From the NCBI GenBank assembly GCA_022829145.1, contig CM040752.1:29109586-29173585 (forward strand): 64,000 nt of DNA, written 5' to 3'. This DNA is from Albula goreensis (lineage: Eukaryota > Chordata > Actinopteri > Albuliformes > Albulidae). Positions 1 through 64,000 of the stretch are shown piece by piece. A model generated the notes under the pieces. That model searched no databases. It saw only the letters and a program-made list of their open reading frames with translations, and had not been told where the DNA came from. The translations under genes and the position numbers were made by a program. Numbering within the stretch: the stretch's first letter is position 1; every line of letters begins with the position of its first letter.

Positions 1-3000
1 TTCCTCAGCCCAAACCAAACAGTGTCCACCCTCATTTAGCATCCAAGCTGTTGTTCCTTGATTTTGCGGGAGAGGCCGAGCTGTGTTGTTAGTGGCAGAG
101 CATCCAGCCCACTGAAAAACAAGCTGTGCTCCAAAGTAAAGATTATTCGTGTTTTGGAACCAGTCAAGTAGCAATGTGGAAAAGCCATAAAACAGAGTTA
201 TGTGAAGTAGAATTGAGATGATGAGATATTTAATGGTTTACACAGAGGTGTGCAAACCAGCATGAATTGTAACCCTCGATTCTAGCAAGTTCCTCCAAGT
301 ACAATCACAGTGTATGAGTTGTACTGTAATATGTCTCAACCTTTGTGACAACTCTGAAGGCCAACATTGTGTTCAGTAAAAGTTGCTATAATTTGCTAAA
401 AGGGTGCCAATGTTTTATTCTCTCATCAAGTCAACTCAGATTTTTTGAATGGTATTCTCGTGGTGCATTGGTGTAATTTGTTTAAAGAGTGCAAAAAAAG
501 ACGTAAACTGTACATGTCAATTTTTTAACCTTTATTTTTTTGAAAATGCAGATGGAACGATATTCTGTGGTATTCTTGTGGCACCTTGATTTAATTTATG
601 CATATTAGAGGGAAATTTGTGGGCCGACTCAAACGGCTGAAACAGAAAATGGGAGCCGCATGTGTGTCAGGATTACTCATAGGTTTGAAGTTTATCAGGA
701 TTTCATTGGCTGGAAACAGCTCAATGTACGAGCTCCCCAGGAGAGGATGAGGATGCATCTCAAACCTATTAGCCCAGATGTTTCCTAGCAAAGAAAATAT
801 GGGCGCCGAGTTTGAAGGCCTTGTTTTAACACCATGAAGGCATGGCATGCATGCACAATCCTCATTGGTCCCAGTAGTCATTAGCAGCTGAACACGTTAG
901 CTTGCACCCAAACTGAGCCAGCTACTGTAACGTTAATAACATAAAGTTGATAAAAAAAATAAATAAATAAAGCTTTCTGTCCTGCTGACTTCAAGTACAA
1001 AGAATACATGATATGCCCTATGACCAACAGCATATGATTCTGACATATGACATTATAATCTTGATTGGTACAAGGGAGGGGATAGAGATTAAAAAAAAAA
1101 AATCCATAAAAGAAAAGCAGTGCCCACAGCGAATGTGCATAATCCATATTTGAAGTAATTATTGTAAAGTGTGGTTCTTAATCACTATAAGCTTGCTGTC
1201 TAAAGGGGCTCAGGCCGGCGTTTTGCAGTTGGCCTCTCTGAGGCCGCTCAGTCCAGCCGTTCTTTTATTTTTCTTTGCCTAAGGGGTTCCTGTAAGTGAA
1301 AGAAAGTAGTGTGCATCACTTATTCTGTTGACATGTGGTAGCAATTTCCCCAGAACCCCCCACCCAATAGCTGGAGGGAACAAATTGTAACCCTGCTTCG
1401 AAGCTAGCTGGGCATCCATGTTATTGAGGTCTGTAGTCTTGATCTTGCTGCTTGCTTTCTCTCCCAACACCCTGTGATGACTTCCTCACCTCAAGTTACA
1501 CCTTCAACAAGGGATAATTAGCTGTTTGAAGGGTGTAAAAGTAACTTTATTTGCCGTGGTGCAAAAAAAAAGAAAAGAAAAGAAAAAATGCATTCACATC
1601 TGTAAAGATGGAGCATTGTTGCCACCCACCAGTGTAGCTTCATACTTTCAGAGTTTGCATGCCCCATTTACAGCAGAAATATTTTATTAGCTGGATATTT
1701 ATGGAAAATCACTGTTAGGGCTGGATGTTTGGCAGAAAGCTGTAAAACTCTTACTCCTTTGTAAAATACCATCTTTGCATGAGTGAAATGCCACTTTCAG
1801 ATATAAAAAGTTCAGATTCATTTTGGGGAGTTTTTAAGGATACTAATGTGTTTGTTTTTATTTCTGGGCTGGAACTCACATTTTGACACTGATGTACTGA
1901 TATTTTAAATTTCTTTTCCATTATTTTCCTTGCTGTTTGGAATGGTTCTTGAATAGCATCTGAATGAGTGACATGATGGCATTTTAACATGAATATTTTG
2001 GTTGTTTATTGGCTTAAAAAGTTCCCCAATGCGTTGTGCCCTTTAAACGCAAAGCGTTGAAGGATTTGTGAGCGCAGGCTTTGATCCTCAGAGCCTCCGC
2101 TCAGACACACATGCTCTGAAAAGACTGGCAGGCGTGTTTTCACAAATGCCGCTGCATCGCCCCATTCTGCTTACTCGCATTATTGTGGTTTCACTTTATC
2201 ACATTTTGCACCATCCCTCAAAAAGAAAAAAGGAGCATGATGAGGAAAAGAAGGACTTTTTACTTGTAGAAGTGACCTCAGGGTAAGCACTCCACTCTCA
2301 GATATTTATAAAATGTTGTAGGTTTAATCATTATTGCTGATTATTAATTTTTAAAAATAAGAGTGCTGTTAGTCTAACCTGAGTAGTATTCAGGGCATGC
2401 ATTTTCCAAAGGAATGAAACCATCTAGCTCCTCTGGGGGAACTAATTTTTCATATTTATTTTACATGTGGTTATGCACAGACAGCATCCTCATTCACACT
2501 AGCATGGTAGGGGAATGGTGAAAAATCGCTCTCCTTACAAGCTGTAAATAAATCGTTACCCAATAATGAGTCTCTACTTCCTCAAGGTGCCAGCATGCAG
2601 TAATATACAGAACCGATAACTTGACTTTGTAACCGACACGCTACTTTCATTTGTTAAGTGCACTGTAACATACCACTCTGGCCACAGTAAATGCCCACTT
2701 TTGTGTCCGACGGAGAAAATCTGGCAATCACCATTGTACAGGAAAAAATAAGGTAGAGTAGGCCTTAGTCTTCAAAGCAACTTGATGTAACTATTGTTGT
2801 TGGCCAAATGTACCAAACTATAGCCAAATGTAGTTATTTTAAGATACTGAGAATCTAAAATTAGTAAGTATATTAAAATTAAACACAGAGAAAGCTTTTG
2901 GTTGAACGTACCAAGGTCAAACTGAGTATATGCCCTTTTAAGGATGGAAACTTCTTGGCATGTCTAACCAATTATTTCTCTCAAGTACATTTGTTTAAAG

Positions 3001-3231
3001 AACAATCCGAGGCTTGGTTTACTGGATGGCTTCAAATGTTATTCTTGCAGTAAGGTACACCTACTTTGTCTTTAGCAAAGCTGCAAAAAAATGGTAGTCA
3101 TACAAAGCAAAAAGTAGATATTAACCTACTGAGTAGTTCAAAAATAATTAAATACTGAAATATATTTTTAAAATACTTAAATACTTAAAAAAGACTTAGT
3201 CAAAACAAAAAGTTGGTATCTCTCTGAAGCA

Positions 3232-3412
3232 GCGCTACTCAGCTTGAGGTCCTAAGGGATTCCAGCCGCACATTCCGTACCTGATTTTGCTAATTAGTTA
3301 ACCTCCTGGGTCCCAGAGGTGCGATAATTAGTGAAATCAGGTGGTGCAGTGTGCAGCTGGAGCAAATACCTGCGTGCAGTGTGGCCTTCAGGACCTGGAT
3401 TCTCAGAAACCC
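3232..3412. repeat. Foldback (palindromic) dispersed repeat, copy 1
   Basis: The outer arms pair roughly: CTACTCAGCTTGAGGTCCT near 3235 against AGGACCTGGATTCTCAG near 3390. The inner arms pair closely: CCTGATTTTGCTAATTA at 3280-3296 against TAATTAGTGAAATCAGG at 3325-3341, with CTGGGTCCCAG in the loop. This is the shape of a non-autonomous MITE-like element. From memory it resembles a repeat common in teleost introns, with a 'ggtcctggag...aaccagttaat' style core. The family name is not asserted. It encodes no protein. Confidence 0.6.
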
Positions 3413-6400
3413 CACTCTGAACACTTGAGTTCAAAACTGAAGCTGAATTTCGAAAGGCATATAGAATTAAAATCAGGAAGTATTAAAGGGGTACCAATTT
3501 TTAATTATTTCTTCTTGTTTCGTCAACTTCCGAAGTAGCACATAGGGCAGTGGTAGCACTGACATCCTTGTACTGGCTGTTGACTCATTTCTGCTAGTGT
3601 GACATTTCTAGCCCATGCATAAGCTAAAGAGAAGCTAATTTTTATCATCTGGCTACCAGGCAAAGCCAAGAACTAGGGGAAAGATGATAATTTTTAGGAT
3701 TAAATATCCTGTATCCTTTTTTAATGGGATATATTGTTTGCTGTTAAATGTCTAACTGTTATCCACTGTTGTACATGTGACTGGAATATGATAATTTCCT
3801 GATTAGAAAAATTGCAGCACAACTCTAACTGTCTTTAAACAGGATTTTTAATTTACATTTTAATTGCAGTTGTTTTTTCAACTACCTGCATTCACTGTAC
3901 TGCAGGTGTATATAGACTTTCTGAGGGTAGATTACCTGTTAGTTTATCTTGCTTGCCTATATAGTAGGGTCTTTTAGCCTTTCATTGGAGTGTATAGCTT
4001 GTCTGTTGATGTATGTGGTCTGTCTGAATGTTTGTTGCCTTACTTGAGGTTAATAGCCAGTCTTCGCCAGAGTGGCTCAAAAGAGCCACAGGACTGAATC
4101 TCATATAGGTTTGTGTTGGTTTTGGCAACAATATCCTCTCTTGCACTCCTGCTGAATAAATATACGGAATGGCCTCACACCTTGAGAAACACATACACTC
4201 ACATGCACGCACACAGACTAAAGTACTTTACGGGAATGCCATTGTAGGCACAACCTGTGCATGATCCTTTTTTGTATAGGCATGCAAGTCTTCATCCTTA
4301 TGAAGAGTGTTTAGTGACCATGATGAAGTGCCTCTCTGTGTAGTAATTTTGCATGGTGATAATTTATACATTCAGAGGAAATGTTCAATTTATAATCTGA
4401 GGAACTCATAACCTCAAAACAGGATTTAGCATTTGGAACTAAATATAGAAAATAATTGCAAGATAGTCAAATGTGAAAGAAACATAATGATAAAAAGCAG
4501 CCCTCATATTTTTCATACCTCTGAGTATAATGATGATAAATGATGTAGAAAGTATCACATTGGAAGTGCCACTTGGAAAATCTGAAGGCCCTTAGCACAG
4601 GCTAGGCAGTGCTTTAACTATCTCATGTCAAGAGAGTTATTCTCCTTTGAAATGTCTCTTGCAACTCACAATTCTGTATTGTATTATTCATAATATTTAT
4701 AATGGGTAATTTCACAATGGAAAAAAACTGCCAAGTTGTATTGTCTGGTGGGATTCAGGCACAGATAAAGCTTACATTGTGAATTTATAATGTATACTTT
4801 TTGTTACATTTTCATTTCATCATTTCATTAAATTTAAAGATATGTACTGTAGTTTCCCTTTCCTTCAGTTTTCCTAGATAGTTATTTAAATCCTATGCCC
4901 CATGCCAAAATCAATCTTGTAAGTAAACAAAAGTGGCAAAAAAAGTCTTGTGTAAGCAACCAAGAACAGGTCAAAAATATATATATATACCTTTTGTACA
5001 GCAGTTACAAGGAAGCTATAACAAGAATGGGAGGTTATACACCTTTAACTTGTATCCGTTTGATTTTGGCTCTGTGCTATCTGGAAGGCCACAGCAGAAA
5101 ATATTTACTTGTAGCTTAACTGGCAGAGGACCATTCCCTTCACTCAGTTTTACCTTTCCATCACCAAAGATCCCTTGTTTCATTCTGCTGACCTTTCCCT
5201 GTCTTCCTGTAAAAGTTATTAATTGATATTCATGAAGGAATACAACTTTTAGTGAACTCTTGCAGCACAACACTCTCGAGGGCTTTTTAAATTTACCCTT
5301 TTTTTCTTGTAACTCAACAGTGGTATGTATTTTTGAACATGGGTGAAGTAAGGTCATAGTCCAGCTGCTAGGATAGGCTAGGGATGTCTCAGGTGAGGCA
5401 TTTCCCATGATTCCACACTCCTCTCCTCAGATCATTTAGCTTCCTTGCATCCATGAGTCCACCATCGATTCACTAAAAAAGGAAGTATGAGGGCTTTGTG
5501 CATTCCTAACTTGTCCCTTCATCCAATTTAGGTCTAACAGGCCGGGTCAGGTAGCCTGCACATCATCGCACAGTGACAAACAGCTGAGTTATGTGCTGTG
5601 GAAGACAGACTTCAGGGGTGTGTGTTTGGGCCTGTGTGTGAGTCAGAAAGGACTGTCTGACCTGGTACCACCCTCCTGCCTTGTACTGCCCTCTGGCAAA
5701 CAGCTGGACTCTTAATGGAAGAAAAGATCTGTTGTTTTTTTTTTTTTTTATAAATCAAGATGTTTTATACTTCATGATATGTCTGGTTTTCAGGTTTTCC
5801 CCCCATTCAGTTTTCCCCATTCAGTCATATTAAATATTCAATATTTCCTTTACAGGACTGTACACATCTCTATGTATAGATGGTAGAATCTATATTAATA
5901 TTGATATTGGTATTTAATTTAGTTCATTCTTATACATTTATTACATGACACCATATTAATGTTTAATAACAAATTAATGTTTTAATTACTCCCATGATGA
6001 GACCACGGCAATACTTTCTGCTTGTTCAAATGAAAGTTGCCTGAAATATGACATACTGCACAGTCTTCCTGATGCTGAACAATAACACCCTGAAGAAGGT
6101 GGCCTTGAGATATCTGATGTGTCCTATTTCTGCCTACACTGTCCTAACATAGCCCAATACAAACAGAAATTGCTTCACATGTTATTGATTCTTTGGACTT
6201 CTGGCATGCAAAAGAGAATAAATTTGCCAAAAGTGTAAGTGCTCTGCAGATGTGCTTCACAGGGGCTCTAACTGTGTGTTGAGCTGCTCCATAGCACAGG
6301 AATTAAGAGCTAACAGTAAAGTTGTTAAAATACAGTCCCAAAACGAGCACGACTGTATCAGTATTATTATTGAAAACGTCCCCTTTGAAATGACCACATT

Positions 6401-9400
6401 TTTATAACGAATTCCTGTTTTAGGTTTTTTTTTTTTTTTATCTGCAATATATAATCTGAGGAATGATTGAAATTTCTTTAACCAAAATGACTTTTTACGA
6501 TTATGGAGATGAGATGATTTTTCTGATTGGCAATCAGTCCAATTTTCAATTTTAAGATGGTTTAACTGTCTATACATTTGTGAACAGTGGTTTACAAAAT
6601 GCACATGGTTCTTAACACCTTATGCACATATCTTTCAAACAGCATATCATCATATATTTAAATGTCATTCAGTAGCAGAAATGTAGATGAAATTTACATT
6701 TTAAACCCATTGTAGATATATTGTAGATATAGTTATTATAATGACACTTATATATACTTCTTTGGTTATACTGTAAACACTTTTCTGCATTTTTTTAGGG
6801 ATTCTGCTTTTTGTAATGATTTTGATCGCCAATTTGTACATGCTTATCTATTGAGAACTTTCAGACACACCTGTGTAGACACTGCAGATAAACAAGGCAC
6901 TTCCTTACACAACAAAAAGTGATGTCACCATAGCATTTGGGTCGTTCCATTGCACGATTCTTCCGCGGCTAGCAGCCATCTGTGATCCAGCTCCCTCTTG
7001 TAAGTGTCCTCTTTTGTGCCCACATAGAAATGCCTTAATTTAGCTAATTAAGCTCCCCATCTACATGGTGGGATGAATGGTAATTAAACATATGGCAAGG
7101 TCCTCAGGGACCGGATGCACAGGCTTGACTTTGGCTGCACTTAAATCAAAGACTCAGCTGTTAATAACAGTGCCTTGGAGCACCATGGGGTTGTTTCTTC
7201 ATTGGTTCGGTGCATCTTTTGTAGTCATCCTTAGGTCCTTGATGCACTTGCAACATCATGAACAAATTAATTACCCTTTTTTTCCCTTTTTTACCCTTCA
7301 CTTAATATTGCACATGCCATTTCGAAGCTCTTTTGGACAGTGCACAATCTGTAATAATGACCAGACCTGGAAGCGGATCCCTGTCTGGGAAATGTCAGAG
7401 GAGATTTTGAGACTGAGCAGTTCCATCTCTGTCTCTTGGGCAGCAGGTTTGTCATGTCAGTTTGACTGGTCATCTGGTCCAATCTTTTGCTTCCCATGTT
7501 TTCTTGGTGACAAGTGTTTCCATGAAATTCAGGTTTCTTGGCAATTTAGCATGGAATAACATGATGTGTATTACTTGGAAGTGACCGTGTAACAGTGTTA
7601 AGATAAATAGTAGAAATTCTTCTGTTACATTTCTCAATTTCCTGCTACTTCATATTTAATTTGACAATGAATAGATTATAATATGATTTAACAACTGAGA
7701 ATCATCGGTTTTACATATGTATGGGGGTTTTATTACAGAAGCTTGAAGTGCACAGTTGCTAATTTCTGAAGTAATAATATTCACAGCTTCAGTGTTTTAT
7801 ACTTATAAGTACAAACACCAAAGCTGTGAAACAGAACAAGCCGATGTTGTGAACAGTCGGTGTAGGATCATGTTTTTAGTTGATTCCAGAGCAGCACTAG
7901 ACACAGTGCATGGTATAAATGCTACCGGATAGATATTGTACAATTAAATATAAATTCATACAAACAGAATGCTAATTGGGAACAAAGACATTACTTTATT
8001 CTGTCTATATTGTGAAAGTATGAGTAGTACATTGTGAATACACAAAAACTACCTAAAACATATAGCACATGCATGCAAAGATAAGGTATGCCTTTTAGAT
8101 ATTTGGGTGGGATCAGCCACAGAGGATTGAGCAGTTAATAATCTACATGCTTCACTGAAATTTATATTAATGAAGGAGTTTTGCAGCAGCCATGGCTGCG
8201 TATACTTGCCCAAACATGTAATGCAGGGAAAGGAAAAAATAACATGGCAGGTTGCATGTGGCTCAGATATCCACATAAAAAACACCAGCAAAAATATTTT
8301 AATGTCAAAATATCCATATTTTCTAGCTTTAGAATTCCTTCATACTAAGATTCAATGCTGTTTATTGCATCCCCTTTTATTTCCAGAGTTGTTTATTACA
8401 AGGTCAAGGGTTTTTTTTTATAAGGATGGTGTTATGTTGCCAAAACTTTAATTTATAAACTGGAAGGGGAAACGGGGTAAAAAAATCTCTGTTTTTGCTA
8501 AATCTCTGCTTTACTTCTTGAAGTAGAGGTCCAAAATGAGATTTGGCTGTTACAAGAGGTATGCGGGAGGGAAAAATTGAAACATTTTGCCAAGAATTAA
8601 TAGTTTTGCAACCACAAAATCTTGAAAATATATCAAGGACTTTTAAAAATTATATGGTGTTGAGTGAAGAGCTGGAAAGGCCACTGAAATGCTTTTTTTT
8701 TCAATGGGAGATGGTAATGTTTTAAATATATCTATGGTGCTTGTATGCATGGATGCAACTCTGACTGTCTGAAATGGATTGGGCCACTGTGTACAGCTTC
8801 CTCTATGCTACAGATGAGAACCAATTGCCCGTTTTAATTGCAAAAAAGAATGTGCAACCTGGCCTCCAATAGATCACGCTAAATGCAGGCAGATGTTCTG
8901 TCTGCAGGTTTGCCTATTGTCTTAAGCTACCCTGCCGTTGCAAATGTGGGATGTGCACCAAAAACAACCTGCCATACGTTTGGGGGGGAAGAGTCAGGAG
9001 ACGGCCGTCTGGCTTTCCATGTGCTCAGACACCATGATGCAATTAGCAAAACTCCCTCTGCTGAAGGTGTTCTGCCAGTCCGCAGTCATATGGACTTGCA
9101 ATGTCTCGTTCATGGCATGCACACTCACTATCACCTTTAAAACAACTTTAAAACCTTTACTATTTGATTTTTTGAATGATAGTGAAAGCTACAATTTGTT
9201 AAATAAAAATGTGAACAATTGTGATTAATTCAAGTTGCAATTTAAAATATCTTCCAGAAAAATATATATTCCAGCACTGGAGGATTAGAAAAACTTCCAG
9301 TAAGGGAATAGTATAAGTATGCCATGTATGTATGGAGACGTGACATTTCATGTTGATACATACTGTAAGGTCATTTATTTCCACACGTGCCTTTTAAAAA

Positions 9401-9489
9401 GGAAGTGAGTCCAAATGAAAGCTAATTGACAGCAAGGCATGCTATCCCAGTCCACACTCATCATGTATGAGTTGCTTGGATTTATCACT

Positions 9490-9670
9490 TTGCATTAAAT
9501 TCATTTAGCAGACACTCTCATCCTGAGTGAATTACAAAGGAGAACATAAGTGCATCCCCTTGATTCTATGGACATGAATGCCAGACCATGTACGCTGCAA
9601 GGGTGTGTAAAGTCCCACTGCAGTGTGAGAGCTCTGAGCTGCAGTGAACTGAGCAAGCACGCTATCCCTC
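9490..9670 (+). repeat. SINE-like fragment (fish 'catttagcagac' motif)
   Basis: The stretch carries CATTTAGCAGACACTCTCAT followed by TCCTGAGTGAATTACAAAGG. This is a diverged form of the 'catttagcagacgctcttatccagagcgacttaca' core found in many teleost SINE-like repeats, possibly the V-SINE central domain (recalled, not searched). Sequence after the core is not diagnostic and the ends are approximate. No intact A and B boxes were identified, so the copy is treated as truncated. Confidence 0.45.
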
Positions 9671-11651
9671 CCTTCCCTGGATGAAAGAGAGTTCTGGAAC
9701 CTGAGACGCCTGTGTCACCGAACGTCCTATCACCTGACCTGCAGAAGCTCGCTGATACCCTCCCTTGCTCTGCAGTCCCGTGGCCTCACAAAGGCTGTGT
9801 GTCTCAAGCGCTGGCCCGTGCCACCGAGCCGTGGCGGATCGTGTGACTCGTTAGTGTCACAGACAAGTTATTTCCTTTGTGTACTTTCAGATTAGGGGAT
9901 TGAGCTTCCTGAAGTGGACCGTTCAACTTTTTCCATTCTCCTTTTTTTTTGTCTTTCTTTCTTGGTCTTCACGTTTCTATATGTGATAATTAGGCTTATG
10001 CTGGCTGGGCCAGATTGTCTTGCGTTACCCCAGACTCTGCGCTGATAACCGCAGCTGATAGAAAGATTCCAGTAAAATGTTTCCCCGGTTCCTTAATATG
10101 TCACAAAAATAGAGAGGAATCAGTCTGGTGACAGGGGTTACATTACTTAAATATTGGTTGAATTGCGGATAAAGCTTTCCTCTTTTGATATTTTGCCATG
10201 TGGAACTCATATTTCTTTTAGATTTTCCAAGTATAAAGTGTAGTATGTTTGCAGCAAAGTCTCACTGGAAAAATCAAAATAAATTGATGGCAGATTTCTT
10301 TGAACAAAAAAGGGGGCATCTAAAAAGTTCAGATGTACTCTGTGAGTTCTGTGTTTTTAAGACATTTAGTGCCTTATATTGAAATATCTGTTGCATCAAA
10401 GGTTAATTAATTAAGCCTGGGAAAAAAGAAAAAAATATATATATTTTCTGTTAACTGCCATACAAATTCCCTGTAAATTGTTTCTCAGCATGACAGGGGA
10501 TTACAGGTGTCACTGGCACCTGAGACCGCCACAGTCAGATATGGAGCCACACAGAGCAGTAGCCCCTGGGCCACAGCCAGCATGGCAATAGGAGATAAAA
10601 ACTTTACATGTCTTTGTGCTGGTCAGTTAACCTTTTAGGACCTCAGTTTTCTTTCAGTTTATTTCTGGCCTTTTTTTTGCTCTTTAGATTTTTGCTTTTG
10701 ATACTTTTTTGAGTTGTATATTTTATTTATGCATTCCTGTCATTTAATAGTTTAATTTGTGTAAAAAGTATCATTTAATGATAAAGGTAGTCAAGTAGTT
10801 GATGAAAATATGACTTGTTTGGAAGCTTGAATTTAGTATAATTGGGCTCTTAACTGAAAGAATGTTCGTAATGAGATTTTAGTGGTCTCTTTACTGCATG
10901 GTATAGTATGGGTTTAATTTTGTACATGATGCATTTCTTTAATTGCGGTTTGTCTTTTGGTATTGTGGTACTGCATTGTAATTTAATGGCCTGTTATAGT
11001 AAAATATAATGGCACAGTTCAATGCAAACATAGGTTTATGAGTAGGATTGCAAATGTGCAACTGGGTTTAATAATGTTATGTTTTTGTATTGAAAAGGGG
11101 GAATGAAACAAAAGTTTTTCCCCGGCTCCTTCATCAAAAGATTAATGATGATATAATCGTTCATGTAATGCAAGCAGTATTGTGTCGGAGCAAATCCTCT
11201 CTTTAAGCCAGCATGCCTTTTGGGGTTTCAAAGCCATTTGTTTTGCTCAACATACAGTATCGAACGGAGTGCTTGTTCATTAAGTTCAACATAGTGTCGG
11301 CCCACATGACAAGTCTCATTACTCTGAAAGGTGACTGAGTTTGTGTTCATTACCAGCAACTGCACTGCAGATCTGTAGTTCATATATCAGAGGAAAATCT
11401 GCGGCTTTGCCAGCAAGCTGCACGCAGGGAACATGGACATCATTCAGAACCCTGCTGCCTCTTTAAGAGCTGATTGTTCCAACATTAGCCAAGCATGACT
11501 TTCCATTATGAAAAATAGGCTATCTCATGAATACTTTACGAGGGTATCCGATGTGCAAGTGAGGAAGAATATCATTACAGACAACAAGGTTTTAGTGTTT
11601 TCATTTGTTTCTTCTTCTCTCTCTTTTTTCTTTTTTTTGATTCCATCTCAG

Positions 11652-11819
11652 GTCGACGCTCTGAGATTGCGGTTAGAAGAAAAAGAATCATTTCTCAACA
11701 AGAAGACCAAACAACTGCAGGACCTTACAGAGGAGAAAGGGACATTGGCCGGGGAGATTAGGGACATGAAAGACATGCTGGAAGTCAAGGAGAGGAAGAT
11801 TAACGTCCTTCAGAAAAAG
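11652..11819 (+). CDS. erc2: ERC2 coding exon A (56 codons, coiled coil)
   Basis: An internal exon of ERC2/CAST, a presynaptic cytomatrix protein that scaffolds Bassoon, Piccolo, RIM1 and liprin-alpha at the active zone. Translation starts VDALRLRLEEKESFLNKKTK and ends VKERKINVLQKK, without gaps against the family. ESFLNKKTKQLQDL favours ERC2 over ERC1, which has a more ETMLNKKTKQIQDM-like stretch (recalled). The acceptor is TTCCATCTCAG and the donor AAG|GTAAGC. Both ends are phase 0. The 56 residues are exactly eight heptads and are rich in K/E/L/R, as expected for a coiled coil. The open frame continues through the donor into the intron, but family similarity stops sharply at QKK, which fixes the exon end. 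By family length this is roughly residue 490 onwards of about 950. Confidence 0.96.
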
Positions 11820-13978
11820 GTAAGCCATTGTGAAGTGAAAGATGAAGTTGTCGGCTGGAGCGGAGCCCGTTTTGAGGCTCAGCTTCTCTGGGGAAGCCTC
11901 GATGCACATATTTGGCCAGTTTTCTCTTTGCTGACACATATGAAAATCAAGGCTTTAACCATTCACATTCACAAAGAAATCAGCCAGTCAGCATACACAT
12001 TTAATATTTTGAAAACGTATTTCAGCACGTTGTGAATATTCAAAATGGAGCTGTGGGAGGTAAGTGCTTTTTTTCTGTTGTATATTCACAGTTGGTAATC
12101 TATTAGAACGAAAGCCAGTCAGCCTAGGTTTCATACACATTTCCCACGCAGCCGTTGCTTTGAAGTACCACTCTGGATTTGGCGCCCCGGTTCAGCTCTA
12201 GGCACGGGGTTTGTATTTTCCTCAATCAGCTCTATGACTCCTGACAGTAATCTGTGGACCCGGCGGTCTGCGTGGGATGCTCTCAACTTGGTCTCTTACC
12301 CACCGGCCTGTTTGGTCCAGGCCCTCCCAGTGCGAAAACCACACACCCACCTGCTGGGCAGAGCGCGACAGTGACAGAGCACATCCACTCCGGCGGCTGT
12401 GGAAGGCTAGGAGCTTTGGCTCTCTGGGGCCAAAGCAAACAGCCAAGTCAGGCTGAAGATTTACTGTGTAGGACCTCCACACCAATGATGGAGTTTTTCT
12501 TTATTTTTCTATTTAATGATTCTGTTGGTTCGTGTTGGCTTGAAATGCGTGCTTCACTGTTGGATGGGAAGGGCACCCATTCTCACCCGAAGGGAATCAA
12601 AACGGCTTTCACTGTCTGCATACTGCAGATACAGACATGCAAACACATTCAGACACACACTCACACGCACATGCACAAATATGCATAAAATCACCTATTG
12701 TGTCTTCATGACCTTATAAAACATGGTTGAAGTACAGCCATTCAGTGGTCTTCAAGAAGAAGAAAGGAATCAAGCTCGCTCTTAAAAAACACTACTTGAA
12801 GATAATGTTTATTAAGCTAGACAGGTGTGTCATCTGTAACCATTATCCTGATTTAGTTGTACAGCTAACGTAATAAGCTGAGATGACTCGTCTTATGAAC
12901 TCAGGGACAGACGCTCCTAAAGGCAATTCAGAGAGTAATGACTTTTATAAGGTTAATTTCAAATCGTGATTCAGGCCCACCTGTAGTGCTTGTTTGCCCT
13001 GATATTTTACAGAGGTCACCTGTCCCAATTAAATCATTTGATGATCCCTGCCTGTCCATTACATTTTTTATGAGGGAAGGTGAGATTTTCCTCTATTTTC
13101 CCTTTTTTCTCTCTCTCTCTCTCCCCATAGAGTTTAATGACAGCTCTTTTGGTTAATTTGTCTTGCCATTTAAAAGAGAGACAGAGGGCGGTGGGTCCTT
13201 GCTGTGTTGTGAGGGGCAGACGACCTTTACCAGTGCTTCATGTTATGCCTCCATTTTCTTAATTGCCCCATCACATAGGACCTGGACCGTACTAAGACAC
13301 TAATGGGCAGAACTGAGATTAATGAGGCTTAACACTCTGGATGTGACAATCCACTAATCTGGTGTTACCAGAGCAGTGCCATGCTGTGCTTGACCTTTTC
13401 TTACCTGACCCCTACACTTTCAGATGCCAGACGTCTAAGCCGTTTGAACAGCCAGAGATTTGACATCTCACTGCGTGGGATTATTTCTACCTTTCACAAT
13501 GGACAATGATATACTTTCATTGAAAGGCTGGTGTAAAGAACATGTACAATTATTTCATATCCTGTGCATTTTACTGCTGTCATTGTCCTTGGTCAGATTT
13601 TGCCCCGTGCCAGTATGGTTGATTCACCTCTGTGTTCTTTATGAGCTTTCTGTTGTTGTTGTTGTTTTTGTTTTTTCTTTCTTGTTGCTCATATCAGGTT
13701 TTAGCGTATCAATTGTAAATTATTTCATCCAAAAGCTACCACTTCCTGTAACAGTGCCTGAGAAGTCACCCTGTGAAGGACCTTGCAAACTGCTGGACTG
13801 GTGCAGGCTACCCAGCAGTGCAGAGCTGTCAGCACCTATTCCCATTAAAGCTACAAGGGATGTTCTTTGGAGTATGAAATTGAGTGGCCTTGGTATGAAG
13901 CTTGAAGGAGTTTCCTGCCTGCCTTCCCCTGGGTTGTGTTATAAATATCACTCTCTCCCTCTTTCTTTTTCCTCATTC

Positions 13979-14023
13979 TCCCTCTCTCTCTCTCTCTCTC
14001 TCTCTGTCTTTCTCTTTCTCTCT
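13979..14023. repeat. TC-rich microsatellite
   Basis: A run of CT dinucleotides interrupted by GT and TTT, lying in a wider pyrimidine-rich stretch from about 13945 to 14040. It creates spurious Ser/Leu/Phe open frames on the + strand and Arg/Glu frames on the - strand. Confidence 0.9.
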
Positions 14024-17000
14024 TGGTCTCCCTGTGTGCTTTCCCCACTCACTGCTTTGGTCTGGTCTCTCATTCACAGTTCACCTCTTCAATCCACAAA
14101 TGAAAGTGGAGACTGTATATATATGTTTGACCTCTGAACTTTCCCCCTCCCCTGTTTCCCTTGATGAACCTAATCGAGGGTGGGGGTCTCACAATCTTTC
14201 TTACTGGAATTACATCTGAGAGCTCCTCAACATTAAGTCATTGAGCACTGACTTTGTCTTTATCAAAAGCAGATCCATGCTTTTTTCTTAGATTTTCAAA
14301 GTAAACCAGTTTTTTTTTGTCCCAGTTAGTGAGATTCCCCTGCTGTTAGCATCAGCTCCGGTGAACTCCCCGTTTCCAGGCAGAGGTTAACAGCCATGGG
14401 ATGGTGGAGTCAGTGTCCACCCTAACTTTGTCAGTTTCTATCCCTAATTATACTCCTCCTAATTAAAACAAACATGTGTATATGATCTCATGAAACCTGC
14501 TGCCTGCCAGCTAGGTTTTCTCACATTGTCAGAGACTTTACTATTGCACTAAATAAAATTTCCTTTTTTATTTATGTCTCATATGTTTTACCATGATAAA
14601 TTAACCAATATTTATATATTAAGACTTTGATGGATATGTTTTGGAGAACAAGTCTCTTTTTCAGTGTGGTCTGATTTCTAATTAGGGTTAATGAAATGGA
14701 AATATCTGCACCCATATTTACTGGTCATAAAACTTTCTTCTGTCTCTCTGACTTTCTTAAAATATGATAACTTAATATTCATTTTCTGTGGAAGTTATTC
14801 CGGGAAATCAAATGCTCCCCTGTCTGTTTACTCACCAAGTTGACTTATTAACACTTCAGAGGTGGTTCAGACTCGGCAAACAGAATATATTTTCTTAAAG
14901 CATTTGACATGTATAACATGAACCCAGAAACATGTTTAAAGAGTTTACATTGGTCTGAATTTAAGATGAACTCTAATAAACAGGAAGTTTGCTTTCAGAA
15001 ATATTTTAGATGAGTTCCAAGTCATTTATCATTGAGTAAATATTGTACAGAGAAGAGGAAAGACCAAGTGCCGTGATTGGTTTTCCAAACTTCCTGTTTC
15101 CCATGTGGACATGACAACTATAAATTACACATGGTCCTGGTGGCTGGTTTGCAATGGCTCATAAGCCAACATGTGGCTCCTGTGCCTCAAAACTGAATAG
15201 TAATTTTACTCAAATGAGCTGGTCCCCCAGTGCTGAAATGAACATCTGTTGTTCTGTACTAGTCAATGAATTGTTGATATTTGTAAGAAAATAGAAGTGT
15301 TAACTACAAAGTCAAACACATTCTTGCTTGTGTTGTTTGAGCTAGAAGAGTCTGAAATATAAAATGTGTTTCTGTAAATATCTTCTCTCGGGCCAAATGT
15401 TTCCAGTGATGCTGGTTAATATAGCTGAATGCAGTGAAGAAATGGAATGAGAATGTGGTCATTGTTTGACCATTTCTGACGAGGCTAGAGCCAAGATCTG
15501 TCTACATTACTGGAGTGGAATATGAAACAGAGCATATGCAGGATGTGAATAACATACACAAATGAAGCGGCTAAAGCGTAAAATTCGCAAAATATATAGG
15601 ATATATTATGCATTTCCCTTGAAAAGATATTGTTTTGTCAACAATCAAGAAAAATACAGAGACATCTTCAACCTGACATTCTGGGTCTTTATTGTAATGT
15701 CCTTCTTTATAAGCCTTTAATGCCTTTTGACAGGGAGAGGTTCTCTCTAAAATTAAAAAGATTATCTGTTTTACTTTTCTCTCAGTTTTTTTGTTAGTTT
15801 TCTATGGGCTGTGATGTACCATATGCAATGGAAGTTAATTATAGTGGAAACTGAGCTTCTCTTTGGCTTGGTTGACTGGAAAGGCATTTGAAGCCCCATC
15901 AAATATTCTGTCAGCCCAATGACAGGCAATGACTTTTTCTCTAACTTTATGAGAGAGTGGAAAGGAACGGGTCATTACTGGACACTCTTGTGAGAACAGT
16001 GCTGGGTCATTATTTATGGGTGTTGATTCTGGACCTTAAAAAGAGTTTTGTGGATAGATTGCTATGAAGAGTCATGTTTAAGCTTTTAACTATGTACAAT
16101 AGAAAGATCTTCAGGGAGTTTATTGAATCTGATAAGAGGCTATAATGTAGTATCTATCTCAGCTGAAAGGAATCCTGTTAACCCAGGGCTTGTTTGGAGT
16201 ACGTACATTATTCACTAAGACCAGGTGTCTTTGTTTGATCTCTCATTTAAAGTAGTGAGTCATGCTTTGAAGACTCTGTAATGAAGACATTTTACATTGA
16301 GCACAGATGATGGTCTGGGTATATTAAGTGGATGTACAGGCCATGACTAATGTATGACTGTGTTCCTATCCAGGGGAAGTGCTTCTGTCTATTCGGCATG
16401 CTCTGTAAGTTGGTCACTGTTTGCATCATCAGCTTTTGAAATATAGCTTTAAAAAAATATAAACACAAATAATGTGGTTCAAAAATAAAAATAAACAGCT
16501 AAATGGAATTCAAACCTGGGGTCTAATTTATACAAAGTTCTTATGAGCAGATTTGGTCTGAAATTGTTTGTGGGTAAAAATCCCTGTCACTTTGGTTGAT
16601 TTACAAAGTGGATGTGAAAAGAGCCCAGGTCTATGCAAGCTCCTGTTTGTAATACATGGAAAATTCAAAATGCATATATAATACAGATACTCTGAAAAAT
16701 CCCCACCTAAATTATGTTAATGAGTTGAACTAGCATTTGTAAATGCAATATAGTAATAAAAAGCTGGCTAATGAGCCAGCTAACATAATTGTTGTCATTC
16801 AGTTGAAAAACAAATGTGTTAGCTATTCAAATTCAAATAGATACAGCAGTTCTACCACTGTTTGAAGGATTATGCTATGAGCTCAATTTTAGACGCTGGT
16901 TTGATCAAACAAGCCCAAAGTGAGTTTAATAAGCTGTCATATAAGGCTGTTTGAAAGTGTTGACTGGATAGAGTCATGAAGATGGTTTGCGGAAATATGA

Positions 17001-17285
17001 TTTATGCATCTTTTTTCATTGGTACACTGTGTAATTCATACATAGACACAATTTAAGACCTGGTCTTATGCCCAGATTTAGTATGAAATTAACAAAAAAT
17101 GTTACAAATGAAACCCATGATCCCACCTGCTGAATCAATTTCTGTCCTATAAACAGTGCTAATTGTATTGGGGTTGGTATTTTCTGCTTAGTGGAGGGGT
17201 CAGAATAGATTTAGACTGTTTGGGTTTGGGATGAAGATATTTGGCCTGTAGGCAGCAGAAACAAGTTAGGACAGCGGGTTGCTGT

Positions 17286-17680
17286 GGAGCGCAAGGGAGG
17301 GAGGGAGGGAAGAAGGGAGGAGGGAGGGAATGTGGGGGCATTAACAGAGCGCACTGCCTTCATTTGGATGGGATGGAGAAGAGAAAAAGCGAGAGACAAG
17401 CAATGAGATCTGTAGCACGCCTCGCGCTCTGCTGTTGTTTGCTGAGTCACCCTGCTGGGATCGTCAGCAGTCGATGAGTCGTGTAAAATGTGCACTACAG
17501 AGCGCCTCTCCTCCTCTGTGTCTGTACCGGATGCTCCTGTCCTCTGTGGACGGCAAGCCTGAGCCCAGGCTATGCCCCGAGACAGCGCGATCCACAGACG
17601 CTGGAAAAAAGCCGCTCTCCACATGGGCTTCCAGAAGTGTGAACCCTGTGAAATTCCTGCAGTACACATGCTCTGTCTGA
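17286..17680. promoter_or_regulatory. G-rich and CpG-richer stretch, possible regulatory element
   Basis: Begins with four GGG runs separated by single A (17295-17309) and further GGG runs to about 17330, a textbook G-quadruplex-forming pattern. It is followed by about 350 nt with around 17 CpG, far denser than the surrounding AT-rich intron. It includes TGCTGAGTCA near 17440, a MARE/AP-1-like site. There is no TATA box or initiator I would defend. Open frames on both strands (e.g. 17211-17669, -) match no family I know and probably reflect GC content. It could be an enhancer, an internal promoter or a chance island. Confidence 0.3.
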
Positions 17681-20109
17681 GGAGCCCTACACAGCTTATG
17701 GTCTCTACAATTTCAGGAAAAGAAGGGCAAATGGGGTGATAGAGCAGTCAGGACATCCACCCGTTCCAAATCATCAGGCTCAGGAGTATGAGAGATTGCA
17801 CTGTGTGGTGGTGTGGTGACATCTGTTTGATGTAATTGTAAACGAGCGAACTGAACTTTTCTTCTCCAGAAAAACCTCTTTTTTCTGTTGAAACATTTTT
17901 CATTTTTGTGTATTGAAATGGAAAGGATTTATCAATTTGATTTTTACTGATGTTGTTGGGAAACAGAAAAGGGTACGCTTAATGACAACAGTTTGTGTTG
18001 TGCTGGACTACGGTTGCTTTTCACAACCACATCACACAAGTATATAAAATGAGAAAAGTATTTTCAATACTGACATTAAACCAGTGTACTGCCAAGACCA
18101 GTCAAACAAATAAAGCTGTGATAGATATTCAGTTCATAACTCATAAAGCGCCTTTGGTAAACTAGTAAATCAAAGTCAATTGATATATAGGAAAGCATTA
18201 AGTCCCCCCCTTCCACAGAAAGAAAATAACAAAAACATGCTGTCAAGAATCTCTGTCCATCTGTTTTTCTGTAGTCATCATCAGATATGATTCATTTGAT
18301 TTTCTCAGAGCTGTTGGCAAAACTTAAACTGAGTCACAGGCCTTTCAAGAAAATTTCTGATTTGATTTGTGTGACAACTCTGTTATGGTCACCTCTTCGG
18401 TTTTTCAAAACTATAATAACATGGGGTCACCTGGGACGGAATGCAAGGCTGAGCCTCCATTGTCTCAGTCTCGTTCATTGCGTGATTATATCTCCAATGA
18501 CAATGTGAAAGCAGGAATCTGAAGTCATTTCGTGTCAGAATGTTCCAAACACAGGCCTTTTACAGCAGAGTGAGCAGCAGCCATTTCCCTGCCCTCAAAT
18601 ACCGTTCCGTGGACTTACAGCCTTATGAGTCACTAGTCATTTATTCAGAAGGGAATCCCTGTTTGAGAATGGAACCTAAAGACTTCAAGGTATGTATTTG
18701 CTAGTTAATTTCATCCTGTCATAAGGGGCTGGATCAGTGCGAGCCCTTAATTACACATAGCTGTGCTTAATTTTTTTAATCAGCCGTTTGTTTAAATAAA
18801 GACTCCAAGAAATCATTAAAAGTAAAAAAAAAAAAAAAACTGAATGTTGGCATCACTATCAATCGTTATTCCTCTCTCCAATCAGCTCTTTGCTGAAGGG
18901 AAGAGTGCAACTAATACTGTGAGAATTTTTACCATTTGTTTGCAGTTAAGGATTTACCTTCACTCCAAATTAGCACAACATGCTCTGAGCTGTAGTCCAC
19001 ATTGTTGCATGCTTAAAAAAGGCACGCAGACAAAGACAAGGATACAGAGATGGTGCCTGTCTGGCTCTTTTTTCTGATGTGTAATTGTCCATTCTGTGGC
19101 CCATAGTTCAGCCTGTGGAGCACTAGCACCCCTTTATCAGCGTTTGTGGTGGCAGATGGTGTACCTGGCTTGCCGTTTAGAGTCTTTGGTGAATAATGTG
19201 TTTGTTTACGAATGTTCACGGTTACCATGGAGTAGGACCTGATTGCCCTGTCTCCCGTAATGGCCTCTAATAATGTCCAGCAGTGAGAAACCTTTGCTGC
19301 TTTGTGTCCTGGATAACATGCTGCTGCCAGCCAGCAGCTTCATGTAACCTGTGTGGTTACATCTTGGTAATAAGCACCTGAATGTATTTCTTTCTATCTT
19401 TTGTAGTGTTGCAGGAGAGACAGGAGATTGGCAGACTTGTTGGTCCTATGTGCAAAATAAAATAAAATAAATAAAAATAAACCTTTTGGGGGAGATAAGA
19501 GAAGAGAAGGAGTTTCAGGTTGTCTAAAGGCATATGAGAAACAGGTGACATGTCTAGAGAGAATAATTCATTTCATGAGCTGTGACTCAGGAGGCTTCGC
19601 ATGTGTTACAAACCACCCTCCCCAAATATAAAACGTGAACTGCAGCTGGCTTGAATGGAAAGAGGTAAGGGATGCAGACACGCAGTGTTAAAATTTTAAC
19701 ACCTTAAAAGGTGCCAAGGGTACTGTGTGACAGTGTGTGGCCTAAAACAAGGCGGAGGAAAACTGTTCACTGAGGCTGTAATTAGTCTTGGTTTTATAAT
19801 TTTGATTTATCCCCACTGGGGACTGCAGTCATGCACACCTGGATTTACAGGTGATTTCTTTTTCCCTTACAAGCTGGAACTGTGAACTGTACAAATGGTG
19901 TGGTAGTCAGGCTTATTCTTCTGTTGGACAAAAGATCTGTGTCTTTTTTCTTGGCTTGCTTCATTGTAAATAGTTTGTATCATCATTGGACTGGGTTTTC
20001 ACTCTTTACCTCACTGACTGATCTTTAAGATATAATTGTAAACACGGTTGCATATGATAAGAAGATTAACCTAAATCTACTGGCTATCTATTGTATTGTA
20101 GTACACTTG

Positions 20110-20244
<135 letters not shown>

Positions 20245-22938
20245 GTCTGCTGTCTGTGTTGATACATTTGTGTGTAGACACAAAGGAAAAAAGGAGGAGA
20301 TTGATATCTAGGAGAATCATAAGTCATGAAATCAATAAGTCTGAAACACAATTAGATATCAGCCATTACTCTCCCATGTTGGAGGTGGTGATTAGGATTA
20401 GGGTATTGTTAAGCCCAATTATGGTCCAACTTAGGGGCAAGCTATCTGATTCCAAGGGCCAATTTTAGTAGGCTGTAATCACCCCATTCTTTAATGCAGG
20501 GTGCTTTCTTGTTGGAGAAATAGCTCCCAGACTTTGAACCACCCTGATGTGCTTCTAACAGGGAGAGAAAGGAGGGTGAATGAATCCAAAAACTGGTTAG
20601 AGCACAAAGGCATATCATGATTTATTGCTGTTAGTGAAATAGTTTGGTTCTTACTACTTCAGCCATATTATTATTATTAGTAAAAGTAGTATTTGTGTTA
20701 CTATTTATATTAATTGGTGTCTCCAACCATATCTAGGTAAACAATGAACATGTCCTCTTGTACACATCCCAACTTGTTTTATCATCATTCTTTACTGTTT
20801 ACACACAAGCGCTGAGAGGTACAAACATATCAGGTTTAAGTTCACAAGGACACATTCCTGCATTGTGAGTTTTTCTTGCCTTGTAATGTTGTGTGTTACT
20901 GGACAGTTTTATCGTCGTAGAGCACACAGAGAGCTGAAGACGTCATGGAGTTCAAGCGTAGTTTTAAAGCAATGACAACCAATTATCCAGCTAATGGCCA
21001 TCTTTTGCTGATGACCTTTAACCTTGTAGCAAAAGGAAATCTGAGGCACTTTCTGGGATTGCCTTTTGCAAGACTAGGAATGCATAAGCGACAAGGTCCC
21101 AAGCCTTGTGGAACTGCAGATTGACCCTCAAGAAAAATGTGCTTACAATTAGCTGACGGGAATTAGATAGTGGGGAATTTTTTAAAAAAAGACCTCCATG
21201 GCTATGCAATCTTATGCAATCTTTGCCATGACTGTGCTTTCCAGTGCACACTGGTTTTTAAAATACTGTATCATTTATCATGCATCACTTACTTTGTCGA
21301 TCTTAAATATATTTAAGCAAATTTTCTGGTCATGAACATTATGGATGTCTACATGTAGTATTTAAAAAGTGTGTCAGATTTTGTCCAGGAAGTGATTTTT
21401 GGCTGAAATGGCATTACACACTCTCCGTTATGTCCATAATAATCATGTGAACCGCTGTTTGTCCAATAGTTGGCCACTTTGAAGAAACAGTGTAATTGCC
21501 TCAAGTTTTATCTAAAGGACTGCCTGTGTAAAACCCCTGATACCTAATATACACAGTGTAGTACGAAATATTGCAATTAACAATGTGCACTTAGTTATAT
21601 ATATATGGAAGAAATATATGATAATTGTCATGATTTATTTTTGATGTTGATGTATTTTTTCTGTATTTTAATTGATGGCTCAAACTTGTTATTTCATAAT
21701 TCTTTCAGTAAACTCAGAATTATAACATATATGACTTTTTATGAAAGGGGTTACACAACCAGGCTAACCATAAGACATGGATTATGACCATATGAAATTA
21801 TAACCCCGTGATGGGTGGGCTTAGCATTTGGCAAGTTCATTGACTTGGGCAAACACTCTCAACTCTTGCAAGACACAGGGTCATAGTGTAGCCATATGTT
21901 GTACTTGGATTAGGGCAGTTATGTTCTAATGTCTTTTTTTTTTTTTAGAAATTTTGTGAAGCCTCATTTGTCCTTTGCACTCATCTCTAACTGGATTCTG
22001 AGCCGTCTGTAATAATGAAAAATGCCAGACAGCACAGCTCTGCACGTTTGCCAGACTGTAATGCATCTCATCCATTCAAATAGCTTTGGCTTGGAACAGG
22101 AAGCTAGTCTGAATGCCCTAAATGAACTGGGAGATTGCTGTCAGGCACTGGTGGCGTGCAGTGAACTGAATGCTGGGTGTGTTTGGAGAAGCACAGACCA
22201 TCCTCAGAGAAGCCCTTTCTGTGGGATTATGATGTTTCAGTGATTCTCATCCTGACAGGTTGACAGAGATCAGTATTGGGGGTGCTGGGGTGTCAATAGG
22301 CCATGATTAGAACACATGCTCGAAGCTGTAGATGTGTCAGATATAGAGTTACTCTAAGTAAGACATGTGCAACACAGCATTTATGAGACGCATATGTTGG
22401 GGAAGAAATTGCACAATAAAAACCTGAGCTTTAAAAGGGGAAAAAGAGGGGAAAACAGAATTGTCAATAAATGTTAAGATGAAGTCTGAGAAATTTCAAC
22501 TTTCAACTGACAGAGTATGCTGTGTGCATGTTTCTGAACTTATCTGGGTTCACTATGATGGCTGAAGTACTGTGCTTTTGTTGTGAAATACTGCGTAATT
22601 ATTGTTTATAACTTTTAAAAGAAATATGTGTACTTCACTTACAGTTAATGCAATATTTTCAGTACATAAGCACTTTTATTTGACGGACACTTAAAGAAAC
22701 CCACTGTATTTGGAAAGACTTCCCGGGCGGTTTCCCGGACATGGATTAAGTGTAGTCTGAGACTTGATGTTTTTCAGTGGAGACGTGCTGAAGATTTCTT
22801 TTAGTGTAGAGCTAGGTTTAATACTTAATACATAAAATCAGAGGACAAAGTGATGGAAACATCTAGCAATATATGCATTTATTATCAACTGAAATTGAGT
22901 TAGGCTACCCTTTGCCCTCAGGACAGCTTCAGTCCTTC

Positions 22939-23316
22939 TTAAAATGAAGTTATACAAGGTTTTGAACTGTTTATAGTGGGATATTGGATCATTATTAAAA
23001 AAATGAAAGCCTCTGGTTCTTTAACATATGATGTAGGTGTAAATCTACTCTGTACCCTGTGTTCCATATCTTTAGCAGCATGTATTGGCACATTATTGTC
23101 TTGGAATATGAGAATATGTTGAGGAAATTGTGTCTGGAGGCACCTTGTCACCTAAAATGGCTGCGTATTTCTTGCCTGTAGTTTTCCCGTGCAGCAATAA
23201 TCATTCCCAGCGACTCCCATGAGGCGGCTGAACGTCACCATTACAGATCTATCACCATGTTTCACAGCTGGCAACAGGCAATGTGGTTTAAAGGGTTCCA
23301 CTGGCCTTCTCCAAAC
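22939..23316 (-). mobile_element. Tc1/mariner-type transposase remnant
   Basis: The - strand reads as one frame over 378 nt with a single internal stop (TAG at 23152-23154) and a final stop at 22939. The N-terminal half shows VWRRPVEPFKPHCLLPAVKH and then G, the typical Tc1 block before the second catalytic Asp. The second half shows ILIFQDNNVPIHAAK, matching the family's 'FQQDNAPxHTA' block with the second Asp. The helix-turn-helix half, first Asp, last catalytic residue and inverted repeats were not found, so it is a dead fragment. The usual 'WPPQSPDLNPIE' block is not recognisable, being replaced by diverged sequence after KEPEAF. Element limits may extend to about 22860 and 23330. Confidence 0.85.
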
Positions 23317-26300
23317 AAAAATTAATCAAGATGAGGGTACAAAATAGCAACAGACAACTCATTAAATTATGGCTCATAATTTAAAAAAGGATAGATGATA
23401 ACCACCTGCACCCTGTGATAAACCACACCACACAAAGCGGACGGGGGTAAAGGGGTTAAGACGGCTTTACGTAGTACTGTGTCACTTTAACATGAGCGTC
23501 ACATTTACATATAGTTTACATGTGGGTTATCGAGTTTTTCCAGAACACCCCCACACCATACTCAGTGGCTGCCCGTGGTTTTCTCTTCCTTAGGAGTTTT
23601 TGTTGGCACACTATAGGGAGTGAACCTCTGCTGGTTTTTCCGTCCCTTACCCCTTGGGAGTGTGGGAGACTATTCTGGGCTGTACACTCGTCCGCAGCCA
23701 AAGCGTACAACTCAGGGCGTCGCCACAATGTAGTTCTGAGGTTAGACTGGTAACTTCTCGCTTAATGGGGACATGGAGCGGCAGACACTGGGCAAAGCAG
23801 CCAGCAGCCAGACTGAATAAAAAGCTTATTTATGTTTACCTTCAAAGAAAGAGAGGAAAAAAAACAGTAGCTTTACTGAGAAAGTTGTCAGCTGTGGTAT
23901 GATGGCTCGAAAGCAAGAAACGCACAAGGCAGTGCATGTGTGTTCAGATGCAACCCAAAAGCATCCTCCTCCTCTTCCATTGGGTAGAGCACCCTACTTC
24001 TCAGGACTTTTAACTCCTCCATAAATTAGTGGCTGAACCCATCCTACTGTACATTTCTCCTCAGAGATGTGCAATCTGTCAGTGTTCCTCGTGGAGATGG
24101 GAGGGAGGTGGGGATCAAGGGGTGGTGGAGGGCCTGGGATACAGATGGTGAGAACAGAGGGACACCTACGCTGTCATGCTCCCTCAAACTGTAATAAATC
24201 CCCACCTCAGGCCTTGCCCTGGCCTCAGACAGCCAGCACAGTGTTCAGCTTGAGTACTTGCACCTGCTAGGGACCGGATGATAAATTAATACCGAATGCT
24301 CCTTGATTTGTTGGCTTCCACAACCGAATGTATCAGGTCAAGGATAATTTTTCTTTTTGATTTTTTTTTTTTCTCTTTGGACTAGAGAAAATTATAACAA
24401 AAATGTAAATCTGTTTTTGATTGTGTAGACGTCGGTTAATTGGTGAAATGTGCTTTTTATTTGTTTAGCGTTTTAATTTTTGTGCATTTTCATCCCTCTT
24501 TGCTGCCTCCCTGCGCCTCGGGCCTGTTGACTGTCTGTGTTCCCGTAATCAGCATGGCATGTCATCGCTGCTCTGTGGTTCCTCCGTTACGGCTCCCCCT
24601 TCAAAGCCTCTTTAGAAGGTACTCACCCTGCTGTGCCAGCTCTGCTCAGTAAGTCCCTGCAGGATCTGATCTCAGTGCTTGTGTTTCTCCAGCATCAAGC
24701 CCCTTTCTCACAGGATTATCATTCCTGCAGCGCTCTTGTCTTATTACAAATCGTGTAGCAGCTTTAAGAATGGCGAGTGTGGCTGGTTTCTCTCTGTCCG
24801 ACAGGCTGGTATTACACCTGTTTACAAGCAAGCTGCCGAGTGATGGCTGAGCCAGAAATCCAGTGGAGCCAGGACCATTGTGTTACTTGGCCACGATTTA
24901 TTGGGTGTTAGAATTGTGTTCTTTTTTGTATGCAGAACGTCTTTGAGATGTCACAGGATATTAAATTCCCCGACCGATCCTCTCTTTTCTCTGCCTCTTT
25001 TATGTTGATGTGCTTGCCATCAGCAGTGTATAAACTATTATACTACAGTAGAAGTCCATTTTTGTAAATTTATATATAAATATTAGTTCAGGAGTAGTTG
25101 GATCTTTTATAAGTGTATTAGAAGCTGCACATTTAGTGTAGACAAAGTATTTCCTCTTTAGAGCAATAAGAAGCAATTTTAAGGGCAGCGGTAGCCACAG
25201 TCATGTACCCATAATTACCTCTGACATTTAGAATAGCATTAAACGTTACTTTATATTAAGCTTTTTTTCCTTAAAAGTAGTCGTGTCACCAAGAAATGAA
25301 TGAATTACCAATTTGCTGTATTAATGCTGTTGCTCTCTCGGGTTGGTCATTCTAAAACAATCATCGGAGAGGGTGAGGAATCCAAAGTGATTGCTTCATG
25401 AGGTAAAGAGGGTCTTACCAGGATATATCTGGATAATGAGCTTCATCCCTTTGAGTTCCGACTCCCACTCTGGGTTATATTTTACTCCAGCTTTCAGTAT
25501 CCCTTGTTTCAAGTATATGTCCAATTTGACCCATAAATCAAGAGCTCTCACATGGACAAGACCAGGGAATAAAGGCATGGCTTGTTGGTGATATGTTGCA
25601 GCAAACTACGCTATCAGTGAAGAGCTAATGATGCTTTAATACCAAGATAAATGAACCAGACTGCACATCCCAGAAGCGATACAAATCTCAAAGCAATTCC
25701 TTGACATGATATAGAAATAAAAGCAAAAATCTGTGTTTCAGTGGATACAGGAACTTGTTTCAGTCATTCATTTGAATGCTGAATTCATCAAAACTGAAGC
25801 GTGAAGAATAAAACAAAGCTTGCATCAAACTGCTAGTCTATCTTAAGGACAAACTTTGATTGAATGCAGACGTGCACGGGCTCATATTGTGTTACATTAG
25901 AACTGTGGCGCTGTACAATAACTCTGCAGGCATTTCTCACCTTTATGTGGGTTATTATTCCAGGTCCCCGGGGGGATCGCTCAGTGAAAGACAGAGGGCT
26001 CTTTAATCTGACTGCTCTCGGTGCAGTTCCTGTGGTTGGGTTTCAGAGAGCAGTACCTGCCCGTTGGAACACGCCAGGCAAGCCGATAACCCGCTTTGAC
26101 CAGGTTACACCAGGGCTTAGGCATTTAGATACATCAGCTCAGAGCGGAGGCAGAGATATCACAGCTGCGGACATTAGTTGGGTGGGCTGCAACCACCCCC
26201 CACTACCCCCCCTGCTTGGATCAAAGCCCTGGCAAACCATTGAAAAATTAAAACTAATAGTTAGATCTGACCCTCTGAGCAGGCGGAAAAAAATGGCGCA

Positions 26301-29300
26301 GTAATTACTTGAGCAATCATTACCACATTCTTTTGCTGAAAAAGAAGCGATAGGGACAAATTCAAGAAAATTTGAACAACTTAAGTACCCCACATGTTAT
26401 CCTTCTTGATTGTATTATTGTTAATGTCTCCTTTTTGCTGAACAGCTTTAAGCTTAACTGTAAGAAACGTCTCTGTGTAAACAAGGTGTATGGTTAAGTT
26501 CTCAAGCAAATTTTCTTTGCTCTGTTTAACACAGATTTTTTTGTCTCAGAATTGGAAAGAGAAAAGTTGCCGCCAGTAGAAAAACATTTCTATGCACTAC
26601 TTGTTTAGGCATGCTTTTTGAAATGACTGAATGCTGATGATACATGCAGCAATACACCATATCCTACTTAGGGCAACAGAGGCTCTGCTGCATTCCCATG
26701 TTTTAATATGTGATGCAAAATTATGAAATGACCTAAAACTTTTACTAGGTCTTATTCTTCTGTGCTGAAAGCAACGTCTGATTCGCATTAGCAAATAAAA
26801 CAAAAATGTCCAGTTAATTTTACCAAGGAAATAAGTAAAAAATGTCTGAATGATAATTAAAAATGGTAAGCCATTTAGAATTCACATTTATGTGAGATTT
26901 TTAGAACATATTCATTCCAGGTTTTAGTTTTTTTTGCGTTATCATAGCATAGGCTTTTGTGTTATTATGTTATCATAACACAACCTCTGTGACATTTACA
27001 TGATGTTGCTCTCACCATGGCCATGATGGGTAGCTGGACTATGGCAGCATGGCTCTGAAATGGGTCATTGAGGTTAAAGGACAGAACATGTGCTGTTTAG
27101 CAGGTTATATATCCAAATAAAGGCTTAACTGTCTGGAAAGACTCCTGCCAGGGTGTTTGGCATGTCAACTAATTTTCACTCAAAAACCATATCATTCAGT
27201 CACTATCAATTTAGTCACCATATGCCCTTGACTGTGTTGATACTGGCCAAGTTAAAAGTGTTACATGAGGACTGGATAAAAATATCATTTATTATATCTG
27301 TTTCATCTTCTATCTTCTTTCAACTGAAGCACTAATGTTCTTTATTCTTATATCTCTTTGTCAACCCTCAAATACTTTTTTTCCAGACATTCTTAAGTCC
27401 ATTACATTTTTTTTTTTTACTTTGGCTCAATGGATAGTGTACTGAGAAATGGGGAATGGCATTCTAAACCCTGTTGCATTTCAGCATGTATTTATGATTA
27501 CATGTTTACATTTCTCAACATTTTTGTCCCCTCCCATTAAATCCTCTGGGAACTCTTTATCAAATTATGTAATGCACACCCATTATATTTGTTGACAACA
27601 AATAAAAAATGTGTCTTTATGGACATATAGGTGATAGCCAAGGGTCACCAGAATAGAAGGAAAAAAATAACCACACTTTTTTACTGGAATGTATTAGGCT
27701 TTTTTGAAATGCAAGTGAAGGACATATAGTGAGGGTATTGAAAGGTCACATTGTTTCATAGCAGTAAATAATTCAGACCACTCTGCATTAACAAGTGTGC
27801 ATGAAAAAGGAAATCTTTTGTGTATTTTTAGTGCATAAACTGTACAGCACGAATTAATTAAACATGCTTTGCATGTCAGAGGACTGTAATTCAATATTCT
27901 GACTGACAAAAACACCCTTGTCCAGTAACATCTTTGAAGGGGATCTGTGTCATTCAGCTTTTTTTTTTTTTTATTAAATAAGCATTGTTGACAGTAGCAT
28001 GACCAATAGCAAATTATGCTGCATACAAAGAGGTTATCTCAAAACTTTTATATGACAAAATTCAGCAGAGAAAGGGTGCCTGCAAGACTCTTCCAGAAAC
28101 ATTTTCATATGCGTGATACGACCCACCTGTGATGATGGCTTTGAACATGCTGGAGCATCAATCATGTAGCAACTTGTTACATAAACGCCACTCAGCATCT
28201 TCAGAAGAAATAAACGCCCAGGATAAAAAAGGCCTTTCGTCTCATCTCATGTGTCGCATGAAGTGTTTGGGCAAAAGAGCAATACCTTCAAATGAAAGAT
28301 CAAATGTCTAATTTTCTTAAAGTCGACCCTTTTGGCATATCTATGCTACGGTAACTCCCATGCTGAAGGAGAAAAAATGCTGTTTGTACTTAATATGGGT
28401 GTGATGGACATGAGACATTCCACGACTGTTTTAGAACCAACTTCTCCTCCTTCTCTTTCTTCCCTTTCCTCTCCCCCTTATTCTCCTTCTCCTGTTTCCC
28501 ATTACATCATCAAAATTACTGCAGTCCCACTATATTATTTCTCACCATTGGTGAGGATCTGCTTAAAGCAATACAATCATATTGTTCAGATCTACTGAAA
28601 GCTATAGCATCTGCTTATATAGTGGCAATTTGTGTGACATGCAGCAGGTGATATCAACACTTTTTCCATGTTTGATATCCATATGCAATGCCATTTCAGC
28701 CAACAGAACAAGCAGAATGAAATTTGACAGATGCCATACTTTTATACTACAATCACTCTCTCTTGCTACAAATAAAATAACCAAATTTTAATACTGTTTG
28801 AGATCTGCTTTTTCTGTGGCCACCAAAAATCCTTTCATGAAAATGTGTTTATTTTCAATCCACATGTAAGTAATGAATCATGTTTTGTGCACAGCTGATA
28901 ACTATCATGACTCCAAAGCAAGTAAGTGCCGGATCCATACACAGTATTAGTCACATTTGCTTGTTTGTCAGTGATGCTGTCCTTACTCTGCAGTCAAGTC
29001 TGGTGAAAGTTTATTAATTGTGTAAAACAGCTTTTCTCCATAATTGCTGACATTTTTAAAGAAAAATTGTTAATGTAACAACTGATAAACAGTGTCCTGG
29101 AACCTGGCGTGTTGGACTCCTATGAATATCTATTAAAAAAAGGGTACAGGTATTAGGGCAAACTACTCATGTTGTGATAGTGAAGGCAGAGTCTGTGTTA
29201 TCACATTGCTTCCCACTGGGCATCTTACCTTCCTTTTATGATTATATGGACACGCTCATTAGTAGCAATGGAGGTTTTTTTCTTCTGTTTACGAGGTCCA

Positions 29301-29425
29301 GGGAATTACTTTTTTCATGAATCATCTCCATACTTTCTTTGGGAGTATTAGTTCAGTATTTAAAGTTATTAAAGAGGGATCCATGTTCTGAAACTACAAT
29401 ATCTTAAACTCAAGTGACATTGATG

Positions 29426-29427
<2 letters not shown>

Positions 29428-29457
<30 letters not shown>

Positions 29458-29483
29458 GTAGTAGTAGTAGTAGTAGTAGTAGT
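29428..29483. repeat. Compound (TTA)n-(GTA)n microsatellite
   Basis: About nine to ten TTA/ATT units pass directly into about nine GTA units, with only one base per unit changing between the two tracts. Confidence 0.97.
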
Positions 29484-32400
29484 AATGTGTTTGCCATTAA
29501 AGTATGTTATTATATTATGGTTACAGTGTTAATATAGACTGAACGAATAAATTGCAAATATTGTGCAATTATATTAATTATATTAGATTGTTGCCCAATT
29601 ATATAAAAAGTTGTATTTTATCTGTTCTGCTCTCAATTTTACTCTAATGGGGAGGTAAAATCTGTTATAGCATGCTTGGACCACCAGGTGGCAAGAGGTG
29701 ACAGCTGCAACATTGTCTCACTTCTGAGTTATGTGAGCTGTTCTCTGTGTGTAATGTTTGTCACTTTTAAACAGTCTGTGGAGAGTTTTGGAGACATCGC
29801 TGTCTGGATACTGGAAATATTTATGAATGGTCTTGTTTTAGTCTATCCACTTGGGTTGTCTTCATTATAGATGCTGCAGGCCCACGGGATTTATTTAAAG
29901 CCAGCTGTCTCACACACTTACAAAGAGAGGGTTTGTAATTAAGCCCTTAGTTACACTCGCTTACACCTTCTCTCTAGACTCAGTCTCCAAAGTAACCTTT
30001 GCATTTCTTTAGCCTTTCATTTTAGAGATTTGATTAGCAGTGAAGTTTTATTTAGTGTTCTCATCAATAGCGTATCTGCATATGCCATTGAGGAGGAGTG
30101 AGTTTGTCTAGTCTCAAAAAGTGGTCAGGTGCATTTGTCCACCAAGTAGTTAAACCACTGAGGATATGACTTGTACGTGTATGCATAACATGTGTGTGAA
30201 ATAATAAATTATTATTGTGCATGTAATGTATTAGTTTTTAATTATGAAGTAAATATGCATGGTTTTTGTGATACTGAGTAGACTATGTTGTCCTGCCATA
30301 GTGATGTATCCAGATCACCAGTATTCAAAACAATCATCTACTGTATCCAACTACAAATGAAAATAACAAAGGTAATATATTAGTGGCTGTTGTGGGTTGT
30401 GTGCGGTAGAATGTCAAACATTAGGTGTGACCCACTAAGGTGCTGGCCTTTTAACTTTATAATGGTATGTTGTTGAATATTTCAATTTAATAGTGATGAT
30501 ATGGTGCTTTTGCTCTTCAGACCCAAACATAATCCTTGGACAGGACATAAAAATAACTGCAGCCTTAATTTTAAATAACTAATTTAATACAGTTTTACAT
30601 ATATGTTTCATAATACGATCTCCAATGACTGGAAAACGCATAAGAAAAATGCAAGATGAAAAAGGATAAAGCTTGCTTAATTTCATTATTTAATGTTAAG
30701 GACCCAGTGCAGTGTGGTTAGATTAAATCTGAACCTTAATTGTGTTATTCCTGACACAAGAGTCTGCTAGCAGGTCTTGGATAGTAAAAGCTATTATTTC
30801 TACAGAATGCGTATGGAGTCTGGTTGTGTATGAAGCCAAGTGGTTTCAGTGTTTTGTTACAAAGTTGTGGTTTAGGATGCATGAGCTATCCATTCTCCTT
30901 CATTCTGAATGTTAGAAATCAATGCTGCCATATTTCCAACATGGGAAGTTTTGACCCAGTCTCAAATTTCAGCTGAATGTTACCATATTCAGTTTGTGGT
31001 TGTCCCTGCACCTTTTATGATGAAACCATTACATGACCAGTGGCCAATGAGATTATTTGTGGCTTTGCCATATATCAAGCACAATAAATATGATGAACAG
31101 GAAAAAAACAAAGTTATGTTATTTTATTTAACTGTCTAAATGGTTATATGGTTTTAAAAATATATGTTGTCATGGATCTGTTTTAAGGCCAAGGTCTTCA
31201 AGTTTCAATTAATTAATATCCGTATGAAAAAGTAGCTCTGTTAATACTAATAACATTACGGAATACTGTGATTTCTGTTTTTTTTTCTTGCATTTTGCCA
31301 AGCAGGGATGAATTTCTCGGTGAGAACTGGATGAAATGAAATGATAAATGACTATTCAGAGTCTGAAAAATGAAAACAAGTTTTGTCACAACTTTGCGAA
31401 ATAAATAATTTCAAGAAAAATCAGGGTTTGTGTCAAAGTGAACATTATGCATATAATACAACTAATTGGTTTACCTTTTTGGCAAATTAAGAAAAGACAG
31501 GACTGAACTTCGTTGGTGGTCTGAAAGTAAAAACACTTACATTTTTACTGCACAATGTAAGAATGCCTCATGGAAACACATATCGTGAGACAATTTATAC
31601 AAACAAGTACAATTACAGCACAGCTGCATCTAGGAGCAGGGCCTTTGTGGACACTCATTCCTGAAGGTGTAGCATTTGCCTCCTCTTGGCTTGCAGTGAG
31701 GTGAGGATGGTATTTCCTGGGAAAAGCTCTGTCCAGCAGTTTGGTGCAGAGGTCTGATAAAATTCCACACTGGCGTCCACTTCCCATATCCAGCCCGTGT
31801 GCTGGTCTCACTGGAGACCTCTGAGGTCAGATGATGTTTAACTATTTTCTGCACAATTACTTGAGGACCACATGACACAGTTAATTTTTTTCGTCGGTAT
31901 ATGTCATATCTGGGCCAAAGAAAACTGTGCGTTAGTGAAGAATTTAATCATTTATCTAAAACCAAAACCGATATGCTAAATTTGCACTAAAATAAAGCTC
32001 TCTGAGGTGTCTTTTAAAAGATTGTTTTTGGAGTACACAAGGCATGCTATTCTTTGTCTCAGACTCATGTAACATATGTCTCTCTTATTACTTTGTTATT
32101 AATGATTAGCATTGGTACCAGATTTCCTCAAAATTACAGTACTCTTTCGTCCAAATCCAGATGAAGTTTATACACTTCTAAATCATAGATCCATCTATTG
32201 AATTTGGGCCCTTGCTCTTGCTTCCATGTAATTTTAGGTACCCTTACAACATCTGCAAATTACTGAAAGTGCATCGCCCAGAGTGTTTTGTTGTCAATAG
32301 AACTGTTGTCTCAGAGCAGATTTTAATCACTGAATAAAAGTGGTGTATGGGAATAAAGAGTATTCCTGACAGTTGTAGTGATGTCATGAAATTGAATTTA

Positions 32401-33634
32401 ATTCCTTATAATATAGCATCAGCCCTGATTAGACTCCACAGGCAATTACTATGAAAGCACACCAAAGACCTTTGGTTTTTCACCCATTCAGCTCCATCAT
32501 AATTTCCCTGAGAAAGCCTGTAATGTGTGTCATTTGGTGAACTGGTGACTCTTTCCCACCATGTCGCATCAGCTAGCCTGCTATCAGCACTTCATTCAAA
32601 ACATGGTTAACGGAGGCGTTCAGCTGGGGTTGGCTGTAATCAAAGCAATTTAGCTATTGAGATTCTCAAGCTTGGTCTGTGGCTTTCCTGGCAATTTTGT
32701 ACAGTTTTCGTTGAAGATAAAAACCTAACTGCAGACGTTTTCTTCAGCAGAACAAAAAGTACATAGGAGTTTTGTTTAATTCATTCAGAAATAGATGAAG
32801 AGATTTTTGCATTATCTGTCAATATACCCATGACTGGTATGCTTGCAATAATGTCATGAGAATGTTTTTCTTACTTGGCTTAGTGAGGGCTTTTCTCTTT
32901 ATATGCTGGTGGTATTTCCCTCATTTTCCATTTCCCTGTTTATGTTTTGTCTCTCATTTCTGTATGTTTTGTAGTTCTTGTCGTTTCATTTTTTTAACCA
33001 AACATTTTTTTTGTGTGAAAGAAAAGAGTGTTGCTATTTACCGAAGGTGTCTTTTGACCCAGCTGTGTCATCTGTTGACATTTTTCAGTCTCAACTCGGG
33101 CTTGTTTGCGCTCGCTAGTTTTTGTGTTATTCAGTGATAATGGTTTCACTAAACAGCCTCGGATATTGCAAAACTTGTGGTGACGTTTGGATACATCAAA
33201 TCACAGTTTGCATTTTTACTGTGGCCAGGAAGTGAAAAATGATATCCGTAATGATCTTGAGTCATAATGATTTTGATGTGAATCAAATTTGTTTACCATT
33301 AAAAGACATAAAAGGATCCCTGGTGCTGAGCTGTCTGGACAAGGGGCAAAGAGTGACTCTTACTAAACGCACAGAATTGCCAAAACCAAATAACTCATTA
33401 ACAACCCTCTTCAGAGACGAAGGGAGGAAAAAAGATAGAATGCAAATGGATTTTAAAATAAATGAGTCTGTTGTTTACATCTCTTTGTAAATATTGCTTA
33501 GCATATCTCTTCAGAAATCCTGTTCTATAAACAGACTTCATTTGTGTGGAATGGCTTTGTTCATCATTTAATTATGTAGGCATCTGCATAGCTTGCATTG
33601 CTTATTGCTCTCTCTGTCTCTCCACTTAAATCAG

Positions 33635-33772
33635 ATCGAAAACCTCCAGGAACAGCTAAGAGACAAAGACAAACAGCTGACCAACCTGAAGGACAGAGTG
33701 AAGTCACTTCAGACAGACTCCAGCAACACAGACACTGCTCTGGCCACCCTGGAAGAGGCGCTGTCCGAAAAG
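33635..33772 (+). CDS. erc2: ERC2 coding exon B (46 codons, coiled coil)
   Basis: Encodes IENLQEQLRDKDKQLTNLKD through TALATLEEALSEK, an almost invariant block of ERC1/ERC2 that follows NVLQKK of exon A directly. The acceptor is CTTAAATCAG after a CT-rich tract. The donor is AAG|GTACTC, a weaker-than-consensus site. Both ends are phase 0, so skipping would keep the frame. It lies in the central coiled coil, the region reported to bind Bassoon and Piccolo in CAST (family knowledge, not visible here). The surrounding open frame 33593-33994 runs into both introns and is not the exon. Confidence 0.96.
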
Positions 33773-36700
33773 GTACTCACTCATTCAGAACGTGTCTGCA
33801 TCCTCAATCACATTCACCAGGGACCCGGTAAGGCAGTCTGTATTACCCCTGCGTCAGCACTGACTGTTCGCTGTATGGATCAATTCTTTTTTGAGCATTA
33901 TTTTACATTCATTACTTGTGTAGCAGCTGCCCTTACCCTGGGCCTCTTGCGTTGGCCCACATGTCTGCTTGGTTTTCTCTGTCGGAAAAACTAAGCAAAA
34001 CAGCAAGAGACAAGCTTGCCTCTGCTCTACCAAGCATTTAGTCAGAATCAGTTGAGTCTATTTTGCAGTATTTCAATGTTGTAAGTGCATATGTACAGTT
34101 ATTTTTGTTTCCATTAAACCTTTACATGTCATACTTAACCTTAAATGTAATTTACCACTGTATTAACCACCCATGTCAATGGTTAGCATTCCAGATGAAA
34201 CTCCCAAGATCAACAGCAAGTAACTACCAATCATACATTGGGAGTCGTGCAGCCTCCCTCTCGTTGGGGATGGTCGGTCCCCAGGGTTTGTTGTGTTTGA
34301 GAGGGGGCCATTCCAGCCTAACAGAGGCCTCCTCCTGGGTCACTCGCAATGTCAAACAATCCATTAAAGAGTCCACAGGTGGGGCTATAACACTGCCAGC
34401 CTTTGTTCCAGGCAGGATGCCCAGAGGAGACAATTCTCTCATTCCATATCTATGCCCATGCAAATCTCTACCGGGGGAGATTTGTCTGATGCTGGAATGA
34501 TGGTTACTGAGCATGACATATTGTTAAAGTAACTCCTTTTCCTCTAGGAATCATGGCTAACCATGCTCCCAGACTGCCATTGCCTAGTGCCACTGCTAGT
34601 GGAAGCAGAAACAGCTACTGATGTTATCCTTTTTTTTTTTTTTTACTTCCCCAAGTCAGTTTTACAATCATGTCATGGCTAAAGTGGGCTTAGATTGCAT
34701 AGGGTCCGTTCTAAACATGGTTCCGCAGTGAAGGTCACATGACGTACTGTTCAGTCTCAGTGAACCCAAGTTTGCATGAAGCACTACAGAACAATCTTAT
34801 CTCAGAGGTCTGCAATATATCTATTTTAGAAAACAATTCCTCACACGCATGATCTATTTTCATGATTGCAGGTAGACATTATGCAGGAATCTGATAATTA
34901 TAGGACAGTTTTCCAGCACTGTTGGCACTTGGAGGGCCTTGGAGAAGACGGTTCCTGCTCTATCCACTCAGACCCATTAATCATGTGTTTACAGGAGGAA
35001 GAAACTCGTTTCATTACAAGGGACGGTGGAGAACACCATTATGTGCTTGGGAGAGTGATGTCAGGAATTCAGAATGTGTCTGGCTCTCAGCCAGGCTGAG
35101 GGAAGGAAGGGCTTTCAAGAGAGTTGCGCGGTGCTCTCAGGACTGATGGGACACCTCGCAGACTAGACTGTTAAGTGCTGGCTTCCCTGAATACCACCCT
35201 CAAGCAGCTCTGTGAACAGGTGCCTTGAGCCAATGAGTAGATTACAGGTTACTATGGCCAAGGCGTTTAGCAGAAAAAAAAAAAAGATATTTTGCTAAAA
35301 CAGACTCTGGCAACACCTATTGCATTAACCTTCCTTTAGGGAAGACTGGTAATAATTTAAAATTACCTATTCTATACAAAAATGTGTGGCTTTGTCCTTT
35401 GTAGGGAGACCCACCATCTATAAAAAATTGTAGTATAGTATTTTAACCCTTGTTGGCACGATTTCCCCATTTTTAGGACACCGTTTCTCATTTCTGTTTG
35501 AGTTATACGCAAAACAATCTCTGTTGTAAATATTTTTAAGTTTGTTTTGCTAGGCAACATAGCAATTGTTATCTGAAAGCTTTTATGCTTCAGTTTAATG
35601 ATGCAAGAAATTGTATTCTCGAAAAAATATTATATACAAGTGTAAATGACGGTTTTTTGGTTAATTTTTTTGTTGTCTTTAAAGGTCATTATTTAGACCA
35701 AGTCAGACCCTGGAGCCTTTATTTAATGATGTACTTTAACAGCTCTGAGTGTTTGGTGAATAATGCACTTCAAGGTCATGGAAAATGTTACTCACTCGTA
35801 TGGTACTCAAGGATCCTCGTCCTTTCAGCTAATGTGCACAAGCCTTTACTGTCATCTCAGTTTCTCCCATGTGTGTGGTAAAAAGATATGGTGTCAAATG
35901 TCATTTTTTATATCAAATGTTGACACACAAAGATATTAGAACATCAAATAGATGAGATGGTATTTTGGGTGTGTGCGTTAAGGACTCTTGTTTCACAGTT
36001 TTGTCAAATAAGGCATTGTTCTACCCTTGGAAAAAAAAATTATATAATAATTTTTTTCACACAGATCTTGCTTTAATTGAAATAAACCACCAGCTCACCC
36101 ATAAAGCAAGAGTTTGATAAAGTGCCTTTTCAAGTGCTGTGTTTTTGTGGTCATTGAGGTCGGTAATGACTTTGCGAAAAGTAGTGGTTTTTCAGTTTGT
36201 TGCGCACTCTGTTGCAAACCAACATAATTAACCATTCATAGAGCACATTACTCTGTTTTTAATTACCAGAAAAGGGTCATGGAAGTATATGAGAGGCAAT
36301 GCCTGTTAGTAGACCGTTTTACTTTACCATTTTACTTTTTAAAGATCTCAAGATGGATGTAAAACACATATGAACAACTACATATGCAGCTCAGTCTTGA
36401 AGTTTCACTGCTTTTGTGCCCATTTGCAATTGCACCAAGCCTAGATTTTGAAAAAGCATCAGTCATCAAGAATCCCACATAATTAAAATATGGTCATTGA
36501 GTGCCTCAGTGTTCTCATGTTCTCAGTGTTTGGAAAAATAACCAGCGCTCAGAGGAAAAATTCTCCACACGGAGAGTTTACCTTGGCTTGACTGTACTTC
36601 ATGTTTATAGTCTGAAGGTTGATAACTTAATTAATGTAGTCCCTTCCTGGTGATACAGTATTTCTGTGTATTTGTTTGGAATACAGTTCACTAGGCATTC

Positions 36701-37186
36701 ACTGGCTTATTTAATTTATGACAATCTTCCCTGTGCTGAAGGAGGCCAGGGTTGCTTGGGAGACATTTGATATTGTCATTGGTGACACTTTTCCTTCTGC
36801 ATTGTAAAAATGGCCCGTATGGAACTGTGAGCTGGGTTACAGTAACATCTCCGTCTCCCGCTGTGAAAGCAGGACTGCATTCGTGTCTCAGATTGGTTTT
36901 GTGGCATCTCAGTTAAAGGGCATGGCCACAGCTCACTGACTCAGGTTGACCACAGAGGAATTATATTTTTTTTCCTGTCATCAAAAATATATGTTTAATG
37001 TTGAAGAAAAGCACAACTTTTACACATTGAGCTAGATTCGATTAAACACTGTCTCTAAAAAGGAAAAAAGTAGAACCCTCTGCTAAAAGACAAAACAGGC
37101 TGCTTCCAATCTCTCTTTCTTGTTGTTGTTCTCATTGATATAATGAGCTGACTTAAATCTTCTGGCCTTGCCTTTATCGTTGTCAG
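33773..37186 (+). other. erc2: ERC2 intron B-C (3.4 kb)
   Basis: Runs from GTACTC to TTATCGTTGTCAG. It holds a poly-T run at about 34630-34645 and a GC-balanced unique stretch (34190-34520) that stands out from the AT-rich background. The rest is AT-rich without recognisable repeats or genes. Confidence 0.85.
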
Positions 37187-37327
37187 GAAAGAATTATCGA
37201 ACGGCTGAAGGAACAACGGGAACGAGAGGACCGGGAGAGACTGGAGGAGGCTGAGACCTACAAGAAAGAAAACAAGGACCTAAAGGAGAAGGTTAACGCT
37301 TTGCAGGCCGAGCTGACAGAGAAGGAG
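37187..37327 (+). CDS. erc2: ERC2 coding exon C (47 codons, coiled coil)
   Basis: Encodes ERIIERLKEQREREDRERLE and then EAETYKKENKDLKEKVNALQ AELTEKE, matching ERC2 in order and length. Against the mammalian form recalled (RERDDRERLEEIESFRKENKD), changes are conservative: D to E, IESFR to AETYK. The acceptor is TTGTCAG and the donor GAG|GTCAGT, phase 0 at both ends. Two GGGGTGGGGCAG-type repeats begin 12 nt after the donor. The segment is extremely charged and continues the coiled coil. Confidence 0.96.
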
Positions 37328-37339
37328 GTCAGTGTGCAT

Positions 37340-37358
37340 GGGGTGGGGCAGGGTGGGG
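37340..37358 (+). promoter_or_regulatory. G-run cluster next to the exon C donor
   Basis: Four runs of three or four G lie 12-30 nt downstream of the exon C 5' splice site. G triplets in this position are known intronic splicing enhancers bound by hnRNP H/F, and the spacing also fits a G-quadruplex in the pre-mRNA. The donor itself (GAG|GTCAGT) departs from consensus, so an aid to recognition is plausible. The function is inferred. Confidence 0.4.
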
Positions 37359-38688
37359 CAGGCGCCAGGGTTCTGAGACCCCCAGCCTGTATGGAACCAT
37401 CAGTGTCATTCATGGAGTCATCTGCTCATCTCCGCTGAGGCTAAACTCCAAAGTGCCCCACGTGGTAGTGATGTGGGTGTGAGGTTTCATTAACTGTGGG
37501 GAGATGAGATTGATTATGCTGGCAGGGTTGGCCCTTTTCTGAATGTTATGCCATGTAACAATAAAACCTCGGCAAATAAAATTTCTGTTTGCTGTTTCAG
37601 TCATTTCAAGCTATTGTTTCGTAACACCATGTTGATAATTTGCTAGAGAGCTATTTCAAAGCAGTTGGCTGGGTATGTTTTTAGCTTTTCTATGCTACCA
37701 ATTATTGCTAAAATTGGTTTACTAATTAACAACAATTACAGAGTCACACAGAAAGTTTACCGTACGGTTGTAGAAGTTTCATATGAAAGCCAGTAAGCTG
37801 AGAGACTACTGTCCCTCTTTTGGCTGTCTTTGCAAAGCACAAGCCATGACTTTCTTAGTCTCCCCCTCATGGACTTTATAATGGTTTGGTGTGCTGTTCA
37901 ATTCTGTTAAACAATGAAGATGTTAATTGCCATTGCAAATTGCAAAGTTCAAAGCAGTTTGTTATTTACACTGAAATACGTGAAAGCTTCGTTGATGCTG
38001 GATCTCATGAAACCTCACTCTCATATCACTACCTTAACCTCTTTCTCTTAACTTCATGTCCAATGTGCACCCAAGTGAAATGCATTTCTTTGTTAAGCTC
38101 CCTACCTCTGTTTCGTGGATGCCAGTCTCATTTCCTTATTCACTCTGGTGTATTGTGGTATTGTGTATGTGTATGTGTGTGTTTGTCTGTGCGTGTTTAT
38201 GTATCCTCTTCATTTTTTAACTCACATAGAGCATATAACACAACCCTCGCTCACACCAAGGAGCCGATGGCACTTTGCAGTGCAGTGCTGTAATTAAAGA
38301 AGTATCGTAAATACAGCCCATGCAGAGAGCCACAGCCCTGCACCACATGATAGTTCAGACCCAGTCCTAGAGGAATCACCCAAGGTTTTATATTCACTGG
38401 GAACATATGAAGCCACATTGCTTGTTACACTCATTTATAATTCTGTAATGATAAGATCATTGGTTTAATCCATTTATCAAGGATAAAGTTGTCTGACTAA
38501 TTACAATACGTTGAATAGTCATTTCTTCTTACCTGAAATCTCCCCCTTTCTCTAGCCTTGTGTGGTTTAGTGATATGTGTGTCTTTACACAAGTATGCAG
38601 GTAAATTGCAAGTCTGCTCAAACAAGAGGGCTATTACTTTCTGTAATGCCACAGACCATAAATCACTATATTGCAGATTTAGTTTTCA

Positions 38689-38709
38689 AAAAAAAAAAAA
38701 AAAAAAAAA
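38689..38709. repeat. Poly-A run
   Basis: A homopolymer of about 21 A on the + strand after TTTTC. There is no retroposed body or target-site duplication I could identify upstream. Confidence 0.9.
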
Positions 38710-39679
38710 GAACAAACAAAGATAGTTTTCTTACAACTATTGCAGCACATAACAAATCAAGCCAGGGCAAAGTTTTAACTGACTTTGAAGTTTTATATAT
38801 TTATTTTTTAAAATTTACAACAGCATTCCAGCAGTTGTAATATGGTACCGGAGACCCATATTTAAAGTGTTAACATTGATTGTAAAAGTAATTCACGTTT
38901 TTTACCACCACTCATGTGCCTACATAACCCCTCCAGAGGATCCCTCTGTCACTTTGTTCCTTAAACAGGCCATTTGCAGCTCCATACTCCCATTCCTGAC
39001 AGAATGCCAAACTGAATTATTATTGTTCCAACCAAAAAAAAAAAAAAAAAACATGCTAGAGCAATCTTTCGGTATATTAAAATTTATGAGAATGCTTTCT
39101 TTTATATTCATATATGTATCTTCAAGTATACAGATTTTGTTCCAGCAAATTATATTTTATTAGCTGCTGACACAGAGAAACAAATGGGAATTCTGGAATC
39201 AGTGGAGCTATGAAAGCTTATCAGAAGCAGATGAAAGAATATACATTATTCAACCATTGTACACAATATGATACACTGTGTACTCTTTTATCTGTACATA
39301 TACATGTTTACCTTTTTCCCCAGTATAATAATTTTGAAAGCATTGGCCCATAACTAATGAGCGATTCTCGAATCTCTCGCATTGTATTGTTGATTGACCC
39401 ACAATTCCCTCTCTCTCAGTGTGTTGTTGTGAGGGGAACTAGTCTGCTTGGAGTCTGGTAATGTTATACTGTTGGTTATAACTTTCCTTCAACTAATTCT
39501 GTTAGATGATTCATCTAACAGATATCAAACCTGATGGAACTTGGAGGAAACAGAAGAGTAATAAACAAATTGCATGCATGTACTGGTGCTTTAGATCCAT
39601 TTCACTTCAGTCCCCCTATCTAAACATGTATCAGAAGTGATCTTACTGACTGTCTGGCTATGGTTTTGTCTCGTTTCAG

Positions 39680-39820
39680 TCTAGTTTAATTGACTTGAAA
39701 GAACATGCATCATCTTTAGCTTCGTCGGGCCTGAAAAAGGACTCCAAACTCAAATCCCTGGAGATTGCCATAGAGCAAAAGAAGGAGGAGTGTAGTAAGT
39801 TGGAAACACAATTGCAAAAG
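39680..39820 (+). CDS. erc2: ERC2 coding exon D (47 codons, coiled coil)
   Basis: Encodes SSLIDLKEHASSLASSGLKK then DSKLKSLEIAIEQKKEECSK LETQLQK. KSLEIAIEQKKEECSKLE is the ERC2 form; ERC1 has a more KTLEIALEQKKEECLKME-like segment (recalled). This is one of the best paralogue discriminators in the window. The acceptor is CTCGTTTCAG and the donor AAG|GTAGGT, both phase 0. An (AT)n run starts about 30 nt after the donor. The open frame beyond QLQK (to 39919) is intronic. Confidence 0.96.
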
Positions 39821-40259
39821 GTAGGTAGCAGCTGGAAGAAAAAAAAAAAAATATATATATATATATATATCAACTTCCTGGCCCATATTCCGAGCCCTCC
39901 AGTGGCTCCTGTCGGCTAATGACCAGTGGTGGTTCACCTTGTGTAAATGCACAGTTGGGTGTTTTGAACAGGGTGAAATTCTGATGAATATCACAGGGGA
40001 GACGAACAATAGAGCCTGTGTCAGCGAGGAAACGAGCGTAAAAGCAGGACGTGAACCCGAACAACTATCGCTGTATCAACCCCCCCATCCCCCTGCCCCC
40101 ATTCATGGGCTCAGGAAGTTTTATACTGGCAGGTTGTTTAGGCTGGGGACAAAACATGAGACGCTTTCAACTAAATCCAATGGTAAAATCATTAGCTTTT
40201 CAATAAATGTAAAATAGATTTTTTTAACTGAACAGTGAAATTGCTACAAGCCCTTCCTC

Positions 40260-40282
40260 AAAAAAAAAAAAAAAAAAAAAAA
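40260..40282. repeat. Poly-A run
   Basis: About 23 A in a row after CTTCCTC. There is no recognisable retroposon body beside it. Confidence 0.9.
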
Positions 40283-42821
40283 TTCAGAACACACCAAATA
40301 AAATTCAGGCCACGCCAATTCTGTAGTGTTCCTCTATTATAACAAAAAATATTGGAGGTTGCTTTTACAGAGTGGCTGCTATAACACTCCACTGTTACTA
40401 ATGTAATATAAATTGTACAGTTAATGCCATTAATAAATAAAACAACAAAATTATGTAGTTACAGATTCTTTCTTGATCAGCGGACAATATATATGACTGC
40501 ACAATTTCTCAGGCTGATGCATGAGAACGTAAGAAGCACAGTGCTGATCTCTAGATGGTGCAAGTTCATATCTTTAAAATGAGCATGGATTGCAAAAGTG
40601 GCGACACAAAGTCAAAAAGTGGAGACCTTGTACCTAGCAACAAAGGAGGGAACAAATGGGAAGCAGCTGTAAGGTTTGAGGGGATCTCGTTATTGCCATG
40701 AGCATTCTTTTACCACTGAACCAACAATTTGGCTTTAGACATTCATGTTGAAATGCTTCGCATGATAGAATGTATTCTCAAAAGCTTTAAAAAGCTGCAA
40801 TAGTGTGTATACTGCATCAGGAATGCAGTGCTTCTTCCATAATGAAATCCAAAGAGGATAGCAGATGCCTAGCCCGTCCTCTGCCTGTCCTTGGCTTTTC
40901 ACCTCCAACCCACTGTTTCATCAATTGCCACTGAGTTTGGGAAGAGGACTATTCATCCAGGTTTTGGTTTTATTGTCAAAAGGAAAAAAAAAGCTCAATC
41001 GACCATATCCGATTTTAAAACAAGAAAGAGCATCTTGCAAAAAGAGAGCAGCTGCCTTTGATGCTCCTTGGCGTTTGTCTGTCCGATCTGCCCTCCCTTG
41101 CGCATCAGCTGCCTCGGTCAGCCTCTGCTCTCCCGCTCAGTGTTTTTCCATTCCCGACCCCCGCCCTGTGCAGCTTGATCAGCCATGATCAAACCTGTCC
41201 TTAAACCTCTTTACCACTGCTGTTACAGTCGCCATAACTATTGTTGTTGATGATGTTATCATTACCAGAAATATTAGAATTTGTGGTGCTGTTATTGTTT
41301 ATCTGTGTTGGTTTTTTTTTTTTTTTATTGAACTGTTTTCTTCTGAATAAGTGATTAATCTGCATATTTGTGTGGGTGTGTTTGTATGTATGTGTGTGTG
41401 AGAAAGAATCTGTGTCTTTATTATATTTTAGTGTGAAACAAGGATTGTTTTTGTACATGCCACTTAAAAGTCAGACTTCCATTTTATTCGGAAGCATAAT
41501 GCCCATTACTTACTTTCTGAGTGTCCCATGTGTCTCTTTTTAACATGTCCCATCCTTCACAGTCTGTAACTTGTTAAAAATACATTAGGGGCGTTCTATA
41601 CTAATATGCATGCCTGCAAGTCTTGAGTCTCTTCCCTTTTTTACTTTCCTCTAGCATAAAACATCTATATTAAGAGTTTACTAATCCATTCCATTCCACC
41701 CATGGTTGGTCATCAGAGATATCTCTTAGGTGTATACATTTTTAAAGGGTATGACCAGATTTGGTTCATCATTGAATCTGGGAAATACACAAGCATTAAA
41801 CCGTCATATTTGATACAGTAAACACTGGAGGTCAGTTATAAGGAGGTGCTCTGGTTGTTATGACAGTCATCACAGGGGGATCATGGTGCTATAGTGGTGG
41901 TTCAGTCGGTGCAGTTCAGTCTTTGAACCGGGCTCTGGATCACATTTTGGGTGGAAGGTGAATGGCTTTGTTCAGCTCTGTGTATACTGTAGGATGTACA
42001 TTAGTGCTGTCTTTGAAGGTGGTTCAAACACAACCCAAAGAAAGCTGTCTCTTAATATTCGCTGTGATCCATCACACATTTTAATCTGTGATGCATGATA
42101 CTGGCTGAGCACGGGTACCTTTGCCCTTTTCTATTCCCGTATTTACACTTGCTGTGTTTTTGCCATTACCTGTGATATTTATGAGTTCTAGTGTACTGCC
42201 AACTGCCTTGAGATGTTTGCATGAAAGTGGACCAAATATAAAATTAACTTCAGAAACAGAATATTTTTCAATGTAATAGTAAAACGTATGTAGACATTTT
42301 AAAAGCACTACTCTACTACAACTTGAGGTGAGATTTGAACATAGAGAAACTGAAACCCAAGCAAAGTGAGCAGGCGCTGCAGGCCTCGGTCATTATGATC
42401 TGCTGTACATGTAAATAGCCGTGGTGGTCACGTTACCTACTTATTCAGACAGCCAACCTGAACTCCTCACAACCCTGAGGGAGATGTGAGACAGCGGAAA
42501 CATAAACATCAGGAATTTCTTTTGGCCCTCTACCATGGCATGGTGGTTGTTTTTAGATGGTCCGAATGAACTGGAACGGATTCTCTTGATTGCGTGAAGC
42601 AGAGAGTGTTAAAAGGAGGCAGCAATGTTGATTGTTGCTTGATAAATTTCACCATTTGCTTTAAATTACAGGAAAGAAGAAGTAGCAAAAGGTGGCTTAA
42701 GTGTTTTGAATATGTATACATGTCTTCACTTCGGGCACAAGTTTTCATGTGACAGTTTGTAGCCATTATCTGAATAATATCATGATCAATAATCAAGAAT
42801 AAATATTTTCACATATATGAC

Positions 42822-42864
42822 AATATTTAATATAAATATATATTAAATATATATATATATATAT
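42822..42864. repeat. AT-rich palindrome and AT dinucleotide run
   Basis: ATATTTAATAT pairs with ATATTAAATAT across a short AT loop, followed by an AT dinucleotide run. It is a likely cruciform-prone, replication-slippage-prone spot with no coding content. Confidence 0.75.
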
Positions 42865-43256
42865 TCACAATATAAAGATGTAATGGAACATTTTGTATGG
42901 ATATGGTTTACTAATCAGTTGATTTTACTGGAGTTCAACTGAGTTACTTTTGGCAATGGTGTTCAATGTATTTGTGCTTAACAGTCTTTTTCTTGGCAGT
43001 GCACATGACACCTCGCCAATAGGCTTTGCCACAAAGAATATTTCTGTTCAGTGTGACTTCAATCCTATTACTAGTTAAACTCATTTTAAAATTCTAAAAC
43101 CAACAGAGTGGAAAAGAAATTGAGCATTAATGAAACAGTAATGCAGAGTGGGTCGAAGGTGAATGGCCACGCTCTATTAGATTACACAAAAGTGAAAGGC
43201 TTCATTTGCGTAACTTAAAATGGGGCCTGCTACCCATGATACACAGCAGAGAAACT

Positions 43257-43258
43257 AA

Positions 43259-43295
<37 letters not shown>
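43257..43295. repeat. (ATT)n microsatellite
   Basis: About thirteen ATT/TTA units in an uninterrupted run, ending in TTGTCATCATCA. Confidence 0.97.
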
Positions 43296-43904
43296 GTCAT
43301 CATCAGTGGTTCTAGTACTTGTGAAAAATATGAAATATATAAACATTAAACAGCCATATAAATAAAAGTTTTAATATAATGAAAGAGAAAAGGAGCATGG
43401 CTCTCGCATCCATTGATTCATGATATTGTGGCATGGCTTACAGTAAACCCTGAAAGCACTCAAGATGGGCTCCACATTCTTGACTTATAATGAAATTAAG
43501 AGGAAGTGACCAAGCCCAGCTGAGCAGGAGATAAACAAACTGCGGATGTTTTGCTCAAGCAGTCAGCGCAAAACCCTCACTGTGTAGTTTAGAATGCTGT
43601 CACAACACTTTTCCAGTGATGAACAAGGGTTCACTGATGTTGATGTACTGGTTCCAGTTGTTTTCAAACCCAGTGCAGCTCCCTAAACCTGGAGATTCAT
43701 CAAACTGAATCTTCAGCTTCTCCTTTGCTCCTCTAATGAGGGGAAATGAATAAATTCAAGTCAAGTAGACACACATAAATGCATAAATACATGAAAATAT
43801 AAACATATTTTATGGAAAGATTCAAACAGATGAACAGTGTTAAAACATTTTGAAATAATATCCCAAGGATTCATCATTGCAATTGACTGAGGCAAGATGG
43901 TTAT

Positions 43905-43905
<1 letters not shown>

Positions 43906-43936
<31 letters not shown>
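43906..43936. repeat. 31-nt poly-T run
   Basis: Homopolymeric T followed at once by GCAG. It looks like a strong polypyrimidine tract plus acceptor, but no ERC-like coding sequence follows. It could equally be the tail of a - strand retroposed copy whose body has decayed. Confidence 0.9.
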
Positions 43937-43938
<2 letters not shown>

Positions 43939-46900
43939 AGAGGGTTACAACACATCTGTCAAATTAATTAGTGGAAAACACTAAATGTTACTCCCATAGA
44001 GAAAGGCAGAATAAGTAAAGATTAGTATGAGTCATTTCACATTAGAAAGAGGGTTGGAATCACAGTGTTGGCAAAAACTCATTGCGTTTCATCATTTTAG
44101 AGCAAGTACACAGAATATGCAATCTGGGCAGCTTTCTTTAATTCAGGGGTTGTTTAAATAAGGAAAGGTGACACAGAACTTGAAATTTCTTATTTACCCC
44201 CCTTTGTTTTTAAATAGTCTCAAATTCAGATTTTTCAGCCTTCCCCCTTGCCTTCCATTTGCCACTGTGGAATGTTTACTGAAAGTTTAAATTTATTAAT
44301 GACTAGCTCTATTGTCTACGTCCAGTAGATTTGTACAGCTAACTCTGCTCTCCTGGATCTCTTCTCCCCTTCCTGTCTGTGCTTCATTCCTCCTCAACTT
44401 TGCAATGTAGCAAGCAGAGCACTTGTTCAATCAGACGAGCAAAAGTCCAGTAAGTCCTTTTGTGGAGCCCGCCCACTGTAACATATGAAAGCATGAGGAT
44501 CACCTGTCCCTTTGTGCCGTGCTTAAGAGAGCCATTAGCACAACACCAAAATATGTTAGAAAACTGTCACAAAACTTTCACCACAATGAGCCAGAAAGAA
44601 CTTCTGCAGAGGACAGTCCTGTTTAATTGTTTGCATTCGTTCGTGGTGTTCAGTACTGTTTGTGCGCTTTCTTTCTGTATGAGCTTTTCAGAGTTATTTT
44701 TCTTTACTTTGCCTCACCTTAAAGCCCTCGAGACGCTGTCACTATTGCATGCTCACAGTTCACATCACTGATACATTTCAGGGGAATTTACATTTTGATA
44801 TATTTTGTAATTGACTAAAAGATGCGTGAGCAGCTCTGTGTACTACAACAAACTTCTTTTGTCATTTGGACCTTCCTGATTGCACTGATATGACTAAATG
44901 ACACCCAACGTAAATAAGTATGATAAAACAGAACCAAACTAGTGGAGATAGACACAACCTAAAGGTCTCAAGGAGAGGAGGCATATATTGAAAGCAGCTT
45001 TGGAGATGTCCCTTCTGTAACTTTTCATTCTGTCACAGACTGTCCAATTTTTCACACACTCCCACACGGCAACAGGCTTCTACAATGGGGTTAAAAAAAC
45101 CAAATCCATTTATTGCATCTATTCCTTTTTTTTCGGTAGAAGACATCTGTTTCATATGTATGTAATTTTTTTGCCTCTAAATTTAAAATTAAAGACTGCT
45201 TCCTTAATGATAAGCAGTACACATAAAATACAATAGTTACAGTTTGCTAGTATTTACAGTATGTTATTTTTTAATGACATGGTTGTAAGTTAGTCATCTC
45301 TGTGCTGTCTTAAAACTGGCAGAGATTCTGTTGATCTTGAACATATAAAATTATGATAATAGTGCTCATTTAATGATTTTTAAAGCATCGGGTTTAGCTG
45401 TCACAACAAGAAAACAAGCAAAAAAAGCTAAAAGAAAGGGATAATTCTATGTTAGATGTCCTCTAGGGCTTTTAAAAAGGAATCAGTCATCAAAACAGTT
45501 TCAGCTTGCTGGAGAAAGAGAGGATTTTTGGTGGTCTCATGAAAAGGCTGTCAAGCAAAAAGAAATTACATTTCATTATGAATCTGAAGAAAAGGTCGCC
45601 TTCCTTGGAGATATTTTTTACTGAGAAAGCCACAAGAAAGATGGAAATCAAAAGATGGGCGTATTTATGATTCCCCAATAAAACATGTTTTATATCATGC
45701 ATTTTTGAGATGATTAAATAGCTGTTATGTTCAGAGAAAAATAGCCCCGTTCCCAATCCTCATGCTTAACTACATGTTACAATAGAAATAAAAAACGCAA
45801 AACAAAATAAGAAAAAGAGTATAATCATTTCAAATTGAATTCCAAATATTCTGTTTGCTTAGAGGCATTTTCTTTCTTTTAAACGAGCAAAAAAAGAAAC
45901 CATTGCAAAGACTCTTTTCTTTTCAGTATTATGAAAGTAGTCGTATTGCATTGTGTTACCCTTTTCCCTTCGCTGTGCATGCCTCGTGGAAAAGCGACGA
46001 CTTTGTTCATTGCCTCTGCTTGCCTCGTTTTCCCCTTTGCTTGCTCATCCAAGACTCCAAACAGGAGTGACGGGAAACAAGCGGTAGGCTCAACATGGCA
46101 GCGCCATTTGTGTTTTATTCCCTCCAGCCATCTTCTCTGTAGCCCATCTCCACCATGCCCTTTCCAGCCCAAAACGTGTCAGCATCCACAGCTGCTTATA
46201 ACCTTGGGTTTGAAAACTGGCTCCACGTACCCACGCATGTTCCGTGTTGTCATCCCTGTTCTCCATCTCTTTTCCTTGCGCGGTCTGTGGTGTCCTTGGC
46301 TGACGTTGTTGTGTGGTGTGTCTTATGAGTGTTTTTAGGTTTATTTTTGTGTGCTTTATACAGAAAGTAAAATGAAAAAAAAAAAGTTTAACAAAAAGAT
46401 ACCAGAATGAACTGTTTACAAAAGAGTAATTTTTAGTTGGTGCATTGATTTGATTTGTCAATAATTTCCCCAGACTTGGGCAACCATGTAGCATTTTGTA
46501 TTGTTGTATTGTTAAATATCTTGGGGAATTAATCACAAATGCATACATAAATGAGTTTTAGACTATAACATTGTTGCTTTACTTTAAAAATAGCTCTAAT
46601 CAGACATCAGAACAGGATTTCTGCTCCAGATTATATATATTTTTTTCAGATATTTACCTGAGCTTATTGCTGAATGCCATTTGGGCATTTTTAAAGTTAG
46701 GGAAAACAACAACCATGCAGTGAAAAGAAGAAGAATACAGAATATAGAAGAACATAGAAATGCTTGTTTTAAAATATTATGCTTTTACACACAAGACCGA
46801 CAGGTACAGCTCATGCTGATATTTCTGTTTCCTACACACACTTTGAAAATGCAAATACCTTCTGGGAAGGACCATTAAAATTCAGTGCTGAATTATGTAA

Positions 46901-47426
46901 GGTAAAAGCGCTTATGTGGGATTTATTTTTTAAACCCATACACCGGATTTATTGCAGGAATAGTTAATATTAGCTTCTACTTACATCTTGGGCATGTGAT
47001 TCAGCTGTACCAGCTATTTTTACTGAGAAAAAATGGAACAAAACACAATTACAACTCTGCATTATTTGAGTTACTCACATCTGGATTTGCATTTTCAAAT
47101 TACTTTGTCATGTTTTGCAAAATTGTGTTGTACTGTATTGTGTTCAAGCATTGCAAATCCGGACCATTGATTAGACAAAAGTTAAATTGACAGATATTGT
47201 GTACATAAATGAACCATCTCATTCTCATCTTGTACACATGCTAAATGAACCAACAGTTGTGCCATGATTGTATAATAGTAATGATTATAGATTCCACATA
47301 ATATGATATACATTGTATGTACTTAAGAGAACAGATTTTTAAAAAAGGCTTTTTTGTCAAATGTCTTTCTTGCATTGTCCTTTTGGAACATCTGTGTATT
47401 TTTGTTTTAAATGCAATACGTGAAAG

Positions 47427-47620
47427 GCTCACGAAGCAGAAGAAGTGGCACGGATGAACCCAGAGTTTGTTGAAAAGGTGAAGCTCCTGGAGAAGGAGGT
47501 TGCCTACTACAAAGATGAGTCAGGGAAGTCCCGCGCTGAGGTGGACCGGCTCCTGGAGATTCTCAGGGAAGTGGAGACGGAGAAGAACGACAAGGACAAG
47601 AAGATAGCGGAGCTGGAAAG
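47427..47620 (+). CDS. erc2: ERC2 coding exon E (64 codons plus 2 nt)
   Basis: Encodes AHEAEEVARMNPEFVEKVKL then LEKEVAYYKDESGKSRAEVD and RLLEILREVETEKNDKDKKI AELE, ending with AG, the first two bases of the next codon. RMNPEF is characteristic of ERC2; ERC1 has a SPEM-type stretch here (recalled). The first eight residues are the most diverged part of the slice. The start is set by phase 0 from exon D and by family residues AH after the preceding K. The acceptor CAATACGTGAAAG has almost no pyrimidine tract, and the donor AAG|GTAGCA is weak. Without splicing the frame would read AGG TAG, a stop just after the exon. Confidence 0.94.
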
Positions 47621-47894
47621 GTAGCAGACTTCCTCTTTTATGTCAAATCATCCACAAAATTGTAAGGAGTGAGGCATCTCATTAGTGCTTTTTCCAAAGT
47701 GAATTATGTAGTTGCTGTGAATTCATCACATTACTTTTGTAGAGAGAAGGTGCAATCTTTGTAGAGCAACACTGCAGAGTCTCCTCTGGGCTCCTACTTT
47801 AATTGAATGTAGTTAACAGGACTGTATTGTAGCACTGAAAAAACATCCAGTGAAAGCACTGGTTTCAGAATCCCCATGGCCAGTTACAGCATCT

Positions 47895-48085
47895 TGACCC
47901 GTGCTCCTGGAGAACCATGGAGTATGCAGGTCTCTTCCAGTCCAGCAATTAAACCTTATTTAAATAATGATGCTGAAAAGTTGGTGCGCAGTTAAATCAC
48001 ATTCACTAGTTGAATTCCAACTGGGTTGGAATAGCTTGAACCCACCCAATCCATGGAAACCACTTATATCAGTTCTGGTCCTATG
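47895..48085. repeat. Foldback dispersed repeat, possible copy 2
   Basis: Carries CCGTGCTCCTGGAGAACCAT and TATGCAGGTCTCTTCCAGTC on one side and GGGTTGGAATAGCTTGAACC and CAGTTCTGGTCCTATGAGG on the other. The flanks are roughly inverted, and the core resembles the teleost repeat proposed at 3232-3412. It is more decayed, and the boundaries are approximate. Confidence 0.4.
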
Positions 48086-51000
48086 AGGCTAAAGACATCA
48101 GCAACGCTTTCACAGATTTGTCAACATTTAATTCTTGGAGTTAAACCAGGTAGCATGATAGGTACATGAAAGCTGAAATATTGAACAGAGAAAGGAGCAA
48201 CCTTTGGCTATCAACAAGTAAATATTTATTGGCTTTGCAGTCAGGAAAAAAGTCAGTGATTGCTTCAGGCACTCAGAAATCAAAACAAACACGGAGTGTA
48301 GTGAAGGCTTGTATCTGCTCGCATATACCTTGGTTTCATGCAATGTGTTTTGCATCAGTGTTTTCAGGCAGCAACAGAAGCACAGTTTTTCCTCTGACTG
48401 TAAAAGTCTTCAATGTTTTCCTGTAGCAGGTCAAAGGTTGCTCGCTTCTAGTTTGTTGTAAAATGCTCACGAAATCTTGGAATTTATAATCTAGCCATTG
48501 AAATTCTTTTTGATAACTGGCAGTTCCCCTACTTTACCATATGCAGAATTTTTTGTCTTTGGCTTTGTCAGTCTTTGATAGAGAAAAGGCAGGGAATTTT
48601 GTTCCACCTGTAATACTATACAATGATAATTGTTCCTTCCTACAAAGGCACTCCTGCACTGATTGATTTCAGTGAATAACAAATGGAAACAACATAAACT
48701 AACAGTTAAATGCACTAAATTCATTAGTTGAATAAGCTAATGAATGAGGTAATAGCACAGCACTGAAGTATAATATAGGATGGTTTCCGATAAAATAAGT
48801 CGATTTCTGTCTTCCTGATGGTCTTTATTTCAGAGATGTGTGCAAAAGCTTGCTGCTTTTCTGTTAATTGTATTTATCTGTATTTATATAATCTAGTCAA
48901 TGGGAAAGTAAAGTCATTCATTTTCACTGCGTTTTTATGAGTCATATTTATTTCTTCATTTTTTTTCACATTTTCATTCACAGACCTGGGTGAGTATGCA
49001 ATTGCTGTTTGCCCTTTCCTCTTGGAGAGAAAGTGCTGCATTAATCTTCTGCACGAGATTTTCTCAATCATGTGCATTTCTTTATTTGGACTAAGCATGT
49101 GAATCTTGTTCAGACGGTCATGACAAGATCATTTGTTTGGCTAACAATTACATTCTCGACCCACCAGTAAGGGTGCCACAGAAGCTGTAGATAAGATCTT
49201 GGTAAATAAGAAAAGGAAAGCAGCACTTACTATCTAGTGTTGCTGAAGGGTGAATTTGTTCTGCCAAACAAATGCAACTTTGTTCAGTAAAACCTCAACC
49301 ATATATGTATATGTAAGTTGTACATATATGACCCTGTGATCCCTTCTTTATATTTCTATTTTTATATTACTGTTTAAGTGTGAGCTTTGTTTCTCCCCTT
49401 GTTTTGGTGATTTGGTTATTTCTATCTCCTGCCCATCTCTTATTGAGTCACCTGTGAATGTATCTATACCTATGTTTAAACTGTTCTTTGATGGAGTAAT
49501 TGTTCTCTAGCGATTATTTACGTAGCATGCCCAATACCCTCACCCTTGACACATTTGATGTGTTGGTTTTAATATGCTGTGTATCCTTGTATTTACTGTG
49601 AATGTTATGTAATAGTATTTCAGCCCTCTAAAATGTATAGTGTGCATACTGCTACATTACATAGGCAGGGCCTCATCATTATGAGGTTTTCCAGCAGATG
49701 TCTGTTCCTTCTTCGGAGGTTACATGTATTTTCATATACCAAAATACACCGTTAAAGGAAGCAAACAGGAGGATAGATCCCCAGATCAATATGTGATTGT
49801 GCTTGTGGTTCAGTTTAATGAGAAACCTAAAAAATCCAAAATAGTAAACAGGTAGGTAGGAGGAAGGTAGGGCTTATTTGTTTTGTCTGGAAATGAGAGG
49901 TAGGCAGTGTAGGTTTCAGAAATTGCTACCTTTATGTATTCTTTTATTGTTGATGTAAATATAGTTATGGTATTGCTTCAGGCGTTACAGTACATTACTA
50001 ATTCACGGTTCCTCTTTGATTTTTTTCTTAAATGTGAATTTTCAGGTGTTGGTAAATGGATTGGGTTTGTTTATATCCATGCTGGGTATTAATCAAGCTC
50101 TTTCCCAACATGTCAATGGTTTCATACATTTGAGTGATTACTGTCAAGCTTAGTTTATGGAAGTTGAAAACAAGCCAAGGAGATGTTATGCTACCTGATC
50201 CAAAAAAAAAAAAAAACATATTTATGCTTCTTTGTATATAACTGGAAAAACAGTACTCAATTATGATCTGATTTATAGATTTGCTTCTTGTTTCACTAAA
50301 ATTACCAGTTGCTCATGCCAAACTGTCAAGGCGTGTGGTTGAAGGAGGCCTGTGCATGAATGCCAGGTGCGGGGAAATTAGCTTTGTTAAGCATTCATCT
50401 ATCTGAAGGTACATTCAGGTGTTCAAATAAACACCGTCATAATGGAGATCCCCGCTTTACCCTCACCGCCACCTCCCACAGCTTGTCTCTGAATAAATGA
50501 ACACAGTGTAAACGTGCCAGGCCGTTTGGCACAATGGATGCAGCTGACAGTGTGTTGAAATCAGAAAACTTGAGGGAAAGTTTTAACAGGCAGAGTGAAG
50601 GGCGAGGACTTCAGTCAAGTAGGACCTCAGTATCTTTGCTGTCGATGTGAGGGCCTCCATGTGTTTGCACAGCCTGCCTCCGCTTTGATAGCTGTCTGTT
50701 GGAAACCTTAAATGCCCTTTCATCCAAAAAAGCAGGGCTTCCTGGATGATGTATGCATCCTGCAGAAACCGTGTCCTGCAGTCTGTGTAAGTGAAGGAAC
50801 TCTGGCAGTGTAAGGGCCAAGAAAATCTCTCAGTTGCTGTACAGTGGTCTCTAGGGACGCATGTCTTCCCTGAAATGTGCTGCAGTTTATAAGAAACCAG
50901 GGTCTCGAATACAAAACACCAAAACACCTTACAATGTATGATCACTTGATGGGGACAATCGAAGTAGTGTATAGTAAATTAGCATTATAAAATATGTGTT

Positions 51001-54000
51001 TTCAAACATATCTAAATGATGTAAAGGTCTGACTTCAGTCAGAACCACTTGGTGATTTTAAATAAGGAAAAATGTTATTAAATGAAACAAGATTTAAGCT
51101 TGACAAGTTAAATCACACCCATGTTCATAAAAGTACCAGCTTTTCGCTGATATAGATCTCAAGAATTCTCAAAAAGGGCTGAAAATCCGGGCAAAAGGAA
51201 GTTGTGGCCTTAAATAATGTGGTGCCAATAGCTGACATGTATGATATAAATAGATTAGAATCTGTTGACATTTTCTGTATATTTTGGCAGGAGTTTTTGT
51301 TGCTGTTAGTCTACTTTCATGAATATTGTTCTGTCACACATACTAGTACATATGATATATATTTTCTATATTATCAGGACAGTCTTCCATGCTAATGCTG
51401 AAGAGGTGTAAACATTGAATTGACTCTATTTCACATGAGAACAATAAAGCTAAACTTTTACCGCTCAGCTAAGGTCTGACCTATTTTGTTAACTTGTTTT
51501 CTCAAGCACTCTATATAACGTCATTTTGGCAATCCCTAACTATTTCTGTGTTATCTTGCTACAGCAAGAAAAAGACACCGCCTAATTAATCCAGAGGGAT
51601 TTGTTTTGGTTAGATTGAAACACTGTTGTCTTTAATGTGGTTAGGTGGATTTTATTGGATCCAGGTGCACAAAGGAATGAAACTATGCAAGAATAGCTAT
51701 CATGCTGATGGTAAATCTGCATGTAGAATAGATGCATGCAACAATGTGCATAAACCTCTTCTGCATGAATATTTTGCATGCAACGAAAAACAGGAACAAA
51801 TCTATCCAAAACAGCAGTGTCAGTTTTCCGGTTGTATGTTTCATTATGTCCTCAATCTCGTCATGTTGAAGGCTCTGTCTCATACCCATGAAGTGATCAG
51901 TGAGTGTTTAATGACTGGTGTGTTTCTGTGTCCTCCTCTATCATCGTGTCCTGCCCCACTACCCTTTTACCCCTTTCCATTACCACCTTCTCTGTGTCCA
52001 CCTACCCTGCCCTTCACTGCCCCTCTCACAAACTCCCATCACCCCTTTACCTGACTCAATCCTGGGCAGAGCACCCTCTGATCAACACCTCTCTGTCTCG
52101 GCCGCCCCGCAGCAGATAGGGGGGCTGATGTGGGATTTCTTGGGAAAGTGAGTGCTCTGCCCTGGCTGCGCAGTGTCTGTCTGTGTGTGCATCAGTGGTT
52201 CTGCATGTCAGTGAGCCTGGTGACCCATGGTTGCACTCAAGAGAGCATGAACACTGGCCTTGCCACTGTTTCTTGACCACTTGCTCCATCTTCCCAAAAA
52301 ACGTGGACTCCCACCTTTCGTGGACCCCTGTACATCCACTTAACATGCTGAGTGTGAAATGTGATGCCTGCTCTCTCAACTGCTTGACTATCAGCACTCT
52401 GCTTTATAACTCTCATTCTGAGCCTGAATGCTCTCTCTGCACCCGCCAAGGTGACCCTCAGTTTCCCCTCCACCACCATCTCTTACATTGGGCTTCATTC
52501 ACCAAGCAGTTACACATGTGAATTTGCACTTTTTTTCCTTTTCTCAAAGCAATATATAAGATGAGACCGAGACACTATTTTGTCTGACCCTATCTTCTGT
52601 CAATGCATTCTCTTTGTGATCTCAAATTTTCCTTTAAATTTACATGTTTTATAATGCTTTTAAAAACCTTGTAAAAGTATGCATGTGTAAATGTTTGATA
52701 AGAGAGGCCCAATGACTATAAACACACTGTCTGAATCATTAACACAGACCCTAAACACAGAAAGCACACTGACCCATTCAAACTCCGTCTCATCATCACG
52801 CAGTGACTATACACATGCACGAGTACCTGGTATACTTTGAGAACTCCCTCTACACCTCACCCATGGACTGTGAACATGTTCCCTACTTCATGCTCTGCCT
52901 CTAAATACACAGTCCACACCTCACACACCCTGTCTAAGTAAATACACCCTCCACCACCATCTCACACGTGAAATCCCCTAATGCCATCACACACCTTTAC
53001 TCTTAGCACACAATCTCTTTCTCTCACACAGACCTTGAAAACTGCCTCAACCTCTGCCCCTCTAACCTGTAACAGACTACTAATGCCTGTGAACACGCTG
53101 CTGCATATGTGCTCGCTACTTTTAATTTTGACTCCTTCCGTAGCTCTAGCTGAATTGAAAAAGTCATGAGCATTGTGCTCTCTATGCGGGAAGGTAAAAA
53201 CAGGGAATTAACAAGGTAAAGCATTTTAGTCACAAATAACTAAGCATGCAAAAATGCAGGCATTGAAACTATAAGCTGTTTTTACCACGTGACTGTGTTC
53301 CCTGTCTTGCCATCAGTTCATTGATCTATCACCAGACTTGCAGTATTTCAGGCAGGGGTAGTTTTCTGACATACAAGGTTAATGGTAACATGTACTCTCT
53401 TGAGAGTGATCTATTCTGTCACTGTAAGGAACCTGATATGAAGTGAGATTCCAATTGATAATAGAGAGAAATGGTCAATATGCTTTCAACTTGAACTTAA
53501 TACGGCTTGAACTTAATAACTGAAATGTTTTTATACCAATGTAATATCCTCTGTCATCTATCACTCCTCTGCCCCGCCCCGCCCACTGCTATAACTCAAA
53601 AAAGACAATTTAAATATACCATGTCCTCTAATACAGAATATGAGCAGCTTCAAGGAAATTGTCACTATGGCACTGTACTATGTGTATGTGTTTGGCATTA
53701 ACCGTCTAAACGATGACCATATTGAGGGCCATAAATCTAGCTGATGCCCAATAGCCATTTAACATGTAACCGACATTATCACTATGACTGAATAATGGTA
53801 CGCCCTGTAGTTTATTTAACCCTTAACCTCACTCCCTGTAATCTTAGAAATGCAACTCAATCTCATAGTTGTCGGGAGGACAGCGTGGTGTTTGTGAGAC
53901 TGACGCGCAAACCGACTTGTCGAAATGAATGTGCGGCAGAATCTGAGACAGTGATAGTTGAGACATGTGACTTACCCTTTTGGGAGCTAGGCAACATAGC

Positions 54001-54334
54001 TGAAGAAAATCTTGGTATGCAAATAGCTTACCAGTTTGCTTCTAGTGATCAGTCAAAATGACTCTGCTCACTGTACTGACATTAGGTGAATGATAATTGT
54101 AGATAAATTATGAATATACAGTAGCCAATTACAAAACAGTACTGCTTCAAACACCTCAAATTGTTGTAATAAAGGAAATATCTCCAGGGTGGTTTGATTT
54201 GATTTGCTGATTTTAAAAATGTATACATTCAGTTGGAAATTACTTATTTAAATGTAACAAAATGTTAAAATTAAGTGTAAACTTTGATTGAACCGACCCT
54301 TATAGTGATTTGTGAAAAAATGGCCCTTATGAAA

Positions 54335-54590
54335 AAATCACATGAAAATATCACATTTCTTCCAGATATGTGGTTTTAAATATCTTTCATGTGAAAATGG
54401 TAGAATTAGCATATGAACCCTGAATGAAACATATGTGAGCGTACAGTTTCACATATCAACAGCTTACCTGTCATGTTTTATTTTTGTTTTCATTTGAAGA
54501 GCTCAGCTCAGATGTGAAACAAGCTATTTCAACTTTAAAATGTCTAAAATCCTCGTGTCTGAAAAAAAAGAATATTTCACATGTCAAATA
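54335..54590. repeat. Cluster of TTTCACATGTGAAA-like half sites
   Basis: At least six short matches in both orientations: TCACATGAAAAT, TATCACATTTC, TTTCATGTGAAAA, GTTTCACATATC, GATGTGAAAC and ATTTCACATGTCAAAT. They look like remains of a short palindromic satellite or MITE whose unit is near TTTCACATGTGAAA. There is no coding content. Confidence 0.5.
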
Positions 54591-54945
54591 TCATGTTTTA
54601 TAATGGGATAATGTAATTATTTTACCATTGGCTAAGATATTCACATCTAATTTAATGCCAGCTAATTTCATACATATCATGCAGAGAAAGCCAGAATACC
54701 TCATGGAATACTGGAAGAATAATAATGATTTAAAAAAAAAAAAAGCGCTTTAAAAAGCTTGCCAATATCGTTCCAGTCAGTGCCTTCCCTTGAACTCGCA
54801 TTTATCTGCACTGTTATCCTTTCCTTCAGAAACTGACAGCATACAGCATGAGTGCCCTCCAAAACAATGTGCTTATCTGCTGCTGGATGTTGTCAAATGC
54901 CCTTTGCTTCCAACTGTTATCAGTTCTTTTTTGTAAGCTTTAAAG

Positions 54946-55106
54946 TTCCTCCTGTTGTTTTTTTTTTTTAAAATTACTTTTCCTTTCTAATGTGTTCCTT
55001 GCCCATTTTTCCCTCCTGTTCTTGGACTCCTCTTCTTCCTCCTCCCGTCTGCCCTCGTTGCACTTGTTGGGCCTCCTCCTGCCTCCTCCTGTCCTGATTT
55101 TGACAG
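54946..55106 (+). promoter_or_regulatory. erc2: Extended 3' splice-site region of the microexon
   Basis: From the AG at 54944-54945 to the acceptor AG at 55105-55106 no AG dinucleotide occurs, a 159-nt AG-exclusion zone. A branch-point-like TTCTAAT lies at 54985-54991, with the candidate branch A at 54990, about 116 nt from the exon. Most of what follows is C/T-rich with UCUU-type blocks (TCCTCTTCTTCCTCC near 55030), the kind of site bound by PTBP1. A TGC at 55080-55082 is a possible but distant SRRM4-type motif. Such arrangements are typical of regulated exons with distant branch points. Regulation here is inferred. Confidence 0.6.
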
Positions 55107-55118
55107 CTTGGCTTCCAG
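55107..55118 (+). CDS. erc2: ERC2 12-nt microexon (four codons, phase 2-2)
   Basis: CTTGGCTTCCAG lies between a clean acceptor (TTTTGACAG) and donor (CAG|GTTAGT). Exon E ends in AG, so joining gives AG+C TTG GCT TCC AG, that is Ser-Leu-Ala-Ser plus the start of an Arg or Ser codon. In ERC proteins KKIAELE is followed by SLTSR (ERC1) or SLTLR (ERC2) as I recall them, so this exon supplies exactly the expected next residues. The 12-nt length keeps the frame whether used or skipped. In a coiled coil, four extra residues make a stutter that shifts heptad register. Its size makes it invisible to open-frame scans. Confidence 0.85.
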
Positions 55119-56282
55119 GTTAGTAGAGCCTTGCCTTGTCTTCTGCCCCTCATAGCTCAGTACATGCTGATCAGTATTCCTTTAACTCTCAGCAGCTGAT
55201 CAGTAATAAAGCCACTTATCAATATTTCCCTCCCTGGATAGTAATGGTCTCTCTGCAGCATCTATTTATGTTGCTGGGTTAATGTCCACATTGTTGCACA
55301 GAGTCCTCCATCCCTAGGACTCAATGTTCAGTTATGTACCACTCTGCAGAACTCCCAAACACAATCCGCGCTGGGGCAGTGAGGATTCAATACTGGACCA
55401 TACGGCCAGTGTTGTTTAGAAATATGTAGTATGGCTATGATGCCTTTAATAGTCATGGTTACACACCTGCAGACAGAGTTCTGAGCCTTTCACTGGATCT
55501 ATGCCAAGTGGAAATAGTAAATAGATTTTATTAATAAATCCAGGGAAAAGGGCTTCATATTCTGAAGGAAGTGATGTGTTATAGCAAGAAAAAGGACTAA
55601 AACAGCACACTGTGTTCTCAGAACATTCAGAGACGAGTCTCACTGTGCACTGGCCTGAAATAATGGTCTGTTAATTAGTGTATTTATGTTGAGACAAGAG
55701 CCAAGAGTGTGAACATCATAGACAGTGAAAATGACATATGGCTTCCTCATGATTGAATTTAGATCTTTTTTTTGTGATTCTATGTAACATTTTAACATTT
55801 TTGTGTACATGACTATCATCCCAGTCAAAGAGTCTCACGATACAAGCTGAACATGCTGTAATCTATTTCATATATTAAAAAAATGGGAAACTTAGTGTTT
55901 AAACAGTTTCCTGTAATGAGGCATTCAAGCAGAGGGTATTTTGTGGTTAAGGGTATAACACATCCACCCCACACATACTTCTTCCCAGTCCAGTCGATCA
56001 AAGTCTGTACTGTAGAGTAAGCCTTGATAAAGCTGGTGCTGCAGATTGTACAGAGCCATTGGAACGGATGTTGGAGGATGTGATTTGTACCAGATGTGAT
56101 TGTGTATGCTTCAGCTTTTGCTAAAGTATCTTCTGCAGCTCTCTGTTTTATGGGACCACTCTGTAGCTGGCTTTGTTATGGGAAATCAGCCTGCCAGACA
56201 TTTTTTCCCCTTGGTTTGATTAACTCTCCTGTACTGTTTCCAGGGAAGAAACAGAGGAGAATGACAGAGTGTGTGCGTGTTT

Positions 56283-56363
56283 GCGTGCATGCATGCATGC
56301 ATGCATGCGTGTTTGTGTGTCTGTGTGTGCGTGTGTGTGTTTGTACATGCATGCCTGTATGTT

Positions 56364-56434
<71 letters not shown>
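56283..56434. repeat. GCAT run and (TG)n microsatellite
   Basis: A short ATGC tetranucleotide run (about 56286-56308) and a mixed TG/TTTG stretch lead into an uninterrupted TG tract of about 35 units (56364-56434). Cys-Val and Thr-His open frames on either strand are repeat artefacts. Confidence 0.97.
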
Positions 56435-56435
<1 letters not shown>

Positions 56436-59400
56436 TGCCTGCGTGTGTGTTTATGTGTGTGCACGCTTAGGTCTTAGGTGTTTAGGTGTTTGTGTGCTGG
56501 AAGCTTTAGCCAGCAGGAACATTTTATAGAGTTAGGAGAAATGTATTATAGCTGGAAGAAGCTGCTGATGTAATGCTGTAATTGCATATGTAAATAAATA
56601 TTCAAAAGTAATGAATAGACTTGATGTTAAGGGTTATTATTATTATTTTTTACCATTAATAAATATGTACAATTAAGAATCTGTGTTTATCTGAGTATTT
56701 GTATGTTGATTCCACTTTAGGAGTGATATATAAATAAGTACAGGTTATTTTCTGTTAGAAATCAGATCGGGTTAATGTAATGCTGTACAAGAGATGGCTG
56801 GCCTCCAGTGTATAAGGCCATCGCCAGGGAATTTTTACACTCTAAGGATATCTCACACTTTCACCATCAGCTGTACACTTAAATACATAAAGTTGGCTAA
56901 TGGGGACATAGTTATTTGAGAATGTTGTTTCAACAAAGTTTTGTACCAAAGCATAAAAAATGTCTCCTGTTCAACGTTTAAATACAGCATGGCATTGCAA
57001 TTTTCAAGGTTTTCAAGGAAAACAAGGTAAAGAATTTGCATAACAAAAGACAGAATAATATTAACTCTCACCTCATGAACAAACATATTTTCAGTCCAAG
57101 AGACGCTTCCCATTTTCATCACCGCTGGCCATTGGAGTAATTTGTTACACTATAGTTGTCATTTTTCTCCAGACCTTTATCCTGGAAAAAAAGGAAAAAT
57201 GAAAACATTTAAGGGCTTTCACAGCCAGGAATAAACTTGAGCTGCTTATTTTGGAAACTTCCTCCAAAGATTCCTCCACTTGGAAGATGTCTGAGGAAAT
57301 TTGAAAAATGACTTTTATTACTGATGATTGAGGAGCTGAATGTTTCCATATTGTGGTAATATCTTTTAAATGTTTTATGGTGTAACGTCTGTTGCAGCGT
57401 GCACTGTTCCTGCTTTTATAGTTAAACGATATCCTCTCTCAGCCCAGGAATCTCTCTGCAAGCTGTGCTATCTCACTGCACTGTGGCCGTGTGCCTGAAT
57501 GCAGGTTTCCCCACATCTCCTTACCAGGGTTAAAAGTACACCACAGACAATTTCCTGTCAGGGTTAGAGACTCTGCGTTTACAGTTGGGCTCTTGCCGTT
57601 TCTGCTCCTGTGATACGCTTTGGTTCCATAGAAGCCCATCAGAGACCCTCCCCGCTGCACTACTTTAGGGATATAGTTCACCTTGATCAGCGCACCATCC
57701 AAAGAATGCAAAGGCACATCTGTTTAACTTCCCAGGATGCCTCTCCCTGCAGTGTTTGTGAATGCTAATTGGTTTCAGCTACCCTACTCCCACTAGCTTG
57801 AAGGCGCCCTGTTGTTGGCTTTGGCTGTACCTTCTTCTGTCCAAAGGTGCTGCCACTTCGGTTGACATGTAATGTAGGTTTTCTCAGGAGGGTCAGAGAT
57901 CAGGAAAATGTTTTATCCATGTCGTATGAGATTAACCGGAAAGCTCAGTGCATTTCCTGTAATGATGTTCTGTAATGTGATGGTGGTATTGTATTTTTAT
58001 GTGCCTTCAAATAAGTTACAGAAGTTTCCAGCCTTTTCTGGCTGGCCTTCTCAGGGAAAAGCAAAAAAAAAATCAGAGCTATGTGTGTTAAAGCCAACAG
58101 TAAAATTCAAGGATTGTTTCTTTTTTCTTATTGAATTGACCCCTCAGTCTGTTAGCCGTGGATATAAAAGGCGCCAACCCTCCAAACTGGACTGACCTTA
58201 TCAAACCTCCCTCAGCTGCTTGCGGTAAATATTAACAGTCCTGTTGAGGGAGGCTTGCCTGATATCCTTTTCTCTCCTTTGTGTATGGACGTGCATCTGG
58301 GAATCGTCAATATTTTCTGTCCACATCCCCGTTTAGAATACAAAGTAACAAACTCTCGGGTGGGATTATCTAAATAAGCCGTGGGAGGTCTGCGATAGCT
58401 CCCAGTTGAAGTAAGCAGCGTCCAGTTGACAGTCCGTGTGTCTGTTTCCAAGGGCAGCTTGTCAGTGGACTGCAAAGGCAGATTACTTGGAGAAACTCAG
58501 GGATAGCTGGAGCCCACCTCCTCAGGTATTGGGCACAGGCCACAGTTCCCTGTTGTGAGTACAGTGCTTAGAACCCATTGCTTCAGTTCAGAGAGTAGGG
58601 AGGGGCAGTTCTCCTGAGCCAGAGGGGTTAAACACAATCACTGCTTCACTAACGAGAGCCACCAAGGCAGTAGAGCTGGCTGCATGTGACAAGCGGAGCG
58701 CTTTACTGTGGAATTCCTATGGCACTGTAACCCCTTTTTCCTCTAATCTCTCTCAAGATAAAAAAAGTAATTGAGCTCCTTAGGTCACCATGTGATTTTT
58801 TTCCTCTTTCCTACACCCTCTTTTTGTAGAATGTATTCCAGTTGAAAATAAAGTCTTTTAGAATAACCATTTTTGGTTTTCAGAATCAGGTTAAATTGTA
58901 CAATTGCTGTGTCACACTGTTCTGTGATAGAGGGAACAGAAATACCATACACTGTACCCTTTCACATATTGCAAACAGGAAATAAACTGTGAAGCATATG
59001 AGTTTACTGTCAAGCAATCAAACCTACACCCTAAAATTATAACTAATCATAAAATCATAATTTGTCTCAAACGTCTCACTTAAAAATGTAAGTAAGCAAA
59101 AGCTTATGACCAACTAAACTTAAAATAAATAAAACTTAAGGACAAAAAAGTTTACCGTATATAGCATTCTATGGCAGACTGTAGGCAGTTTTATGCCAAT
59201 GGCATTAGCAGCCTCTGTCATTCTATACGTCTGATTTCTACATTAAAACAGCAAAATGGATTTTCAGAATCCACAGGCAGGCCTGCTGTACTTTTAAACA
59301 GATGTTCCCTGCAGGCTGTGGAACCAGTGTGTGTAGCAGTATTTCTCACTTTCTCATCTCAGTTAATAAAGGAAAAAGTAAATACACACAGCAATACAGA

Positions 59401-62400
59401 TTAGGAAATAATATTAATGTAGCCAGACAACAGTTGACATCAAGGCACTACGAATCAATGATTTGAATCCACTGGAAATTGTAAAGCAATATGCTATTTA
59501 CAGTAAGGGGACAGCTCAAACTATATAAGGAGGACTGCGCCTTTGTGCCATTCATCAAAGAAGATAACAGGATTTTGTGTGCTCATGCAGTATGCAAACA
59601 TTTAGAGAATGTGGGTTAGGGTGTACCTGTAGTGCTTTCTTTTACTGAAGACATACAATAGCCCAAGAGAGGCAATTTATTTTGGCACGCAAGTCAAAGC
59701 AAAGTGCAATAAAATCTGCAGCATAAAATACATTCTGAATATCTATATCTAGTATCATCTATGTCTATGTTAGCATACTATTAATACATCTGACAATGCA
59801 ATAATAAAAATAATAATAATGATAAAAATAATGATGATGAGGAATTCACACACAGATGCCTGGCTCCAAGGTTGTAGTGGTGCCCCTCCCTGCAGACCTG
59901 TTCTTTCCACTCTGAGCTCTAGGTCTTGCCTTGGCAAGAGTGGCCATTTTTCTGTCAGAGCAGGTTAGTCACGGCTACCCCCTCACTCCTCGGGCCGGGA
60001 AACCCCTCCTCACTGTAGCTGCCGTCTGCCATGGTAGAAGTTTCAGATGCCGCTCCAAAGAGCTGGCCGACCAGAACCCAGCTGTTTTTATTTTTCTGTG
60101 TTTAATTACATTCTTTCTTTCATGCGTGGTATGAGGCCCGCTCTATGCTCTATGACCATATTCTCTGTGTTGACAGAAACCCTTAAAAGGTCTGTTTTAT
60201 TTTGGTGCTTGCTTTTAAAACTCTCTGATGTCCCTGCAGTTAAACCAAGAGGTATGCTGTGGTGTTGTCTAAAAGGGCTCATTTGTTGTTGTCACTTTTA
60301 TCGCTGGCCTAGTGGTATCGACGGGGACCAGTCAGGGACAGGCTTCGGAAACACGCACAGCCCTTCCCTCCATGTCCGCACCTGGGAGCAGAGCCTGTAA
60401 CCTCAGGGCCTTGGTGCTGGAGTCCAAATGCACTTACTGTACATGTGCTATGTCAAAAATCCCAGATTTAAGGATCAGGTTGCACCGAGTTAGGGGAAGG
60501 AGTAAGGCTGTGGTACTGTAAAATGGGAATTTATGGTGCAAAAACCCACAAGACATGCACTGACAATGTTACTCTCCTGTAGTGTAATGGTCCAGTTGAA
60601 CTCGCTACTGGTGTTTATGATACATGATACACCCCTATACATGTTCAGCTGAAACACATTCAATGATTTTTATCTTTTATTTTCTTGATATGTGACCGTC
60701 CACCACTAAATCAAGCACAAACCCTCTTGTCAGGCAGCCAGGTGCAGACTGGGCCTACTGGTGATGTTTTAATTGCCCTTATATCATAGCTTTAACTGAA
60801 GTTAAGGATGTTTGACATTTATGGATATTGACATTTGGATATATGAAATGGGGAACTGTGGGAAACGCATTAACACACCAGTCTTTGTAGGTTACCGCTC
60901 ACCAAAAGTCATTGACAGCCAGCGGTTCCCAAAATGTGCGGTTCTCAGAGGTTGTCTTGAGGTATGTTGAAGTGTAGACCATTTGCTATGTCATATGAAA
61001 AAATAATCCATATTTTTCCAAGTACTCAGTCAGAAGTATTTGTAGTATTTGTACTTTCAGTCTTATGGTAACTATGTTGTCACTGTGTCAAGTGTACAGT
61101 AATGAAGCTTTGGTACAAATCAGATCCATCTGCATACAACAGTAATCAGTAACATAGTCATAAAAGAATTATTGTTTTAAGGATTCCTGACTTTTCTTTT
61201 GTCTTGCCATCGGAATGTGAACCTTTGGAAATGAAAACATAAGGTAGTATATTCATCATCAGCTGTAAAAGGCTTTAAAAGAAACACAGCCCGTGTCATT
61301 AAAATTCACCATGCTTTATGGAAGCTGGTCTTTATATCAATAGCATGAAAATGTATAAAGTACTGAGTGTGTATGACAATGTAAGGTGCATGGCGGTTAC
61401 ATGCACCAACTGCAGACAATGGTTAAGATTATTGAATTCCAGATATCCAGTGCACCTGGAAATGTTGATGTATTGTCCACAGAAAGTCACTGTTATCAGT
61501 GTTCATTGACTACATTTAACAATTCCCTTGCAGTTATCTGTTAGTTGTTTGAACAAGCCCGATCAAAGATGGATGTGGTCTTTACTTATCGCCGTTTCAT
61601 CGTTGCCGGTTGCGCCAGCAGCAGCATTTCTGGGAGAGCAAGGAGGAGCCCGTGCTTTGCATTTTTACGTGGGGCATGTGTCTGTCAGTATGGCTATCAA
61701 CACCTCCAGTGGAAGTTTGCAGTTTCTTTTGGCCCTGTGCCTGCATTTTATTCTCTTTTGCTTTGGGACTAGGAAGAGTGCATTTCTACAGTTTACAAGG
61801 CTGGGCTTTTGTCGTGTTATTTATTCATTTATTGGTTTATTTTCAGAAGCCAGAAGCATAAATTACCCACCAACATCGACAGCAACAGGGCAGGGAGCAT
61901 GCACCTCAACACAGTAGTTTAAGATACCTTTTCCACAAATATTTGCCCAAACGTTAGAGAAACATGTACATTTTCAGCAAAGCAAACACCATAGTCTCAG
62001 AATATTGAATAATGTATACAAATTCACACTACTGGTTGAAATGCTGTTTACAGTAATTGACCGTTCTCTTAAAATCTAATTTGTCAATGTCAGGTTTCTT
62101 TGCTTAGCGTCTTTTTATGTGTCAACTCAGAAACTGGAGCTACTGCTTATTCAAAGGCTGTCTTTTGATTCCCTACTGCTAAGTACCAACGGCACAGAGA
62201 CATCTCTGAAGAGGCCTTCAGTTTAACATGAAAGATTAGGCCTCTTTTATGTTAAGTGGTGTAGTTGGAACATGGATGCCTGGTGTGTCTGAATAGAGGA
62301 CCCGGAGCTCATGGTTTAGATAAACAATCCAGGAACCTTATACCTGTTAATTGGAGGATATCAGAGATTTATATGCTGGCAATAGTGCTTACAAAACAAA

Positions 62401-62768
62401 AAGAACAGTCTTTAATTTTCATCGGTATTCATACGCCTCTGTAAACAGAGTTTTGAGAGCTCCTTGCCGCTCTGTTAATAGATTTACTGGATGAAGCTGC
62501 TAGCACAGTTCCTATCCTGTCTGTTGTGTCTTGCCTCGCCATGTATTGTTGCCAAAATAGGTGTGCCTCTTTGTTTCTGTGTTCTAGCAACACTTTGGAA
62601 AATCACAGTGGTCTTTTTTGTAGAGAGTTACTATTATGGGCAATTGGACTGAGCATGTTCAGCGTGGCTAGGAGGGCAGAGGAGAAAAACCAGTAGAATA
62701 CAGTAAAAGCCATTCTTTTCCCAGAGGAGGTGCTCAATCAAATCATTGTGTGACTTGAAAAACCCAAG

Positions 62769-62771
<3 letters not shown>

Positions 62772-62833
<62 letters not shown>
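62772..62833. repeat. (TG)31 microsatellite
   Basis: Perfect TG tract ending in GCGCGC, the third long TG tract in the window. It has no coding meaning. Confidence 0.98.
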
Positions 62834-62839
<6 letters not shown>

Positions 62840-64000
62840 AGTTTTTGGACTCCCCAAAACTGAGGAGGAAAAAAGAATGTCATGGTTTTGTTGGTGCTGG
62901 CACGCTTGCTCTGCTTGCCACAGGAGCACATCTGCAGCTGGTCAGTGCCTGCACGTACTGTAGCAGCAAGCAGGCCACATCTGCCAAAGACCTGTGCGCA
63001 ACCAGAGCCCTGCGCTCAGGCGGCACTTTCGCACAGATGTTAACGTCTCAGGAACATCTGGGTGGCTGGGCTGATTGACAGGTCACGGGGGTTGACGTTG
63101 TGCAGGGAAACACGGCGAGGGCCAGTTTCTTGATCTTGGTTTCTTGATCTCACTGAACAGCAGTTGATTTGTTGGTGTTTATGTACGCTGCAGTGGCATG
63201 TTTCAACCTTACCAGTCGCAGGAGATTACCACGTATATAAAACAGGGAGTTTAGGCCTTTACATCATGTATTTTTTGTCTTCATATGGTTGAATTAACTT
63301 GTCTTCTAACTTACTTGGAACATCACAAGAACGGAAATCTCTGACATTTGTATTTGTTAAATGTATGAATGCATTCTGAAGCCAAGTCTGAATATTTAAT
63401 GTTTGCTGTTTTGCAGCACAGGAACTGTATATTATTGATTTAAAAATTTTGGCACTTCATCTAAGGCAAATAGCTTGCTCTGGGGTAGGATTTCAGACAA
63501 CAAGGAGATGATACAATTTTCGCTGTCTGAAAACTTTTAATCAGACTCCTCTACATTTTATACTGGTGGTGGAAGCATGAATGACAGTGCGATGATACAG
63601 ACTGCAAAAAACAAAATTGTTCCATGTGTGAGAGCATTTAGGACACATTTATTCTATATTTGATTGACAATTTAAGTGTACTCTTTTCACACATACTCAC
63701 ATGCTCACAGAGCGAGCAAGAGAGAGAGAAATGAGTCCTGGGAATTTCAGGCTGCCTCTATCAAATGGTGCAGATGAGATTCCACACTTTGTAGCAGCTC
63801 ATGTTAAACATTGGGTCATACCATCCGGCATCTTGCCACTGTGCGGTGGCCCTCCCCAAAACTCCTTAGGTTGTCTTGCACCTCCAGCCTGCCTGGAACC
63901 CCAGAATGCCCTGGGGGTGAAAGAGAAGCCCGCAGATCTTTGTAATACCCCCGGTGGTGGCAGCCACTTTTTGAGCTGTGAGGGGAATTGGGAAATGAGG

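Follow-up and report, generated by a model that had tools for sequence, protein, structure and literature searches.

Nucleotides 55107–55118 of the window (the whole 64,000-nucleotide stretch of DNA analysed here) very probably form a real coding exon, 12 nt in length, of an ERC2-like gene, homologous to the SLTS microexon of human ERC1. The evidence comes from the splice sites taken together with the code, from counterparts at the same place in two paralogues of this genome, and from the family profile.

Results

The microexon, CTTGGCTTCCAG, lies on the plus strand between ttttgacag upstream and gttagt downstream (AG and GT borders). It runs from phase 2 to phase 2 and encodes S-L-A-S: the AG at the end of the preceding exon (exon E) plus C gives S, then L, A and S follow, and the last AG of the microexon yields R once joined to the next exon. 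At the sequence level, we thus find a 12-nt exon with GT-AG introns on either side and a preserved reading frame. Because both of its ends are in phase 2, the included and skipped forms are both in frame. An earlier note on this DNA had given these coordinates, length, phase and code, all of which prove exact on re-reading of the sequence, as does its statement that exon E ends in phase 2 (at 47620) and that the microexon at 55107–55118 keeps that phase. Downstream of the microexon, an 8-base stretch at 55166–55173, GCTGATCA, is identical in the flank alignment of the window gene with one paralogue (C14, below), which could quite possibly be due to chance.

Exon E (47427–47620, plus strand, 194 nt) matches columns 546–606 of the Pfam Cast profile (PF10174) with E=1.8e-22. 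Its start was inferred by eye from the AG preceding GCTCACGAAG, and its 3′ end reads AAG AAG ATA GCG GAG CTG GAA AG (KKIAELE plus AG), followed by the donor GTAGCA. Four further Cast coding matches lie upstream on the same strand, at 11646–11825 (profile 345–404), 33632–33772 (402–448), 37184–37342 (448–500) and 39677–39835 (495–547); these are limits of profile matches, not of exons. The intron upstream of the microexon spans 47621–55106 (7486 nt, plus strand). The downstream intron, also on the plus strand, occupies 55119–64000 within the window and continues past its edge, to 9439 nt in total. The next exon, at 64558–64654 on the scale of the window (G000:C12:29174143-29174239), starts 558 bases beyond the window edge and was for that reason invisible to the earlier reader. 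It was located by tblastn with the corresponding exon of another paralogue, C17 (52% over 21 residues, E=6.5e-4). Its peptide, (R)QAKDPNKKATNIKHNQPAEKKPGLTDSGQHLQ, is bordered by CCTTCCAG and GTGAGT, and it joins the microexon in phase. The start of this exon is ruled out as the source of the four residues, since it opens by completing R. The introns of the window also hold long TG/CA-type microsatellites, roughly at 20111–20260, 56300–56470 and 62760–62840, seen as CVCVCV runs in the translations.

A search of the genome's contigs (932 Mb, 208 contigs) with the Cast profile gave at least 34 exon matches, all at three loci: C12, which is the window gene, C14 and C17. On C12 the matches follow in order on one strand, with four before the window, five inside it and two after, and this order, together with the score of exon E, upholds the assignment to an ERC/active-zone scaffold gene made in the earlier note. 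In a single 58-residue overlap, compared with human sequences, the C12 product is identical to ERC2 at 56/58 positions and to ERC1 at 46/58; for C14 in the same segment the values are 52/58 and 46/58. C12 and C14 are identical at 54/56 and 49/50 positions in two exons, and C12 and C17 at 38/55 and 44/51, the C17 comparison covering two of the five other segments and excluding the C17 row for profile 70–213. On that one segment, the window gene appears most like ERC2. We take C12 and C14 to be a pair of ERC2-like copies and C17 to be ERC1-like, the latter also because of its match to human ERC1 primers (see below). The C14 copy is compact, extending ∼35 kb from first to last Cast match, as compared to ∼197 kb for C12 and ∼162 kb for C17.

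Both paralogues contain a counterpart of the microexon in the same intron and in phase 2. In C14 it is CCTGGCTCCCAG, followed by gtgagtag, which encodes SLAP and is the best-scoring of 11 candidate sites; in C17 it is TCTGGCTTCAAG, followed by gttagtag, which encodes SLAS and is the best-scoring of 63. C14 thus has P as fourth residue, where C12 and C17 have S. Over the 12 exon bases plus 8 intron bases, each counterpart is identical to the window at 17/20 positions, and the first eight bases of the intron are the same in C12 and C17. No match of 17/20 arose in 500 shuffles of either paralogue intron, the best being 14 and 15. When all 1114 AG-N12-GT sites at the three loci (∼149 kb, both strands) were ranked by identity to the window site, which itself scores 20, the C14 and C17 counterparts came next with 17 each, ahead of 15 and 14. 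This paralogue match is independent evidence.

The splice sites were scored with weights that approximate consensus frequencies. On this crude scale, the microexon is the top-scoring of the 53 AG-N12-GT sites in the 16,937-base intron, with a combined score of 8.0 (acceptor 4.0, donor 4.0); the runner-up scores 6.2 and contains a stop. The donor of exon E is weak on the same scale (0.4) and the acceptor of the next exon strong (7.6). Two other in-phase S-L sites of the intron, at 54463 (SLPVI) and 54758 (SLPIS), fall outside the best six of the 53, and we reject them as sources of the residues.

The earlier note had argued from the match of four codons in sequence, length and phase. The code and the phase are correct; by itself, the argument is not beyond chance, because at least one 12-mer flanked by AG and GT and with an in-phase S-L-x-[S/L] code turns up in 274 of 500 dinucleotide-shuffled introns (mean 0.81). 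Splice strength by itself is not decisive either, with some AG-N12-GT site reaching an equal score in 68/1000 shuffles. The two combined are beyond chance: an equal score together with an in-phase SLx[SLP] code was seen in none of 1000 shuffles. The corresponding counts for the C14 intron are 0/1000 for score and 0/1000 for score plus code, and those for the C17 intron 175/1000 and 1/1000.

The Cast profile has room for the four residues. Exon E ends at column 606, and in C12 SLAS falls on columns 607–610 (column positions are taken from the spans of the matches rather than from printed alignments). With the four residues, columns and residues are equal in number in C12 (92/92) and C17 (104/104); in the skipped form, four residues fewer cover those columns. 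The C14 peptide, even with the four residues, spans three columns more than it has residues. Omitting the four residues costs 9.7 bits in C12, 8.6 in C14 and 9.8 in C17. As a control, nine of the 41 other open candidates from the same intron, picked by hand, were inserted in phase into the C12 peptide; these gave 104.3–108.7 bits, compared with 101.6 for no insert and 111.3 for SLAS, the best of the ten inserts tried. Of the gain of 9.7 bits, length accounts for 2.7–7.1 and the letters S-L-A-S(-R) add 2.6–7.0. Hence the number of inserted residues agrees with the profile, and so, to a lesser degree, does their identity. The reading of these residues given in the earlier note is supported, with counterparts of equal length and phase in both paralogues and in human ERC1 (below). 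Two other searches with joined peptides gave little: the C14 peptide has a LIP-1 (liprin) match, but a weak one (19.5 and 20.4 against a Pfam cut-off of 34.1), which was set aside, and when the C17 peptide was compared with solved structures, ERC chains were absent from the matches, and those to fibrinogen and VAMP2 were weak (E 0.13 or worse).

The effect of the microexon on the coiled coil was assessed with a home-made heptad core score. The best score in the next exon is −0.03 for C12, −0.11 for C14 and 0.38 for C17. When the microexon is skipped in C17, the register of heptads in exon E continues into the next exon (0.38); with the microexon included, it is lost (0.05). In C12 and C14, no register of the next exon has a positive score, and the exon has diverged in both, with proline among its 32 whole codons in C12 and several glycines in C14. 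The coiled coil thus seems to be lost directly after the microexon in the ERC2-like copies. For the window's own gene, the absence of any positively scoring register from the next exon leaves a register switch unsupported.

A human counterpart is in print. Among events chosen for a delta-PSI >40 on SRRM4 expression is one in ERC1, a microexon raised by SRRM4, for which RT-PCR junction primers are given (PMC10250204). Joined by their overlap, these primers read AELE-SLTS-RQVKDQN, from which a 12-nt exon, TCTCACCTCAAG, can be deduced, its limits being our reading of the two overlapping primers (PMC10250204). The comparison with other vertebrates proposed in the earlier note, made here against human ERC1, therefore yields SLTS at the same place, in the same phase and of the same length: as in the window gene, 12 nt follow AELE, encode S-L-x-S and lead into R-Q (primers of PMC10250204). 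TCTCACCTCAAG shares 9/12 positions with the C17 copy and 6/12 with either the window copy or that of C14; over the initial 20 bases of the exon that follows, the identities are 16/20 (C17), 13/20 (C12) and 12/20 (C14). Intron, phase, length and S-L-x-S are thus shared by C14, C17 and human ERC1, apart from the final P of the C14 residues.

Human ERC2 also has a microexon that is included in brain, in both linear and circular RNA (PMC8355340). It belongs to the same family member as the window gene and is likely to be the counterpart of the window exon, although the passage describing it gives neither length nor position (PMC8355340). According to a passage in a review, many internal exons of ERC1 and ERC2 are potentially alternatively spliced, with unknown effect (PMC5830537). 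Our searches of the open-access literature found no paper naming the fish counterpart of this ERC exon and no match to the peptide SLTSRQVKDQ; the term 'micro-exon' was absent from the matches listed for a search combining it with ERC1/ERC2, and the main text of two zebrafish microexon papers contained no erc1, erc2, ELKS or 'active zone'.

Discussion

We conclude that the 12-nt exon is, in all probability, a genuine part of this ERC2-like gene, and the simplest account of its origin would be inheritance from before the vertebrate ERC1/ERC2 split. Inclusion would give KKIAELE-SLAS-RQAKDPN, and skipping KKIAELE-RQAKDPN. We consider it the relative that one would expect of a neural microexon already described. 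It may be spliced in mainly in neurons, perhaps assisted by Srrm4/Srrm3, and the four residues may adjust the stretch that adjoins the coiled coil of the active-zone scaffold. Neural, Srrm-dependent regulation of the window gene is, in our judgement, somewhat more probable than not. The exon resembles members of the SRRM3/SRRM4-dependent neural programme in that it is tiny, keeps the frame, sits in a synaptic gene and has been retained across old duplications; membership would call for neural inclusion that depends on SRRM3/SRRM4. UGC elements are expected close to SRRM4-dependent acceptors. TGC occurs at −57, −48 and −27 relative to the acceptor in C12, at −48 and −5 in C14, and at −27 and −17 in C17, occurrences that may be fortuitous.

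It is also possible, albeit less so, that the exon is real but constitutive in ERC2, lacking switch-like regulation. This would bear on how the exon is used, and would still make it a real exon. The human ERC2 reference protein presumably has SLTL at the position of the microexon; the Cast profile provides columns for all four; and the acceptor and donor, at 4.0 each, are fair. Against this, skipping preserves the frame, as is the case for a cassette exon, and the counterpart in human ERC1 responds to SRRM4 (primer set of PMC10250204). That response was demonstrated for the human exon (PMC10250204).

Why the exon should have kept a length of 12 nt is a matter for speculation. One idea, which we regard as doubtful, is that four residues make a stutter in the coiled coil, such that skipping keeps the heptad register and inclusion shifts it by four; the ERC2-like copies would then have some other use for the residues, e.g., binding or a flexible joint. 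The simple core score is consistent with a stutter in the ERC1-like C17, and the ERC2-like copies keep the microexon without downstream heptads. In C12 and C14 the following exon has diverged and has no register of positive score; this could instead be taken to mean that the microexon is vestigial in the window paralogue, its splice sites remaining but unused after the coiled coil was lost. This is very unlikely, as none of the three paralogues has lost the splice sites, the phase, the length or more than one of the four residues, and C12 and C17 agree over the first eight bases of the intron. Least probable of all is that a ∼17 kb intron with many AG-N12-GT stretches happens to hold one spelling S-L-A-S in phase: shuffled introns readily supply such a code, and sometimes an equal splice score, but never the two together for this intron, and a counterpart at this position in each of the two paralogues speaks strongly against it.

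With a human ERC1 counterpart in print, the window exon is an ordinary one, of low novelty, and its main value is for annotation. In one comparison of 402 mouse–zebrafish microexon pairs, 90.3% were of equal length and 16.1% were absent from Ensembl zebrafish, figures that bear out in general the earlier remark that annotation often misses such exons (PMC7821500). A gene model lacking this exon would be short of four residues that have columns of their own in the family profile. Finally, its conservation in three paralogues offers a small, well-bounded case in which to ask why ERC1 and ERC2 should keep a four-residue insert beside the coiled coil of a scaffold.
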